Source: an uncultured beta proteobacterium
Lineage (GTDB): Bacteria; Pseudomonadota; Gammaproteobacteria; Burkholderiales; Burkholderiaceae_C
Direction of reading: 5' to 3'
Assembly (NCBI GenBank): GCA_903886275.1
Contig: CAISLN010000119.1
Span: forward strand, 62,001-126,000
Length of the DNA: 64,000 bases
Part shown: piece by piece, positions 1 through 64,000 of the stretch
Position numbering within the stretch: the first letter of the stretch is position 1
Layout of the letters: every line of letters starts with the position of its first letter
The notes under the pieces: generated by a model
The model's database searches: none
Seen by the model: only the letters and a program-made list of their open reading frames with translations
Told to the model about the DNA's origin: nothing
Position numbers and translations under genes: made by a program

Positions 1-182
1 TTGGCAAACTCGCGCACCAAGTAGCTGCCCGGAATCCAGACCGGCAGTTGCAGCATTTGCCCGGCCTGCGGTTCGTCGATGGTTAGCGTCACGCAAAACA
101 GGTGAGCCTGCAGGTCGGCCAGTTCGACCCGGTAGTGAATCGCCGGCCGGGCTGACTTGGGCGCGGCCTTGCTGGCGTTCAT
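1..182 (-). CDS. M61-family (glycyl) aminopeptidase, N-terminal part only
   Basis: The gene runs off the left edge; only about 60 N-terminal residues are visible. After a short basic/Ala leader the protein reads IHYRVELADLQAHLF, then LPVWIPGSYLVREFAK. The phrase PVWIPGSYLVREFA is characteristic of the beta-rich N-domain of M61 peptidases (PDZ-containing glycyl aminopeptidases); the HEXXH zinc site would lie outside the window. Its ATG overlaps the dsbC stop as ATGA, so the two genes are probably translationally coupled, with dsbC upstream. No signal peptide is obvious. Family call is from the N-terminal motif alone. Confidence 0.75.
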   Translation of the reverse strand, partial: MNASKAAPKSARPAIHYRVELADLQAHLFCVTLTIDEPQAGQMLQLPVWIPGSYLVREFA

Positions 183-907
183 GACTTGGCGTCGGCCAGG
201 CGCTTTTCGATTTGCTTGGCGTCAATGGCGCCCGGCACGCGTGTGCCATCGACAAAGATCAGGGTGGGTGTGCCGTTGATCTTGTGCTTGCGACCGAGTT
301 CGACATTGCGCTTGAGGGCGTCGGTATCGCACATTTGCACCGAGCTGGGGACCGCCTGATCACGCACCATCCAGTCCAGCCAGACCTGTGCCCGGTCCTT
401 GGCGCACCAGATGGCCTTGGACTTCTCGGCCGAATCCGCTCCCAAGATCGGGTAGAGGAACATGTAGACGGTAACGTTGTTGATGGTTTGCAGGTCGTGC
501 TCAAAGCGTTTGCAGTAGCCGCAGTTGGGGTCTTCGAATACGGCCACCTTGCGCTCGCCGTTGCCGCGCACGATGGTGAAGGCATCCTTGAAGGGCAGGC
601 TGTCGAACTTGACGGCGCTGAGCTTGTCCACCCGCTCTTCGGTCAGGTTGCGCTTTTGTTTGGTGTCGTAGACGTTGCCCACCACCAGGTAGTCGCCCTG
701 GGCATCGGTGTAATAGATCTCGGTGCCGTTGATGCGCAACTCGTACAGGCCGGGAATGGGGGCCTTGTTGACCTCGTTGATGGTCTTGAGTTCCGGGTAG
801 CGCTGCGCAATATTTTTGCGGATCACGGCTTCCTGGGCCAGGCTGGCCAGCGACAGGGTGAAGGCGGCCAGTGCCAAACTAAGGCGGCGTGTTTGCTTGA
901 AGTTCAT
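179..907 (-). CDS. dsbC: Periplasmic thiol:disulfide interchange protein DsbC
   Basis: 242 aa, normal for DsbC/DsbG. A signal peptide occupies about residues 1-24 (RR, hydrophobic core, SLA-Q cleavage site). An N-terminal dimerisation domain (about 25-85) is followed by a thioredoxin fold with the active site CGYC at 129-132, the cis-proline loop NGTPT at 211-215, and a second Cys pair (C168, C193) matching the structural disulfide of DsbC. It isomerises wrong disulfides in periplasmic proteins and is kept reduced by DsbD. It lies upstream of and overlaps the M61 peptidase gene by 4 nt; the UbiH-family gene lies 29 bp upstream in the same direction. Confidence 0.93.
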   Translation of the reverse strand: MNFKQTRRLSLALAAFTLSLASLAQEAVIRKNIAQRYPELKTINEVNKAPIPGLYELRINGTEIYYTDAQGDYLVVGNVYDTKQKRNLTEERVDKLSAVKFDSLPFKDAFTIVRGNGERKVAVFEDPNCGYCKRFEHDLQTINNVTVYMFLYPILGADSAEKSKAIWCAKDRAQVWLDWMVRDQAVPSSVQMCDTDALKRNVELGRKHKINGTPTLIFVDGTRVPGAIDAKQIEKRLADAKS

Positions 908-936
908 GGTGCTTCTTTCTCGTTATAAATAGGGGT

Positions 937-2085
937 TCAGGTCTTGGCCGCTGCATGCAGGCGCCCGCCCATGGCACGGGCTGCGACCCAATGCTTGAAC
1001 GGGCCGCTGTTTTCAAAGCCGCGCATGCCGACGCTGCGCAGGGTTTGCCAGGCCGGGTGTTGGTTCTGGAAAATTTGTTGTAGCGCGTCACCCGAGCCGC
1101 CCACCAGGGCAAAGTCGGCCTTGCGCGCACGCTCATAGGCACGCAGCAGTTTGGGGTCGCCCACGCTGCGCCAGTAAGCGCGGTGGTCCAGGATGTTTAC
1201 CAACTCTGCCACGTCACCCAGGCCCAGGTTCAGGCCCTGTCCGGCCAGTGGGTGCACATTGTGTGCCGCGTCGCCGGCCAGCAGCCAGCTCGCACCCTGT
1301 GCGGTGCCGACCCAGCGCCTGGCCTGCGCCGCCTGCAGCGCCCAGACCTTGCGCTCGCTGCTTAGCGTGCAGTCGCCCATGGCGCCTTGGCTGGCAGCGC
1401 GCAATTGCTGGCAAAACTCGGCGGGCAATGCGTCTTGCAGTTCCTGTGCACGTTCCGGGCGGAGTGACCAGACCAGTGCACAGAGCCGGCCCTTGGGGCC
1501 GTCCAGCGGCAGCAGGGCCAGGATGTCGCCCTGGTCGAACCATTGGCGTGCCACCTGTCCATGGGGCAGGGCACATTCCACACGGGCGGCCAGCGCCCAT
1601 TGGTGGTAGGGCTTGACGTCAAACTCGACGCCGAACTCGGCGCGCGTCTTGCTGGCGCGGCCTTCGCAGACCACGGTCAATTCGGCCGGAACCGGATGCG
1701 TCACCATTTCAATCAGGGGTTGAAAGCGCACCGCTTCCTTGAGCAGGTTTTCCAGCACCGGCACATCCACAATCCAGTTCAGCGCCGCAGCGCCTTGGGT
1801 TTGCGCTTCAAAGACCACCGGTTCGCCGCCGTCGCCCTGCACCTGCATGCGGGTGACCGGCGTGGCGTGGGTTTCATCGGGCCAGCAGCGAATCGCCTCC
1901 AGCAGAGTGCGCGAGGCCGGGCTGAGCGCATAGGCCCGCACGTCTGAGTGCGCAGCATCGGTGGGAGCCTCGTGGGCCAGCAGGGCCACGCGCAGGCGCT
2001 TGGCGGCCAGGTGCAGGGCCAGGGTGCGCCCCACAATGCCCGCGCCGCGTATACAAATGTCAAAGGTTTTTGCCATGGGGGCCAT
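937..2085 (-). CDS. UbiH/UbiF/COQ6-family FAD-dependent monooxygenase
   Basis: 382 aa. The N-terminus carries an FAD-binding Rossmann motif GAGIVGRTLA (about 14-23). The C-terminal half has the diagnostic GDAAHNVHPLAGQGLN motif of the aromatic hydroxylase family that contacts FAD phosphate and ribityl groups. These enzymes hydroxylate the ubiquinone ring; which ring position cannot be decided here. Two in-frame ATGs exist (2085 and 2076); the first gives MAPMAKTF, the second MAKTF, and no strong ribosome binding site separates them. It lies in the same direction as dsbC, with 29 bp between, and could be co-transcribed. Confidence 0.87.
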   Translation of the reverse strand: MAPMAKTFDICIRGAGIVGRTLALHLAAKRLRVALLAHEAPTDAAHSDVRAYALSPASRTLLEAIRCWPDETHATPVTRMQVQGDGGEPVVFEAQTQGAAALNWIVDVPVLENLLKEAVRFQPLIEMVTHPVPAELTVVCEGRASKTRAEFGVEFDVKPYHQWALAARVECALPHGQVARQWFDQGDILALLPLDGPKGRLCALVWSLRPERAQELQDALPAEFCQQLRAASQGAMGDCTLSSERKVWALQAAQARRWVGTAQGASWLLAGDAAHNVHPLAGQGLNLGLGDVAELVNILDHRAYWRSVGDPKLLRAYERARKADFALVGGSGDALQQIFQNQHPAWQTLRSVGMRGFENSGPFKHWVAARAMGGRLHAAAKT

Positions 2086-2109
2086 TGTAGGAGCCCGGGC
2101 GGCGCATCC

Positions 2110-3486
2110 CTATTCCACAGCGCCAAGCGCCGCGCTGGCCCACACCAGAGCCTGGTTGGCGGCTACGCCAAACCGGGCATCATCCAGGCCGCAGCGCTGT
2201 AGTGCCCCGGCCCAAGTCGCCGGGTCCGTCGGCGTATCGGCTTCGCCCAATGACACCAAGTGCAGCGCGTCCCGCAATGCGCCGGGCTGGCCCAGCAGGG
2301 CCTGGCTCACCGGCTCGGGCAGGGCGGCCTGCTCCAGCAGTTCGGCCATGGGCAGCTGCAGCGCAAGGTCTAGCAGGGAGAACAGACCGGTGAGAAACAG
2401 CAGGTCATGCAAGGCGGGAATAGCACCCTGGCCGGCCAGCAGCTCCAGCGTGCGCCCGCGCGTCAGGGCGCGTTCGGACAGACTGCGCTCCCAGTAGCTG
2501 GGGTTGTTGAAGTCGAAAAGCAGCAGCGACATCCAGCGGTAGAACTTCTCGCGCCCTATCAGTGCGAGCGCCTCGCTCAGGCTTTCCACCCGGACCTGTA
2601 GACCCATGGCGGATGAATTGAGGTAGCGCAGCAGCTTGAAGCTCAGGGTCGGCTCGCTTCTGAGCTGCCCGGCAATGGCGGCAAAACTTTCATCCGCGCG
2701 CACCATGTTGAGTATGGGCAGCACCACCATGCGGTTGATGCCGCCGCGCTCGGGTGTCTTCAGACTTCTAGGGTTATTGACAAAGGGGCCTTGAAAAAAG
2801 TCAAAGCCACATTTTTTTGAAAACAAAAACTCATCGTGGCTTCGCAGATTGCGTGCCAGCAGGAGCGGGCGGCGCCGGTGCGCACTGCGCTGGGTGCGCA
2901 GGCGTGCCACCATCTCGCGCAGCTCCAGTCCATCAAAGCCTGCCACGTCCACTTGGATAAAGTCAGCCCGCGCCAGCAGGGGACTGGCCATTGCGTGCGC
3001 AGAAGGAATATGCAGTCCGATGAAAAAGCCCTTGGCCACCAGGGCTGCGGCACGCGCACCCAGGGTCTCCCAGTCGGCTTGCGGCTGCGCCACATCCAGC
3101 ATCAGCACCGTGTTCTGCGCTGGCAGTCCACTCAGCAGGGGGTCCTGCAGCGAATCCACCGCCAGTTGCACAAGGGCCAGACGCTGCCCCAGCAGTGGGG
3201 CCCCGTCAGTGCCTGACAGACGGGTGAGCAGGGCGGCATCGTAGGCGCGTCTGGCCTTGCTGCTGCGCTGCTTGAGCCGTTCCTGCAAGCCGGAAAAAAG
3301 AGAGAACTCGTAACCGGCAATGCGCTCGGCACGGTCGATCAGGCTTTCCCTGCGCACAAAGTCCTGCAGCGCCGGGGCGCCTGGTAAGGGCCGCTGCACC
3401 GGCGTGGCAGCGGGTACAGCGGCCGGTGGCTCGGCTGTGAACGGTTTTTCTACAGCGCTCCATAGACGCCGTAACAGATCCAACAT
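2110..3486 (-). CDS. EAL-HDOD domain signalling protein (YuxH-like), EAL part degenerate
   Basis: 458 aa. After a Pro/Ala-rich linker (about 15-45), residues about 50-245 resemble an EAL domain (RAERIAGYEFSLFSG, then DFIQVDVAGFDGLEL) but the EAL signature and metal-binding acidic residues are not preserved, so phosphodiesterase activity is unlikely. Residues about 255-440 form an HDOD domain (LSFKLLRYLNSSAMGL followed by SLSEALALIG). This combination is the YuxH/CdgJ class linked to c-di-GMP-dependent motility control in several proteobacteria. Only 24 bp separate its stop from the start of the UbiH-family gene. The role is inferred from domain class. Confidence 0.85.
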   Translation of the reverse strand: MLDLLRRLWSAVEKPFTAEPPAAVPAATPVQRPLPGAPALQDFVRRESLIDRAERIAGYEFSLFSGLQERLKQRSSKARRAYDAALLTRLSGTDGAPLLGQRLALVQLAVDSLQDPLLSGLPAQNTVLMLDVAQPQADWETLGARAAALVAKGFFIGLHIPSAHAMASPLLARADFIQVDVAGFDGLELREMVARLRTQRSAHRRRPLLLARNLRSHDEFLFSKKCGFDFFQGPFVNNPRSLKTPERGGINRMVVLPILNMVRADESFAAIAGQLRSEPTLSFKLLRYLNSSAMGLQVRVESLSEALALIGREKFYRWMSLLLFDFNNPSYWERSLSERALTRGRTLELLAGQGAIPALHDLLFLTGLFSLLDLALQLPMAELLEQAALPEPVSQALLGQPGALRDALHLVSLGEADTPTDPATWAGALQRCGLDDARFGVAANQALVWASAALGAVE

Positions 3487-3574
3487 GGCAACTTCCTATC
3501 ACTCGTTAGCAGCGCATCTTATATATATAAGTTCCATGCACAGGCAAACAGTGTTCCTGTCTGACAGGCTGTCT

Positions 3575-3745
3575 CTACGCGCTATTCATTGCCTGGGACC
3601 ATTGCTCCAGCGGAGCCAACACCGAAGCAATCGACAGGGCCTCTTCCACCACCTGGGTCCAAGGCCCGGACTGGACCTTCACACCGTAGTGGATCAGCGG
3701 CCGCCCTTGAAAATCAGTGCGTTCACAACGGCGGCAGCACCCCAT
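3575..3745 (-). CDS. Small Cys-rich hypothetical protein, 56 aa
   Basis: A short ATG-to-TAG frame between the HDOD gene and a divergent small gene. The protein starts MGCCRRCERTDFQGRPLIHY and ends EQWSQAMNSA. It has three cysteines in the first seven residues (CC-x2-C), a basic stretch, then an amphipathic acidic/hydrophobic C-terminal half. Codon use follows the GC-rich third-position pattern of neighbouring genes, and the translation looks protein-like rather than random. No clear ribosome binding site precedes the ATG. Could be a small metal-binding protein; function unknown. Confidence 0.45.
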   Translation of the reverse strand: MGCCRRCERTDFQGRPLIHYGVKVQSGPWTQVVEEALSIASVLAPLEQWSQAMNSA

Positions 3746-3901
3746 CCGAATGGACTATTGAGCCAGTGGGTCTGGCTGTGGACAATGGCCAACGATCTGG
3801 GATGGGCAAGGGCCGGGCTGTGGGTACAGGGCGATGTTGCATCTGGCTTGTGGGCGAATGGCTGGATCCTGAATAGCGTCGAATTCACGGGAGCACAGGC
3901 A

Positions 3902-4090
3902 ATGATGGTCAAAAGTACCATGGATTTTTTCAAAACCTTGTTGGGCAACGACGATCCTGAGGCGCCCCAGGAGCCGGTTGTTGCGCCCATTGCCGTCGAG
4001 TGCTGTTCCGATTCCGCCTGGCAAGATTTTCAGGAAACGCAGCTTGCGTATGAAGAAAAATTTGCCCAATCCAAACGTGAAAAGACCTGA
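3902..4090 (+). CDS. Small hypothetical protein, 62 aa
   Basis: A double ATG (3902, 3905) follows a GGGAG sequence at good distance. The 62-residue product has a hydrophobic/basic start (MMVKSTMDFFKTLLG), an acidic Pro-rich middle and a charged helical tail (QLAYEEKFAQSKREKT). The reading frame stays open far upstream, but that part is antisense to the HDOD gene and not protein-like, so the short form is chosen. It is divergent from the 56-aa gene on the other strand; the roughly 155 bp between them should contain both promoters. No family recognised. Confidence 0.45.
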   Translation: MMVKSTMDFFKTLLGNDDPEAPQEPVVAPIAVECCSDSAWQDFQETQLAYEEKFAQSKREKT

Positions 4091-4327
4091 TCAAGTCTGC
4101 GGGGCTTGACGCCTGCCGCGCAAGGCGCGCTCCCACCGGGTCCATGCGCTCGCAGTAGCCTCTTGAAGCCGACACGCTCCATGCGCGCTGCTACACGGGA
4201 ACGGGTTACAAATTGCATTCACCAGTGATCAAAAAGGTTCGCAGCGCGCACAGATAATGGTGATGCATGCCAAGCGTTGACATCCCTGCGTTTCACGGCA
4301 AGTGCCACTCTGTATGGGGAAAAGACA

Positions 4328-4819
4328 ATGGTTTCTGAGAGCGAGCAAAGAATCTACGAGCGTTTGACCGAATTGGAAAATGAAGTCGTCACCCTGCGTG
4401 ACGCCTATCTGGTCGTCAACAAGCGCTATGCGCTGGCGCTGCAGTCAATGCAGTTATTGACACGCTCCACACTCGACGCTGCCTTGCGCTCCGCCATGGC
4501 GGCCGAGCGGTCTGCACTGGCCTGCAAAAATGCCTCCCTTGCTGCCACGGTCGCAGCGGCGGTGAATGAAATTGATGCGGCAGAAGCCGCAGCTGACGCT
4601 GCCGCAATGGCAGCCTTGGCAGCGGTAGATGCTGCAGCTGCCGCCGCATCGGCAGCTGCAGCAGCATCGGCTGCATCTGCTGCATTTCAGGCCGAAGAAT
4701 TTGCGGTGCAGGCTGCAAGCGAAGCGGCGGTTGCCACCGCGCGAGCCGCCGCTGCTGCTGCCTCTGCATCCAAATTGGCACTGGATGCGGCTGCCGTCGC
4801 AAGAACCCTGAGAAGGTAG
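4328..4819 (+). CDS. Ala-rich coiled-coil hypothetical protein
   Basis: 163 aa from the ATG at 4328, preceded by a good GGGGAAAAG ribosome binding site; a longer TTG-started form (4277) lacks one. Residues about 1-35 form a charged coiled coil (EQRIYERLTELENEVVTLR). The remainder is extremely rich in Ala, punctuated by Glu, Asp and Ser, predicting one long helix. It ends 14 bp before the hybrid kinase gene and is probably co-transcribed with it, so it may be a partner or scaffold of the kinase. No family recognised. Low sequence complexity makes homology searches unreliable. Confidence 0.7.
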   Translation: MVSESEQRIYERLTELENEVVTLRDAYLVVNKRYALALQSMQLLTRSTLDAALRSAMAAERSALACKNASLAATVAAAVNEIDAAEAAADAAAMAALAAVDAAAAAASAAAAASAASAAFQAEEFAVQAASEAAVATARAAAAAASASKLALDAAAVARTLRR

Positions 4820-4833
4820 CGCACGCAAGAGCC

Positions 4834-6597
4834 ATGGACTCGTGCGGCCCCCTCGACCCTACGAACGCACAGAGCCTTGCCGGAGAGGCCTTGGTCGTGG
4901 ACAAGTTCATCGGGCTCGAAGCTGAAATCGACCAGCTATACGAGCACCTGCCATTCGGTAGCCATGTGCTGGATGCGCAGGGTATCTATTCAAATATCAA
5001 TGCGGTCGAACTGCTCTGGTTGGGTTACAGCCGGCACGAGATTGTTGGCAAGCGAAAGCTGACCGATTTTCTGACGCCCTCGGGCCAGGCGCTGCTTCAC
5101 AAACACCTGACCGCGCCTGGCCTGGGCAACGTAATGGTGGACCTAGAGCTGGAGCTGTTGCACCGCGATGGAACGCGCAGACCCATCGCAATGAGCGCGG
5201 TCGGGTTTGCCGATGCGTCCGGCAGGCTACTTAAACGCCGCGCTGTGATGTTCGACGTGACCGATAGTCGGCAAAATAATATCCGGCTGTTGGATGTCGC
5301 CAACAGAGAGCTGCAATTTCAAAACGAAGAGAAGGGCAAGCGCGCCGCCGAACTGGTGATTGCCAATCAGGAATTGATTTTTCAGAACAACGAAAAGAGC
5401 AAGCGCGCTGCCGAACTGGTGATTGCCAACGATGATGCGCAAACAGCCAAATTGGCCAGTGTGGCAAAGAGCAACTTTCTTGCCACCATGAGCCATGAAA
5501 TCCGCACGCCGCTGGGTGCCATTTCGGGCTTGGCCAAGCTGATACAAAAGGAGCCCTTGTCGCCCACGCAAGCGATCCGGATGCAGAAGCTTGAAATGAC
5601 AGTCATGCATCTGACCGCCACCATCAGCGACATACTGGACATGTCAAAGATTGAAGCGAACAAGCTGGTTCTCGAAGAGGCGCCTGTGCGCATGGACCAG
5701 GTGGTGGCCAATGTTGTCGAAATGCTTTTTCACAGAACACAGGAAAAGGGCTTGCAATTGAGCGTGCAGGTGGACGACATGCCGCTGGGTCTCTCGGGGG
5801 ACGCTACGCGTTTGACGCAGGCACTGTTGAATTTCGCTGGCAACGCCGTCAAATTTACGCACGCCGGCTCCATTGCCATCGCTGCTTCGGTATTGGAGGA
5901 TGGGCTTGTGGACGCGCTGGTAAGGCTGGAGGTGAAGGACACCGGTGTGGGCATACCCGAGTCGGTGATTTCAAGATTGTTTCAACCCTTTGTCCAGGCC
6001 GACAGCAGCACCACGCGCAAATACAGCGGCTCGGGTTTGGGGCTCGCCATCACGAAGCGCCTGGTAGAGGCGATGGGCGGGGAGGTCGGTGTTCGCAGCC
6101 GGTTTGGCATGGGCAGCGAATTTTGGTTTACGGTGAGGTTGCGCAAAGACCTGGTTGCAGAACATGGTGTGCCAATGGCGCCGGTCGAAAGTGCGGACGT
6201 GACCCTGAGCCGCGCCTATGCGGGGCGGCGCATATTGCTGGCCGACGATGATGAGTTCAACCGCGAAATTGGCTGCATCCTGTTGCGGGATGTGGGTCTG
6301 CTGGTTGACCTGGCAGAAGACGGACAAGAGGCCCTTGAGATGGCGTTACGCAGCAGCTATGACCTGATTTTGATGGACGTTCAAATGCCCAAGATGGACG
6401 GGCTAGAGGCCACAAGACGCATCAGGAGTGCCGCCACCGGCAACGCCGTTCCGATAGTCGCCATGACCGCCAATGTCTTTGTGGAGGACAAGATCAGTTG
6501 CATGGATGCCGGCATGAACGCCTTCATCACCAAGCCTGTCGATCCCTCCGACCTGTATCGCACCCTATTGCGTGAATTCAATAGCCGCAGTATTTAA
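4834..6597 (+). CDS. Hybrid sensor histidine kinase/response regulator (PAS-HisKA-HATPase-REC)
   Basis: 587 aa, soluble (no membrane segment). Domains in order: PAS about 33-145 (LDAQGIYSNINAVELLWLGY); a two-copy 21-residue signalling helix at 158-199; HisKA with phospho-accepting His221 in SHEIRTPLGA; HATPase_c with DTGVGIPES and GSGLGLAI; and a C-terminal receiver with the acidic pocket LLADDDEFN, phospho-acceptor LILMDVQMPKMDG and the conserved KP near the end. It probably autophosphorylates and passes the phosphate to its own receiver. No DNA-binding output is adjacent, so an Hpt relay or a remote partner is implied. The upstream Ala-rich gene, 14 bp away, is a likely operon partner. The ligand is unknown. 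Confidence 0.92.
   Translation: MDSCGPLDPTNAQSLAGEALVVDKFIGLEAEIDQLYEHLPFGSHVLDAQGIYSNINAVELLWLGYSRHEIVGKRKLTDFLTPSGQALLHKHLTAPGLGNVMVDLELELLHRDGTRRPIAMSAVGFADASGRLLKRRAVMFDVTDSRQNNIRLLDVANRELQFQNEEKGKRAAELVIANQELIFQNNEKSKRAAELVIANDDAQTAKLASVAKSNFLATMSHEIRTPLGAISGLAKLIQKEPLSPTQAIRMQKLEMTVMHLTATISDILDMSKIEANKLVLEEAPVRMDQVVANVVEMLFHRTQEKGLQLSVQVDDMPLGLSGDATRLTQALLNFAGNAVKFTHAGSIAIAASVLEDGLVDALVRLEVKDTGVGIPESVISRLFQPFVQADSSTTRKYSGSGLGLAITKRLVEAMGGEVGVRSRFGMGSEFWFTVRLRKDLVAEHGVPMAPVESADVTLSRAYAGRRILLADDDEFNREIGCILLRDVGLLVDLAEDGQEALEMALRSSYDLILMDVQMPKMDGLEATRRIRSAATGNAVPIVAMTANVFVEDKISCMDAGMNAFITKPVDPSDLYRTLLREFNSRSI
5305..5430 (+). repeat. Two tandem 63-bp units coding a 21-residue signalling-helix repeat
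   Basis: Two in-frame 63-bp units inside the kinase gene encode near-identical helices, each containing KRAAELVIAN. A 21-residue unit is three heptads, so adding or losing a copy preserves the coiled-coil register between PAS and HisKA. DNA divergence between the copies is modest. Confidence 0.8.
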
Positions 6598-6811
6598 ATA
6601 GCATAGATAGCCATTGGGAGGCGCACACCCCTATGCATAAGCACCGCACCCCGGACTGACCCTGCCGCGCCGCCGGTGTAGCAGCGCGCTGCCTTCCCCC
6701 CCCGTACACCCAATCGCCCAATCCCTCGGCTTGCCCTCCTGGTTTGCCTGCAAAGCAGCCGCATAATTGACAGCGACAAAAGCAACAACGCCACGGTGAG
6801 GAATCCCCCGC

Positions 6812-8368
<1,557 letters not shown>

Positions 8369-8379
<11 letters not shown>

Positions 8380-9673
8380 GTGGCGACAGGTCAACCTCAA
8401 GGAAGTCACCTCAGTGCTTGGTGACGGCCTTCATGGCACGCCTGAATACGACCCACGTGGAGATTATTTCTTTATCAATGGCAACAACCTTAGCAGCGGC
8501 AAGATTGTCTTTACCGACGCAACCAAGCGTGTCTCAGCAACCGAAGCAGCCAAACATCAAAAAAATCTCACCGACAGAACAATACTGGTTTCGATTAATG
8601 GAACTCTAGGTAACGTTGCTTTTTATGCTGGTGAAAAGGTAATCCTTGGCAAGAGTGCTTGTTACTTCAACGTGATTGAAAGTGTTGACAAAAACTTCGT
8701 CCGTTACGTTCTGGATAACGAGGTTTTTCAAGGCTACATACACAATCTCGCCTCGGGATCAACGATCAAGAACGCATCTCTCAAGTTGATGCGCGACTTT
8801 CAATTCAGCTTGCCACCGATCTCTCTACAACGCCGAATTTCTGGGATTCTGGCTGCCTTAGACGACCGCATCACCCTCCTGCGCGAAACCAACGCCACGC
8901 TGGAAGCCATCGCCCAGGCGCTATTCAAATCGTGGTTTGTCGATTTCGACCCGGTGCGCGCCAAAATGGAAGGCGGCATCCCCGTAGGCATGGATGAGGC
9001 CACGGCGGCGCTGTTCCCTGATGGGTTGGAGGAGTCGGAGTTGGGCTTGGTGCCGATGGGGTGGCAGGTTGGCCCTATTGGCGATGCGGTTGAGGCTGTT
9101 GGAGGTGCCACGCCAGACACCAAAAATTCTGCCTACTGGGAACCGGCAACGCACTGCTGGACGACGCCCAAAGACCTATCGGGCATTGCTGCGCCTGTAC
9201 TACTCGACACCGAGCGCAAACTGAGCGATCAAGGCTTGGCAAAGATCGGTTCGGGTGCGCTGCCAGTGGGGACTTTACTGTTGTCGTCACGCGCACCAAT
9301 AGGCTATCTGGCGCTTGCACAAGTTCCGCTGGCTATAAACCAGGGTTACATTGCCATGTTGCCCGGCGGAAAATTGCCGCCCTTGTATTTGCTGTTTTGG
9401 TGTCGTCAGAACATGGATAGCATCAAGGGCCGCGCCAATGGATCAACTTTTATGGAGATTAGCAAGAAGGCATTCCGGCCCATTCCAGCATTGGTTCCGC
9501 CACCCGAAGTCGTGCAGGCGTTTACCACCGTTGCGGGCACTTTGTTTGGCCGACTTATAGAGAATGAAAAGCAAGCCCAAACCCTAGCCGCCTTGCGCGA
9601 CACCCTGCTACCGCGCCTGATCTCGGGGGCTTTGCGGCTGCCGGAAGTCGGAGCTGTGTTGGAGAACGCCTGA
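8369..9673 (+). CDS. hsdS: Type I restriction-modification specificity subunit HsdS
   Basis: 434 aa. ATG at 8369, with a GGGAGG ribosome binding site and an 11-nt overlap with the end of hsdM. Two target-recognition domains (about 1-150 and 230-385) are separated by a conserved central helix (LAALDDRITLLRETNATLE) ending in KSWFVDFDPVRAKMEGG, with a second helical spacer at the C-terminus (TLAALRDTLLPRLISG). Each recognition domain reads one half of a bipartite target. The gene looks intact, so the specificity determinant outlives its methyltransferase partner. Followed directly by the DUF3800 stub, whose start overlaps the hsdS stop. Confidence 0.93.
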
Positions 9674-9828
9674 TGCACATCCTTTTCGTTGATGAATCAG
9701 GCTCGCCGCCGGAAGTGGACAAGACGGCACAACAGCCATTCTTTGTGCTGGGCGGCATCGTCATTCCAGAAGACATTTGGGCAAAGATGGCGGGTGACTT
9801 GGCCCGTCTCAAAGCGATGGTGATGTGA
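9673..9828 (+). pseudogene. DUF3800 protein, N-terminal stub
   Basis: ATG overlaps the hsdS stop (TGATG). The 51-residue product starts MHILFVDESGSP and continues QQPFFVLGGIVIPEDIWAKM, the N-terminal signature of DUF3800 proteins (RNase H-like fold suspected, common in defence islands), which are normally about 200 aa or more. It stops at 9826-9828, immediately before an ankyrin fragment in another frame, so a deletion probably fused two genes. Confidence 0.7.
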
Positions 9829-9838
9829 AGAGAGCGCC

Positions 9839-10351
9839 GTGCTGGATGCCGGTGCCCCGGTCGACGATCTGGACAGTTCCGGTGCTTCGGCACTTCTCTG
9901 CGCATTGCAATACGCGCAAGCCACCGGAAACCGTGATGTACTCGACTTGCTCTTGGTTATCCCTCACCAAGTGGCGACCATCAATGCCATGACGCACAAA
10001 AAGCGCCTCACTCCACTTATGTGCGCCATTGATTTGGGGGCACCAGATGTAGTCCGAGCATTGTTAGATCAGAAGGCCGACAAAAACCAACCCGCGCTCA
10101 CAGACAACCAGACACCACTGTATGACCTGGTCTCACAACTGTTGTTCAAGGTGAATCCGAATAGGGTTTTTGAAAAGTTGGCCCTTGCGCCGCTCACCGA
10201 GCCCGATCTCGTACAACAGGACACCCCTACGGCTGATTTCACCCCAGGAGGCTCCTTGACTCTATGCAGCAGCAATCGAGGCGTTGATAGAGATAGTGCT
10301 TGCCACCGGCATCACGACCTTCTTGCGGCCATGTCCTTCATTGCTGACTGA
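9839..10351 (+). pseudogene. Ankyrin-repeat protein fragment
   Basis: A GTG-started frame of 170 codons. Ankyrin-type units are visible, such as TPLMCAIDLGAPDVVRALLDQKADKN with flanking DDLDSSGASALLCAL and TPLYDLV; the longest such unit falls at about residues 57-82. The 5' side begins abruptly after the DUF3800 stub, and the last 30 residues (from about 10262) overlap the opposite-strand TumA-like gene and are not ankyrin-like. Most likely the middle of a longer ankyrin gene trapped by a deletion. Function cannot be assigned. Confidence 0.5.
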
Positions 10352-10663
10352 CTCCACCTTGACGAGCCCAAGCGCTGATAACTTGGACACGTCGCGTGAC
10401 ACTGCGCTTGGGTTGCGGTGTGAGGCCACGGCGAGGTCAGCAATAGAGTGCCGCCCTTTGCTGGCAATGCGCAGCAGCTCAAACCGCTTCGGAGTGAGCT
10501 GGGTTAGAAAGTCTTCAAACTCGAAGCTGGTGAAGACCTTTGCATAAGGCAGCGAATCGGCCTGCTCATCCAAAGCGCGCGCAACCGCTTTGCTCCTGAT
10601 CGAGTGCGCTTTCAAGGCAGGACTTTTCGCAAAGTCTGCCAAAGTGATCTTTTGCTGCTTCAT
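10262..10663 (-). CDS. TumA-like winged-helix antitoxin
   Basis: 133 aa from the ATG at 10663, which overlaps the upstream toxin stop as ATGA. After a flexible N-terminus (MKQQKITLADFAKSPALK) a winged helix-turn-helix is clear: LTPKRFELLRIASKG, then SIADLAVASHRNPSAVSRDVSKLSALGLVKVE, ending in a basic wing. This layout matches the transcription-regulator antitoxins (TumA class) that accompany DUF6516 toxins. It is probably an autorepressor of the pair. Family assignment is by motif and neighbour, not by alignment. Confidence 0.6.
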   Translation of the reverse strand: MKQQKITLADFAKSPALKAHSIRSKAVARALDEQADSLPYAKVFTSFEFEDFLTQLTPKRFELLRIASKGRHSIADLAVASHRNPSAVSRDVSKLSALGLVKVESVSNEGHGRKKVVMPVASTISINASIAAA

Positions 10664-11016
10664 ATCTGTTCTCCGTTGACGAACTTGATGGCAATCGCTT
10701 GCCACTCCTGCTCGAACCGCTCATACAACTCTTCATAGCTGGTAAACGGGTCGGCGACGATGGAACCCATGTAGTGCCGATGGGAGTAGGCGTGGCTGTT
10801 GTCATACCCAAGCACCCGGCCGTTGTCACCGCTGAAGATCAGCGGGTTGATGTATGCGAGCGCATAGCTCACGACCTTCTTTGAAGGCAGTTCACGAATC
10901 ACCCGCTCTTTCAAGGTCCCTGCGCCCAGTCGGCTGGGGATTTTTACGTCCGCCGGGGCGTAGATTGCCTGTTTTTTGGGCTGTTTCATGTTTTCAGTGA
11001 TGATGTATTCAGTCAT
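10660..11016 (-). CDS. TumE-like toxin (DUF6516 family)
   Basis: 118 aa from the ATG at 11016. The central phrase GRVLGYDNSHAYSHRHYMG carries the YDNxH-x3-HRH histidine-rich core seen in DUF6516/TumE toxins, which act in type II modules with a winged-helix antitoxin. The toxin gene comes first and is coupled to the antitoxin by a 4-nt overlap. A further TTG start at 11028 is less likely. The two-gene organisation supports the call. Biochemical activity is not inferable from sequence. Confidence 0.6.
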   Translation of the reverse strand: MTEYIITENMKQPKKQAIYAPADVKIPSRLGAGTLKERVIRELPSKKVVSYALAYINPLIFSGDNGRVLGYDNSHAYSHRHYMGSIVADPFTSYEELYERFEQEWQAIAIKFVNGEQI

Positions 11017-11100
11017 GCCTGCTGTCAAGTGGCATGCCTGCGCCTTGTATTAAAGATTGCTTTAATGTGACTGACTGACACCCAAGACTTGTTTAACACC

Positions 11101-12238
11101 ATGCGCAGCACCGGCACCTACGCCATCTCCACTACCTTGGGCGAATCCGTGCAGGCCTTTGTGCCACACGCGCTGCCCCGACCAGGCCCGTGCTGGCTCC
11201 CGAATGCTATGTGGATGCCAACCGTGTGGCCGAGTTGGCGCTGGCACGGCTGTCGGGTGTGGCAGGCTTGGTGCCCTCGGTGGATTGGCTGCTTTACAGC
11301 GCTATTCGCAAAGAGGCTCTGCTGACTTCGCAGATTGAAGGCACGCAGGCCACGCTGGCCGATTTGTTTGACGAGGAAGCAGGCTTTGCGGTGAGCAATA
11401 CCGACGATGTGGAAGAGGTGAGCAACTACCTGCGCGCCTTTCGCTTGGTGCAAAGCAGCCTGCGCGACCCGGCTGGCCTGCCCTTGAGCGTGCGCCTGCT
11501 GTGCGATGCGCACCGCTTGCTGCTCGATGGTGTGCGGGGCAAAGGCAAACAGCCCGGCCAATTGCGCCGTTCGCAAAACTGGATGGGCGGCACGCGGCCC
11601 GGCAATGCGGTGTTTGTGCCACCGCCACCAGAGCGGGTGCCCGCGTTGCTGGCGGACCTGGAACGCTTTATTCACGCTGCGGCACAGCCACTGCCAGCGT
11701 TGGTAAAGACGGCGCTGATACACCTCCAGTTTGAGACGATTCACGCGTTTCTGGATGGCAATGGCCGCATTGGCCGCTTGCTGCGTTGCTGGAGCACTGG
11801 GGCCTGTTGCCCGAGCCAGTGATGTACCTCAGCGGCTATCTGAAGCAACACCAGGCCGAGTATTACCGTCGCCTGTCGAACGTGCACACCGAGGGCGATT
11901 GGGAAGGCTGGGTGGCGTTTTTCCTGGAAGGCGTGGCAGTGGCTGCGCAGGATGCCGAGCGCGGCATTGTGGCGATTGCGACCCTGCTGGCGGCTGACCG
12001 CCGCAAACTGCTTGCCTCTACCAAAGCCGGGCCAGCAAGCTACCGCCTGTTTGAGCTGCTGCCCATGATGCCGCGCTTTACGATTGAGCAAGTGCGCCAA
12101 AAGCTGGGCACTACTTTCCCCACCGCCAATGCGGCGGTGAAGGTGCTGGAAGATGTGGGCATCGTGACCGAGCTGACCGGTCAAAGGAAAAACCGCACCT
12201 ACAGTTATCAGGCCTATATTTCGCGGCTGTCGGATTGA
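11101..12238 (+). pseudogene. fic: Fic-family protein, disrupted by two frameshifts
   Basis: Three consecutive frames together make one Fic protein. Frame A (from ATG 11101) gives MRSTGTYAISTTLGESVQAF and leads into VPHALP. Near 11176-11179 a lost C in a C-run shifts to the frame reading LAPECYVDANRVAELAL, with the inhibitory motif TSQIEG and the Fic core HAFLDGNGRIGR. Near 11783 a second -1 shift moves to LLEHWGLLPEPVMYLSGYLK and a C-terminal winged helix ending at 12238. An intact version would AMPylate target proteins. Either two real null mutations or sequence errors in short runs. Confidence 0.82.
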
Positions 12239-12284
12239 ACTTCAGCGCATCCATCACAAAAAAAGCAAAGCCTGGGAGTGCACA

Positions 12285-12365
12285 GTGACCGAAGACCCAC
12301 TCGAACAGGAAACGCTTGGCTGGCTGCCAGAGGCGCAAGCCATGGCCGAGGATGCGCTGGCGTGA
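12285..12365 (+). pseudogene. hsdR 5' stub (26 codons)
   Basis: A GTG-started frame reads VTEDPLEQETLGWLPEAQAM before stopping. It is nearly the same as the start of the complete hsdR at 13910 ([20 protein letters not shown]) and, like it, lies just after a fic gene. It is the relic of a second fic-hsdR junction whose hsdR body has been deleted. Confidence 0.75.
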
Positions 12366-12456
12366 ACCTGGCGCCTTCCACGGCGGCTATAGGCCAACTG
12401 GATGCTGAAGAATCCAGCCAAAACACCGCCAAAGCAAGGCGACTGAAGAGGACCGC

Positions 12457-12744
12457 ATGAACACACCCACCGGCAAATCCGCACTCACCCTACCCAAGGG
12501 CTACGCTGACTGTCTGGCACAGCTCAAGGGCCAGATTGCCCAGGCCCGCCAACGCGCCTCGCTGTCCGTTGATTCAGAACTGGTGCAACTCTATCGCCGC
12601 ATTGGCCGTGACATTTTGGAGCGGCAACAAAGCGAAGGCTGGGGTGCCAAGGTCATTGACCGGCTGGTCTATTTGGTCAGCAGGCTGCTGACCAATATTG
12701 TGCCGGACGTTCCCTTGGTCAGATGCGCGCTGCGATGTGCATAA
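12457..12744 (+). pseudogene. DUF1016 (YhcG-like PD-(D/E)XK nuclease) N-terminal fragment
   Basis: Residues 1-70 read as the DUF1016 N-terminal domain: GYADCLAQLKGQIAQARQRA, then LVQLYRRIGRDILERQ and GWGAKVIDRL. Directly after VIDRL the sequence jumps to a stretch belonging to the middle of the family (12665-12695, in another frame) and then degenerates, so the gene carries a large internal deletion and lacks the nuclease domain. A second DUF1016 fragment lies at 26087-26290. Confidence 0.75.
12665..12695. repeat. 31-bp sequence shared with 26173-26203, containing a 23-bp palindrome
   Basis: Thirty-one identical bases occur here and at 26173-26203. Inside is an inverted repeat, TTGGTCAGCAG-G-CTGCTGACCAA (12673-12695), with 11-bp arms and one central base. 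In the second copy it encodes the DUF1016 phrase GLFGQQAADQ; here it lies at the deletion joint of the other DUF1016 fragment, out of frame. Confidence 0.9.
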
Positions 12745-12830
12745 AAAACCGAATTTTCTATACATATCCAGCCTATCATGCAAAGAATTCTTGAATAGCT
12801 ATACACATCGCGCCGCTTCACCGTTCGACC

Positions 12831-13913
12831 ATGCCCACACTCACGCCGCTTGAACAGCTCAACCCCGCCCGGTTTGAGACGCCCGCCATTCTCAAGAAAC
12901 TGGCAAGCAGCAGCCGCAAGCTGGCAGAGCTGAAGGGCCTTGCGGCGTCCATTCCCAACCAGGGCATTCTGATCAACACGCTGGCACTGCAAGAGGCCAA
13001 GGACAGCTCCGAGATCGAAAATATCGTCACCACCCACGACGAGTTGTTCAAGGACGATGTGCTGCCTGAAACGTTTGCCAATCCTGCCGCCAAAGAGGTG
13101 CTGCGCTACCGCCAGGCATTGCGGGTCGGGTTTGAGCGGGTGCACGGCAGTGGCCTGCTCAACTGCAACCACATCATCGAGATTCAGGGCGAGTTGGAGC
13201 GCAACAACGCGGGCTTTCGCAAGCTACCGGGCACGGCGCTCAAAGACGGCGGCGGCCAGACCATCTATACCCCGCCACAAGACCCGGCGGAAATCATCGC
13301 CCTCATGGGCAGCTTGGAACGCTTCATCAACGAGGCCGATCTGTTTGATGCCGACCCATTGATCAAGATGGCGCTGATCCACCACCAGTTTGGAAGCATC
13401 CACCCGTTCTACGACGGCAATGGCCGTACCGGGCGCATCGTGAACGTGCTGTATCTGGTGAAGGAGGGCTTGCTCGACATTCCGGTGCTGTACCTGAGCC
13501 AACACATCGTGCGCCACAAGGCCGACTACTACCGTCTGCTGCAAACCGTGCGCGAAGAAGACACCTGGGAAGACTGGGTGCTGTACCTGCTGGACGCGGT
13601 GGAGCAAACCGCCGGGCAGACGATTCAGACCGTGCAGGCTATCAAGACCGCGCTGTTTGACTACAAGCAGCGCATTCGCGCGGGCTACAAGTTTTACAGC
13701 CAGGATTTGATCAACAACCTGTTCATGCACCCCTACACCAAGATCGACTTTGTGCAGCGCGACTTGGGTGTGTCGCGCATCACGGCCACCAAATACCTGG
13801 AAGCGTTGACCGAGGGCGGGTTTGTACAAAAGCAAAAAATCGGGCGCGGCAACTACTATGTGAACCTGGCCTTGAACGCGGTCTTGCAGGGCCAAGCGCC
13901 AGGCTCGCCGTGA
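12831..13913 (+). CDS. fic: Fic-family protein with N-terminal inhibitory helix and C-terminal winged helix
   Basis: 360 aa, apparently intact. The class II inhibitory motif SSEIEN (about 59-64) precedes the catalytic loop [12 protein letters not shown] (about 190-201), whose His and the DxNxxGR anchor match active AMP transferases. The C-terminus (about 285-345) is a winged helix ([22 protein letters not shown]) suggesting DNA binding and autoregulation. Its TGA overlaps the GTG of hsdR (GTGA), so the two are translationally coupled. Fic genes embedded in type I loci are common, but their role there is unsettled. Could modulate or guard the restriction system. Confidence 0.92.
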
Positions 13914-16900
13914 CCGAAGACCAACTCGAACAGGAAGCACTGGGCTGGCTGACCGAGGCTGGCTACGCAACTGTGTTCGGGCCGGACATCGCGCCAGACG
14001 GAGAGGCCCCTGAACGCGGCGACTACCGGCAGGTGCTGCTGACGTTTCGCCTGCGCGAAGCCATCCTCAAGCTCAACCCCGGCATCCCCACCGCCGCCCG
14101 CGAAGACGCGCTCAAGCAGGTGCTGGACCTGGGTCACCCGGCCTTGCTGTCGGCCAACCGGCTGTTCCACCGCCTGCTGGTGGCCGGTGTGCCGGTGGAG
14201 TACCAAAAAGACGGTGAGACGCGCGGCGACTATGTGCGCCTGATGGACTGGGCCACGCCCGAGCGCAACGACTGGCTGGCCGTCAACCAGTTCTCCATCA
14301 AGGGGCCGCACCACACGCGCCGACCCGACATCATCCTGTTCGTCAATGGCCTGCCATTGGTACTGCTGGAATTGAAGAATCCGGCGGATGAGGCGGCTGA
14401 CATCTGGAAAGCCTTCGACCAGATTCAGACCTACAAGGAGCAGATTCCTGAGGCGTTTCAGTACAACGAGTTGTTGGTGATCTCGGACGGCAGCGAGGCG
14501 CGCCTTGGCGCACTGTCGAGCAACGCTGAGCGCTTCATGCAGTGGCGCACCATAGACGGTGTGGCGCTCGACCCGCTGGGGCAATTCAACGAGCTGGAAA
14601 CGCTGATACGGGGCGTGCTAGCACCGGCGTACCTGCTGGACTACCTGCGCTACTTTGTGCTGTTCGAGGACGACGGCGGCATCATCAAAAAGATCGCGGG
14701 CTACCACCAGTTCCATGCGGTGCGTCTTGCCATCGGGCAGGTCATCGCGGCATCGCGCCCGGGTGGATCGCACAAGGGCGGCGTGGTCTGGCACACCCAG
14801 GGCAGCGGCAAGAGCATCACCATGACCTGCTTTGCAGCGCGCGTGATGCAGGACGCCGCAATGGAGAACCCGACCATCGTCGTCATCACCGACCGCAATG
14901 ACCTGGACGGCCAGTTGTTTGGCGTGTTCTCGCTGGCGCAAGACCTGTTGCGGGAGCAACCGGTGCAGGCGACCACCCGCCAAGACCTGCGCGCCAAACT
15001 CGCCAACCGTCCCTCGGGCGGCATCGTCTTCGCCACCATCCAGAAATTCATGCCCGGCGAGGACGAAGACATGTTCCCGGTGCTGTCAGACCGCAGCAAT
15101 ATCGTCGTCATCGCGGATGAAGCGCACAGGACGCAGTACGGCTTTGAGGCCAAGCTCAAGACCTACAAGCCCAAGTCCGGTGCAAGCCCCGCCCTCACCA
15201 CTGGTGACGGGTCGGTGAAGGCACACAAGGTCGAGTTCGCACCGCCGCAAGAGGCGCATCAGCGCTATCAGGTTGGCTATGCCCAGCACCTGCGCGACGC
15301 CCTGCCCAACGCCACCTTTGTGGCCTTCACCGGCACGCCGGTCTCGTCCGAAGACCGTGACACCCGCGCCGTCTTTGGCGACTACATCCACATCTACGAC
15401 ATGCAGCAGTCCAAGGAAGATGGGGCCACGGTCGCCATCTACTTTGAGTCGCGGCTCGCCAAGCTGGCTATCAACCCGGACGACCTGCCGCAGATCGACG
15501 ACGAGGTGGACGAACTGACTGAGGACGAGGAAGAGAGCCAGCAGGCCAAGCTCAAGAGCCGCTGGGCTGCGCTGGAGAAAGTGGTGGGTTCCGAGCCGCG
15601 CATCGCCAGCGTGGCCGCCGATCTGGTGGCCCACTTTGAAGAGCGCAGCAAGGCGCAGACGGGCAAGGCCATGGTGGTTGCCATGAGCCGCGACATTTGC
15701 GTGCACCTGTACAACGAGATCACCAAGCTGCGCCCCGACTGGCACGACGCCGACCCCGAGAAGGGTGTGCTCAAGATTGTGATGACCGGCTCGGCCAGCG
15801 ACAAAGCCTTGCTGCGCCCCCACATCTACAGCGCCCAGGTCAAGAAGCGGCTGGAGAAGCGCTTCAAAGACCCGCAAGACCCCATGCGGCTGGTGATCGT
15901 GCGCGACATGTGGCTGACCGGGTTTGATGCCCCCTGCGTGCACACCCTGTATGTGGACAAGCCGATGAAGGGCCACAACCTGATGCAGGCCATTGCGCGG
16001 GTCAACCGGGTCTTTAAAGACAAACAAGGCGGTCTGGTGGTGGACTACATCGGCATCGCCAATGCGTTGCGCAGCGCCCTGAAGGAATACACCGCCAGCA
16101 AGGGCCGTGGTCGCCCGTCCGTGGACGCGCACGAAGCCTATGCCCTGCTGGAAGAAAAACTCGACCCGTTGCGGGCCATGTTGCACGCCTTTGACTACAG
16201 CGATTTTTTGACCACCGGCCACAAGCGACTGGCGGGTGCGGCCAACCATGTGCTGGGTCAGAAGGATGGCAAGAAACGCTTTGCCGACACTGCGCTGGCG
16301 ATGAGCAAGGCCTTCACCCTGTGCTGCACCTTGGACGAGGCCAAGGCAGTGCGTGAGGAAGTTGCCTTCTTCCAAGCCGTCAAGGTCATTCTGACCAAGC
16401 GCGAGATCAGCCAGCAAAAGAAGACCAACGAGGAACGCGAACTCGCCATCCGCCAGATCATCGGTTCAGCCGTGGTGTCGGAAGAGGTGGTGGACATCTT
16501 CAACGCCGTCGGGCTGGACAAGCCCAACATCGGCATCCTCGACGATGCATTTCTGGCCCAGGTTCGCAATCTGCCCGAACGCAATCTGGCCGTGGAACTG
16601 CTGGAGCGGCTGATGCAGGGCGAGATCAAGAGCCGGTTTTCGGGCAACGTGGTGCAGGAGAAAAAGTTCTCTGAACTGCTGACCAGCGTCATCCAGCGTT
16701 ACCAGAACCGGGCCATTGAAACCGCGCAGGTCATCGAGGAACTGATAGCGATGGCAAAGAAGTTCCGGGCCGCTGCCACGCGTGGCGACGAACTGGGCCT
16801 GACCGAGGACGAGATTCTTTTCTACGACGCCCTGGCCGACAACGAATCGGCCGTGCGCGAACTCAGCGATGAGATTTTGAAGAAGATCGCCCATGAACTG

Positions 16901-17080
16901 ACCGAAAACCTGCGCCAGAATCTGAGCGTTGATTGGTCACAGCGCCAAAGCGTTCGCGCCAAGCTGCGCCTGATGGTCAAGCGCATCCTTCGCAAGTACA
17001 AGTACCCGCCCGATCAGCAAGAAGGCGCAGTGGAACTGGTGCTGGAGCAGGCCCAGGCTTTGGGCGAGGCGTGGATGTAG
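13910..17080 (+). CDS. hsdR: Type I restriction enzyme R subunit HsdR
   Basis: 1056 aa, GTG start overlapping the fic stop by 4 nt. The N-terminal nuclease domain shows [20 protein letters not shown], with the PD...ELK triad near residue 153. The SF2 translocase follows, with Walker A TQGSGKS (about 294), DEAH box [11 protein letters not shown] (about 401), the TAT/GTP-type motif [14 protein letters not shown], and motif [12 protein letters not shown] helical C-terminal region completes the protein. It cleaves unmodified DNA far from the HsdS-defined site after ATP-driven translocation. With hsdM frameshifted, it would be dangerous or inactive unless methylation is supplied otherwise. Confidence 0.94.
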
Positions 17081-17134
17081 GGCGCGTCAGTTATTCACGG
17101 TCGAATTTGTGATCAAGCGTTGTATTGCCGTCGG

Positions 17135-17458
17135 ATGGAAATCAAGTTGGCTACATTGAAAAAGTCGATACGGCCAACTCCGTGGCGAACGGATGGCCTC
17201 GTTATTGAAGCGACGGCTGTCTACAACTGTGCAAGATGCAACGCACCAAGCGCCATGTACATGGCACAACTTACCGTTGGCAGGCTACCTTTGTGCCAAG
17301 AATGCCTGAGGCTTGCTCAAAGGGCGGAGTTGAAATGGAACATCAAGGCTGGTGACAGGAGGAAACAAGAAGCAAAAGACCGGGCTGATAAGTGGAATAA
17401 AGCCCGTCTAACAGTGTCCGGAGGGGGTGCAAACGGCACTGACAAATCAAGTCGATAA
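17135..17458 (+). CDS. Hypothetical protein with a CxxC...CxxC motif
   Basis: 107 aa from the ATG at 17135 (an alternative upstream start at 17120 lacks support). YNCARCNAPSAMYMAQLTVG and then PLCQECLRLAQ gives two CxxC pairs about 23 residues apart, suggesting a small zinc ribbon. The C-terminal third is highly charged and Lys-rich. It lies alone between hsdR and an integrase remnant. No family recognised. AT content is slightly higher than in the neighbouring genes. Confidence 0.5.
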   Translation: MEIKLATLKKSIRPTPWRTDGLVIEATAVYNCARCNAPSAMYMAQLTVGRLPLCQECLRLAQRAELKWNIKAGDRRKQEAKDRADKWNKARLTVSGGGANGTDKSSR

Positions 17459-17609
17459 CCTACCACTTCCGCCCATTCCCGAGTCGCATCTCTGCTTCAA
17501 CCATCCCTACAAGTTCTTGTCCCGGTTGCTTACGTGCCCTGGCAAGGTTGAAGATCGTAGCCAGAGTTGCCTTTGCACCAAAGAAAATACATACACCTCG
17601 GGAAAAACG

Positions 17610-17768
17610 GGCCATTCCGCTGATTCAATTGCCGAGGGCTACCGGCCGCGTTCTATTGACGCCCTGAGACCATACCTTGCACAGATTGAAGCCCACATCC
17701 TGGAGCAGGCCGGTATTGTGTTCGACGCCCAGGCCGTGCCCGGTGCGCTGCGGGTGGTGGCTGGTTAA
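17610..17768 (+). pseudogene. Tyrosine integrase C-terminal remnant
   Basis: Fifty-two codons in frame read GHSADSIAEGYRPRSIDALR and continue to a VVAG C-terminus and TAA. The same segment ends the complete integrase at 24112-25473 (GHSPDSIAEGYRPRSIDALR), including the catalytic Tyr in EGYRP. Everything before GHS is missing and the upstream sequence is unrelated. It is the relic of an earlier element with the same integrase type. Confidence 0.85.
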
Positions 17769-17797
17769 TTGCAAAGTGTAACGCTACGGGATACAAT
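17769..17797 (+). promoter_or_regulatory. Sigma-70-type promoter of the higBA module
   Basis: TTGCAA and TACAAT are separated by exactly 17 bp, the consensus spacing, and higB starts 5 bp after the -10 element. An imperfect dyad (TGTAACG/CGGGATACA) overlaps the spacer and -10 box and could be the HigA operator. Confidence 0.6.
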
Positions 17798-17802
17798 CCA
17801 AC

Positions 17803-18081
17803 ATGATCAAGTCATTTGGCCACAAAGGGCTACAGGCATTTTTTGAACGGGGCACAAAAGCAGGCATCCGGCCAGACCATGCGCCCAAACTCGCACGGTT
17901 ACTGGCTCGCTTGGACGAGGCTGCAAGTGCGCCAGATATGAACCTGCCGGGATGGGGTCTGCATCCGCTCAATGGCGACTTTGCAAACCATTGGGCCGTG
18001 TCAGTCAATGGCAATTGGCGGATGACTTTTACCTTTGATGGCACAGACGCTGTGCTTGTCGATTACATGGATTACCACTAG
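17803..18081 (+). CDS. higB: HigB-family toxin (RelE superfamily)
   Basis: 92 aa. The sequence MIKSFGHKGLQAFFERGTK, later GWGLHPLNGDFANHWAVSVN and ending LVDYMDYH, is the typical HigB/RelE-like fold (killer protein). HigB toxins cleave ribosome-bound mRNA. The strong promoter lies only a few bases upstream, so the leader is very short. HigA follows 10 bp downstream with its own AGGAG. Toxin-first order is the rule for higBA. Immediately upstream is an integrase stub, paralleling int-brnTA at 25.5 kb. Confidence 0.9.
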   Translation: MIKSFGHKGLQAFFERGTKAGIRPDHAPKLARLLARLDEAASAPDMNLPGWGLHPLNGDFANHWAVSVNGNWRMTFTFDGTDAVLVDYMDYH

Positions 18082-18091
18082 GAGCACCGCA

Positions 18092-18409
18092 ATGAACCGT
18101 ATGCACAACCCGCCGCACCCCGGCCTCACTTTGCGTGATGACGTGTTGCCTGCATTGGGGCTGGGGGTTACTCAGGCCGCTGAACAGCTAGGCGTTTCCC
18201 GTGTGGCACTTTCGCGCATGTTGAATGGCCGTGCGGCTATTTCGCCCGATATGGCCCTGCGCCTTGAGGCATGGCTAGGCGTGGAGCGTGGTGGTAATGC
18301 GAGGGTCTGGTTGGCCCAACAGAGTGCCTATGACGTGTGGCAGGCCGAACAGCGATTCAAGGCCGCCGCCATACGCGTAAAGCGTGCACCTGAAATGCGT
18401 GCCCCATGA
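18092..18409 (+). CDS. higA: HigA-family antitoxin (XRE helix-turn-helix)
   Basis: 105 aa from the ATG at 18092, with AGGAG 7 bp upstream, overlapping the higB stop codon. An XRE-type helix-turn-helix (VTQAAEQLGVSRVALSRMLN) lies at about 27-46, followed by ISPDMALRLEAWLG, the standard HigA continuation. It neutralises HigB and represses the operon. The Arg/Lys-rich C-terminal tail is intact. Nothing unusual in composition. Confidence 0.92.
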   Translation: MNRMHNPPHPGLTLRDDVLPALGLGVTQAAEQLGVSRVALSRMLNGRAAISPDMALRLEAWLGVERGGNARVWLAQQSAYDVWQAEQRFKAAAIRVKRAPEMRAP

Positions 18410-18598
18410 ACGCACCGCGTGATGTGAGCCATGACGAGACCGTGGTCCCTCCGTGCGGGCTCCTTGCGATGCGCCTGTATCCATTGAATCTCCGGCTGCT
18501 TGCATCTGTTCCTTGGGTTGTTTGTTGATCTTCATACCTACCTCATTGCTCTCTAAACTAACAGGGGGCGGTGTAGCAAGTCATTCTGGCACGGAGGG
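18410..18598 (-). other. Short non-coding stretch, possible 5' remnant of a group II intron ORF
   Basis: On the minus strand a GAGGTAGGT ribosome-binding-like sequence precedes an ATG (18535) that begins MKINKQPKEQMQAAGDSMDT and then ASQGARTEGPR. That kind of start resembles leaders of some group II intron reverse transcriptases, but after about 40 codons the frame runs antisense into higA and no reverse transcriptase domain follows. Treated as a possible relic only. Confidence 0.25.
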
Positions 18599-19350
18599 GT
18601 GGCAGAGCAGTGGCGGCTGATGGAGTTGCTGAAGGAAAAGCGCCAGGCCGTCATCTCCCACGCCGTCACCAAGGGCCTGAACCCCGACGCGTCCATGAAG
18701 CCGTCCGGCATTGAATGGCTGGGCGATGTACCGGAGCATTGGGGCGTGGTCTCAGCAAAGCGGGTGTCCAGCGTTTTCGTTCCACAGCGAAATAAGCCCG
18801 ATTTAAATGCGGATTTAGACCGCCGCTAACAGAGGGGCATTTTTGGGTCACGATGGAACAGATGCGCAGTGATGTGATCACCGCATCAGACTTTTGTGTA
18901 ACTGACGCGGCTGCGGCGGACGCAGGAACCCGTGTACTCCAAGCTGGATCGGTGGTTGCAAGTTGTGTGGGAACCTTCGGTCTCGCATCCATTAACCAGG
19001 TGGACGTGATCATCAACCAGCAACTGCAAGCGTTCATTCCTACTGCTCACGTCGATGCGTTTTTCATGCGCCATTGTGTAGTTATCGCAGTGGGCTACTT
19101 TGAGCAAGTTGGAACTGCCGCAACCATTGCCTACGTGAATCAATTTGGGTTCGCCAATATGCCTATGGTGTTGCCCCCATTGGTCGAGCAACTGGCGATC
19201 GTTTCGTTTGTTAAGGTCGAGTCCGCCCAATTCGACACCCTCACCACCGAAGCCCAACGCGCCATCACCCTGCTGCAAGAGCGCCGCACCGCGCTGATCT
19301 CCGCCGCCGTCACCGGGCAGATTGACGTGCGGGGAGTTGCGTCAACGTAG
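18599..19350 (+). pseudogene. Second hsdS remnant (central spacer, TRD2 and C-terminus)
   Basis: The left part reads [20 protein letters not shown] and then [14 protein letters not shown], the central conserved region of many HsdS proteins, then stops at 18827-18829. Another frame resumes with FWVTMEQMRSDVITASDF, a recognition domain and the C-terminal helix AITLLQERRTALISAAVTGQ, ending at 19350. The first recognition domain is missing and a frameshift near 18825 breaks the rest. It belongs with the broken hsdR at 20058. Confidence 0.8.
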
Positions 19351-19372
19351 TTCGCATGATTGCACGACCGGG

Positions 19373-19390
19373 GTGTTACTATAGTGACAC
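19373..19390. promoter_or_regulatory. Palindromic operator/promoter of the ParDE-like module
   Basis: GTGTTACTATAGTGACAC is an 18-bp near-perfect palindrome (one mismatched pair) whose centre contains a TATAGT -10-like sequence, located 16 bp before the antitoxin start. Ribbon-helix-helix antitoxins typically bind such dyads over their own promoter. Confidence 0.6.
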
Positions 19391-19405
19391 CCATTGGAGA
19401 CCACC

Positions 19406-19720
19406 ATGACCGCTACCACGTCGCTCAAACTCCCAGAAGCTTTGAAAGCCAGCATTGCCCAAGTGGCCGCGTTGGAGGGTAAGACCTCGCATGCGCTGAT
19501 GGTGGAGACATTGCAGTCGGCGATGGAAGACGCTTTGGCTCGCCAGCAGTTTTATGCCGATGGTGAGGCCTCCTTTGAAGACACGCTGAAGACCAACGCC
19601 GTGTTTGGCGCTGCTGATGTCAAAGCCTATGTGATGGCCCGAGTTGCAGGACGCAAGCCCATTAGACCGAAGGCGCAGCCCCTGGATGCCGCCAAGCCCA
19701 TGAACCGCGTGCATGGCTGA
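19406..19720 (+). CDS. Ribbon-helix-helix antitoxin (ParD/CopG-like)
   Basis: 104 aa from the ATG at 19406, which has GGAG upstream; an upstream TTG at 19394 is less likely. The start MTATTSLKLPEALKASIAQV followed by ALEGKTSHALMVETLQSAM is a ribbon-helix-helix DNA-binding domain, with a longer C-terminal arm than classical ParD that probably wraps the toxin. The 3' end overlaps the toxin gene by 8 nt. A palindrome over the likely promoter (19373-19390) suggests autoregulation. Confidence 0.82.
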   Translation: MTATTSLKLPEALKASIAQVAALEGKTSHALMVETLQSAMEDALARQQFYADGEASFEDTLKTNAVFGAADVKAYVMARVAGRKPIRPKAQPLDAAKPMNRVHG

Positions 19721-20009
19721 GCTGGTTTACAGCGTGCAAGCCTTGCTGGATCTTGAAAGGCTCAGCGACTTCCTGGAAGAGACCGACCCCAAAGCAGCCG
19801 AGCAAACGGCCGAGCTTATTTTTGAGGCGCTTCAAATTCTTACCCGACATCCAGAAATGGGGCGCAAAGTACCTGGGGGTCAGCGCGAACTGGTGATTTC
19901 TCGGGGCCGCACCGGCTATCTTGCGTCGTACCGATTTTTGCCGCAAGTAGACCGTGTACTGGTATTGGCCCTGCGCCACCAGCGGGAGTCTGGATACAAG
20001 GGCGCGTAG
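19713..20009 (+). CDS. RelE/ParE-superfamily toxin
   Basis: 98 aa. The start MAELVYSVQALLDLERLSDF and the segment RHPEMGRKVPGGQRELVISR, then GYLASYRFLP, follow the ParE/RelE pattern of N-terminal helices and a C-terminal beta sheet. Depending on subclass it would inhibit gyrase or cleave mRNA; this cannot be decided. It overlaps the antitoxin gene by 8 nt. It sits between the broken hsdS and hsdR of the second restriction locus. Confidence 0.85.
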   Translation: MAELVYSVQALLDLERLSDFLEETDPKAAEQTAELIFEALQILTRHPEMGRKVPGGQRELVISRGRTGYLASYRFLPQVDRVLVLALRHQRESGYKGA

Positions 20010-20057
20010 CAAAAAGTCACTTTCATCCGCCAGAATAAAAAGCAAATAGGGAGGGCG

Positions 20058-23000
20058 ATGAGCCTGCATCAAGAAATCAGCTTCGAGCTGGAGATTTGCC
20101 ACCACCTGTCACAAAACGGCTGGCTTTATTCGGAGCCTGGCACCGATGGCGATGCAGCAGGCTATGACCGCGCCCGCGCCCTGTTCCCCGCCGACCTGCT
20201 GGCCTGGGTACAGGCCACCCAGCCGAAGGCTTGGGACACGCTGGTCAAGAACCATGGCGCCAAGGCCGCTGACACGCTGATGGCCCGTCTGCGCGACCAG
20301 TTGGACCAGCGTGGCACCCTGGTGTTGAGCTGTTGGGCCTTAAAAGCCCGCTGATGCTGGCGCAGTTCAAGCCCGCACTGGCATCAACCCCGACATCCTG
20401 CTGCGCTACGCTGCCAACTGCCTGCGCGTGGTGCGCCAGGTGCGCTACTCGCTGCATTGCGAAAACAGCATCGACCTGGTGCTGTTCCTGAACGGCCTGC
20501 CGGTGGCAACTGGCGAACTCAAGACCGACTTCACCCAGAGCATTGGCGATGCCGTTGACCAATACCGCTTTGACCGCAACCCGCGCCCCAAGGGTCAGGC
20601 GCCTGAGCCGCTGCTGTCGTTTCCGTCGGGTGCGCTGATCCACTTCGCGGTCAGCAACTCCGAGGTGGCGATGGTCACCAAGCTGGCAGGGCCAGCTACC
20701 GTGTTCCTGCCTTTCAATCTGGGCGATGACGGTGCTGCCGGTAATCCGGTGAATGCTGCCGGTGGACACCGCACGGCCTACCTGTGGGAGCAGGTGTGGG
20801 CGCGTGAGAGCTGGCTGGAGATATTGGGGCGCTACCTGATCGCCCAACGCGACAAGAAGAAGCAGATCGAGAAGATCATCTTCCCGCGTTACCACCAGCT
20901 TGACGCCACCCGCAAGCTCCAGGCAGCAGTCTTGACAGACGGCCCTGGTGGCAAGTACCTGATCCAGCACAGCGCCGGTTCCGGCAAGACCAACTCCATC
21001 GCCTGGACCGCGCACTTTCTGGCCGAGCTGCACGACGCAGAAAATCGCAAGGTGTTCGATACCGTGCTGGTGGTGTCGGATCGCAACGTGATCGACGCCC
21101 AGTTGCAGGAGGCCCTGTTCGACTTCCAGCGCACCACCGGCGTGGTTGCCACCATCAAGAACACCGACGGATCAAAAAGCGCCGCGCTGGCCGAGGCCCT
21201 GTCTGGTGACAAGAAGATCGTGGTCTGCACCATCCAGACCTTCCCCTTCGCGCTGGAGGCCGTGCGCAAGCTGGCTGCCACCCAGGGCAAGCGCTTCGCA
21301 GTCATCGCTGACGAGGCGCACAGCTCCCAAACCGGCGAGGCCGCCAGCAAGCTCAAGGCCGTGCTGAGCCCCGACGAGCTGAAAGACCTGAACGACGGCG
21401 GCGAGGTCAGCACAGAGGACATTCTGGCCGCCCAGATGGCAAGCCGTGCCGAAGACGGTGGCATCACCTTTGTGGCCTTCACTGCCACGCCCAAGAACAA
21501 GACGCTGGAGCTGTTTGGCACGCGCCCCGACCCCAGCCGCAAGCCTGCGCCCGACAACGTGCCCAAGCCCTTTCACGTCTACTCCATGCGCCAGGCCATC
21601 GAAGAAGGCTTCATTCTGGACGTGCTACAGAACTACACACCCTACAGCCTGGCCTTCAAGCTGGCCCATAACGGCCAAGAGGTGAACGAGCGCGAGGTAG
21701 AGCGCAACGCCGCCATGAAGGGCATCATGGGTTGGGTGCGGCTGCACCCGTACAACATCGCCCAAAAGGTGCAGGTGGTGGTGGAGCACTTCCGCGAGTT
21801 CGTGGCACCTCTGCTGAACGGCAAAGCCAAGGCGATGGTGGTGGTGGGCAGCCGCCTGGAAGCGGTGCGTTGGCAACTGGCAATCGACAAATACATCAAG
21901 GCCAACAATTACGGCTTCGGCACGCTGGTGGCCTTCTCCGGCGAGGTGAATGACAAGGACTCTGGCGCCGAGCCATTCACCGAGGTCAGCAAGGCGCTAA
22001 ACCCTGGCCTCAAGGGCCGCGACATCCGCGAAGCCTTCAAGGGCGAGGAATACCGAATCCTGCTGGTGGCCAACAAGTTCCAGACCGGGTTCGATCAGCC
22101 GCTGCTGTGCGGCATGTACGTGGACAAGCGCCTGGCAGGCATTCAGGCGGTGCAGACGCTCAGCCGCCTGAACCGTGCCTACCCTGGCAAGGACACCACC
22201 TACGTGCTGGACTTCGTGAACGACACCGCCGAGGTACTGGCCGCCTTCAAGACCTACCACACCACCGCCGAGCTGTCGGCCACCACCGACCCGAACCTGG
22301 TCTTCAACCTGCGCGCCAAGTTGGACGGCGCCGGGCACTATGACACCGTCGAAGTAGACCGCGTGGTCAAGGTCGAGCTGAACCCCAAGGCCAAGCAAAG
22401 TGAACTGGTCGCCGCACTGGAGCCGGTGCAAGACCGCATCATGCGGCGCTACAAGGCAGCGGTGGCGGCGCTCAAAACCGCCAAGGAGAAGAAGGACGAC
22501 ACCGCCGTCAAGGCCGCACAGGACGAGCTGGACGCACTGGTTTTGTTCAAGGGCGATATGGGCGCCTACCTGCGGCTCTACACCTTCCTGTCGCAAATCT
22601 TTGACTACGGCAATACCGGGATTGAGAAGCGGTCGATTTTCTACAAGCGCCTGCTGCCCCTGCTGGAGTTTGGCCGCGAACGCGAGGGCATTGACCTGTC
22701 CAAGGTGGTGCTGACCCACCACCACCTCAAGGACCAGGGCAGCCGCAGCCTGCCATTGTCAGACGGCGAGACACCCAAGCTGGCCCCCATCACCGGAGCG
22801 GGCAGCGGTGGCGTGCAGGAGCAGCAAAAGGCCTACATGGCCGAGCTGATAGCAAAGCTCAACGACCTGTTCGGCTCCGAGACCAGCGAGCAGGACCAAC
22901 TGCGCTACGTCAACGGCACCATCCTGGGCAAGGTAGCCGAGTCGGCCAAGCTCCAACAGCAAGCCGCCAACAACACCAAGGAGCAGTTTGCCAACTCACC

Positions 23001-23175
23001 GGACCTGAAGACCGAGTTGCAAAACGCCATCATTGCCTCGTATGACGCGCACACGGCCATGAGCACGCAGGCGCTGAACTCGCCCATCGTCATGCATGGG
23101 CTGTTGGATATCTTGCTCAACCATGCGGGGTTGTACGAGACGCTGCGGGGGCAAAGTGCAGTGCATCGACAGTAG
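20058..23175 (+). pseudogene. hsdR: Second type I restriction enzyme R subunit, frameshifted near its N-terminus
   Basis: A good start (GGGAGGGCG, ATG 20058) gives MSLHQEISFELEICHHLSQN and runs to a stop at 20354. A short middle segment in a second frame (VELLGLKSPLMLAQFKPAL) and a third frame from about 20390 (INPDILLRYAANCLRVVRQV) then complete the protein to 23175. At least two lesions are implied: a small deletion near 20324 and a one-base loss near 20383. The long 3' part holds ELKTDFTQS, Walker A SAGSGKT, DEAH (VIADEAHSSQTG) and helicase motifs, and differs clearly from hsdR at 13910. The nuclease N-domain is disconnected, so activity is unlikely. Confidence 0.88.
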
Positions 23176-23200
23176 ATACAAAGGCTACAGCCCTTACCGT

Positions 23201-23218
23201 TTTTGAAAATTTTCAAAA
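23201..23218. repeat. AT-rich 18-bp perfect palindrome
   Basis: TTTTGAAAATTTTCAAAA sits 26 bp after the second hsdR stop, followed by another AT-rich stretch (TTTAAATTTT). It stands out in GC-rich DNA. It may be part of a terminator or a protein-binding site. No gene lies between 23176 and 23336. Confidence 0.55.
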
Positions 23219-23336
23219 TTTAAATTTTGGGCCAGTGGGGCTACACAGGATACGAGCGAACCCGGTCCACGGGTGCCGGGTGGGGTGGGAGGGTCACCGC
23301 AGCGTAATTTGCCCGGCAAGCTCCAGGGCCAGAAAA

Positions 23337-23750
23337 CTAATCGTCGGCTTCGACCACAGCTACCGGGTGATCGTGCTCGTAGCGCGCCGCAACGCCGACG
23401 TCTCTCAAAAAATCGGCGAAGTTCGTCCTGGTGTTCAGGTCAACCGATATCGGACTTTTGCCCCAAGCCCTGTCGAGCAAATTTGAGGCAGCTTGGACAC
23501 GCGAAGCGGGCGGCGCTGTAGGGTCGTCCATGATCTCGGCCAGTAGGCCAATGGCCTTTTCGGTGTGGGTGCGGGCAAGTGCTGTGACCGAGGGGCCTAC
23601 CCCTGCTGGCCTGCCAGCGCCGGTTAAGCAGGAGCCGGGCAACAGGCGACCTTGCTCGTCGCGCTCGGCCAACTTGAGTTCTCGGCGGCGGGCGATGTTG
23701 GCTGGGCTGCGTGGGTCGTCGTCGGTGGGCATGGGAATGTTCATGGGCAT
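23337..23750 (-). CDS. Hypothetical protein with a GRPAG motif (DUF5681/terminase-small-subunit-like)
   Basis: 137 aa from the ATG at 23750 (a second ATG at 23744 is possible). The N-terminal half is charged (ARRRELKLAERDEQGRLLPG), followed by TGAGRPAG and a helical region (RTHTEKAIGLLAEIMDD, then RVQAASNLLDRAWGKSP). The GRPAG element and helical DNA-binding look recall DUF5681 proteins and some phage small terminase subunits; the gene at 29338 has a similar NPKGRPAG. It lies just outside the left att copy, so it may be a leftover of an earlier element. Function unproven. Confidence 0.6.
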   Translation of the reverse strand: MPMNIPMPTDDDPRSPANIARRRELKLAERDEQGRLLPGSCLTGAGRPAGVGPSVTALARTHTEKAIGLLAEIMDDPTAPPASRVQAASNLLDRAWGKSPISVDLNTRTNFADFLRDVGVAARYEHDHPVAVVEADD

Positions 23751-23855
23751 GAGACTACGCCCAACGCCAGCATTTGGAAACAACCGTGAACCGTCGCTTG
23801 ACAGTCTAGGGATTCAAGAAACCGTCTTACATCCGCCGTTACATCAGGTCCAAAC

Positions 23856-23885
23856 AAAAAAGCCCCGACCTTGTGAGTCGGGGCT
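23856..23885 (-). terminator. Rho-independent terminator beside the left att copy
   Basis: Reading the minus strand, AGCCCCGAC / GTCGGGGCT forms a 9-bp perfect stem with a 7-base loop, followed by a T-run. It is the counterpart of the terminator downstream of tRNA-Thr at 31631-31660, with different but still paired stem bases. Confidence 0.8.
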
Positions 23886-23901
23886 AAGTTGTTGATTCAT
23901 A

Positions 23902-23946
23902 TGGTGCCACTTGTCGGAATCGAACTGACGACCTTCTCCTTACGAA
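23902..23946 (-). repeat. Left attachment site: 45-bp copy of the tRNA-Thr 3' half
   Basis: Forty-five bases are identical to 31677-31721, covering the CCA end, acceptor 3' strand, T-arm, variable loop and anticodon-stem 3' side up to the anticodon loop. Beyond 23946 similarity ends. This is the typical footprint of a tyrosine integrase using the anticodon loop as crossover region. Confidence 0.95.
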
Positions 23947-24076
23947 TGACGGAATAAATCAATTTGCCTTTGTTGATTGGAGTAGTAAAATCTATACAAA
24001 TCAACAGCTTACAGGTTAACCACTGGACAAGTGAACAGTTAAAGCATTGATTGGATTTGGGCTTTATTCGCTGAAT

Positions 24077-24096
24077 TTGCCTACAAGTTGCCTACA
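24077..24096 (+). repeat. Paired TTGCCTACA repeats inside the left end (possible integrase arm sites)
   Basis: TTGCCTACA occurs at 24077-24085 and 24088-24096, spaced 11 bp start to start, between the left att repeat and the integrase start. The same pair with the same spacing occurs inside the right end (31590-31609). Confidence 0.75.
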
Positions 24097-24111
24097 GATT
24101 TTGGGGAAGAC

Positions 24112-25473
24112 ATGAAACAGCAAGAAAACCGTGTGAACCTGACCGCTGGCCGGGTGGATGCGTTCACCTGCCCGACAGGCAAGGCACAAGCGTTTCTATG
24201 GGACACCGACACCCCATCCCTGGCGCTGCGCGTGACCCCAACAGGCCGCAAGACCTATGTGTTTGAAGCCCGGTTGAATGGTGCGACCATCCGCATGACT
24301 ATTGGCACTCTGACCGACTGGCCGATAAAGGAGGCCCGCACCAGAGCCCAGGGGTTGAAGATGATGGTTGACGCTGGCACAGACCCACGTGAGGTAGAGC
24401 GCGACCGTCAAGCCGCCGTCACTGAAAAGAAGGCCGTAGCACTTGCCAAGGTGGCAGCTGACAAGGTGCAAGCCCTGACCGTGGGCGACTTGTGGCCGCA
24501 GTACTTGGATGAAGGCAAGCCCAAGCGCCGCCCAGCGTGGAAACCGCGCTACCGTGCCGACATACTTTTGATGTCGTCACCAGGTGGCGTTAAGAAGGTG
24601 CGCGGGCAGGGCTTCACGCGAGTGGGGCCGCTATACCCGCTGATGGCGATGCCGCTGACCCAGATAAACGAGGACACGCTGAAGGCCTGGCACGATAAGG
24701 AAGCAAGGCAGGGCGCCGACTATGCCGCCCGCGCCCTGATGATTTTTCGCGGCTTCCTGCGCTGGGCTGCCAGCAAGCCGGAATATCGGGGCCTTGTGAA
24801 CCGGGCCGCCGGCAGTGCGCCCGCCATTCTCGACACACTACCCAGCACCAAGGCCAACAAGCGCAAAGACTGCCTGGAGGCCGCGCAGTTGCCCGGCTGG
24901 TTTGCTGGTGCCGACACGCTGGGTAACAGGACGATTGCGACCTACCTGAAGGCGCTGGTGCTGACTGGCGCACGCCGCGAGGAGATGGCCGGGCTGCGCT
25001 GGGAAGATGTGGATTTCAGGTGGAGCCGCATAACCCTGGCTGACAAGGTGAACGACACGCGGGTTATTCCGCTGTCGCCCTACCTGGCGCAAATGCTTGT
25101 GACCCTGCCGCGAGTGACAACCGAAGACGGCAAAGCAAACCCGTTTGTGTTCGCCGCCAAGTCTGCCAGCGGGCATATTGAGGAGCCCCGTTCTAATTTC
25201 AGCAAGGTGAATAAACACGCTGGCGTCGTCAAGCTGACCATTCACGGCCTGCGCCGTTCTTTTTCCCTGCTGGGAGAGGCGGCCGGCGCCCCTGCTGGCG
25301 CGATTGCCCAAGTGATGGGGCATTCTCCCGATTCAATCGCTGAAGGCTACCGGCCTCGTTCCATCGACGCCCTGAGGCCATACCTTGCGCAGATTGAGGC
25401 GCACATTCTGCAACAGGCCGGGATTGTGTTTGATGCGACGGCCGCGCCCGATGCATTGCGGGTGGTGGCTTGA
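24112..25473 (+). CDS. int: Tyrosine-type site-specific integrase (P4-like)
   Basis: 453 aa from the ATG at 24112, with GGGGAAG upstream; an earlier in-frame TTG lies inside the repeat block and is rejected. The N-terminal DUF4102-type arm-binding domain (LALRVTPTGRKTYVFEARLN) is followed by a core-binding region, then the catalytic domain: Arg in TGARREEMAGLRWED (about 286), HGLRRSF (about 378), GHSPDS, and the nucleophile Tyr in EGYRPRS (about 413). All catalytic residues appear present. It lies next to its att site, as expected for tRNA-targeting elements, and is followed at once by BrnTA. A truncated copy of its C-terminus lies at 17610. Confidence 0.95.
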   Translation: MKQQENRVNLTAGRVDAFTCPTGKAQAFLWDTDTPSLALRVTPTGRKTYVFEARLNGATIRMTIGTLTDWPIKEARTRAQGLKMMVDAGTDPREVERDRQAAVTEKKAVALAKVAADKVQALTVGDLWPQYLDEGKPKRRPAWKPRYRADILLMSSPGGVKKVRGQGFTRVGPLYPLMAMPLTQINEDTLKAWHDKEARQGADYAARALMIFRGFLRWAASKPEYRGLVNRAAGSAPAILDTLPSTKANKRKDCLEAAQLPGWFAGADTLGNRTIATYLKALVLTGARREEMAGLRWEDVDFRWSRITLADKVNDTRVIPLSPYLAQMLVTLPRVTTEDGKANPFVFAAKSASGHIEEPRSNFSKVNKHAGVVKLTIHGLRRSFSLLGEAAGAPAGAIAQVMGHSPDSIAEGYRPRSIDALRPYLAQIEAHILQQAGIVFDATAAPDALRVVA

Positions 25474-25498
25474 AATAGTTAATTGATGCCTATACAAT
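25470..25498 (+). promoter_or_regulatory. Sigma-70-type promoter of brnTA overlapping the int stop
   Basis: TTGAAA (whose TGA is the int stop codon) and TACAAT are separated by 17 bp. Transcription would start only a few bases before the brnT ATG at 25509, giving an almost leaderless message. Confidence 0.6.
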
Positions 25499-25508
25499 AA
25501 ATACAGCA

Positions 25509-25787
25509 ATGAAACTCACGTACGACCCCAACAAGGACGCCGCCAACATCATCAAACATGGGTTATCCCTGGCTGATGCGTTGTTGGTGTTTGATGCCGC
25601 TGACAAGCTGACACTGAAAAGCCCAACGGGTGACGAAGCCCGGTTGATGGATGTTGCAATGGTGGCGGTTGCTGGCGTGGTGCTGGTGCTGGTTTACGTG
25701 ATGCGAGAACCGGACGAACTGCGGGCTATCTCGTTGCGCCGCGCATCAAAACAGGAAAGGACTCTATATGCCAAGAATCACCACTAA
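25509..25787 (+). CDS. brnT: BrnT-family toxin
   Basis: 92 aa, normal size. The start MKLTYDPNKDAANIIKHGLS is the BrnT signature (FE/YD-x-x-K-x-x-x-N-x-x-KHG-x-S-F/L), and the C-terminal half MREPDELRAISLRRASKQER is the conserved basic RIISARRA-like segment. BrnT is a RelE-fold ribonuclease. No strong ribosome binding site is seen, which fits a near-leaderless start. It overlaps brnA by 20 nt. Confidence 0.93.
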   Translation: MKLTYDPNKDAANIIKHGLSLADALLVFDAADKLTLKSPTGDEARLMDVAMVAVAGVVLVLVYVMREPDELRAISLRRASKQERTLYAKNHH

Positions 25788-26088
25788 GCCCACTGGCACC
25801 GACTGGGAGAGGGTCAAGCGCGATGCTGCTGAGGATATGCCCGTTGATGACCAGTCCGGGCCGTATGACCCCAGCGACACCGCCGCCGTGTCCGCCTACT
25901 GGCAACAGGCAACCATCACCCGAGGACGTGGCCGGCCGCCTGTGACAGTCAAGCGCCCGACCCTGAACATGCGTGTGGATGCCGACGTGCTGGAGGCATT
26001 TAAAGCCACAGGGCCGGGCTGGCAAACTCGCATCAATGCTGCGCTGCGTGATGCCGTGTCGCATGGTGTGACGAAGGCTGGCGCTTGA
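25768..26088 (+). CDS. brnA: BrnA-family antitoxin
   Basis: 106 aa. The N-terminal part contacts the toxin. The C-terminal region KRPTLNMRVDADVLEAFKAT followed by GWQTRINAALRDAV is the ribbon-helix-helix domain of BrnA, by which the complex represses its own promoter. It starts inside brnT (20-nt overlap) with AGGA before the ATG. Its TGA overlaps the beginning of a DUF1016 fragment by 2 nt, so that fragment may have been joined here by recombination. Confidence 0.93.
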   Translation: MPRITTKPTGTDWERVKRDAAEDMPVDDQSGPYDPSDTAAVSAYWQQATITRGRGRPPVTVKRPTLNMRVDADVLEAFKATGPGWQTRINAALRDAVSHGVTKAGA

Positions 26089-26290
26089 CCTGAAAGATGC
26101 CTTTACCGACATGCGCGGCTGGTCGTCCAGCAACCTGAAATACATGCGATTTTTTGCCCAACATTGCCCGGATGGTCTATTTGGTCAGCAGGCTGCTGAC
26201 CAAATGCCATGGTTCCATATCGTGACACTGCTAACCCAACTGGACAACGCCGCAGACCGGGAGGTAGCGCCTGAGCCGGTGGCGGCATAA
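26087..26290 (+). pseudogene. DUF1016 (YhcG-like nuclease) internal fragment
   Basis: An open stretch without its own start reads DLKDAFTDMRGWSSSNLKYM, then FFAQHCPDGLFGQQAADQMP and WFHIVTLLTQLDNAADRE before a TAA. This is the segment of DUF1016 proteins between N-terminal and nuclease domains. Both ends of the gene are missing. It is complementary in content to the N-terminal fragment at 12457. Confidence 0.75.
26173..26203. repeat. Second copy of the 31-bp sequence with 23-bp palindrome
   Basis: Identical to 12665-12695. Here the palindrome (26181-26203) is in coding frame, encoding FGQQAADQ of the DUF1016 fragment. Confidence 0.9.
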
Positions 26291-26394
26291 ACCGTTTTGC
26301 CCCAGCTAGGCCCGCATCGAAACCGGGCCGAAAAGTCGGACACCTTCACCGGCCGGCTGGGGCGCCCAATGAAGTGAACACCTGAAGGGGTGCT

Positions 26395-27288
26395 ATGACG
26401 ACCGGAGATTTTGGCGATGGCGAAGACCGTCCCATAAACAAGAGCTACTGGCCTATGCGAATTCCAGCAAAACACCTATTCCGTGTTAGTTTGATAGAGC
26501 TGCGCAGATTTCTATCGGATGCGCGTAACCAGGAGTGTCAAGAGACGGAGTATGGGATGCCTATCAGCGCACGCGACGCTGTATTTAAGCGTTATGGCTG
26601 CTCTCTTGAAGAGGCAGAAATGGCGCTGGCTTGCATTGATTTGGCGGAATTGCAGGCATGGGACGAGACTGCATTGATGGACGCCGTAGTAGTCGGGTAT
26701 GGTGGCGATGATGAACGTGTGGCGCAGGATTATGGGAGCCGTGAGTCTCTGGCCCGCCGCATCTCCCTGGCCGTGAAGTTCGAGAAGGCGCCGGAATTGA
26801 TGAGCCCCGCAGATGGCGTGTTTCTACTATGCCGCGCCAATATCCCGTTTTTCCCCCCACTGCTAGTAGCTGTGGCATCGCGTCAATTGCTTTCAGCTGC
26901 AACGCGGCACAACTATTCTTTGCTGATGCGCCTTTTGGAGCCTGGGCAAACTTCGGCAATTGCCGACACCGCGCCAGCACAGAGCCCCGCAACGCCTGGG
27001 CCTGTGACTGTCGGTAACCTACCTGATGCCGTAGAGCGTACTCAAGTGAAGCGCCGGACATGGCGGGATGTTGCATGGCTCTATGTTGTAGAGACATTCA
27101 AAGCAGGCCAATATTCAACAGCCAAAGACTTTTACCGGGCACTTGAAAACAGGGCTGGCACGAATGGCTCCCCTTTTGACAAAGGAACAGGTGTAAATAG
27201 TCACAGTCTCTACGTTCGTGAAATGAGTGAAACAGTGACGTTAAAAACGATTCAAAACGCATGGGCCGAAATCAAGGCAAACTGGTAA
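26395..27288 (+). CDS. Hypothetical element protein, 297 aa
   Basis: ATG preceded by GGGGTG. No domain is recognised. Residues about 20-130 are mixed helical (RVSLIELRRFLSDARNQE; ARDAVFKRYGCSLEEAEMAL). A Pro/Ala/Thr-rich linker covers about 185-215, and the C-terminal part is basic and aromatic (RRTWRDVAWLYVVETFKAGQ), with a final helix. Slightly AT-richer than backbone genes. It lies between BrnTA and the symmetric TTCCC array upstream of the AlpA-like gene. The two-part layout with a linker could mean a sensor or DNA-binding protein, but no function is assigned. Confidence 0.75.
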   Translation: MTTGDFGDGEDRPINKSYWPMRIPAKHLFRVSLIELRRFLSDARNQECQETEYGMPISARDAVFKRYGCSLEEAEMALACIDLAELQAWDETALMDAVVVGYGGDDERVAQDYGSRESLARRISLAVKFEKAPELMSPADGVFLLCRANIPFFPPLLVAVASRQLLSAATRHNYSLLMRLLEPGQTSAIADTAPAQSPATPGPVTVGNLPDAVERTQVKRRTWRDVAWLYVVETFKAGQYSTAKDFYRALENRAGTNGSPFDKGTGVNSHSLYVREMSETVTLKTIQNAWAEIKANW

Positions 27289-27311
27289 ATGCGTTAAATT
27301 TCAACCCTTGA

Positions 27312-27360
27312 TTCCCGCAGTTCCCGCAGTTCCCGCCGGGAATCTGGGGAATGTAGGGAA
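27312..27360. promoter_or_regulatory. Symmetric six-site TTCCC/GGGAA array, 9-bp period
   Basis: TTCCC begins at 27312, 27321 and 27330, and its complement GGGAA at 27338, 27347 and 27356. Both triplets have a 9-bp period, and the whole 49-bp block is symmetric about position 27336. It lies in the gap between the 297-aa gene and the AlpA-like gene (ATG 27410), the natural place for an operator or an origin. Confidence 0.8.
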
Positions 27361-27409
27361 TAAATAGTTCGAGACCTCAACAGCGCAAAACGCGCAGAAA
27401 GGCTCTCGA

Positions 27410-27670
27410 ATGCAAACCGCATCAATCAGCATCCAAGCGATGCGCGAGGCAACCGCCCCGCAACAGTTCCCCGCACCGTTCCCGCCGCTGGCGCTGGTGA
27501 ATAAACCCAACCTCACGACAGCCGAAACCGCCTACTACCTGAACCGCCGCCCGCAGACCTTGAGGGGCTGGGCTTGTCTGGAGAATGGCCCGCTTCGCCC
27601 CTGCCGTATCGGTGGCTTGCTGGCCTGGAATACTGCGACCGTTAAGGCACTGGCCGGAGTTGCAGCGTAA
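27410..27670 (+). CDS. AlpA-like helix-turn-helix regulator/excisionase
   Basis: 86 aa. AAAGG lies before the ATG. The C-terminal half LTTAETAYYLNRRPQTLRGW followed by GPLRPCRIGGLLAWNTATVK has the MerR/AlpA layout (helix-turn-helix, then R-x-x-x-x-L-x-W/F-x-x-x-x-V) found in P4 AlpA and excisionase-type proteins, which activate integrase or drive excision. The N-terminal 30 residues are Pro/Ala-rich and probably flexible. Its stop overlaps the next small gene (TAATG). The array at 27312-27360 is a candidate binding site. Confidence 0.78.
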   Translation: MQTASISIQAMREATAPQQFPAPFPPLALVNKPNLTTAETAYYLNRRPQTLRGWACLENGPLRPCRIGGLLAWNTATVKALAGVAA

Positions 27671-27774
27671 TGGCCGCCCGCTTTATGCCGCTGGCCGTGG
27701 CAATTGTCCAATTGATGCCATACGCCTATTGCTTCGCGCTGGGCATGGTGGCGCAAAAAACAATTGGGGCATAA
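27670..27774 (+). CDS. Membrane microprotein, 34 aa
   Basis: ATG overlaps the AlpA-like stop (TAATG) and the TAA is followed at once by the next ATG, so it is embedded in a tight operon. The product MAARFMPLAVAIVQLMPYAY continues CFALGMVAQKTIGA, one hydrophobic segment of about 22 residues flanked by R4 and K30. No homologue is recognised. Such a peptide could be a holin- or toxin-like membrane microprotein, or only a coupling ORF. Confidence 0.5.
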   Translation: MAARFMPLAVAIVQLMPYAYCFALGMVAQKTIGA

Positions 27775-28110
27775 ATGAAAACGCCCCAGCTTCCCAAAGA
27801 AAACCAGAGCGCCCCTAACAAGCGCAAGTTTAACGGCACAAGCAACCCGCGCCAGCTTCGCGCAACACAGGCAATGTTTCGCCGCCCTATCAGCCGCCAA
27901 GAGCTTGATTCAGTAGCTGGCTGCACCAATGGCCCCGACCTAATCGCCGCCCTGCGTGCGCTGGGTCTGATCATCGAATGCGACCGCATCAAGTTCATTG
28001 ACCGCGACGGAAAAACTGTCGTCCTGGTGTCTATTAATTTTCCAGCAAGGGTAAGCACATGGTTAATGCTTGGCTCTCCGAACGCAAGAAAGGTGGTGCA
28101 GCATGAGTAA
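27775..28110 (+). CDS. Small helix-turn-helix hypothetical protein
   Basis: 111 aa, starting on the base after the microprotein stop. After a basic polar N-terminus, residues about 35-85 (MFRRPISRQELDSVAGCTNG, then LIAALRALGLIIECDRIKFI) look like a winged helix-turn-helix found in small element proteins. The C-terminus is poorly conserved in appearance. It overlaps the initiator-like gene by 8 nt and is presumably co-translated with it. A role in replication control or regulation is plausible but unproven. Confidence 0.7.
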   Translation: MKTPQLPKENQSAPNKRKFNGTSNPRQLRATQAMFRRPISRQELDSVAGCTNGPDLIAALRALGLIIECDRIKFIDRDGKTVVLVSINFPARVSTWLMLGSPNARKVVQHE

Positions 28111-28843
28111 GCACGAGAAGCCCCGGCGCGACCCACGCGGCCACAGCCTGCGCATCTATGACGACATTTACGACAGCCCCGCATTTGCAGCCCTGTCCCC
28201 GCATGATGTGCTGGCATACCTGGCGCTGCTGCGCGAGCTGCGGGGGTCCAACAATGGCGACCTGTCATTGCCGCTTAGCCGCGCCAGCAAGTGCGGCATA
28301 ACCCATCATGTGACCCTTGCCCGCAGCCTGCGCGCGCTGTGCGCCGTGGGTCTGGTGGCAGTGACCCGCAAAGGTGGCTGCACCTCTGGCGGACAGCGCC
28401 AGCCCACGCTGTACCGTGTCACCGACCGCGAATGCTACGCCATCCCCGCAAAGCTGCTGGACGCAACCAAGGAGACCAACGAATGGAAGCGCATCGCCAG
28501 CCTTGAGCAGGCCGCCGGGCTGATTGCTGCGGCTGAGATTGCAGCCAAAAAGGAGTACTCAGAAAAAATTAGCCTAGGTCACGCCGTGACAGCGACCACG
28601 TCACGGCGTGACCTGGTCAGCCCTAAAACCACGTCACCGCGTGACACCTGGAACGCTGGACCACGTCACGGCGTGACTATGGCTGAAAAGGGCTCAAACC
28701 CAATGCCCATGCGGGTTGCAGCCGAGTTTCCCATGAGGGTGAAAAATCAATCCATACGTCACCGCGTGTACCACCTTTATATATTGCCATCCCTAGGCCG
28801 TTTTATGCCTGCACGGGACACGAGAACAGACACCGCTGGCTGA
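28103..28843 (+). CDS. Replication-initiator-like winged-helix protein with iterons in its gene
   Basis: 246 aa from the ATG at 28103, with AAAGGTGG upstream; a longer in-frame start at 28070 lies inside the previous gene. The N-terminal 115 residues form a winged helix (SLRIYDDIYDSPAFAALSPH; LSLPLSRASKCGITHHVTLA; ARSLRALCAVGLVAVTRKGG), the layout of many element replication or HTH proteins. The C-terminal part (from about 155) is low-complexity and basic because it is written over a series of GTCACSGCGTGAC palindromes. This resembles lambda O, whose gene contains the origin. The initiator role is inference from that arrangement. Confidence 0.65.
   Translation: MSKHEKPRRDPRGHSLRIYDDIYDSPAFAALSPHDVLAYLALLRELRGSNNGDLSLPLSRASKCGITHHVTLARSLRALCAVGLVAVTRKGGCTSGGQRQPTLYRVTDRECYAIPAKLLDATKETNEWKRIASLEQAAGLIAAAEIAAKKEYSEKISLGHAVTATTSRRDLVSPKTTSPRDTWNAGPRHGVTMAEKGSNPMPMRVAAEFPMRVKNQSIRHRVYHLYILPSLGRFMPARDTRTDTAG
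28578..28770. repeat. Five GTCACSGCGTGAC palindromes (iteron-like), possible origin
   Basis: Copies start at 28578, 28600, 28633, 28665 and 28758 (the last degenerate, ending GTGTA; the first has CGCCG in the centre). Start-to-start spacings are 22, 33, 32 and 93 bp, close to 2, 3, 3 and 9 helical turns. Four are preceded by AC and the middle three share CCAC upstream. AT-rich stretches lie on both sides (28551-28572 and 28771-28785). Confidence 0.85.
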
Positions 28844-28908
28844 GCCCTGGTCAGATTGAATTCATCGCCAGCCTGACCGCTTCAAATCAAATTCACTGAA
28901 CGCCCAAC

Positions 28909-29337
28909 ATGCAAACAAACCCCGAGCACATCTCGAACCTGACCATTGAAATTGAAGAAGATGGCAGCGTGGTCCTTGAGCAGGATTGCACCGGCAACAT
29001 CAGCCGGGTATGGGTCCATCCGGTCCAGCTTCGCTACATTGCCGAAAAAATGGGCCTGGTTGAAACAAGCGACCCAAAGGCCGCCAAGACCATTGCAACA
29101 TTGGAGCGCCGTTTGCTGGTGCTGCGCGACCGTATCGACGAGTTGCACGACTACCTGGTCAACCACTCAGACCACAAACATGCCGACCTCAGTTATGAGG
29201 TGACATTTTCGCGGGCGAGCCTGGACATTGTGGAAGAGTTCTGCCATGACCTTGACGAACAGCCGTACAACACCGCACGCGACGCCACGCCGTCCGCACC
29301 ATGCACCGCGCCCAGCGCCGCCGCTGGTGACCACTGA
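28909..29337 (+). CDS. Hypothetical element protein, 142 aa
   Basis: No strong ribosome binding site is seen. The N-terminal 50 residues are beta-rich and acidic (ISNLTIEIEEDGSVVLEQDC), the middle is a long amphipathic helix with Leu and Arg (LERRLLVLRDRIDELHDYLV) and the tail is Ala/Pro/Thr-rich. Probably a small DNA- or protein-binding accessory factor of the element. No family recognised. It ends directly before the DUF5681 gene and is likely in one transcription unit with it. Confidence 0.7.
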   Translation: MQTNPEHISNLTIEIEEDGSVVLEQDCTGNISRVWVHPVQLRYIAEKMGLVETSDPKAAKTIATLERRLLVLRDRIDELHDYLVNHSDHKHADLSYEVTFSRASLDIVEEFCHDLDEQPYNTARDATPSAPCTAPSAAAGDH

Positions 29338-29784
29338 TTGAGCAAAATGGTTTCAAAGAAAAAAGCACCGCCGCACGCCTGGAAGCCGGGCCAGTCTGGC
29401 AACCCCAAGGGCCGCCCGGCTGGCAGTGGCGAAGTGTCCAAACTTCGCGCCAGCATTGCAGCGCGTGTGCCCGAGTTGCTGGCTGCCATGATGACAAGAG
29501 CCCTTGATGGTGATGTGGGGGCCGCACGCCTACTGCTGGAACGCGCCATCGCACCGCTGAAGGCCGCAGAACCTACCCAAGCCCTAAGCCTGCCTGATAG
29601 CAGCCTGACCGACCAGGGCCGCGCCGTGCTGGCATCCGTGGCCGCTGGTCAACTCGCGCCGGGGCAGGGTGCCGCGCTGCTGGGTGCGATTGGAACGCTG
29701 GCGCGAGTAGCTGAATTTGACGAACTGGAAGCGCGAATAGCTGGACTGGAGGCCCAAAGTGCCAAATCTAAAAGAGAGACTTAA
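29338..29784 (+). CDS. DUF5681-domain protein (possible small terminase-like)
   Basis: 148 aa from the TTG at 29338 (alternative ATG at 29347). The N-terminal WKPGQSGNPKGRPAGSGE is the hallmark of DUF5681, followed by helices (VPELLAAMMTRALDGDVGAA; RLLLERAIAPLK). Proteins of this kind occur in phages and integrative elements, often near packaging genes; a small terminase role is suspected but not shown. The C-terminal 45 residues are an Ala/Leu helix ending in charged KSKRET. It overlaps the next gene by 26 nt. Confidence 0.75.
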   Translation: MSKMVSKKKAPPHAWKPGQSGNPKGRPAGSGEVSKLRASIAARVPELLAAMMTRALDGDVGAARLLLERAIAPLKAAEPTQALSLPDSSLTDQGRAVLASVAAGQLAPGQGAALLGAIGTLARVAEFDELEARIAGLEAQSAKSKRET

Positions 29785-30040
29785 AAGGCTTGAACGGGCA
29801 ATATTGCCCGCAGTGGATGACATTCCGCCTGCCTGGATTGAAGTTCGCCTATCAAGGCTTGGGGATACCCCGTATGAGGACAGCGAAATAATTGGTTGCC
29901 GTCACTGGGACTGCAAAGTCCCCCGACTTGAAGGTGAAACCGTAGAGCAGCTAAAAACCAGAGCGATGCAGGAAAACCCGAAGATTAAGGTTTGGTTTTT
30001 TTCGTACCGCAAGCGTGAAAATCGACCGCCGATAATTTGA
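29759..30040 (+). CDS. Hypothetical element protein, 93 aa
   Basis: GTG start inside the end of the DUF5681 gene. The sequence MPNLKERLKRLERAILPAVD opens with an amphipathic helix, followed by a WIEVRLSRLG strand region, a C-x6-C-like pair (IIGCRHWDCKV) and a basic C-terminus (VWFFSYRKRENRPP). No family recognised. Overlap with the preceding gene suggests co-translation. Base composition drifts AT-rich toward its 3' end, where the non-coding stretch begins. Confidence 0.65.
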   Translation: MPNLKERLKRLERAILPAVDDIPPAWIEVRLSRLGDTPYEDSEIIGCRHWDCKVPRLEGETVEQLKTRAMQENPKIKVWFFSYRKRENRPPII

Positions 30041-30736
30041 GAATTCGTAAGGAATGCGCCGGGTTTGTGGGCAGGATTGTTTTCCCTGCAAAGTAGTCGG
30101 CAACAAGAAAACAAATCCGCCAAGACACATCTAAAAAAACGGACGAATATCGGAGCATCAGCGTAAAAAAACTGATGAACCGCCCACGATTGCGAAAGTG
30201 CGTCGCACTTGGACACATCAAAAACGGCAAGATAACGCCGTTTGCATGGCTGAAAGGGGTGAATGTTGCATTGTGTTCCCCAGCCTAGATTTACATGACC
30301 AGTGGCGGGACCGCTGCAACGGGCGGTGACCTGCGCGGGGTGGCGCTTGGGCCATCGCCCGAGCTAACGTAAGGCGCCAAAGTAAATGCGACTGGCGACA
30401 AAGTTCTGCGACCAATTGGCCGCAGTTGGTGCGACTGGCCTTAAAAGCGGGGTGAGGCCCAACTTCATTCAGAAGCCGTTCACGGCATTCAGCCTTGTGC
30501 CGGCCCGAAGTCGGTAGAGCAGCGGAAGCGGTCACACGGCCAGCGCGCTCATATGGCTTTCTGACGTTTAAAATCACTCCAAGACAGTCTGCTGGGTTTG
30601 TCGGGATTTTTATACCTGTATGTATTTCATGACAAGCCGCCGCAATCAAGGCTGCAAGCCACTTTAAGGGGTTTTTGATGTCCAGATTATCGAGCAGCGT
30701 CCAAGTTATAGAGCAGGTTTTGCTCCATACATTACG
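30041..30736. other. Gene-poor stretch upstream of the integron cassette
   Basis: No convincing gene on either strand. Short inverted repeats occur, such as AAGTGCG-T-CGCACTT at 30194-30208 and AAACGGC...GCCGTTT at 30222-30243. A minus-strand frame at 30218-30649 lacks protein character. Complementary segments near 30461-30477 and 30551-30564 (AGAAGCC against GGCTTTCT) flank the text from GCCCAAC to ACGTTT, weakly like an attC, but the symmetry is not convincing. Confidence 0.4.
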
Positions 30737-31164
30737 TTAGCCGTTCTACTACGAAAAGAAAGAGAACCATGATCGCAGCACAAACTGAAGCAAAGCGTTT
30801 TATCAACTGGCTTAAGAAATACAACCACCATGGAGGGTATGACAACTTAGGGCAGGCGCTTCATAGCTGGTGTGTCGCCGATGGTGGTGTCAACCGCCTT
30901 GGTTTTGACTATGCCCAATTTCTGCAAATGGTTATAGCCGTGCTCGTTACAGCGAAAGGTTCGTTGCGTGTCGGAATTGATGTTGGCACAAATAAATACG
31001 AAGACCTTGCCCCACCAACTGCATTCGACGGTTGGCTTCCTGATCGAGATGATTTTCAGGCTGCTGTTGAAGAAACAAAAGCGCGCCAAGCTGAGAGGAA
31101 CGGCTAACCCGGCAGTCCACCGGACGCTGCGCGATAAAGCCGCGCAGCGCCGGTGACTTCTACG
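30737..31164 (+). mobile_element. Orphan integron gene cassette
   Basis: The cassette begins after G in ACG|TTAGCC and ends at G of the attC core ACG|TTAAAC, 428 bp, holding one ORF whose stop lies in the attC. The first six bases plus the last G (GTTAGCC) are the exact complement of the attC R'' box GGCTAAC, the defining property of a cassette. No intI is visible in the window. Confidence 0.8.
30769..31107 (+). CDS. Integron cassette-encoded hypothetical protein, 112 aa
   Basis: ATG preceded by AAAGAGAA. The product (MIAAQTEAKRFINWLKKYNH; FDYAQFLQMVIAVLVTAKGS; VGIDVGTNKYEDLAP) is soluble and mixed alpha/beta, without a recognised domain. The TAA stop lies inside the GGCTAAC box of the attC, as is usual for cassette genes. 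The gene is AT-richer than the backbone. Expression probably depends on its own or upstream promoters, because no integron promoter is visible. Most cassette ORFs of this type have no known function. Confidence 0.75.
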   Translation: MIAAQTEAKRFINWLKKYNHHGGYDNLGQALHSWCVADGGVNRLGFDYAQFLQMVIAVLVTAKGSLRVGIDVGTNKYEDLAPPTAFDGWLPDRDDFQAAVEETKARQAERNG

Positions 31165-31170
31165 TTAAAC
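31102..31170 (+). other. attC recombination site
   Basis: R'' box GGCTAAC (31102-31108) and R' box GTTAAAC (31164-31170) flank an imperfect inverted repeat. Arm GTCCACCGGACGCTGCGCG (31115-31133) pairs with CGCGCAGCGCCGGTGAC (31141-31157), leaving two unpaired bases on one arm, as in the folded attC recognised by IntI. Length is 69 bp, in the normal range. Confidence 0.85.
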
Positions 31171-31505
31171 CTGCGTTTCGTGCGTCAGCTTTGGAGCGCA
31201 GCAGCTGACCGCAGCCAGCCCTTTTTTGACGTACGCCCTACACCGATTAGATGGGCAACACAAACCTCCACCATCAGTCGGTCTAAAGCCTACCAACTCA
31301 TGAAGCGTTGCAAGAACTTTGTCATCGAGATAGGTCAGTCGCAGTAACTCTGTCGGAAATCCTCGACCCCTGTGGCGCGGCCCAAGGTAAGCCCTTGACT
31401 TCATTGAATGTGTCAATGCAATTACTTTGGAGGCCTACGGCTGAAGCTGCCCGGCAGCTGCCGCATTTTGTTGAACGAATGTAAACGACCGACCGCCACA
31501 ACCAA
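31171..31505. other. Gene-poor stretch after the attC
   Basis: No supported gene. It begins with the GTCAGCT...AGCTGAC inverted repeat (about 31183-31208). A minus-strand frame of 83 codons ending exactly at the attC core looks partly coding (RGFPTELLRLTYLDDKVLAT) but lacks a clear start signal. A second cassette without a recognisable attC is possible. Confidence 0.35.
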
Positions 31506-31532
31506 GCCCAGCACTCGCCGGGCTTTTTTTTG
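31506..31532 (+). terminator. Rho-independent terminator
   Basis: AGCCCAGC-ACTC-GCCGGGCT forms a stem with one bulge, followed by eight T. It would end plus-strand transcription coming from the cassette. Confidence 0.75.
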
Positions 31533-31589
31533 CCTGGCGCTGGTGAGCACGCCATAGGCCGGGCTTTGCTTGCGCTGCATTTGGCAAAG

Positions 31590-31609
31590 TTGCCTACAGA
31601 TTGCCTACA
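31590..31609 (+). repeat. Paired TTGCCTACA repeats inside the right end (possible integrase arm sites)
   Basis: TTGCCTACA at 31590-31598 and 31601-31609, spaced 11 bp start to start, matching the pair inside the left end. They lie 68 bp from the right att repeat. Confidence 0.75.
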
Positions 31610-31630
31610 AGGCAGTAAAAATTCCGAAAC

Positions 31631-31660
31631 AAAAAAGCCCCAGTCTTGTGAACCGGGGCT
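31631..31660 (-). terminator. Rho-independent terminator downstream of tRNA-Thr
   Basis: On the minus strand AGCCCC/GGGGCT forms the stem core with further partial pairing, followed by six T, 16 bp after the tRNA 3' end. Confidence 0.8.
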
Positions 31661-31676
31661 AAGTTGTTGATTTCAT

Positions 31677-31721
31677 TGGTGCCACTTGTCGGAATCGAAC
31701 TGACGACCTTCTCCTTACGAA
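31677..31721 (-). repeat. Right attachment site: 45-bp repeat within tRNA-Thr
   Basis: Identical to 23902-23946. It marks the right end of the 7.8-kb element and ends in the anticodon loop. Confidence 0.95.
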
Positions 31722-31752
31722 GGAGCTGCTCTACCAACTGAGCTAAAGCGGC
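31677..31752 (-). tRNA. tRNA-Thr (anticodon CGT)
   Basis: 76 nt including an encoded CCA. The acceptor stem GCCGCTT pairs with AAGTGGC (one G-T pair), the D-arm contains AGCTCAGTTGGTAGAGC, the anticodon loop TTCGTAA gives CGT at 31719-31717, and the T-arm contains GTTCGATTC. It remains complete because the element brought or preserved an identical 3' half. Confidence 0.95.
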
Positions 31753-31765
31753 ACTAAGTCGGCGA

Positions 31766-32776
31766 TTATAGCGGTGCGTGGTAGCTTACCGCCCGCTCGA
31801 CCTCGTTCTTGGAGCCCAGGATGACGCTGACGCGCTCATGCAGCTTGCCCGGCACGATGTCTAGAATGCGTTCGCGTCCGGTGCTGGCCGCGCCGCCGGC
31901 CTGTTCCACGATCCAGCCCATGGGGTTGGCCTCGTACAGCAGGCGCAGTTTGCCGGGCTTGCCTGGTTCGCGCTTGTCCCAGGGGTAGAGGAAGACGCCA
32001 CCGCGGGTCAGGATGCGGTGCACATCGGCCACCATGCTGGCAATCCAGCGCATGTTGAAGTCTTTGCCGCGCGGGCCTTCCCGGCCGGCCAGGCATTCGT
32101 CGATATAGCGCTTCACTGGCTCGTCCCAGTGGCGCATATTGCTCATGTTGATGGCAAATTCCTTGGTGTCTTCCGGGATGCGCAGCTCTCGCTGGGTCAG
32201 CACAAAGGAACCCTGCTCGCGGTCCAGGGTGAACATGGCCACGCCGTCGCCCACGGTCAGCACCAGCGTGGTTTGTGGGCCGTAAATGCAATAGCCTGCG
32301 GCCACTTGCTTGGTGCCGGCTTGCAAGAAGTCCTGCTCGGACACGCCCGCGCCCTCGGGCTTCATGAGCACGCTGAAGATGGTGCCAATGCTGACATTGA
32401 CATCGATGTTGCTGGAGCCGTCCAGGGGATCAAACAGCAGCAGGTATTCGCCCTGTGGGTAGCGGTTGGGCACCACGTGGATGCCTTCCATTTCCTCGCT
32501 GGCCATGGCTGCCAAGTGGCCGCCCCATTCGTTGGCCTCGATCAGCACATCGTTGGCAATGATGTCGAGCTTCTTTTGGATTTCGCCCTGTATGTTCTCG
32601 CTCTCGCTTTCGGCCACGCCCAGCACGCCGCCCAGCGCGCCCTTGTTGACGGCCAGGCTGATGCTCTTGCAGGCCCGCGCGACCACTTCGAGCAGCAGGC
32701 GCAGTTGCGCTGGAATGGCGCCGTCCTTGCGTTGCTCTTCGACCAGGTAGCGGGTCAGTGAAATTTTCGGTGACAT
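31766..32776 (-). CDS. fbp: Fructose-1,6-bisphosphatase, class I
   Basis: 336 aa with AAGGAG before the ATG. Recognisable motifs are the metal site [20 protein letters not shown] (about 117-136), the [11 protein letters not shown] segment, and the C-terminal substrate-binding region. It hydrolyses fructose 1,6-bisphosphate to fructose 6-phosphate in gluconeogenesis and, in autotrophs, in the Calvin cycle. It follows pepN in the same direction with a 14-bp gap, so they may be co-transcribed. Nothing unusual. Confidence 0.97.
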
Positions 32777-32790
32777 AGATACTCCTTCGT

Positions 32791-35511
32791 TTAATCAGCT
32801 AAGGCGCGTGCGACAACTTCACGCACGTCGTTGCTTAAATCACTCTTGGCCGCGACGCGCTTGAGCGCTTCGCAGGCGGCGCTGCGGTAGGGCTCGGCCA
32901 GACGCTTCCAGCGGTCCATGGCGCGCGCCAGTCGGGCCGCTACTTGGGGGTTGATGGCGTCGAGTTCGATGACGCGCTCGCTCCAGAACACATAGCCGGC
33001 CGCGTCCGGGCGGTGGAAGCCGCCGGGGTTGGCGCTGCAGTAGCTAAAGATCACGCTGCGCGCCCGGTTCGGGTTGCGCAGATTGAAGTCGGGGTGGGTC
33101 ATGAGCTGGCGCACGGCAGGCAGCACATTGCCGCCGCGATCAGAGGCGCCGGCCTGCAGGGCAAACCACTTGTCCAGCACCAGGGCTTCGTCCTTGAACA
33201 GGGCATGAAAGCGCGCCAGGGCGCCGGCAGCCAACGCGTGGCCGCTGCCCACCAGGGCCTGCAAGGCGTTGAAGCGGTCGGTCATATTGGCCGCAATCTT
33301 GAAGCGCTGCAGCGTCTTGCCCGGCCAGACCATGTCGCCGGACTGCACCGCTGCCAGGCACAAAAAGTTGAGTGCCATGCCGGCCAGGGCACGGCGCCCG
33401 CTCGACACCGGGTCGGGGCGGTAGGCCCCGTTGTCCTGGTGCATCGTGAAGGCCCATTCCCAGTCGGCTTGCAAGGCGGTGGCGAGTTGCAGGCGCATGC
33501 TTTCGCGCACTTCGTGGATGCGCTGCGGGTCTACCAGGGTCAGCTGCTCGGCGATATAGGTTTCGCTGGGCAGGGTCAGCACCAGTTCCTTGAAGGCCGC
33601 GTCCAGCGTGGGGTGGCGCAGCACGGCGCGCATGGCATCCAGATAGGGCGCGTTGAGAACCGCCTCGCTGTTGCCCGAGGCAATGGCCACCGTAGCGCTG
33701 CGCAGGGCCAGGCGCTGCCCGGCTTCCCAGCGGTTGAAGGGGTCGGGGTCGTTGGCCAGCAGGGTCAGCAACTGCGCATCGCTGTAGTCAAAGTCCAGCA
33801 GCACCGGCGCTGAGAAGCCGCGCAGGATGGAGGGCACGGGCTCCTCTGCCACATTCTCAAAGGTGATGGACTCGCTGTGGGCGGTCATGACGAACAGGTG
33901 GCTACCGGCCGCGCTGCTGCCGGCGGTGTGCATCGGCAGGGCGGCACCGCTGTGTGCACCTACCAGTCCCAGGCTGATCGGGATCACAAAGGGCTGCTGG
34001 TTGGTTTGGCTCGACGTGGGCGCACAGCTCTGGCTGAAGTGCAGGGTGTAGGTCTGCGCCTGTGCGCTGTACTCGCCGCGCGCCGTTACACGCGGTGTGC
34101 CGGCCTGGCTGTACCAGTGCTTGAACTGGGGCAGCAGCTTGGCCAAGGGTGAGTGGGGGTTGGCATCGGCAATCGACTGCGCGAAGTCGTCACAGGTCAC
34201 GGCCTGGCCGTCAAAGCGTTCGAAATACAGCTTCATGCCGCGCTCGAAACCCTTGCGCCCGGAAAGCCCCGGCGCACCTGCGAGCGTTTGCATCATGCGC
34301 ACCACTTCCGCACCTTTTTCGTAAATGGTGACGGTGTAGAAGTTGTTGATCTCGATGTAGCTGTCGGGGCGCACCGGGTGGGCCATGGGGCCGGCGTCTT
34401 CGGGGAACTGGGCGGTGCGCAGCACGCGCACATCTTCAATGCGCTTGACGGCGCGGGCCGATGGGTCGGCGCACAGGTCCTGGCTGAACTCCTGGTCGCG
34501 AAACACCGTCAGGCCTTCCTTGAGCGAGAGCTGGAACCAGTCGCGGCAGGTGATGCGGTTGCCGGTCCAGTTGTGGAAATACTCGTGGCCGACCACGCTC
34601 TCGATGTTGGAGTAATCCACATCGGTGGCGGTGGCCTGATTCGCCAGCACGTACTTGGTGTTGAAGATGTTGAGGCCCTTGTTCTCCATGGCGCCCATGT
34701 TGAAGTCGCTGGTGGCCACAATCATGAAGCGCTCCAGGTCCAACGGCAGACCAAAGCGCGCCTCGTCCCAAGCCACAGAGGCCATCAGGGAATTCATGGC
34801 GTGCTCGGTCTTGTCCAGGTCGCCCGGGCGCACATAGACCTGCAGCAGGTGCTCGCTGCCAGCGCGCGAGGTGATGCGCTGCTCGCGGCTGACCAACTGG
34901 CCGGCCACCAGGGCAAACAAATAGCAGGGCTTCTTGTGCGGATCGACCCACTTGGCAAAGTGGCGGCCGTCTTCCAACAGGCCTTGCTCGACCAGGTTGC
35001 CGTTGGACAGCAGCACCGGGTACTTGGCCTGGTCGGCGCGCAGGGTGACGCTGTAGCTGGCCATCACATCCGGGCGGTCCAGGAAGTAGGTGATGCGCCT
35101 GAAGCCTTCGGCCTCGCATTGCGTAAAGAAGGAGTCGTTGCTGACGTACAGGCCCATCAGCTTGGTGTTCTTGGACGGCAGGCAGGTGGTAAAAATTTCC
35201 AGCGCAAAGGGCTCGGGGCCTTCGGGCAGGTTCTCCAAAACGAGCACATTCCCATCCATTTTGAAGGAGGTGCCGGTGCCGTTGACCAGCACGCGCGCCA
35301 GGTTCAGCTCTTCGCCGTCCAGGCGCAGCGCCTGTGCCGGCACGTCCGGGTTGCGGCGCAGCGTCATCTTGTTCAGGACGCGGGTCTTGGCGGCGTCCAG
35401 GTCGAAGCACAGGTCTACCGTGTCAATCCAGTAGGCCGGGGCGCTATAGGCCTCGCGCAGTACGGTGGTCGGCGCGGCTGGCGCACCATCGCCTTTAAAG
35501 CTTTGCAACAT
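32791..35511 (-). CDS. pepN: Aminopeptidase N (M1 family)
   Basis: 906 aa, slightly longer than E. coli PepN. GGAGAA precedes the ATG. The exopeptidase motif [10 protein letters not shown] (about 272) and the zinc site [11 protein letters not shown] (about 308) with the downstream Glu in [14 protein letters not shown] (about 330) are intact. A long helical C-terminal domain follows. It is a cytoplasmic broad-specificity aminopeptidase that finishes protein degradation. Its 5' end overlaps the 3' end of the HAD phosphatase gene by 17 nt. Confidence 0.96.
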
Positions 35512-36181
35512 GGTATTTCTCCAGAAATTTGTTGTCCGTTAATTCGGTGAAGTTCTTCGCATGGGCCAGCACATGGTCGCCCGCCAGTTCAGCGGCGGAG
35601 TGCCCGGTGCAGATGCCCACGGCCCGCATGCCTGCGCGCCGGGCCGCTTCGATGCCCAAGGGCGCATCTTCAAACACAATACATTGCGCAGGTGACACTC
35701 CCAGGCGGCGTGCCACTTCCAAAAAAATCGCCGGATCGGGCTTGCCAGGTAGGCCTTCGTCGCCGCCCACCGCAACGCTTGGTAGCGGGCGCAGCAACAG
35801 GCGCTCATAGGCAAAGGCGATGTTGTGCCGGTCTCCGGCCGTGCCCACACCGATCTGCAGGCCACGCGCGCGGGCTGCTTCGGCAAAGGCGCTAAAGCCC
35901 TGCACCTCGGCAAACTTCGGCGCGAAGATTTCGCGGTACAGGGTTTCTTTTTCCTGGACATAGGCCAGCGCCTCGGCGTCCTGCATGTCGCGGCAGAACA
36001 GGATGCGCATGCACTCCAGACCGGTGCGCCCGGTGGTGCGGCGCATCAGCTCGGGCAGGTCCACTGCGATGCCATGGCGCTGGGCGAGCAACAGCCAGCT
36101 CTCGGTATGCGAGGGCATGGAGTCCACCATGGTGCCGTCCATGTCGAAGATGAAGGCCACTGTAGGTTGCATATTTCTCAT
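35495..36181 (-). CDS. HAD-superfamily phosphatase (beta-phosphoglucomutase-like)
   Basis: 228 aa from the ATG at 36181, which overlaps the upstream stop as ATGA. HAD motif I is FDMDGTMVDS, with a cap domain at about 20-85; motif II is VGTAG, and motif III/IV is GKPDPAIFLE with FEDAPLGIEAARRAGM. This is the phosphatase/phosphomutase subgroup (Gph/PgmB-like), acting on small phosphorylated metabolites; the substrate is unknown. It lies downstream of the ATPase-DUF4276 pair and 17 nt into pepN, so the overlap chain could put all four in one transcript. Confidence 0.88.
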   Translation of the reverse strand: MRNMQPTVAFIFDMDGTMVDSMPSHTESWLLLAQRHGIAVDLPELMRRTTGRTGLECMRILFCRDMQDAEALAYVQEKETLYREIFAPKFAEVQGFSAFAEAARARGLQIGVGTAGDRHNIAFAYERLLLRPLPSVAVGGDEGLPGKPDPAIFLEVARRLGVSPAQCIVFEDAPLGIEAARRAGMRAVGICTGHSAAELAGDHVLAHAKNFTELTDNKFLEKYHVAKL

Positions 36182-36768
36182 GCTGTCAGTTTCAAAACGG
36201 CAGCTTCCAATCGCTGGTAACTGGGGGAGCACAAAGCCAGCTTTTCCAGGTTCAATTGCGCAGTAACTTTTGCCTGATGCGCCGTCGGCTTGTAGGCTGC
36301 ACCGGAAGGTTGCGCGTCAGAGAGCCATCCTTTGGCATCGCGAATGGATTCGGGTTGTGACGGAAATTCTTTGCTCTCTGGAATCAGAGCAAGGGCCTGT
36401 CGCGTTGCTTCAGCATCCCAAAGAAACAAAGATTCAAATTCTTTCACAATGAAGCAGGCATCAAACAATTGCTTTGGGCGAAGTTTGGCGGCTTCCAAGC
36501 GCATATCACTCTCCGCCGTGATCACGTCAATGCAATCGGCGCAATCGAAGTCCAGCACGCACAGTATCGCCGCATCTTCTAGGATGGCGGCGCCAAAGAA
36601 GCGTGAAAAGTTGGCCTTCACTTTGGGAAGCTCGCCCCGGCGTTGAGGGTGCAATACCTCCACATCAAAGCGCTGGTGCGCGTGAAGGATACGGCGTAGC
36701 AAGACGGGGACGGCGCGTTCATCTCCCTCACCTTCCACAATGGCAAGCAGTCTTTTCGGCATCTTCAT
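36178..36768 (-). CDS. DUF4276 protein (TOPRIM-like), partner of an AAA ATPase
   Basis: 196 aa. The N-terminal LLAIVEGEGDERAVPVLLRR carries the acidic motif I of TOPRIM folds (E at 12/14), and LCVLDFDCADC has the DxD motif (D73, D75). DUF4276 proteins are predicted metal-dependent nucleases. Start and stop both overlap neighbours by 4 nt (ATGA): the ATPase gene upstream and the HAD gene downstream. An ATPase plus TOPRIM pair resembles the arrangement of OLD-like and PARIS (AriA/AriB) defence systems, but this protein is not AriB's DUF4435. Confidence 0.82.
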   Translation of the reverse strand: MKMPKRLLAIVEGEGDERAVPVLLRRILHAHQRFDVEVLHPQRRGELPKVKANFSRFFGAAILEDAAILCVLDFDCADCIDVITAESDMRLEAAKLRPKQLFDACFIVKEFESLFLWDAEATRQALALIPESKEFPSQPESIRDAKGWLSDAQPSGAAYKPTAHQAKVTAQLNLEKLALCSPSYQRLEAAVLKLTA

Positions 36769-37970
36769 GGCAGAGCGGGCTGAAGCCCCTCCGCTGCCAT
36801 GAACTCGCCAAGGCCCATCAGTCCCAATTTGACTGCGTCTTGTTGTGAGTGCTTGATGGGCGCTATTTCCGTCAGGCCGCCGTTCATGGTCACAACGCGG
36901 ACGTTGTCCGGACCAAAGTGGTCAATCAGTTGTGGACTGTGTGTAGTGACAATCACCTGCGTTACTTCAGATACTTCCTTGAATGCTTCTGCCAACATGG
37001 ACAGCACACCAGGGTGGACAGTTTGTTCCGGCTCTTCCACGACCATCAATGTCGGGGCAGGGGATTGGTAAAGAGACAAAAGAATGCCAAATATGCGCAG
37101 CGTCCCGTCGGAGAGTTGCACTGGATCAAACGCGCGTGAGTCGGTGGGGGACGTGCCAAAGTGAAACTTTGGAACCAGATAGCCGCCGACAGTAGACACT
37201 GTAACTTCCCGGAAATCTGGAAGCACGACTTGCATCATCTCGTAAATGCGTTCGAGATTTTTTTTTCCTTTCGCGCTGCGCTTCGCGGCACGAATCACCG
37301 AGGCCCAGTTGCTGCCGTCTTCACGCAGTGACACGTCATTATCTGGTGTCGTGAGTTGGCGCAAGGTGATGGGGTATAGCGCCGAAAACTTCCAGTTGCG
37401 AATATAAGAGTGCAGTTCTCCGCCCAGACTGCCGAAGGAGAAGTCGCCAGTAGGCATGCCCAATGCCATTTGGTCCACATCGCCCACATGAAAAGGCTTT
37501 GCTGGCGAGACATCTTTTTCTACGACTTCGCCAGCCTTATTGCGGATGAATCCATTCGAAACAAGACTGGTTTTATAGCGGTGGTCGTCATCTTGGTCAG
37601 TGACCTGGTGAAAGCAAGTCGCGTCTTCCTGTTCGACACGGAAATTGCCGCCCGTCGTGCTGGCAATGTCCACTGAGTAAGCGGCCGATTGGTCTGCACA
37701 GTCGTCGAAGGACTGCAGCGTTTCAATGGAAATTCCGAAGTTAAACGGGCGGCTATAAGAATTTTGCCGAACTCGGTTTAATCCCCCTCTCGAAACAATC
37801 GCGTGGTCCAGGTCATCTTTCACGGCATCTCGGAGAAAGCGCAGGGCATCCACAAAGTTACTTTTCCCAACCGCATTGGGGCCGACCACCACGGTGACAT
37901 TGGGGTGCAGCGAGACCTGAACGTCGGCTAGGCTCTTGTAGTGCCGCAGTTGTATGTGGGTTAACTTCAT
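36765..37970 (-). CDS. AAA-family ATPase (AAA_15/AAA_21, OLD/RecF-like)
   Basis: 401 aa. The N-terminus MKLTHIQLRHYKSLADVQVS leads to Walker A GPNAVGKSN (30-38). The C-terminal third carries a signature-like LSDGTLR, Walker B LMVVEEPEQTVHPG and the switch His segment VIVTTHSPQLIDHF. This is the SMC/OLD-type ATPase fold with a split ATP site and a helical insertion. It is coupled to DUF4276 by a 4-nt overlap. The pair has a lower GC content than its neighbours, consistent with acquisition. A defence function is inferred from family and context only. Confidence 0.87.
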   Translation of the reverse strand: MKLTHIQLRHYKSLADVQVSLHPNVTVVVGPNAVGKSNFVDALRFLRDAVKDDLDHAIVSRGGLNRVRQNSYSRPFNFGISIETLQSFDDCADQSAAYSVDIASTTGGNFRVEQEDATCFHQVTDQDDDHRYKTSLVSNGFIRNKAGEVVEKDVSPAKPFHVGDVDQMALGMPTGDFSFGSLGGELHSYIRNWKFSALYPITLRQLTTPDNDVSLREDGSNWASVIRAAKRSAKGKKNLERIYEMMQVVLPDFREVTVSTVGGYLVPKFHFGTSPTDSRAFDPVQLSDGTLRIFGILLSLYQSPAPTLMVVEEPEQTVHPGVLSMLAEAFKEVSEVTQVIVTTHSPQLIDHFGPDNVRVVTMNGGLTEIAPIKHSQQDAVKLGLMGLGEFMAAEGLQPALP

Positions 37971-37985
37971 GGATGACCGATTGCG

Positions 37986-39090
37986 TTACACGCCCTGTTT
38001 CAGCGAGGCTTCAATGAATACATCGAGGTCGCCGTCGAGCACCTTTTGTGTGGCCGAGACTTCGACGTTGGTGCGCAGGTCCTTGATGCGGCTGTTGTCT
38101 AGCACATAGCTGCGGATCTGGTGGCCCCAGCCCACATCGGTCTTGGAGTCTTCGAGCTTTTGTTGCTCGGCCTGGCGCTTGCGCATCTCGAAGTCGTAGA
38201 GGCGCGAACGCAGGCGTTTCCAGGCCACATCGCGGTTGCCGTGCTGGCTGCGTCCGTCCTGGCACTGCACCACGATATTGGTCGGGATGTGGGTCAGGCG
38301 CACGGCCGAGTCGGTCTTGTTGATGTGCTGGCCGCCGGCGCCGCTGGCGCGAAAGGTGTCCACCCGCACGTCGGCCGGGTTGATGTCGATCTCAATCGTG
38401 TCATCAATCTCGGGGTAGACAAACACGCTGGCAAAGCTGGTGTGGCGTCCGCCCGAGGAGTCGAAGGGCGATTTGCGCACCAGGCGGTGCACACCGGTCT
38501 CGGTGCGCAGCAGGCCAAAGGCGTACTCGCCATCGATCTTGATGGTGGCGCCCTTGATGCCGGCAGTGTCGCCGTCGGTGATGTCTTCCACGGTGGCGGT
38601 AAAGCCCTTGCGCTCGGCGTACTTCAGGTACTGGCGCAGCAGCATGCTGGCCCAGTCGCAGGCCTCGGTGCCACCGGCGCCTGCCTGTATGTCCAGGAAG
38701 CAGGGCAGGGGGTCGGCCGGATTGTTGAACATGCGGCGAAACTCCAGCCCCTCGATGGTGGCGGCGAGCTTGGCGGTCTCGCCCTCGATGGTGATCAGGC
38801 CGGCCTCGTCGCCGTCTTCACGGCTCATCTCATAGAGCTCGGTGTTGTCCGAGAGCTCGCTCTCCAACTTGTCCAGCGTGACGACCACGCCGTCGAGCAT
38901 TTTCTTTTCCTTGCCCAGTTCCTGGGCACGCTTGGGGTCGTTCCAGACGGAAGGGTCTTCTAGGCTGGCGTTGACCGTGCGCAGGCGTTCGGATTTGGCA
39001 GCGTAGTCAAAGATACCCCCGTAACGCGAGCGCGCGCGCGCCCAGGTCTGCGAGGGTGGTGCCGATAAGGTTGCTGCGTTCGATGTCCAT
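37986..39090 (-). CDS. prfB: Peptide chain release factor 2 (programmed +1 frameshift)
   Basis: The zero frame starts ATG 39090 ([10 protein letters not shown]) and ends after GYL at an in-frame TGA (39009-39007). The +1 frame continues [19 protein letters not shown] to a TAA at 37986. The combined protein is 367 aa. The stop-codon recognition tripeptide SPF lies at about 207-209 and the catalytic GGQ at about 252-254, as in E. coli RF2. It releases peptides at UGA and UAA. The frameshift site makes synthesis sensitive to RF2 level. It is followed at 37970 by the ATPase gene in the same direction. Confidence 0.97.
39006..39020 (-). promoter_or_regulatory. prfB programmed frameshift signal
   Basis: On the minus strand GGGGG-TAT-CTT-TGA-C. 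The internal Shine-Dalgarno-like G run, 3-nt spacer and CTTTGAC slippery site match the E. coli prfB autoregulatory element almost base for base. Confidence 0.95.
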
Positions 39091-39150
39091 GATGTTCTTT
39101 TCCTGAAGAGGTGGTGTGCGTTGAATGCCGGATTTTCTCACGCTTGGCGC

Positions 39151-40053
39151 TCAGCCAATAAAGCGCTCCAGCAGCGCCGCCAGATGCTCCGGTTGGTCGT
39201 GGTGCAGCATGTGGCCGGCGTTGCTGATGCGGGCATGCTCCAGCTGCGCCACGGCCTGCATGCGCTGGTGGAATTCGGCCAGGGTGTAGGCCCCCTTCCA
39301 CCACTGGTCTATGCCGCTGTCCGAGGCCTCCACCGACAGCACCGGGGCCGTGATGCGCTTGAAGATTTCTTGCACCTCGTCCACCCGGTAGAGCTGGGCG
39401 TTGGTGATCTTGTGGGCCGGGTGGCCCAGGATGTTCCACTGGCCCGGTGCGCCTTCGCGCGCCCAGTGGCCCGCCAACCAGGCAGCCTTGTCTGGCTCCA
39501 GGCGCGGATTGGTTTTCATCAGGCGCTGTGCCACGCCCTCCAGGCTGTCGTAGTTGCGCATCTCGCGCCCGCCCCGGTGCAGGGCCTGCAGCTCATCCAT
39601 CCAGCGCGCATAGCGCCCCGGCGCCTGGGCCGGTACGGTGGCCGGCATGCCAAAGCCCTCCAGGTTGACCACGCGCCTGATGCGCTCGGGGCGCACGCCG
39701 GCGTACAGCATCGCCACATTGCCACCCATGCTGTGGCCGATCAGGTTGACCGCCTGGCCTGGCGCATAGTGGTTGAGCAAAAAGTCCAGGTCGGCCAGGT
39801 AGTCGGGAAACCAGAAATGGTCTGCGTCGTGCACGACGGTCTGGCCAAAGCCGCGCCAGTCCGGGGCAATCACATAGTGGTCGGCGTGCAGCGCGTCCAC
39901 CACAAACTGGTAACTGGCAGCCACGTCCATCCAGCCGTGCAGCATGACCCATGGAATGCGCCCGGGCGCGGCCTCGCCCCAGACCTGCACGTGGTAGTCC
40001 AGCCCGCGCAAGGGGACGAACTCGCTTCTGAAACTGCGTTTGACTTGGTACAT
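39151..40053 (-). CDS. Alpha/beta hydrolase
   Basis: 300 aa from the ATG at 40053 (another at 40062). The oxyanion segment LHGWMDVAAS, the nucleophile elbow IGHSMGGNVA, and the C-terminal His region NAGHMLHHDQPE give a complete Ser-His catalytic set, with an acid residue likely in SVEASDSG. The substrate is unknown; relatives include esterases and epoxide hydrolase-like enzymes. It is divergent from the acyl-CoA synthetase gene at 40079 and shares the short intergenic region with it. It lies 60 bp upstream of prfB in the same direction. Confidence 0.87.
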   Translation of the reverse strand: MYQVKRSFRSEFVPLRGLDYHVQVWGEAAPGRIPWVMLHGWMDVAASYQFVVDALHADHYVIAPDWRGFGQTVVHDADHFWFPDYLADLDFLLNHYAPGQAVNLIGHSMGGNVAMLYAGVRPERIRRVVNLEGFGMPATVPAQAPGRYARWMDELQALHRGGREMRNYDSLEGVAQRLMKTNPRLEPDKAAWLAGHWAREGAPGQWNILGHPAHKITNAQLYRVDEVQEIFKRITAPVLSVEASDSGIDQWWKGAYTLAEFHQRMQAVAQLEHARISNAGHMLHHDQPEHLAALLERFIG

Positions 40054-40078
40054 TCGGACCATCATAAGGAGAAGCGCC

Positions 40079-41884
40079 GTGTTCCCCCGTTCCGCCCGCA
40101 AGCAAGCCACTGTTCCGTCCCCCGCAGCCCCCGCCGATCTGCCAGAGGGCTATCGCCGTTTGCACAGCGGCTTTCGCTGGCAGGTGCCACAGCAGTTCAA
40201 CATGGCCCAGGTCTGCAGCCAGCGCTGGGCCCTGCAAGAAGATGCCGCCAGCCGCATCGCCCTGCGCAGCTATGCAGACGGCGCCCTGCAGACCGCGCAC
40301 AGCTATGCGCAATTGCAGGAGCAGGCCAACCGGCTCTCGAATCTGCTCATCGCCCTGGGCGTGCAGCGGGGCGACCGGGTGGCCATCGTCATGCCCCAAT
40401 GCTTTGAGACGGCCGTGGCCTATATAGCGGTGCTGCAAATGGGCGCCGTGGCCATGCCCCTGTCCCTGCTGTTTGGCCCCGAGGCCCTGGGTTACCGACT
40501 GCAAGACAGCGAGGCGGTGTTGGCCCTGGCCGATGCCAGCGCGCTGGCTGGCCTGCAACTAGTGCGCGCCGATTGCCCGTTGCTGCAAACCGTGATCGGC
40601 GTGGGCAGCGCGGATGCCACGCGCGCCGGCTCCGAAGTCCACTACACCGAGGCGCTGGCCAGCGCATCCTCCCAGTTCGTCGCTGTGGCCACCGCAGCAG
40701 AAGATCCGGCCGTGCTGATCTACACCAGCGGCACCACAGGCAACCCCAAGGGCGCGCTGCTGCCGCACCGGGCGCTGATTGGCAACCTCAGCGGCTTTGT
40801 CTGCAGCCAAAATTGGTTTGGCTTTGACGGTGCCGACAACGCCGAACCGAAGGCCGTGTTCTGGAGTCCGGCCGATTGGGCCTGGACCGGCGGGCTGATG
40901 GACGCGCTGCTGCCCACGCTGTACTTTGGCTGCACCATCGTGGCACACGCCGGGCGCTTTGACCCGCAGGGCGCGCTGGACCTGCTGGGCCGCTGCGGCG
41001 TGACCCACACCTTTCTGTTCCCCACCGCCATCAAGGCCATGATGAAGGCCTGCCCCGGCACGCCGCGCAGATCTGTGCAGGCGCAGTTTGGCTTGAAGCT
41101 GCAGGCCCTGATGAGTGCGGGCGAGGCCATGGGGGACGCGGTGTTTGGCTACTGCGAAAAGCAGATGGGCATCACGCCCAACGAAATGTTTGGGCAAACG
41201 GAAATCAACTACATCGTCGGCAACTGTGCAAAGCATTGGCCGCCCAGGGCCGGCAGCATGGGCATGGGCTACCCCGGCCACCGCGTGGCGGTGATCGATG
41301 AAGACGGCAACGAATGCGCCACCGGTGTGGCGGGCGATGTGGCGCTCAACCGCTTGGATATCCATGGCGACCCGGACCCGATTTTCTTTTTGGGCTACTG
41401 GAAAAACGATGCCGCCACGCAGGAAAAATTCACCGGCGACTGGTGCCGAACCGGTGACCTGGCGCTGCGCGACGCCCAGGGCTACCTCTGGTACCAGGGC
41501 CGCTCGGATGACATCTTCAAGTCGGCCGGTTACCGCATTGGCCCCGGCGAAATTGAGAACTGCCTGGTCAAGCACCGGGCTGTCGCCAATGCCGCCGTGG
41601 TGCCCAAGCCCGATGCCGAGCGCGGTGCCCTGGTCAAGGCCTATGTGGTGCTATCCCCCGATGTGCTGGCCGCATGTGGCAGCAGCACCCGCGCCAGAGC
41701 CGACCTGCAGGCGCAGCTCACGCTGGAGTTACAGGCCCATGTGAAGGGCATGCTCGCGCCCTATGAGTACCCCAAGGAAATTGAGTTTGTCGATTCCCTG
41801 CCCATGACCACCACCGGCAAGGTGCAGCGCCGCCTGCTGCGCCTGCAGGAACAGGCCAGGGCCCGGGGCGAGGCCGACGCCTAA
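40079..41884 (+). CDS. AMP-dependent acyl-CoA synthetase (MACS type)
   Basis: 601 aa from GTG 40079, with AAGGAG 6-10 bp upstream; a longer frame from 40040 is antisense to the hydrolase start. The AMP-binding P-loop YTSGTTGNPKGALLPHRAL (about 215-233), FGQTEIN motif, GYRIGPGEIE hinge and the C-terminal catalytic Lys segment TTTGKVQRRLLR are all present. It activates a carboxylic acid to its acyl-CoA through acyl-AMP; domain order and motifs suggest the medium-chain/acetyl-like branch. A divergent hydrolase could act in the same pathway, which is inference. Confidence 0.92.
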   Translation: MFPRSARKQATVPSPAAPADLPEGYRRLHSGFRWQVPQQFNMAQVCSQRWALQEDAASRIALRSYADGALQTAHSYAQLQEQANRLSNLLIALGVQRGDRVAIVMPQCFETAVAYIAVLQMGAVAMPLSLLFGPEALGYRLQDSEAVLALADASALAGLQLVRADCPLLQTVIGVGSADATRAGSEVHYTEALASASSQFVAVATAAEDPAVLIYTSGTTGNPKGALLPHRALIGNLSGFVCSQNWFGFDGADNAEPKAVFWSPADWAWTGGLMDALLPTLYFGCTIVAHAGRFDPQGALDLLGRCGVTHTFLFPTAIKAMMKACPGTPRRSVQAQFGLKLQALMSAGEAMGDAVFGYCEKQMGITPNEMFGQTEINYIVGNCAKHWPPRAGSMGMGYPGHRVAVIDEDGNECATGVAGDVALNRLDIHGDPDPIFFLGYWKNDAATQEKFTGDWCRTGDLALRDAQGYLWYQGRSDDIFKSAGYRIGPGEIENCLVKHRAVANAAVVPKPDAERGALVKAYVVLSPDVLAACGSSTRARADLQAQLTLELQAHVKGMLAPYEYPKEIEFVDSLPMTTTGKVQRRLLRLQEQARARGEADA

Positions 41885-41952
41885 AGCCTTGCGACAATAG
41901 CCAGCGGCCCGTCCAACGACTCCAATAAGCTCAACCACTTCATCCACGCCCT

Positions 41953-42225
41953 ATGCCGACCGACGCAATCCTGACCCTCAAACTGCCCGAGGGCTATACC
42001 TTCGCCGACCTCAAGCTGCGCCGCTGTGCGGACGACGCCATCGACCTGGACATGGACCTGGTGCAGCGCATCTGCGGCATCAACGGCCTGGACTTTGAGA
42101 AGGTCTGCCAGAACCCCGGCCCGGTGGTGACCAGCATTTTGACGGTCTGGTACAAGACCCATCTGGCCGAGGGCGGCGCCCCCGACGCGCTGATGGAGCA
42201 GCTCAAGACGGCGCGTTTGAACTAG
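41953..42225 (+). CDS. Conserved small hypothetical protein, 90 aa
   Basis: ATG at 41953, 68 bp after the synthetase. The sequence MPTDAILTLKLPEGYTFADL continues to a helical CRADDAIDLDMDLVQRICGI-like region (seen as RRCADDAIDLDMDLVQRICG) and ends MEQLKTARLN. Three cysteines, no signal peptide or membrane segment. It may be co-transcribed with the acyl-CoA synthetase. No family function is known to me. Confidence 0.72.
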   Translation: MPTDAILTLKLPEGYTFADLKLRRCADDAIDLDMDLVQRICGINGLDFEKVCQNPGPVVTSILTVWYKTHLAEGGAPDALMEQLKTARLN

Positions 42226-42343
42226 CACGACGTTCCTGCCTACGCAGCGAACTTTACGGAATCTTCACCGGTCGGAAGCGGTCCGTCACCAGAACCGCCC
42301 ATACTGCTACGCTTGCGACGGTCACGTTGTTCCAGAGGTAAAT

Positions 42344-44494
42344 ATGTTGCGCATGAAATTGAATCGAATGTTGTTGTGCTGGGTATGGTGTTTTGCGGCG
42401 CTGGCGCAAGGCGCGGCACTCGATGCCGGGCTGGCGCCCTTGCTCCAAGCGGATCGTTACGAGGCGCAGGCCGCGCATTTGGCGGCTGACGTTCTTTCGC
42501 GCTACCACTACAAGGCGCTTGCCCTGGATCCGGCCCTGTCCGTGAAAATTTTCGACCAGTACCTCAAGGCACTGGATGGCGACAAGTATTTTTTTGTGCA
42601 GGCGGACCTGGACCGGTTTGCCCCTGAGCGGGGCCAGCTCGCAAACGCGATCCTTAAAGAGGACTTGAGCCTGCCGTTTGCCATTTTCAATCTCTACGAG
42701 CGCCGGGTGGTGGAGCGCTTGGGCTATGCCAGAAGCCTGCTCAAGCAGGGCATGGATTTTCAGTTGCATGAAGAACTGGAGCTCGCGCGCGACAAGCTGG
42801 CATGGCCACAAAGCGAAGCGGACATGCGCGACCTGTGGCGCCGGCGGGTCAAGAACGATTGGCTGCGTCTCAAGATTGCCGGCAAGGACAGCGCCAACAT
42901 TGCCGAGATACTCGATAAGCGCTATGCGCATGCCATGCAGCGCGTCGCCAAGGTCAAGAGTGAGGACGCGTTCCAGACCTTTATGAACGCCTACACCATG
43001 GCCATAGACCCCCACACGAATTACATGGCGCCCAGGGCGGCCCAAGAGTTTGATATTTCGATGCGCCTTTCCCTGACCGGCATAGGTGCCGTTCTGGCCG
43101 AGTCAGAAGACTACACAACCGTCAGGGAGCTGGTGGCGGGCGGCCCTGCCAGCCTGTCGGGTCAATTGCAGGTGGGTGACCGCATAGTCGGCGTCGCACA
43201 GGGTGCAAACGGGCCTATGGTTGATATTCTGGGTTGGCGCCAGGACGACGTTATCGACCTGATCCGCGGTGCGGCAGATACCGTGGTCCGGCTCGACTTG
43301 CTCCCCGCAGCGGGCGGACCGGATGGCTCACACCGGCTGCTGTCGCTGGTGCGCAAACCGGTGCGCTTGAGTGAGCAAGCCGCCAAGTCGTCGATTCAAT
43401 TGGTCACGGACGGCGCTACCACGCGCCGCATCGGTGTCGTCACCCTGCCTTCGTTCTATGAGGACTTTGCCGCCAGGCAAGCCGGCAAAAAGGACTACCG
43501 CAGTGCCACCCGCGATGTGACCAAGTTGCTGGAGGATCTTAAAAAACAGCGCGTCGATAGCCTGCTGATCGACCTGCGCAACAACGGCGGCGGCTCGCTG
43601 ACCGAGGCGGTGGAGCTCTCCGGTCTGTTTGTGGGCAGCGGCCCGGTGGTGCAGCAGCGAAAGGCAAACGGCAGCGTCTCGGTGGAAAAGGACCCGTTGG
43701 CCAAGATCGCCTGGACCGGGCCACTCGGTATTTTGATCAACCGGGGCTCGGCTTCGGCGTCCGAAATCTTTGCTGCGGCGATGCAGGACTATGGCCGTGG
43801 ACTGGTCATCGGCGATCCCAGCTACGGCAAGGGCACGGTGCAAACCATGGTCGATCTGGACCAGATGGCCAAGAACGAGAAGCCGCGCTTTGGCGAGTTG
43901 AAGATGACGGTGGCGCAATTTTTCCGGGTCAACGGCGGCACCACGCAGTTGCGCGGCGTGCTGCCAGACATCCCCTTGCAAGGCGGGTCTGAGGAGGGGG
44001 ACTTTGGTGAGTCCAGCTTTGGCAACGCGCTGCCATGGTCCCAAATCAAGCCTGCAGACTATGCGCCCGTCAGCAGCGTGCAGCCCCTGCTTGCTGCCCT
44101 TTTGAAAAGGCATGCCGCGCGCGAGAAATCCGATACCGAGATGCAACAGCTGCACGAGGACATCGCCACATCCAAGCGCGAGCGCGACAAGAACGTTATT
44201 TCCCTGAACGAAGCCGATAGGCGCAAGGCGCGTGATGCGCAAGAAGCCTTGCTGGCCGCGCGCAAGCCCAGCGGCGCGGCACCGGGCTTGGTGGACAAGC
44301 TAGCCGCTGCCCGCGACGATGGACTGCAGGCCGACGAGCGCAGCATGGCCAAGTCCCTCTCGGCCGAAAAAGTGCGTAAGGACGCCAAGGATATTTTTCT
44401 GTTGGAAGCCGCCCACATTCTGAGCGACGCCATCGAACTGGCCAAGGCCAAACCCCAGGTTGCCAAGGCGGCCTTGGTCACAACTGCGCCTTGA
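42344..44494 (+). CDS. prc: C-terminal processing (tail-specific) protease, S41A
   Basis: 716 aa. A signal peptide covers about 1-25 (LLCWVWCFAALAQGAA). The N-terminal helical domain is followed by a PDZ domain (about 235-330; GIGAVLAESEDYTTVRELV) and the S41 protease core. The catalytic Ser is in GSASASEIFAAAMQDYG (about 470) and the Lys in DPSYGKGTVQTMVD (about 493), and a DUF3340-type C-terminal helical region follows. It is the periplasmic enzyme that trims or degrades proteins with hydrophobic C-termini (SsrA-tagged, PBP3 in E. coli). Length is normal for Prc/Tsp. The catalytic dyad is complete. Confidence 0.95.
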   Translation: MLRMKLNRMLLCWVWCFAALAQGAALDAGLAPLLQADRYEAQAAHLAADVLSRYHYKALALDPALSVKIFDQYLKALDGDKYFFVQADLDRFAPERGQLANAILKEDLSLPFAIFNLYERRVVERLGYARSLLKQGMDFQLHEELELARDKLAWPQSEADMRDLWRRRVKNDWLRLKIAGKDSANIAEILDKRYAHAMQRVAKVKSEDAFQTFMNAYTMAIDPHTNYMAPRAAQEFDISMRLSLTGIGAVLAESEDYTTVRELVAGGPASLSGQLQVGDRIVGVAQGANGPMVDILGWRQDDVIDLIRGAADTVVRLDLLPAAGGPDGSHRLLSLVRKPVRLSEQAAKSSIQLVTDGATTRRIGVVTLPSFYEDFAARQAGKKDYRSATRDVTKLLEDLKKQRVDSLLIDLRNNGGGSLTEAVELSGLFVGSGPVVQQRKANGSVSVEKDPLAKIAWTGPLGILINRGSASASEIFAAAMQDYGRGLVIGDPSYGKGTVQTMVDLDQMAKNEKPRFGELKMTVAQFFRVNGGTTQLRGVLPDIPLQGGSEEGDFGESSFGNALPWSQIKPADYAPVSSVQPLLAALLKRHAAREKSDTEMQQLHEDIATSKRERDKNVISLNEADRRKARDAQEALLAARKPSGAAPGLVDKLAAARDDGLQADERSMAKSLSAEKVRKDAKDIFLLEAAHILSDAIELAKAKPQVAKAALVTTAP

Positions 44495-44590
44495 TTTCCC
44501 ACCTTCTGCGTCTTGCCCCGCGCTGCCGGCTCGCACCGGCTGCAGCTTGCAGCGCTTTTTTACACGATGCCCTGACCCTGAAAGCCCCGC

Positions 44591-45109
44591 ATGACCGATG
44601 ACACCAAGTCCTGCCCCCTATGTGCCGAAACCATCAAGGCGGCCGCGCTCAAGTGCCGCTTTTGCAATGCCGACTTGGCGGCCCATGCCGGCCAACCGGA
44701 CGTGCATGTGGAGCGACCGCTGTATTGCGGCCATCCCGCCGTCCTCTACAGCGCCTGGCAATGGCTGGCGGTGCTGGCAACGCTGGGGCTGATCTGGCCT
44801 TTTTACTGGTTCAAGAGCCTGTCCACCCGCTACGAGATCACCACCCAGCGGGTCCGGGTGGAGCGCGGCCTGTTGTCCAAGACCAAGGAAAGCGTGGAGC
44901 TGTTTCGGATCGACCACTTCGACCTGCTCAAGCCACTGGGCATGCGCCTGGTGGGGCAGTGCATGCTGCATTTGCGCTCATCGGACGCCGGCTTTTCGTC
45001 GGTGCTGCTGTACGGTGTGGATGGCCTGGAGCAGCTTGGTGACCAGATCCGTGAATGCGCCCTGCAAGAACGCAGCCGACGCAAGGTCACCACCTTTGTG
45101 CAGGCCTGA
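44591..45109 (+). CDS. Zinc-ribbon and PH-domain (bPH_2) membrane protein
   Basis: 172 aa. An N-terminal zinc ribbon (CPLCAETIKAAALKCRFCNA; C8, C11, C23, C26) is followed by one hydrophobic membrane segment (about 55-77; WLAVLATLGLIWPFYWF) and a bacterial PH domain (TRYEITTQRVRVERGLLSKT; HFDLLKPLGMRLVGQCMLHL; GVDGLEQLGDQIRE). The role of such proteins is not established; they are thought to be membrane-anchored sensors or scaffolds. Convergent with the surface-protein gene. A 58-bp relic of a second copy lies at 49183-49240. Confidence 0.88.
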   Translation: MTDDTKSCPLCAETIKAAALKCRFCNADLAAHAGQPDVHVERPLYCGHPAVLYSAWQWLAVLATLGLIWPFYWFKSLSTRYEITTQRVRVERGLLSKTKESVELFRIDHFDLLKPLGMRLVGQCMLHLRSSDAGFSSVLLYGVDGLEQLGDQIRECALQERSRRKVTTFVQA

Positions 45110-45132
45110 TGCCACTGCCAAGTCCACCGTAT

Positions 45133-45188
45133 ACCTTGTCGGCCTGCCGCAGACATTGCTGACGCATGGCAAGCTGGGCCGACAAGGT
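45133..45188. terminator. Long inverted repeat between convergent genes (likely bidirectional terminator)
   Basis: Arms ACCTTGTCGGCC (45133-45144) and GGCCGACAAGGT (45177-45188) are perfect 12-bp complements, with a further TGCC/GGCA pair inside the 32-bp loop. It lies between the convergent PH-domain and surface-protein genes. T-runs are lacking, so terminator function is uncertain. Confidence 0.5.
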
Positions 45189-45211
45189 GCACGATTCAGT
45201 TGGGCATGGAA

Positions 45212-47047
45212 TCAGGGCGTCAGGTGGCCCAGAGCCATGGTGCAGCGAAGCGCAGCGCCAGGTCGCACATAGGTCGCTGGAATCGTGATGCTGGTTGCCT
45301 TTGCCGTGACCAGAACCCCAGTGGGGTTGCCGCTGATGGCTGCGTTGGTGTCGTTGCAACTGAATACGCTGACGAACCAGCGCGGCTCGGGCAGCTTGGT
45401 GGAAACCGTTGTTGCGGTGTTGAAGGCAGTTAGCGGATCGGTACTGCTCGTGACCAAGACGTTCAACGCGGTGTCGGTCAACGGTCGTGCCGCCCAGCCG
45501 TTGGTTCCCGTGTAGTCGAAGCGGTAGGGTGGCAGCAGGTTGACCGGGACGGGGCCAAGCACCATCTGGCGCACCGTCAGTGTGGCGGCCTTGGGTTTGT
45601 TGGTGATGGTGCAGATATAGGTCTCACTGCCAGTGGGCGTGATGGTCCCGCCCAGGCTCAACGCTGGCAGTGGGGTGCCGTCTAGCGTGCAATTTACGCT
45701 ACTGGTATAGCGGCCCAAAATAGCACCGTTGCTGGCGACCTCATTGAGGGTGTAGCTGGTGTTGGCCGTGGTGGTGAATCTGCCCGTGGTACCAGAGCCG
45801 GCTGTGACCACGGTGCCGCTGCCTGTGGTGGTGCTGGTGAGGGTGTTGTTCACCACCGCGTTGTTCTGCAGGATCTGCACAGCGAATTGGTCCGTCGCGC
45901 TGACCCGCCCTGTCCCGCTGATTGCCTTGGTGACGGTAATGCTGGGCAATCTGAGGTTCACCGTGAGAGTGGCAGTGTCGCATATGCTGGCGTAGGGCGC
46001 GGGCGCACACAGCTTGTATTCGACCGTGCAGCTCTGGCTGCCTGCGGGCAGCGTGTAGCTCAATATTCCGGTCGTATTGGCGGTGGGGTTAAACGGACTG
46101 GGGTTGGTGCAGCTGCCGCCAGTGGCCGTGAAGGTAGAGCCTGCTGGGTTGGCGTCGTTGGCAGAGACGTCCGTGCTGGATGGCACACCGGCTGGTTTTG
46201 AGTCGGAATCGTCTATCGCGTTGATGACCGCGTTGTTTGTGGCGCCTTGGCAGGTGCCGTTTGCACAGGAAGTAGGTCCACCCCCGGAAGCGTAGGCAAT
46301 GTTGTATGCATAGATGTTGCTGTGGCTGGAGGCCGCAGCAGTCACGTCAACGGGAACCGTGATGCTTATGGGTCCATAAGTTCCGGCAGCGATGGTGCAC
46401 CCCGTCAAATTCGCAGAGCCGGCCGAAGGGCAGCCAGACAGGACTCCGCCAGTGGCGGTGATGGGCCCACGGGTGGTGATGCCCACAGGTAAATTGTCCG
46501 TAACAGCGATCGCTTGCGTGGTCGGGCCGTTACTTACCGAAATTGTGATGTTGTAGCTTTGCCCGCTGGCACCCACAGCAAAATACGGGGGTGATGCCGA
46601 TTTGGTGACCGACAGGGCGGCACGCACATATTTGGCACCTTCAAACCAAAAATACCCCTCAGTTGGCGAAATGCCTGTGTCTTCGAAAACGGGATTGCAT
46701 TGCCCAGTGTTGAGCGACGGGCGGTAGGATGCGCAGAGTCCAAAAGCGGCTCCGCAGCCGACCTTAACCCATCCAAGACTGATGCCTGAACCAGGAACTT
46801 CTGTGTAGCCGGAGTAAGAGCTGCCGTTTCCAACGCTCGCTATCGTTCTGCCGTTTACGGTCATATTCGTGTCCCACCACGAGTTATTCGTTGGCTGGAA
46901 ATGAACCCTCACCACGTCGTAGCTTGAGACGTTTTGCCAGCAGATATTGCCCTGCCAGATAAGGTTCTGTGAATTGGCAACGCCAAGCATGCTAAAAAAA
47001 GCAGCCAGCGCAAGCAAGCCCTTGATTAAATAGTTTCGGAGTTTCAT
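45212..47047 (-). CDS. Secreted DUF11-type surface protein, paralogue A
   Basis: 611 aa from the ATG at 47047, with GGTGA upstream; a longer frame exists but lacks a signal. A signal peptide (KLRNYLIKGLLALAAFF, cleavage near residue 27) is followed by a Cys-containing N-domain (about 30-160), a DUF11-like beta domain (about 165-290; VTKSASPPYFAVGASGQSYN), Ser/Thr/Gly/Asn-rich segments and a C-terminal module of about 240 residues starting at SITVTKAISGTGR and ending GAALRCTMALGHLTP. The last module is shared with the neighbour at 47425. No LPXTG or autotransporter domain is present. Likely cell-surface or secreted; function unknown. Confidence 0.82.
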   Translation of the reverse strand: MKLRNYLIKGLLALAAFFSMLGVANSQNLIWQGNICWQNVSSYDVVRVHFQPTNNSWWDTNMTVNGRTIASVGNGSSYSGYTEVPGSGISLGWVKVGCGAAFGLCASYRPSLNTGQCNPVFEDTGISPTEGYFWFEGAKYVRAALSVTKSASPPYFAVGASGQSYNITISVSNGPTTQAIAVTDNLPVGITTRGPITATGGVLSGCPSAGSANLTGCTIAAGTYGPISITVPVDVTAAASSHSNIYAYNIAYASGGGPTSCANGTCQGATNNAVINAIDDSDSKPAGVPSSTDVSANDANPAGSTFTATGGSCTNPSPFNPTANTTGILSYTLPAGSQSCTVEYKLCAPAPYASICDTATLTVNLRLPSITVTKAISGTGRVSATDQFAVQILQNNAVVNNTLTSTTTGSGTVVTAGSGTTGRFTTTANTSYTLNEVASNGAILGRYTSSVNCTLDGTPLPALSLGGTITPTGSETYICTITNKPKAATLTVRQMVLGPVPVNLLPPYRFDYTGTNGWAARPLTDTALNVLVTSSTDPLTAFNTATTVSTKLPEPRWFVSVFSCNDTNAAISGNPTGVLVTAKATSITIPATYVRPGAALRCTMALGHLTP

Positions 47048-47424
47048 GAGGTCACCGGTTTGCAATGGGTGGGAGGAGAACAGCAGGGCCGTCCGCGAAT
47101 AATTCGCAGATTGGAGGGCCTGGGTCCGCGCAGGACCAGGAGGCGATGCTGAAGCGAGTTGGGATACATGGCCTGAATATCTTGGATGGCGCGTTTTTGT
47201 AGCGGGAGAAATGTTCGTTAATAGGCATTGTCAAATGCAGTGTGGGCGAATTGCCTGCTTTCCGAAGGTCAGATGGCGGCTTGTGCGCCATGATGCTGTC
47301 CGCCAGGGCCGGCTGCCTTTTCATTGGTGTGAATTGGCGGCGCTGCTGACCAGGCCTAAGCCAGCACCGATTTTGGTCAGCGATTGGCGCGAGTTTGCCG
47401 GGTTCCCCGAACTTGGCGTGCAAC
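47048..47424. other. Intergenic stretch between the two surface-protein genes
   Basis: No supported gene. A minus-strand frame covering most of it has no clear start and lacks protein character. The stretch probably holds the promoter of paralogue A. Confidence 0.45.
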
Positions 47425-49062
47425 TCATGGCGTCATGTGGCCCAGAGCCATGGTGCAGCGAAGCGCAGCGCCAGGTCGCACATAGGTTGCTGGAATCGTG
47501 ATGTTGGCTGTCTTTGCCGTGACCAGAACACCAGTGGGGTTGCCGCTGATAGTCGCGTTGGTATCCGTGCAACTGAATACGCTGACGAACCAGCGCGGCT
47601 CGGGCAGCTTGGTGGAAACCGTTGTTGCGGTGTTGACGGTAGTTAGTGTGTCGGTACTGCCGGCGGCCAGGGCGTTCAGCGCGTTGTTGATCAGCGCTTG
47701 CGACGTCCAGCCGTTGGTCCCCGTGTAGTCGAAGCGATAGGGCAGCAGCAGGTTGACCGGGACGGGACCAAGCACCATCTGGCGCACCGTCAGTGTGGCG
47801 GCCTTGGGGTTGTTGGTGATGGTGCAGATATAGGCGTCACTGACGGTAGGAGTGATACTGCCTCCCAGGTTGAACGCTGGCTGGGCGACGCCGTTGAGCG
47901 TGCAACGCACGTTGCTGTTGTAGCGCGCCAGAACGGCGCCGTTGCTGCCTACCTCGTTGATGGTGTAGCTGGTGTTGGCCGTGGCGCCAAAGCCGCCCGT
48001 GGTGCCGGTGTCGGGATTGACCACGCTGCCGCTGCCGGTGGTGGTGCTGTTGCTTGTGTTGTTCACCACCTTGTTGTCTTGCAGGATCTGCACGGTGAAC
48101 TGGTCCGTCGCAGCAGCGCGCCCCGTACCGCTAAGTGCTTTGCTGACGGTGATGCTGGGCAGCTCATCCCAGGTCACTGCCATCACGGGCGCGGCACCGG
48201 GGGTACATGCACGTACGGTGCCAGACTCGCTGATGCTGGTTACGAGTTTGGGGTTGTATGCACTGGCGCCGCCACCGCCGCTGCCTCCTGGAGAACAATA
48301 GCCCACCCCATATTCTGGCAGCGCGGTGTTGACGTCCCACTGTCCATAGCTACCGCTGCCACCGGTGTAACCACCTCCACCTGCGCCCCCGCCAGAGCCG
48401 TCTGAGCCACCGAAATTGTTCCCCCCGCCTCCCGCGCCCGAGCCCGTCGTGCGCAGACCGCTTACTGCATAGAGGGCGCCTGTGGTGCCTGCGGTGTTGT
48501 AGTTGGGACAGGCTCTTGTGGCTCCAGTTCCGCCGCCACCGCCGCCGGCGATGATGAATGCCTCGCCATTGGTTTTGTAAATAGCGGAGGCACCACCGCC
48601 CCCGCCGCCCGCCCCAGAAAACCCGTGCCATCCTGAGTAGCCGCCGTTGCCGCCCGGCGAGACAGACGAGCCCCCGCCCGTGCCGCCCCCGCAGCCCCCG
48701 CAGGTGTTGCCGTCAAGCCCCACACCCCCTTGCGAAAGGGCGATGACTTCGCCCGGCGTGACCTTTATGACTGCCTTATAGGTCTTTGCAGCGCCGCCAG
48801 AGGCTCCCGATGTGCGCGCACCATTGGGGTCGTCCCATACATCCCAGCCACCGCATCCCCCAGGTCCGCCCGCCATGGTCGATACTTTTAGCGATGTAAT
48901 GCCTGCGGGCACCGTAAAGGTTTGGTATTGGACGTAGTTGCTGTACGAAAAATTGAAGGACTGGCTGCCAGCGTGGGCGGAGGTGCCACAGAGCAGGGCA
49001 CCGGCAACCATGCCGGAGCAGAGGGCAAGCTGGCGCTTAAATAAATAGGTATGGAGTTTCAT
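47425..49062 (-). CDS. Secreted Gly-rich surface protein, paralogue B
   Basis: 545 aa from the ATG at 49062, with GGTGA upstream. A signal peptide (LALCSGMVAGALLCGTSAHA, cleaved after AHA) leads into a Gly-rich N-domain (AGGPGGCGGWD and many GG runs, about 60-275) of the kind that forms extended beta/glycine arrays. The C-terminal 240 residues repeat the module of paralogue A (SITVSKALSGTGRAAATDQF; LRCTMALGHMTP). The two proteins thus share signal-peptide region style and tail but have unrelated middles. Function unknown. Confidence 0.82.
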   Translation of the reverse strand: MKLHTYLFKRQLALCSGMVAGALLCGTSAHAGSQSFNFSYSNYVQYQTFTVPAGITSLKVSTMAGGPGGCGGWDVWDDPNGARTSGASGGAAKTYKAVIKVTPGEVIALSQGGVGLDGNTCGGCGGGTGGGSSVSPGGNGGYSGWHGFSGAGGGGGGASAIYKTNGEAFIIAGGGGGGTGATRACPNYNTAGTTGALYAVSGLRTTGSGAGGGGNNFGGSDGSGGGAGGGGYTGGSGSYGQWDVNTALPEYGVGYCSPGGSGGGGASAYNPKLVTSISESGTVRACTPGAAPVMAVTWDELPSITVSKALSGTGRAAATDQFTVQILQDNKVVNNTSNSTTTGSGSVVNPDTGTTGGFGATANTSYTINEVGSNGAVLARYNSNVRCTLNGVAQPAFNLGGSITPTVSDAYICTITNNPKAATLTVRQMVLGPVPVNLLLPYRFDYTGTNGWTSQALINNALNALAAGSTDTLTTVNTATTVSTKLPEPRWFVSVFSCTDTNATISGNPTGVLVTAKTANITIPATYVRPGAALRCTMALGHMTP

Positions 49063-49182
49063 GGGGTCACCGGGTTTCAATGCGCAAGGCTTTTGGTACA
49101 GGGGCCCGAATATGCGGAGCAGCAAGGTTTTGCAGTGGGAAAAATGCCCACTGGCAAACATTGCGCAACGCACGAACCGCTG

Positions 49183-49240
49183 GGCATGCGCTTGGCAGTG
49201 CCTGCTGCATCTGCGCGCATCGGACGCCGGTTTTTAACGG
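49183..49240 (+). pseudogene. Relic of a second PH-domain gene
   Basis: About 58 bp resemble 44938-44998 of the PH-domain gene (shared blocks CTGGGCATGCGC, CAGTGC, TGCTGCAT, and CATCGGACGCCGG, with scattered substitutions and a small deletion). No frame remains open. It lies upstream of paralogue B. Confidence 0.55.
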
Positions 49241-49274
49241 TGGGGGCTTGCGGTGTTGCGGCCCTCGCCCAAGC

Positions 49275-49961
49275 TCAATGGCCAGCCAGGCGGTAGCCGA
49301 CGCCGGTTTCGGTCAGCAGGTGGCGTGGCTCGGCCGGGTCGCGCTCGATCTTGGCGCGCAGCTGGCCCATGTAGAGGCGCAGGTAATGGGTGTGCTCGGT
49401 GTACTCTGGCCCCCAGACATCGGTGAGCAGTTGGCGGTGCGTGACGACCCGGTCGGCGCTGCGCACCAGGCGCGCCAGTAGCTTGAACTCGGTGGGCGTC
49501 AGGTGCAGCACCTCACCTTGGCTGAGCACCCTGCGGCTGCTGAGGTCAATGTGCAAATCCTCCAGATCATGCGTGGTGATGGCCGCTTCCAGCGCCGTGC
49601 CGCGGTGGCGCAGGGCCACGCGGATGCGCGCCAGCAACTCGCCCACGGCAAAGGGCTTGGTCAGGTAGTCGTCGGCACCGGCGTCTAGCAGCCGGATTTT
49701 TTGCGCCTCCTGGTGGCGCGCCGAGACGATCAAAATCGGCAGGCTGTGCTGTTTGCGGATCTGCTGCACCAGCTCCAGTCCATCGCCATCGGGCAGTCCT
49801 AGGTCCAGCACCACCACATCGGGCGCTCTGTGCGCCAGCAGCGCGCGCGCCTCGCTCAGCGACACGGCGGTCTGCACCTCAAAGCCCTCCACCGCCAGCG
49901 TGGACTGCATCATGGAGCGGATTTCGCGGTCGTCCTCGACCACCAACAGGCGCAGCGTCAT
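49275..49961 (-). CDS. KdpE-like response regulator (OmpR family)
   Basis: 228 aa from the ATG at 49961. The N-terminal receiver domain has the acidic pair VVEDDREIR, phospho-acceptor Asp in VVLDLGLPDGDG and Lys in YLTKPFAVGEL. The C-terminal OmpR-type winged helix reads LTPTEFKLLARLVRSADRVV, then HTHYLRLYMGQLRAKIE. This combination matches KdpE. It overlaps the sensor kinase by 4 nt. No kdpFABC genes follow in the window, so its target may be elsewhere. Confidence 0.9.
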   Translation of the reverse strand: MTLRLLVVEDDREIRSMMQSTLAVEGFEVQTAVSLSEARALLAHRAPDVVVLDLGLPDGDGLELVQQIRKQHSLPILIVSARHQEAQKIRLLDAGADDYLTKPFAVGELLARIRVALRHRGTALEAAITTHDLEDLHIDLSSRRVLSQGEVLHLTPTEFKLLARLVRSADRVVTHRQLLTDVWGPEYTEHTHYLRLYMGQLRAKIERDPAEPRHLLTETGVGYRLAGH

Positions 49962-51445
49962 GGCAGGTCTCCCCGGGGTTGTTGCGGGTTGATCGGCATG
50001 GCAAAGACAAAGCAGTTGCCCCCGGCCTGGCAAGTTTGCAGGTTCAGCGTGCCGCTGTGGGCGGCGGCAATCGCGCGGCACAGGGCCAGGCCCAGGCCGG
50101 TGCCGCGCTGGCCCTTCCGGTCGCAGCGCGCATAGGGCTGAAAGATCAGCGCCTGCTGATCGGCGGGAATCGTTTTGCCGCAGTCCTCCACACTGACCAG
50201 CAACTGTCCTGCGCTGGCTTGCACCTGTAGCGTGATGGCACCGCTGCTGTACTTCAGCGCGTTGTCCAGCAGGTTGCTCAGAAGCTGCGCCAGCAGCACC
50301 GGGTCGGCCTCGATCAGGGGCAATTGGCCTGGCACCTGCGCCGTGATGCGGTGGTGGGTGTCGCGCAGGCGCATGCGGCCCAGCACGGCGCCGACGATCT
50401 CCTCCATCGACTCCCAACCCTTGCGCAGGGGCTGGGCGGCATTGGTGAGCTGCACCAGTTGCAAGGTGTTTTCCGTCACGTTCGAAAGGTAACGCGCCTC
50501 GCTGACAATGCTGCCCAGCAGGCGCTCGCGCTCGGCCGCACTGAGCCGATCGCCCTGGCTTTGCAGGCTTGAGGCAGCGCCCACCACGGCCGCCAGCGGT
50601 GTGCGCAGATCGTGCGAGATGGCGGCCAAAAAAGTGCCCTGCAGCTGTTGGCGCTGCACCTCGGCCTGCGATACCTGCATGGCGGCGGCTATTCTGAGGC
50701 GCGCCAGCGTTTGTGCCAACAGGGCGCACAGGGCCTGGGCATGTTCGCGCCCCAGGCCATCGGAGGCACTGACGGTTTCAATGCACACCGCACCCTGCAA
50801 CTGGGCGCTGCTGACCAAGGGGATGTACCAGGCATTGAGCCCCGGCCAGCGTCCCGTGCCCGGCCCCAGGGTGGCGGCCTCGCGCATGCAGCTGTGCATG
50901 CCCATCTGCACCTTGGTGGCCAGGCTCAGACCAAAGTCCAGCGTGCCGTCGGGGCGCACCAAGGCCAGGGTGTTGGGTCCGTCAAAGGCCGTGTCCAACG
51001 CGGTCTGACCCAGCTCCACCACGCTCTGCGCCTGCAGTGCCATGGACAGACCGCCGGCCAGTTCCTGCAACTGCTGGGATCGCTTGGCGTTCAGTCGGGC
51101 GCGTTCGGTCTCATTGCGCAGTTGGGCCGCCAATTGGCTGATCACCAGGGCCACCACCAGCATGACCAGCAGGGCGATCAGGTGCTCCTGGCTTTCCACC
51201 GCCAGGGTCCAGCGCGGCGGCACAAAGAAAAAGTTGAAGGCCGTCACCGCCGCTACGGCACACAGCGCCGAGGGCAGGGGCGCCAAGGCATAGGCGGCAA
51301 GCACCACGGCCAGCACATACAGCATGGCCTGGCTGGTGAGTGAGATGTGGTGCTCCAGCGCCAGGCCGCCGCCAGTGGCGCCAGCGATCAGGCCCAGCAC
51401 CAGAGCCCAGGTTCGCAGAGTCGTCTTGGTGGGTGCTTGCGTCAT
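49958..51445 (-). CDS. KdpD-like sensor histidine kinase lacking the N-terminal KdpD domain
   Basis: 495 aa, against about 895 for E. coli KdpD. It starts directly at the four-helix membrane domain (about 12-105; WALVLGLIAGATGGGLALEH; LHALAPLPSALCAVAAVTAF-like and FFFVPPRWTLAV, the KdpD transmembrane signature), followed by a GAF-type region (about 140-245), HisKA with His in ISHDLRTPLAAV, and HATPase_c (LLDNALKYS, GTGLGLAL). The N-terminal KdpD/Usp domain that senses K+ and c-di-AMP is absent. ATG with a 4-nt overlap to the response regulator. It probably keeps kinase activity but has lost one input. Confidence 0.88.
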   Translation of the reverse strand: MTQAPTKTTLRTWALVLGLIAGATGGGLALEHHISLTSQAMLYVLAVVLAAYALAPLPSALCAVAAVTAFNFFFVPPRWTLAVESQEHLIALLVMLVVALVISQLAAQLRNETERARLNAKRSQQLQELAGGLSMALQAQSVVELGQTALDTAFDGPNTLALVRPDGTLDFGLSLATKVQMGMHSCMREAATLGPGTGRWPGLNAWYIPLVSSAQLQGAVCIETVSASDGLGREHAQALCALLAQTLARLRIAAAMQVSQAEVQRQQLQGTFLAAISHDLRTPLAAVVGAASSLQSQGDRLSAAERERLLGSIVSEARYLSNVTENTLQLVQLTNAAQPLRKGWESMEEIVGAVLGRMRLRDTHHRITAQVPGQLPLIEADPVLLAQLLSNLLDNALKYSSGAITLQVQASAGQLLVSVEDCGKTIPADQQALIFQPYARCDRKGQRGTGLGLALCRAIAAAHSGTLNLQTCQAGGNCFVFAMPINPQQPRGDLP

Positions 51446-51515
51446 AGGCCCAGCGTAGCACTTGCGGTATCAAGATGGCAGCCGCCGACCGCTGCGCGGT
51501 CTGCAGAGCGGGCTT

Positions 51516-53093
51516 TTAGCGCAACTGTGGCAAGGCGCGGTGCGCCTGCTGCACGCCGTCCAATTTGAAGACCGCTACCGTGGCGACCAGCTCACCGGCC
51601 TGCGCCTTCAGGCTGCTGGCGGCCGCAGCGATTTGTTCCACCAGAGCGGCGTTTTGTTGGGTGGCATGGTCCATTTGGGTCACCGCCTCGCCGACCTGCG
51701 CCACGCCAAGCGCCTGCTCGTTGCTTGCCACGCTGATGTCTCCCATCATGTCGGTGACGCGCTGAATCGACGCCACCACCTCGCTCATGGTGCTGCCCGC
51801 CTCATCCACCAGGGCCGTGCCCTGGCCCACGCGCTCGACGCTGGCATTGATCAGCTGTTTGATTTCCTTGGCCGCCTCGGCGCTGCGCCCGGCCAGCGAA
51901 CGCACCTCGCTGGCCACCACGGCAAAGCCGCGTCCCTGGTCGCCGGCCCGCGCCGCTTCCACCGCCGCGTTCAGTGCCAGTATGTTGGTCTGGAAGGCAA
52001 TACCGTCGATCACCGCAATGATGTCGGAGATCTTGCGCGAGGAGGTATTGATCTCCTTCATGGTGTCCACCACCCGGCCCACCACCGCACCGCCGCGGGC
52101 CGCCACTTTGGATGCATTGGCCGCCAATTGATTGGCTTGGCGCGCGTTGTCGGCGTTGTGCTTGACCTGGGCGCTGAGCTCTTCCATCGAGGCGGCGGTC
52201 TGCTCCAAGGCGCTGGCCTGCTGTTCGGTGCGAGCGCTCAGGTCGTGGTTGCCCTGGGCAATTTCGGCACTGGCCGTTTCCACGCCCTCGGAACCCTGGC
52301 GCACCTGGGCCACCACCCGCGACAGGTTTTGCCGCATCGCCTCCAGCGACTGCAGCAGTTCGGCGATCTCATCGCTGCCCGGCGCTTGCAGGGCGTGCGT
52401 CATGTCGCCGCCAGACATGTTGCGGGCCGCACGTACGGCCTGCGCCAGCGGGCGCGTGATGGAGCGCGAAATCAGCAGCGCCAGCACCGCGCCTATGGCC
52501 AACGCAGCCACCAGGGCGGCAATGACGGTGGCCCGGCCGTTGCGCACCACCTGCTGGGTGTCGGTCCATACCGTGACGGCCTCGCGTGAGTTGAAGTCAC
52601 GGATCGTGTCCATGTCGCCCATGGCGGCAGCAAAGGGCTTGCCGACCTGGTCCTTGTACATGTCTTCGGCCATGCTGGCGTTGTTCACGCGGGACAGCTC
52701 CAGCATCTTGGCGCCTGCGCTGTACCAGGCATTGCGGTTTTGTTGGTAGCTGGCAAAGGCCTTGGCTTCCACGCCCGTGGTGAACAGGGTGGCGGCCTTG
52801 GCATCAAGCGCATCCATCTGTTTGCGCATCGCGGCGATGCTGGCTTCCTGCTCCTCTTTGATCTTGGGGTCGGACGCCAGCAGGTGCAGCGCCTCGGCGC
52901 GGCGCACACCATTGAGCAGGCCGCTCAGGGCCGCCGCGTACTCCACGCGGGGCAGGTTGTTGGTGGCGATCTGCTCGGTCTTGACCGACAGCTTGGACAG
53001 CTGCGAAAGCGCCAGGCCTCCGAGCAGCAGGGTGAGGGCCAGCACGCTGGCAAATCCAAGGGCCAGTTTGCTACTGATTTTCAGGTGGTTCAC
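51516..53093 (-). CDS. Methyl-accepting chemotaxis protein
   Basis: 525 aa, GTG start. Transmembrane helix 1 lies at about 11-31 and helix 2 at about 190-210; the periplasmic domain of about 150 residues between them is of the four-helix-bundle (TarH/4HB_MCP) type. A HAMP domain follows (SRSITRPLAQAVRAARNMSG), then the signalling hairpin with FQTNILALNAAVEAARAGDQ and GFAVVASEVRSLAGRSAEAA. It transmits ligand binding to CheA/CheW at the cell pole. No CheR-binding pentapeptide is seen at the C-terminus. The ligand is unknown. Divergent from the aldo/keto reductase gene. Confidence 0.94.
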   Translation of the reverse strand: MNHLKISSKLALGFASVLALTLLLGGLALSQLSKLSVKTEQIATNNLPRVEYAAALSGLLNGVRRAEALHLLASDPKIKEEQEASIAAMRKQMDALDAKAATLFTTGVEAKAFASYQQNRNAWYSAGAKMLELSRVNNASMAEDMYKDQVGKPFAAAMGDMDTIRDFNSREAVTVWTDTQQVVRNGRATVIAALVAALAIGAVLALLISRSITRPLAQAVRAARNMSGGDMTHALQAPGSDEIAELLQSLEAMRQNLSRVVAQVRQGSEGVETASAEIAQGNHDLSARTEQQASALEQTAASMEELSAQVKHNADNARQANQLAANASKVAARGGAVVGRVVDTMKEINTSSRKISDIIAVIDGIAFQTNILALNAAVEAARAGDQGRGFAVVASEVRSLAGRSAEAAKEIKQLINASVERVGQGTALVDEAGSTMSEVVASIQRVTDMMGDISVASNEQALGVAQVGEAVTQMDHATQQNAALVEQIAAAASSLKAQAGELVATVAVFKLDGVQQAHRALPQLR

Positions 53094-53307
53094 AGAGAGG
53101 GCGCTTTGCGCATGTATATAGTTGGATCGAACATAGTTTCGTCTACGAACTAATGCTATTGGTTTTTGCTGTCCGGAACATAAGGGTTAACCCCTGTGGC
53201 CCAAGCCTTCTGATAGCGGCGAAGCGCGCAGGGGACTTCGCCGCTAAACTGATTGTCGGCGACGACGCGGTGTTCGTCCGCACATTTATCCGGAAACTTA
53301 TTCCCCT

Positions 53308-54375
53308 ATGCAACTTGTACAACTGGGTCAAAGCGACCTGCATGTCACCCCGATCTGCCTGGGCACTATGACCTTTGGTGAACAGGTGAACGAGGCCGAC
53401 AGCCACGCCATCCTGAGCCGCTCGCTCGAGCGCGGCGTCAACTTCATCGATACGGCCGAGATGTACGCCGTGCCGCCCCGCGCCGAGACCTTTCAGACCA
53501 CCGAAAAAATTGTCGGCAACTGGCTGGCGCAAAATCCTGGCGCGCGCGACCAGTTGGTCATCGCCACCAAGGTGGCCGGGCCCTCGCGCAACATGCCCTG
53601 GATACGCGGGGGTAGCCCGGACCTGACGGCCGCAGACATCGTGGCCGCCTGCGAGGGCAGCCTCAAGCGCCTCAAGATCGACGTGATCGACCTCTACCAG
53701 ATCCACTGGCCCACGCGCAACGTGCCCATGTTTGGCGCCCTGTACTACGAACCCGGCAATGACAATGCGGCCCTCACCTCCCTGCACGCGCAACTGGAGG
53801 CGCTGCAAACCCTGGTGCGCGCGGGCAAGGTGCGCGCCCTTGGTCTGTCCAACGAGACCCCTTACGGCGTGCATGAGTTTGTGCGCCTGTCCGAGCAGCA
53901 TGGACTGCCGCGCATTGCCACGGTGCAAAACGTCTACTGCCTGATCAGCCGGGCGCTGGAAAACGGTTTGGACGAAACCATGCGCCATTTGGATGTCTCG
54001 CTGCTGGCCTATTCGCCGCTGGGCTTTGGCCTCTTGAGCGGCAAGTACGATGCCTCGGGCACCAGCGGCGCGGACGCGCCGGCCGATGCCCGCATTACGC
54101 GCTACGAGTCGGTGCGCAAGCAGCGTTGGGGCCGTGCCGAATCGCTGGAGGCGGCGCGCCGCTACAACGCGCTGGCGCGTGAATTTGGCCTCACGCCCAC
54201 GCAAATGGCGCTGGCCTTTTGCTACACCAAGTGGCAGGTCAAGAGCACCATCATTGGTGTCACCTCGCTGGCGCAGCTCGATGAGGACCTGGATGCCTGG
54301 GGCACCACCTTGCCACCCGAGCTGCTGCAAAAGATAGACGCCGTGCGCTGGGAGATTCGCGACCCGGCGGCCTGA
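53308..54375 (+). CDS. Aldo/keto reductase (Tas-like)
   Basis: 355 aa. The start MQLVQLGQSDLHVTPICLGT, the GVNFIDTAEMYAVP (Asp and Tyr of the AKR tetrad), the Lys in LVIATKVAG and the His in IDLYQIHWP form the complete catalytic set. The C-terminal NADPH-binding loops (KSTIIGVTSLAQLDEDLDAW) are present. Tas-like enzymes reduce aldehydes with NADPH; the physiological substrate is unclear. The start follows a 214-bp divergent intergenic region shared with the chemotaxis receptor. Confidence 0.92.
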   Translation: MQLVQLGQSDLHVTPICLGTMTFGEQVNEADSHAILSRSLERGVNFIDTAEMYAVPPRAETFQTTEKIVGNWLAQNPGARDQLVIATKVAGPSRNMPWIRGGSPDLTAADIVAACEGSLKRLKIDVIDLYQIHWPTRNVPMFGALYYEPGNDNAALTSLHAQLEALQTLVRAGKVRALGLSNETPYGVHEFVRLSEQHGLPRIATVQNVYCLISRALENGLDETMRHLDVSLLAYSPLGFGLLSGKYDASGTSGADAPADARITRYESVRKQRWGRAESLEAARRYNALAREFGLTPTQMALAFCYTKWQVKSTIIGVTSLAQLDEDLDAWGTTLPPELLQKIDAVRWEIRDPAA

Positions 54376-54437
54376 TGGCGGTTTGACGGCGATCGGATGG
54401 TGGCCTGAGCGCGGCCTGAGGGCGGCAAAATAGGGGA

Positions 54438-54923
54438 ATGGCAAAACACGTTTCCGAAACCCCGGCCACCCAACTGCTCAAGGCCCACAAGGTGGCCTTT
54501 ACCGAGCATCCCTATGACTACCTGGAGCATGGCGGCGCCCTGCACAGCGCCGAGGTGCTGGGCTTCGATCCCTTCATGGTGGTCAAGACCCTGGTCATGC
54601 AAGACCAAGATGCCAAGCCCCTGGTGGTGCTGATGCATGGCAACCGCAAGGTCTCCACCAAAAACCTGGCACGCCAGATCGGCGCCAAGTCGGTCGAGCC
54701 CTGTGCGCCCGAGGTGGCCAACCGCCACAGCGGCTACCTGGTGGGCGGCACCTCGCCCTTTGGCACGCGCAAAACCATGCCGGTGTATATCGAAGAAAGC
54801 ATTCTGGAGCTGCCGCGCATCCTCATCAACGGCGGGCGGCGCGGCTACCTGGTGGGGCTGGACCCGCAGGTCTGTCAGGCTTTGCTGGCAGCAAAGAAGG
54901 TACAGTGCGCCCTTGCTGAATAA
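54438..54923 (+). CDS. ybaK: Cys-tRNA(Pro)/Cys-tRNA(Cys) deacylase YbaK
   Basis: 161 aa. The start MAKHVSETPATQLLKAHKVA and the conserved core VKTLVMQD, HGNRKVSTKNLARQIGAKSV, with GYLVGGTSPFGTRKTMPVYI, match the YbaK/EbsC editing family. These free-standing proteins hydrolyse Cys-tRNA(Pro) made in error by ProRS. AGGGG lies just before the ATG. It is 38 bp from plsY in the same direction and may share its transcript. Confidence 0.93.
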   Translation: MAKHVSETPATQLLKAHKVAFTEHPYDYLEHGGALHSAEVLGFDPFMVVKTLVMQDQDAKPLVVLMHGNRKVSTKNLARQIGAKSVEPCAPEVANRHSGYLVGGTSPFGTRKTMPVYIEESILELPRILINGGRRGYLVGLDPQVCQALLAAKKVQCALAE

Positions 54924-54961
54924 GAAGCGGCCGCTTCAAAAGAACATAAGGAGAACCTGGT

Positions 54962-55603
54962 TTGGAATCGCTCGCATCTTTTTACCCCCTGCTCGCAACC
55001 CTGGCGGCCTATGCCGTGGGCTCTTTGTCCTTCGCGGTGATTGTCAGCCGCGTCTGGGGCCTGAACGACCCGCGCACCTATGGCAGCAAGAACCCAGGCG
55101 CCACCAATGTGCTGCGCTCGGGCAGCAAGGCCGCCGCCATCGTGACGCTGTTGCTCGATGCCCTCAAGGGCTGGCTGCCGGTGGTGCTGGTCAGGTACTA
55201 CGGCAAGCCCTATGGACTCGAAGACGGCACGCTGGCCCTGGTGGCGCTGGCCGCCTTTGTGGGTCACCTGTACCCGGTGTTCTTCCGCTTCATAGGCGGC
55301 AAGGGCGTGGCCACGGCGTTGGGGGTGATCGTGGGCATCAACCCGCTGCTGGGCCTGGCGGTGGGCGCGTCTTTCGGAATCCTGGTATTTTTTTCGCGCT
55401 ATGTCTCTTTGGCTTCCATGGTGGCCGCCGTGTTTGCGCCGGTCTACTACGTGTTTGGCGACGGCGTGGCCTGGCGCATGGACAACCGCGTGCTGCTGTC
55501 CATGACCGTCATGACCAGCCTCCTGGTCTGGCGCCATTACGAGAACATCAAGCGCCTGCTCAAGGGCACCGAGTCCAAATTGGGCAAGAAAAAAACGGGA
55601 TAG
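54962..55603 (+). CDS. plsY: Glycerol-3-phosphate acyltransferase PlsY
   Basis: 213 aa from TTG 54962, with AAGGAG 8 bp upstream; no closer ATG fits. It is an integral membrane protein with about five helices and the PlsY motifs [40 protein letters not shown] and the C-terminal [16 protein letters not shown]. PlsY transfers an acyl group from acyl-phosphate to glycerol 3-phosphate, the first step of phospholipid synthesis. All three conserved motifs appear intact. Confidence 0.95.
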
Positions 55604-55629
55604 GCGCAGCCTTCAACCGGGCCGCTTGT

Positions 55630-56589
55630 CTACTGCAAGGTGCCGGCCTGCGCCCCTAGCGACAGAATCTGGTAATGGTTGAGCTGCGCGCGCACACCAA
55701 AGGCGGGCAGGGCGGTACGTATGCCCGGTGCGCCCTGCGCCGTGGCGTGCAGACGCGGTGCCAGCAACAACTGGCCCTCGGCGTCGCCGACGATGGCCAC
55801 AAAGGGCTGGTTGGCCTTGGCGCTGCGGCGCAGCACCACACCGAGTTCATCGCTGTCCATGCGTACAAAGGTGCCGGGCGGGGTCAGGCCCACCACGCGC
55901 ATCAGGGCCTGGCCGATCTCATCGCCCCTTGTTGGGTTGTTGGCCATCACAGCGCGGGCCGATTCGCTGGCATTGCGCCCGGCGCGTGACAGGCGCGGGC
56001 TGATCATGGCGGCGTAGCGGTCCACCATTTTCAGGGTGCGGCTCAGGCGCTGGGTCGGTGGAACCTGCTGGAATGCGCCCTCATCGACCCGGTTGTCATG
56101 GTGTCTGCCCACCACCTCCAGCCAGTCCTCATCGTGCACGCCCAAGTTGCCCAGCAGCATGGCGCTCTTGACCGGGTGCACGCGGATCATGTCCTGCTGC
56201 TGCGAACTGGGTTTTTCGGCCTGGTTGGCCAGCACATCCTGCATGGCCGTCATTGACACATTCATGGTCAGCGCAGCGCGCACCAGGCTGTCGCGCTCCT
56301 TTGGTGGCAGTCGCAGCGCGCCGGCCATCAAATGGCACAGCACGGCGCAGACCAGGGCGTGCGAGGCGCTGTAGCCCACTGGCGAATTGCTGGCCAGCTG
56401 AAACAGCAGGTACAGGCCGGCGTCCGGGTCGCGCTGCATCAGCGACTGCATCCAGCGGTCGTATTGCTGCACGCGCTGGGCAAACTGCTGGCTGCTATCG
56501 GGGTAGCTCAGGATGATGGCCAGACCCGACTCCAGGTCCGACCACTCGGCCAACAGGTCTTCGTATTCGCTTTCGTCCTTGACCTGCAT
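55630..56589 (-). CDS. HD-domain (HD-GYP-like, degenerate) protein
   Basis: 319 aa. An N-terminal helical region (about 1-70) precedes an HD-type domain: SASHALVCAVLCHLMAG, later VHPVKSAMLLGNLGVHDEDW and VVGRHHDNRVDEGA. The HD doublet and GYP motif are not fully preserved, so c-di-GMP phosphodiesterase activity is doubtful. The C-terminal beta-rich part (about 235-319) may be regulatory. It is next to the c-di-GMP-binding YajQ gene in the same direction, 18 bp downstream of its stop, which suggests a second-messenger context. Confidence 0.78.
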   Translation of the reverse strand: MQVKDESEYEDLLAEWSDLESGLAIILSYPDSSQQFAQRVQQYDRWMQSLMQRDPDAGLYLLFQLASNSPVGYSASHALVCAVLCHLMAGALRLPPKERDSLVRAALTMNVSMTAMQDVLANQAEKPSSQQQDMIRVHPVKSAMLLGNLGVHDEDWLEVVGRHHDNRVDEGAFQQVPPTQRLSRTLKMVDRYAAMISPRLSRAGRNASESARAVMANNPTRGDEIGQALMRVVGLTPPGTFVRMDSDELGVVLRRSAKANQPFVAIVGDAEGQLLLAPRLHATAQGAPGIRTALPAFGVRAQLNHYQILSLGAQAGTLQ

Positions 56590-56607
56590 GGCGCTGCCGG
56601 GCTGGTC

Positions 56608-57093
56608 CTAGTCGCGGAAGTTGTCAAAACTCAGCGGCATGTCGGGTACTTCCTTTTTGATCAGGGCCATGGCGGCCTGCAGGTCGTCACGCTTGGTACC
56701 GCTGACGCGCAATTTGCCATCCTGAATCGCGGCCTGGACCTTCATCTTGCTGTCCTTGATGATGCGCTGGATTTTTTTGCCCAGTTCGGTCTCTATGCCA
56801 TCGCGCAGCTTGATCACCTGCTTGACCTTGTCGCCGCCGATCTTGGTCACGTCGCCCTTGTCCAGAAAACGCACGTCGATGTTCTGTTTGGTGAGTTTGT
56901 TGCGCAGGATGTCTTCGATCTGGCTGAGCTGGAAGTCGGCATCACCGATCAGGGTGATTTCCTTGTCCTTGAGCTCAATGCTGGCGGGTGTGCCCTTGAA
57001 GTCAAAGCGCGTACCAATTTCCTTGGCGGTGTTTTCCACGGCGTGTTTTACGTCAACCAACTTGGCTTCGCAAACGGTGTCAAAAGAGGGCAT
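56608..57093 (-). CDS. yajQ: YajQ-family nucleotide-binding protein
   Basis: 161 aa from the ATG at 57093; an upstream extension is antisense to murB. The start [20 protein letters not shown] followed by [20 protein letters not shown] and the C-terminal [13 protein letters not shown] is the conserved YajQ protein (two ferredoxin-like domains). In Xanthomonas and Pseudomonas relatives bind c-di-GMP and act on transcription. It is divergent from murB, with starts only 35 bp apart. Confidence 0.95.
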
Positions 57094-57128
57094 AGGGATA
57101 CTCAAAAAAGCGGTGAGACAATCCTGGC

Positions 57129-58211
57129 ATGTTAGTCGAGAAAAACGTCCCACTCCAGCCCTTCAATACCTTCCACATCGTGGCCAAGGCCCAGACACTG
57201 GTGCGCATTGCCAGCGAGCAGGACCTGCTGAACGTTCTGGCCGACCCCCTGTTGGCGGCAATGCCGAAATTTGTGCTGGGCGGGGGCAGCAACATCGTGC
57301 TCACCGGCGATGTCAAACCGCTGGTGCTCAAGGTCGAGATTGCGGGCCGTCGCTTGCTGCACAGCACCGAGCGTCACCACATCGTCGAAGCCGGTGCCGG
57401 TGAGGGCTGGCACGGCTTCGTCGCCTGGACCCTGGAGCGGGGCTATGCCGGTCTGGAGAACATGGCCCTGATCCCCGGCACCGTGGGCGCCTCGCCGGTG
57501 CAAAACGTGGGTGCCTATGGGGTGGAGTTGCAGGACCGCTTTGATTCGCTCGACGCCATGGATATGCAGACCGGCGCGGTGTTTACGCTCAACGCCGCCC
57601 AATGCGCCTTTGGCTACCGCGACTCGGTGTTCAAGCATGCCAGCAGTGGCACCCACATCCCTGCCAACACTGGCCACCAGGCGGTGGGCCTGAAGAACCG
57701 GGCGCTGATTTTGCGCGTGCGCTTTGCCCTGCCCAAACAATGGAAGCCGGTGCTGGGCTATGCCGATATCGAAAAGAAAATGGCCGCAGATGGCGTGAGC
57801 GAGCCCACGGCGCAGCAAATTTTTGACTGGGTCTGCGCCATTCGCCGCGCCAAGTTGCCCGACCCCGATGTGATCGGCAACGCCGGCAGCTTCTTCAAGA
57901 ACCCCACCGTCAGCACCGAGCAATGCGCCGACATCATCGCGCGCGATCCCAAGGTGGTGCATTACCGTCTTGCCGATGGCTCGGTCAAGCTGGCCGCGGG
58001 CTGGTTGATCGACTCCTGCGGCTGGCGCGGCAAATCCGTGGGCCAGGCCGGTGTTTATGAAAAGCAGGCCCTGGTGTTGGTGAACCGTGGCGTGGGCAGC
58101 AATGGCCAAGGTGCCACCGGCGGCGAGGTGATGACGCTGGCCCGGGCCATACAGACCAGCGTCTATGAGCGCTTTGGTATTTTGCTGGAGCCCGAGCCGG
58201 CGGTCTTGTAA
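57129..58211 (+). CDS. murB: UDP-N-acetylenolpyruvoylglucosamine reductase MurB
   Basis: 360 aa, the long (type I, E. coli-like) form. FAD-binding segments [27 protein letters not shown] and [20 protein letters not shown] are present, followed by the GYRDSVFK region and catalytic Ser in [13 protein letters not shown] (about 255), with a C-terminal Glu near [12 protein letters not shown]. It reduces enolpyruvyl-UDP-GlcNAc to UDP-MurNAc with NADPH in peptidoglycan synthesis. Intact. Confidence 0.96.
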
Positions 58212-58294
58212 GTCTGCACGGCACGGCCCTTGCATACGCCGGGCCATAGGTCCAAGCGTTTGGTTGGGGCCACGCAAAGGACTACAGTGTGCCC

Positions 58295-59269
58295 ATGAAA
58301 AATGCATTGCTTCTTGGTGGCACCGGCTTTGTCGGTGCCCATGTGTGTGAAAAATTGGTGCGTGCCGGTTGGTCGGTCACAGTGGCCACCCGGCGTGCGC
58401 AGAACGCGCGCGAGGTACAGCATCTGCCTTCGCTTACGGTGCTGGAGGTGGATGTGCATGATGCATCCGCCCTGGCCCGTGCTGCTGCAGGGCATGACGC
58501 CGTGGTCAATTTGGTGGCCATTTTGCATGGCAGCCCGGCTGCCTTTAACCGGGTGCATGTGGAGCTGCCGCAGAAAATTGCCGCCGCTTGTGCCTCGGCC
58601 GGGGTGACCCAGTTGGTGCACATCAGCGCCCTGGGTGCGAACGCACAGAACCCCGCCGCCTTGCCCTCTCTGTACCTGCGCAGCAAGAGCCAGGGCGAAG
58701 CGGTGTTGCTGGCCAGTTGCAGCCAGTTGGCCCTGACGATCCTGAGGCCCAGCGTGATCTTTGGTGCGGGCGACAAATTTCTCAACCTGTTTGCCAGCCT
58801 GCAAAAGCTGTTCCCCTTCATGCCGCTGGCCGGTGCCGATGCGCGCTTTCAGCCGGTGTGGGTAGAAGATGTGGCCACAGCGGTGGTCAAGAGCCTGGAG
58901 CGCAGCGCCCCGGGTGTGCAAACGTTGGAGGCCTGTGGCCCCGGCGTCTATACCTTGAAAGAACTGGTGGAAATTTCGGCCAAGCTGGCCGGTGTCAATC
59001 GGGGGCGGGGCCGCCCGGTCATTGGCCTGCCGAACTGGGCTGGCCAACTGCAGGCGCGCATGATGGAACTCAAACCTGGCGACCCGCTGATGAGCCGGGA
59101 CAATCTGGCCTCTATGCAAGTGCCTAGCGTGGCCACGCCCGGTATGCCGGGGCTTGAAGCGCTGGGCCTACAGCCCGCTGCGCTGGAGCCGGTGGCCCGC
59201 GACTACCTGTCGCAGGGCTCACCCTGGCATGACCTGCTAGGTGTGCGCCTGCGCTCCCACTTCCGTTAA
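58295..59269 (+). CDS. NAD-dependent epimerase/complex I NDUFA9-like protein
   Basis: 324 aa from the ATG at 58295 (a GTG two codons earlier at 58289 is possible). It has a Rossmann motif LLGGTGFVGAHVCEKLV, and the SDR-like HISALGANAQNPAALP region followed by YLRSKSQGEAVL (YxxxK replaced by a variant with Ser-Lys). The atypical short-chain dehydrogenase subgroup related to NDUFA9 is meant. The role in bacteria is unclear. Its stop codon directly abuts the stop of argG on the other strand. Confidence 0.88.
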   Translation: MKNALLLGGTGFVGAHVCEKLVRAGWSVTVATRRAQNAREVQHLPSLTVLEVDVHDASALARAAAGHDAVVNLVAILHGSPAAFNRVHVELPQKIAAACASAGVTQLVHISALGANAQNPAALPSLYLRSKSQGEAVLLASCSQLALTILRPSVIFGAGDKFLNLFASLQKLFPFMPLAGADARFQPVWVEDVATAVVKSLERSAPGVQTLEACGPGVYTLKELVEISAKLAGVNRGRGRPVIGLPNWAGQLQARMMELKPGDPLMSRDNLASMQVPSVATPGMPGLEALGLQPAALEPVARDYLSQGSPWHDLLGVRLRSHFR

Positions 59270-60673
<1,404 letters not shown>

Positions 60674-60681
60674 TTATTGGG

Positions 60682-60776
60682 CCGTCGAGAAAGCGTTCTG
60701 GCTAGGCGCGCCGCCGCAGACAGTACGTCCTTGTACGGCAAGGCGGCGCAACAACGCTAGGACGTTTTCTCGGCGG
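60682..60776 (-). promoter_or_regulatory. Large imperfect inverted repeat in the argG leader
   Basis: Outer arms CCGTCGAGAAAGCGTTCT (60682-60699) and the near-complement of it at 60759-60776 (AGGACGTTTTCTCGGCGG) enclose inner arms rich in GCCGCC/GGCGGC and a GTAC...GTAC pair. The fold would be a hairpin of about 95 nt, ending 72 bp before the argG ATG. It could be a terminator for the ppnP transcript or a leader structure for argG. Confidence 0.6.
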
Positions 60777-60787
60777 TCATCCAGAAG

Positions 60788-61105
60788 TTATGCGTAGTGG
60801 CAGATGTAGTGGTAAGCCTCGGCCACGCGGATATCAAACTTGGAATTGGCCGGTACGCTAAACGAATCGCCCTCGGCCTGTGCCACCCAGGCATCAGACC
60901 CTGCCAGCATGTATTCGCAGCAGCCGCCCACGCATTCCATGATTTCGGCGGCTCCCGTTCCAAAGCTCAGGCTCGAAGCCAGCACCACGCCGACCGATTT
61001 CTTCGTGCCGTCTGCCAGCGTGAAGCTGTGGCTGACGCATTTGCCGTCGAAGTAGACATTGGCCTTGGTGGTGAGTGTGACGTTGTCGAATTGGGTGGTG
61101 GTCAT
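60788..61105 (-). CDS. ppnP: Pyrimidine/purine nucleoside phosphorylase PpnP (DUF1255)
   Basis: 105 aa. TLTTKANVYFDGKCVSHSFT, ADGTKKSVGVVLASSLSFGT and the C-terminal SFSVPANSKFDIRVAEAYHY are the conserved PpnP sequence, a small cupin-fold phosphorylase of broad nucleoside specificity. It lies upstream of argG in the same direction, separated by the inverted repeat. The cupin core motifs appear complete. Confidence 0.93.
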   Translation of the reverse strand: MTTTQFDNVTLTTKANVYFDGKCVSHSFTLADGTKKSVGVVLASSLSFGTGAAEIMECVGGCCEYMLAGSDAWVAQAEGDSFSVPANSKFDIRVAEAYHYICHYA

Positions 61106-61156
61106 GGAAGCGGCCGTGGGCGTAAGAAGTAAAGCGCTGATTTTAAGGGAGGCGCT

Positions 61157-61513
61157 TCAAGCCAAGCGCTCTGCAAACAACTCCGGCTTGAACCCCACCG
61201 TGACGGTGCCATCCGCCCACACCACCACCGGGCGCTTGATCACGCTGCTGTGGGTCTGCATCAAGGCCATGGCCGAGGCTTCATCCACTACGCTGGCGTG
61301 GACCTCGGGGCCGAGGTTGCGCCAGGTCGGGCCCTTGCGGTTAATCAGGGTGTCGCGGCCCAGGGCCAGCAGCCAGCCCGGCAACAACTCGGCCGGCACG
61401 CCCTGCTTTTTGAAATCGTGGAACCGGTAATCCAGGCCCTGTGCACTGAGCCAGTCACGCGCCTTTTTGACAGTGTCGCAATTGGGGATGCCAAACAGTT
61501 CAATGGTTTTCAT
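61157..61513 (-). CDS. ArsC/Spx-family protein (YffB-like)
   Basis: 118 aa from the ATG at 61513. The start MKTIELFGIPNCDTVKKARD has one Cys in CDTVKKA (C-x-x-V/T in place of CxxC), typical of the YffB branch of the ArsC family. The RNLGPEVHASVVDEASAMAL and IKRPVVVWADGTVTVGFK segments continue the family pattern. Arsenate reductase activity is not expected; the cellular role is unknown. It is divergent from folC. Confidence 0.88.
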   Translation of the reverse strand: MKTIELFGIPNCDTVKKARDWLSAQGLDYRFHDFKKQGVPAELLPGWLLALGRDTLINRKGPTWRNLGPEVHASVVDEASAMALMQTHSSVIKRPVVVWADGTVTVGFKPELFAERLA

Positions 61514-61560
61514 GGCCGCCATCATGCCACCCGGCCCCTTGTGGGCGACAATTCCCGGCT

Positions 61561-62871
61561 ATGACCCAATCCTTCACGACTCTTGGCCAGTGGCTGGCCT
61601 ATTGCGAGCAACTGCATCCCAAGAACATCGACATGGGGCTGGAGCGCGTGCGCACCGTGGCCGACCGCATGGGCCTGCGCTTTGCCTGCCCCGTGATCAC
61701 GGTGGCCGGCACCAATGGCAAGGGCTCCACCTGCGCCATGCTGGAGTCCATCCTGGGCCAGGCCGGCTACAAGACCGGCGTCTACAGCTCGCCGCATCTG
61801 TTGCACTTTGAAGAGCGCTTGCGGCTAAGCGGCGAGATGGTGTCTGCCGACGCGCTGGTGGCCGGCTTTGCCGCCGTAGAGCGCTCCCGCGTGCAGGGCG
61901 CGCCGGTGTCGCTGACCTACTTTGAATTCAGCACCCTGGCCATCTTCGATGTCATGCAACGCGCCGGTCTGGATGTGGTGATTCTGGAGGTGGGCCTGGG
62001 CGGACGTCTGGACGCGGTCAACATCATGGATGCCGACTGCGCCATCATCACCAGCATCGACCTGGACCATATGGAGCTGCTGGGCAAGGACCGCGAGACC
62101 ATAGGCTTTGAGAAGGCCGGCATCATGCGCACCGGGCGCCCGGTGGTGGTGAGCGACCCCATGCCGCCGCAAAGCGTGCTCGACCGGGCGCTGGAAGTGG
62201 GTGCCGACCTGTGGCGTGTGGGGCAGGACTTCAATATCTCCGGCGACAAGCAGCAATGGGGCTGGGCTGGGCGCGGCAGGCGCTACAGCGGCCTGGCCTA
62301 TCCGGCGCTGCGCGGTGCCAACCAGTTGGTCAATGCGGCAGGTGTGCTGGCCGCGCTGACCGCCCTGCGCGAGATGCTGCCGGTAACGGCCCAAGCGGTG
62401 CGCAATGGCCTGGCCTTTGTCGAGCTGGCCGGTCGCTTCCAAATTATTCCGGGCCAGCCCACGCTGGTGCTGGATGTGGCGCACAACCCGCATTCGGTGG
62501 CGGCCCTTGCCGCCAATCTGGACGCCATGGGTTTCTTTCCGACCACCCATGCGGTCTTTGGCGCCATGGCCGACAAGGACCTCGCCCCCATGCTGGCCAA
62601 GGTCGCCCCGGTGCTGGACCGCTGGTATTTCACCGATCTGCCTACAGCCCGCGCGGCCAGCGGAGCTGCGTTGCAGGCCGCTTGGTCCGCGCAAAACACG
62701 CGCAAGGATGCGTCGGCCCAGGCCTTTGCGTCGCCGTCTGAGGCGCTCAAGGCCGCCATTGCCGCCGCAGACCCCGCTGATAGAATCGTCGTCTTCGGGT
62801 CCTTCTACACGGTGGGAGGCATATTGCAAGAGGGCATACCCCGCCTGCAAGCTGCCCACCTGGGCTCATAA
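61561..62871 (+). CDS. folC: Bifunctional dihydrofolate/folylpolyglutamate synthase FolC
   Basis: 436 aa. The Mur-ligase fold shows the P-loop ITVAGTNGKGSTCAMLESIL (about 49-67), SPHLLHFEERLRLSG, the LTYFEFSTLAIFDVM segment and the substrate-binding region VDAVNIMDADCAI-like (LDAVNIMDADCAII). The C-terminal domain carries VLDVAHNPHSVAALA. It adds glutamate to folates and makes dihydrofolate from dihydropteroate. Followed by a SPOR protein and cvpA, the usual Burkholderiales order. Confidence 0.96.
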   Translation: MTQSFTTLGQWLAYCEQLHPKNIDMGLERVRTVADRMGLRFACPVITVAGTNGKGSTCAMLESILGQAGYKTGVYSSPHLLHFEERLRLSGEMVSADALVAGFAAVERSRVQGAPVSLTYFEFSTLAIFDVMQRAGLDVVILEVGLGGRLDAVNIMDADCAIITSIDLDHMELLGKDRETIGFEKAGIMRTGRPVVVSDPMPPQSVLDRALEVGADLWRVGQDFNISGDKQQWGWAGRGRRYSGLAYPALRGANQLVNAAGVLAALTALREMLPVTAQAVRNGLAFVELAGRFQIIPGQPTLVLDVAHNPHSVAALAANLDAMGFFPTTHAVFGAMADKDLAPMLAKVAPVLDRWYFTDLPTARAASGAALQAAWSAQNTRKDASAQAFASPSEALKAAIAAADPADRIVVFGSFYTVGGILQEGIPRLQAAHLGS

Positions 62872-62898
62872 ACCAATCAGACCGCTTTCCACGCATCC

Positions 62899-63630
62899 AT
62901 GGCATTTTTCAAATTTCGCAAAGCCGCCGGGGAGCAAGCGTCACCGGCTTCTGCCCCCGAGAGCGTGGATGCCCTGCGCAAGCGGGCACGCTCCCGGCTG
63001 ATCGGAGCGGCGCTGCTGGTGCTTGCCGGTGTGATCGGCTTTCCCCTCCTGTTTGACAACCAGCCACGCCCGATTGCGGTGGGTATTCCCATCGATATTC
63101 CGGACAAGGCCAAGGCCAATCCCTTGGCCAGCGGCCCGGTGGAGCAGGCCAGGCAGGCGGATGCTGTGGCGCAGCGCGCTGGCGCAGCACCTAAGGCCCT
63201 GGCTTCAACCCGCACGCCGGCCGTAGCAGACCCCAAGCGCCCGTCCAAGGATCAGCAGAAGGAGGAGGTGATTCTTTCCTCCTCTAAGCCTGCCGCCAAG
63301 CCTGCTGCCAAGGTAGACAGCAAACCCGATACCAAGGCCAAGCCCGGCGAAAAGCCGGCCGATAAGACAGCCGCCACTGCAGCAGATAAGGCGGGCGCGA
63401 CCAGCCGCTTCATTGTGCAATTTGGCTCCTTCAGTGATTCCGCACATGCCCATGAGGCCCGCCTCAAGGTTGAAAGGGCAGGACTCAAAACCTATATGCA
63501 TATCGCGGATACGCCCGACGGCAAAAAGTACCGCGTCCGTGTGGGCCCGTTTGAAAAACGCAGTGACGCCGAAAAAGCCGCCGACAAGATCAAAAAGCTT
63601 GACCTGTCCGCCGCCCTTTTGGAACTCTAG
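62899..63630 (+). CDS. SPOR-domain protein (DedD-like)
   Basis: 243 aa. The N-terminus is cytoplasmic and basic, followed by one membrane helix (about 33-50; RLIGAALLVLAGVIGFPLLF), a Lys/Ala/Pro-rich linker (about 65-165) and a C-terminal SPOR domain (about 170-243; FIVQFGSFSDSAHAHEARLK; YRVRVGPFEKRSDAEKAADK). SPOR domains bind denuded glycan at the division septum. The folC-SPOR-cvpA arrangement is common in this group. Confidence 0.93.
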   Translation: MAFFKFRKAAGEQASPASAPESVDALRKRARSRLIGAALLVLAGVIGFPLLFDNQPRPIAVGIPIDIPDKAKANPLASGPVEQARQADAVAQRAGAAPKALASTRTPAVADPKRPSKDQQKEEVILSSSKPAAKPAAKVDSKPDTKAKPGEKPADKTAATAADKAGATSRFIVQFGSFSDSAHAHEARLKVERAGLKTYMHIADTPDGKKYRVRVGPFEKRSDAEKAADKIKKLDLSAALLEL

Positions 63631-63633
63631 TCT

Positions 63634-64000
63634 GTGCCTGTCGCATTAGCGCCGCTGGACTGGATCTGCCTCGCAGTTTTGTTGGTCTCCCTGTTGGTGG
63701 GTGCATGGCGCGGCCTGGTGGTCGAGGTGTTTTCGCTGGCAAGCTGGCTTGCTGCCTTTGTGTTGGCCCAGTGGTTTGGACCTGCTGTGGCTGCCCTGCT
63801 GCCCATGGCGGGTGCTACCGAGCCCGTGCGCTACGCCACCGGCTTTGTGCTGATTTTTATCGCCACGCTGTTTGCCGGAGCCCTGCTTGGCTTTGTGCTC
63901 TCCGAACTGCTGTCCGCCGTGGGCTTGGGGCCCCTCAACCGCCTGTTGGGCGCGCTGTTTGGCTTGCTGCGCGCCGTGGTTTTGATTTTGGCCGCCACTT
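63634..64000 (+). CDS. cvpA: CvpA-family membrane protein, 5' part only
   Basis: GTG at 63634, 3 bp after the SPOR stop; the gene runs off the right edge. The visible 122 residues (LDWICLAVLLVSLLVGAWRG; EVFSLASWLAAFVLAQWFG; LLGALFGLLRAVVLILAAT) show three to four membrane helices and the conserved G-x-x-R-G of CvpA. CvpA is needed for colicin V production in E. coli; its general function is unclear. In many Burkholderiales purF follows. Confidence 0.88.
   Translation, partial: MPVALAPLDWICLAVLLVSLLVGAWRGLVVEVFSLASWLAAFVLAQWFGPAVAALLPMAGATEPVRYATGFVLIFIATLFAGALLGFVLSELLSAVGLGPLNRLLGALFGLLRAVVLILAAT

Follow-up and report, generated by a model that had tools for sequence, protein, structure and literature searches.

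The five 15-bp sites towards the 3′ end of a winged-helix gene (28103–28843) very probably form a replication origin that lies inside the gene of its own initiator, with the sites bound by the encoded protein and accompanied by an A-tract and an AT-rich box. The mobile element that carries the gene is presumed to replicate. The DNA analysed is a stretch of 64,000 nucleotides, referred to here as the window; loci and proteins of relatives carry L and P numbers. Origins inside initiator genes are known from lambda and RepA_N systems. No description of the present family, of its site lattice or of the covariation presented below was found in the literature searched, which included the accessible portions of PMC7466680, PMC5703833, PMC10803314 and PMC12595487, subscription papers and preprints aside.

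Genomic context

The approximately 7.8 kb between two repeats of ~98 bp at a tRNA-Thr gene is an integrated mobile element. Between the repeats lie an integrase gene, BrnT/BrnA, an AlpA-like gene, two genes without a Pfam match, the initiator-like gene (rep), an unmatched gene and a DUF5681 gene. Within the element, no helicase loader was recognised. Its main features are as follows.

23852..23949, no strand: left direct repeat (attL-like), 92% identical to 31627–31724
24088..25473, + strand: tyrosine integrase (PF00589 2.9e-16, PF13356 6.8e-13)
27410..27670, + strand: small HTH (AlpA-like) gene; HTH_17 match weak and below the cut-off (0.012)
28103..28843, + strand: initiator-like gene (rep); winged helix at residues ~20–157, low-confidence tail at 164–246
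28307..28348, + strand: codons of the predicted recognition helix, residues 69–82, of which 69–70 covary with the sites
28909..29337, + strand: downstream gene without a significant match, also 3′ of rep in L006 (54%) and L028 (34% identity)
29338..29784, + strand: DUF5681 gene (PF18932 4.5e-12)
31627..31724, no strand: right direct repeat (attR-like), covering the 3′ half of tRNA-Thr (31677–31752, − strand)

The AlpA-like gene is 51% and 61% identical to ORFs beside rep in L027 and L028, respectively, and an ORF 63% identical to the DUF5681 gene is found in L028, ~7 kb from the rep gene of that locus.

Other features of the window were recorded outside this core. A remnant of an integrase 3′ end (17609–17762), 82% identical to the element integrase at 25317–25470, sits beside a type I restriction region and may have been left by an earlier element. 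Within 10 kb there are two R-subunit-like genes of type I restriction (13910–17080 and 20428–23175; PADLOC REase_I), and HigB-like and ParE-like toxin genes lie in the interval. A 42-bp repeat with 95% identity occurs once inside the element (26162–26203) and once outside it (12654–12695). A gene pair on the − strand at 36178–37970 matches both components (A and B) of the candidate defence system HEC-01 in PADLOC, and two 750-bp stretches (45203–45948 and 47415–48161) are 84% identical in a tandem-like duplication.

The site array

The initial annotation described five palindromes in the initiator-like gene. Exact copies of GTCAC-N3-GTGAC start at 28578, 28600, 28633 and 28665, while the fifth, at 28758–28770 (GTCACCGCGTGTA), is degenerate, with an intact left arm and two mismatches in the right arm. 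The spacings given at that time, 22, 33, 32 and 93 bp, are correct. In terms of 15-bp units, the array reads as follows.

28577..28591, + strand: site 1, GGTCACGCCGTGACA; palindromic arms 28578–28590
28599..28613, + strand: site 2, CGTCACGGCGTGACC; palindromic arms 28600–28612
28632..28646, + strand: site 3, CGTCACCGCGTGACA; palindromic arms 28633–28645
28664..28678, + strand: site 4, CGTCACGGCGTGACT; palindromic arms 28665–28677
28757..28771, + strand: site 5, CGTCACCGCGTGTAC; right arm degenerate, likewise in three close loci

The 5.19-Mb genome contains five exact occurrences of GTCACNNCGTGAC, and four of these belong to this array and lie within 100 bp. When up to two mismatches were allowed on both strands of the 64-kb window, 16 matches were obtained against a shuffle mean of 7.3; since 2 of 100 shuffles also reached 16, the signal resides in the exact copies and their clustering rather than in the loose count.

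At 10.5 bp per turn, the spacings correspond to 2.10, 3.14, 3.05 and 8.86 turns and the cumulative phases to 0, 34, 86, 103 and 51 degrees (R = 0.81; P = 0.029 for five random sites). The earlier suggestion that all copies occupy one face of the helix thus has weak significance from this locus alone, and the alignment is loose, with phases spread over 0–103 degrees and R falling to 0.45 at 10.3 bp per turn. The strong evidence for the predicted site geometry is the spacing kept across relatives and not the phasing in the window. With respect to the reading frame, sites 1–5 of the window fall in codon phases 0, 1, 1, 0 and 0.

Sites in close relatives

Close loci with DNA were L006, L027 (the same gene as L018) and L013, to which L012 and L014 are identical in the stretch. 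Absence of the repeats from close homologues, named in the initial annotation as evidence against its proposal, was looked for, and all three loci proved to carry the repeats at the five corresponding positions. Encoded traces of the sites are also visible across the listed protein relatives. The site offsets are 0, 22, 55, 87 and 181 in L006, L027 and L013 and 0, 22, 55, 87 and 180 in the window, such that site 5 lies 94 bp from site 4 in the former and 93 bp in the latter. In this comparison, which covers 11 loci, the first four offsets were imposed and the fifth was sought between 150 and 215.

The left arm of the sites can be written as GG-X-CAC, where the window has X = T, L006 and L027 have A, and L013 has G. 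Within each of these four loci, X in one arm is common to all five sites. It occupies codon position 3 at site 1, position 2 or 1 at site 2 (which is inverted in L006 and L013 and direct in L027), position 1 at site 3, position 3 at site 4, and position 1 at site 5, or 3 in the window. Because X falls in different codon positions across the sites, selection on the protein does not explain why it is shared; it is explained by a DNA-binding protein that reads all the sites. These comparisons support the view that the five sites behave as 15-bp initiator-binding sites, to which binding is predicted.

The initiator-like protein and its relatives

An AlphaFold2 model of the window protein presents a winged helix (residues ~20–157) and a tail (residues 164–246) with pLDDT < 50. 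The winged-helix assignment of the N-terminal domain is supported by both the model and fold matches, although this is a common fold and is not diagnostic. Residue 70 lies at the start of the predicted recognition helix in the model.

The PHROG family phrog_18020, 'replication initiation O-like', was matched weakly by the window protein (E = 0.0048) and at E ≤ 0.01 by 81 of 96 family members, the best at 6.4e-6. No Pfam match was obtained for the window protein up to E = 0.1, and the NCBIfam profile TIGR01610 (phage_O_Nterm) was matched neither by the window protein nor by seven other relatives, with the relative in L026 reaching it weakly (0.022), below the cut-off. A search of the family profile against PDB chains by sequence gave no match at E ≤ 1. 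As for neighbouring genes, a helicase gene and a Toprim gene precede the rep-family gene in L013, and the L026 relative is annotated as replication protein O and adjoins a DNA primase gene.

The first protein search returned 520 relatives at E ≤ 0.001, of which the best 120 were used; two further searches contributed the best 120 of 401 and the best 120 of 490, for at least 191 distinct proteins overall. With the first profile or protein at the cut-offs used, a family member was found in 4 of 103 genomes of the genus, 7 of 399 of the family, 2 of 399 of the order and 2 of 274 of the class. A broader family profile found matches in 43 of 399 and 35 of 389 genomes. Plasmid records held no relative and phage records held one. 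Viral contigs scanned with P0148, P0071 and the pattern GGNCACCNCGTGACACNTGG yielded no relative, and a genus search of G213 and a family search of G811 found no new locus. Many close relatives (P0016 and P0034, for example) have in common a short C-terminal tail of the pattern YxRLTxKPxxLFxxL, absent from distant relatives and possibly a partner-binding peptide.

Covariation of the sites with the predicted recognition helix

Site classes were read from the encoded residues in 157 relatives among the matches listed. Lysine at residue 70 was present in 39 of them (25 HPK, 13 HSK and one HHK). In this group, the site-5 residue is A in 39/39 and the site-3 residue is A in 38/39, the remaining one being V. 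Among the 118 proteins without K70, A was not encountered at site 5 in any of the 113 that could be read (110 T and 3 S, with 5 unread), nor at site 3 in any of the 118. At site 2, V occurs in 38/118 of the non-K proteins and 0/39 of the K proteins, and A in 0/118 and 23/39, respectively.

A scan of 150 N-terminal columns over 149 rows demonstrated that column 70 holds all 0.829 bits of the class, followed by column 69 (0.774), with the next column at 0.226. Residue 70 predicts site class without error in the readable rows, which is true of no other column among the 150. Within the non-K group, column 70 is also the best predictor of S or T at site 3 (0.213), and L70 is always accompanied by T (41/41); within the 39 rows of the K group, column 69 is the best for N at site 4 (0.806). 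The proteins P0139 and P0108 are 95% identical in their N-terminal parts outside of the helix and differ in both the helix and the sites.

On the best tree, which is poorly resolved, the K label changes 17 times and the site-5 label 16 times. Among well-supported branches, four independent pairs are available, with changes in the same direction in 4/4 for site 5 (p = 0.125) and, on average, 3.7/4 for site 3. Because there are few columns, only four independent class switches are forced, and with four pairs significance is out of reach on the tree.

The rule was then applied to 34 new proteins from the third search, with the prediction fixed before the output. Of 29 new proteins with K70, A is found at site 5 in all 23 that could be read (6 unread) and at site 3 in 28. 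The five without K70 have T at site 5 in four cases and A in one (P0189), and A at site 3 in two. The exceptions are P0189 (HHM, with A at sites 3 and 5), P0184 (HHL, A at site 3) and P0175 (HPK, S at site 3), which amounts to one clear exception to the residue-70 rule among the 34. Since two of the three protein queries are of the K class (P0054 and P0148), the class frequencies are biased; the association itself is not created in this way. No DNA was found for a gene of the HPK class, for which the proposed change in the right arm is read from protein letters alone. Taken together, the covariation with residues 69–70 supports binding of the sites by the N-terminal winged helix, as the initial annotation suggested.

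Site geometry in distant relatives

An unconstrained scan for repeated palindromic 15-mers, with no spacing imposed, was run over 280 bp of the gene end plus 170 bp in 14 loci. Five copies were found in the window (spacing 22, 33, 32, 93), in L028 (CTGCAGATTCTGCAG; 22, 32, 33, 103), in L031 (CTTCAGAAAGTGAAG; 22, 33, 32, 103) and in L033 (GGCCAGAATTTGTCC; 22, 33, 32, 80), and four copies of GTACAGAAACTGTAC were found at the end of the phage gene in L026 (22, 54, 35). The array was missed in 9 of the 14 loci; in four of these (L006, L013, L027 and L029) the 280-bp stretch had cut sites off. Other 450-bp windows equal the array score in L028 (6 of 70 windows, the array included), in L033 (8 of 70) and, in some instances, in L026.

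A template of 0/22/55/87 (each ±1) was also scanned over both strands of the whole locus in the same number of loci. The 3′ end of rep ranks first in nine of 14 (the window, L006, L013, L027, L028, L029, L030, L031 and L033), with a narrow win in L030 (70 vs 68). It ranks second in L034, is outranked by several places in L032, and is not recovered in L026 or L035; L036 was unreadable since masked runs of N filled its list. Because L006, L013 and L027 are close to the window, the independent result is five first places in ten. Between distant groups, the site sequences are wholly different and the 22/33/32 spacing is kept. The array also extends past the stop codon, with sites 3–5 beyond it in L031 and site 5 beyond it in L028, L030, L032, L033 and L034. 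In L028, sites 1–4 have codon phases 1, 2, 1 and 1.

The broader profile supplied 49 new loci. With the criterion fixed beforehand and all genes taken, wrongly, as + strand, the best-scoring template position fell at the gene end in 10 of the 49 (chance 8.4%, p = 0.007). After this first result, the loci were re-oriented by the NNG motif, leaving 36 usable and 13 dropped that have no such ORF. In this post hoc analysis, the best template place lies within −400 to +150 of the stop codon in 22 of 36 loci (chance 17%, p = 3e-9), 14 of them in the window orientation (p = 6e-7) and 8 in the opposite one. Seven of the 22 positives score ≤64, close to the scores of the misses; L060 and L063, counted among the misses, have strong arrays just beyond the distance limit. 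Several of the new loci have three sites at 33-bp intervals, and the first position of the template there is A-rich and a poor site. A wide superfamily that shares the site template at the gene end is likely, rather than proven.

A variant arrangement was observed in L049, L056, L057, L058 and L060–L063. These loci carry three near-identical sites such as CACCGTCTGGCGGTG, ~33 bp apart and in either orientation, with an A-rich stretch 22 bp beside them.

AT-rich DNA flanking the array

Two AT-rich features bracket the sites in the window.

28562..28571, + strand: A-tract directly upstream of site 1; a least-stable stretch that is kept in relatives
28774..28789, + strand: AT-rich box CCTTTATATATTGCCA, candidate unwinding element; its position after site 5 is found in relatives

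In the 11-locus comparison, all 11 loci have four or more consecutive A in the 25 bp that precede site 1, and a box with at most four differences from CCTnTATATATTGCCA, starting 1–2 bp after site 5, is present in 9/11; the program found no such box after site 5 in L028 and L029. AT-rich flanks had been proposed from the outset as an unwinding region. Within 28103–28908, the six least stable 15-bp stretches start either at 28556 (the A-tract) or at 28769–28776 (the box past site 5), so these are indeed the least stable DNA of the gene region; however, the rest of the element contains 18 and 23 stretches that are of even lower stability. With 30-bp windows, the A-tract alone stands out.

Comparison with known systems

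The initial annotation cited lambda O as a precedent. The comparison is apt for the mode of working, but family membership is not borne out. In the lambda record, iterons at 39034, 39054, 39078 and 39101 lie inside O, and PMC7466680 places the iterons and an AT-rich tract in the middle of O. Both systems thus present several short quasi-palindromic iterons within the initiator gene followed by an AT-rich tract, and iterons inside an initiator gene with an adjacent AT-rich tract are what the window locus displays. The differences are in spacing (20, 24 and 23 in lambda as compared to 22/33/32 with a distant fifth site) and in position, since the lambda origin is followed by more coding sequence and the present one is at or past the gene end. 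An hhalign comparison of the family with the single lambda O sequence gave a probability of 0.2 and TIGR01610 was not matched. No lambda P-like partner was identified at the window element.

Another phage example is the 'replication protein O' of Pseudomonas phage vB_Pae_U1 (L026), with 38.6% identity over 34% of the query. It shares the placement of its four GTACAGAAACTGTAC sites at the gene end, and differs in their spacing, given above, and in having a protein of only 155 aa.

The proposed origin would also work like that of the RepA_N plasmid pSK41, which lies inside rep and encodes a linker that is dispensable (PMC5703833); this fits the predicted disordered tail of the window protein. 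Rep of pSK41 contacts DnaG through a folded C-terminal domain, which the model of the window protein does not show, residues 164–246 having pLDDT < 50. The window protein shares an N-terminal winged helix with RepA_N proteins, a fold too common to be diagnostic, and has no RepA_N Pfam match (PF06970).

PICMI satellites resemble the element in being small, in combining an integrase with an AlpA-like gene and in using a conserved target. By the definition given in PMC10803314, a primase gene is required (int + alpA + primase); no primase match was found in the ten window genes scanned.

Proposed origin and alternative explanations

From the computed sites, their conservation, their geometry and their covariation with residues 69–70, we infer a sequence of physical binding, unwinding, helicase loading and replication. 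The winged helix would read each 15-bp quasi-palindrome, with residues 69–70 contacting the variable bases. Several copies of the protein would assemble on the 22/33/32 array and one more on site 5, and the resulting strain would open the AT-rich box, allowing the host helicase to load there once the element has been excised. The sites also encode the tail, which is predicted to be disordered, varies in length and is missing in some relatives, and which would be tolerated as a by-product of the DNA. An origin is the favoured interpretation in view of the phrog_18020 matches across most of the family, the helicase and Toprim genes of L013, the O annotation and primase gene of L026, and the adjoining AT-rich DNA as in lambda.

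The window copy could instead be a decayed replicon in which the sites survive and the protein is nonfunctional through its shifted-frame end, a prospect that we consider unlikely yet worth serious attention. Window residues beyond ~209 fail to align with close relatives, and the site 4 to site 5 distance is 1 bp shorter than in the three close loci. Past site 4, the window protein follows a different reading frame from its relatives, so the initiator of this copy may be impaired. On the other hand, the cluster to which the protein belongs has four member sequences on 25 contigs, and in several distant relatives the protein stops at the sites or ahead of them and that tail is missing altogether. 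Decay would be limited to the window copy and is compatible with an origin as the function of the array in the family.

A binding role other than an origin, such as a regulatory, partition or packaging signal, is improbable. Covariation speaks to binding and not to purpose, some members are labelled 'predicted transcriptional regulator' in some sources, and the neighbouring DUF5681 gene, which we take to resemble packaging genes, could be packaging-related. Against this, the sites lie at the 3′ end of the gene between the A-tract and the AT-rich box, they covary with the helix of the rep protein itself, and both the O-like profile and the replication genes that neighbour the family members of L013 and L026 point to replication.

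Selection of the conserved letters in the protein, with the tail as a functional repeat peptide and the palindromes as a codon by-product, is more doubtful still and we give it very little credence. It would account for the encoded letters common to many close relatives and for the codon phases, which are 0 and 1 at sites 1–2 in 9 of 11 loci and 0, 1, 1 and 0 at sites 1–4 in 8 of those. It does not accommodate an X shared over different codon positions, synonymous third positions included, nor a site 2 that is inverted in L006 and L013 yet direct in L027. The six loci with sites beyond the stop codon, the different codon phases of L028 and the predicted disorder of the tail argue against it as well.

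Finally, short palindromes are common and loose matches are not rare in the window, but a reading of the array as chance palindromes, or as RNA hairpins with no role in DNA binding, has a negligible likelihood given that four of the five exact copies in the genome are clustered here, and is contradicted by the covariation and the spacing geometry.

Implications

With an origin as the preferred reading of the array, we lean towards a broader interpretation, in which winged-helix initiators from proteobacterial mobile elements make up a widespread superfamily, undescribed so far, whose members keep the origin within the 3′ end of the initiator gene itself. The sites would be arranged on a fixed lattice, comprising the A-tract, sites at 0/22/55/87 and a fifth site fused to the AT-rich box, and the site word could be rewritten everywhere together with two residues of the helix. 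If this is true, a single gene would serve as both lock and key, and new, mutually compatible replicons could arise by few changes. Thousands of unannotated genes would become readable as self-contained replicons with a locatable origin. The relationship between residues 69–70 and one base of the site would constitute a naturally varied recognition code, by which the specificity of initiator for origin and the rise of new incompatibility groups would become directly testable. It would also provide a case of coding sequence that is shaped by a DNA machine at the cost of the protein it encodes.
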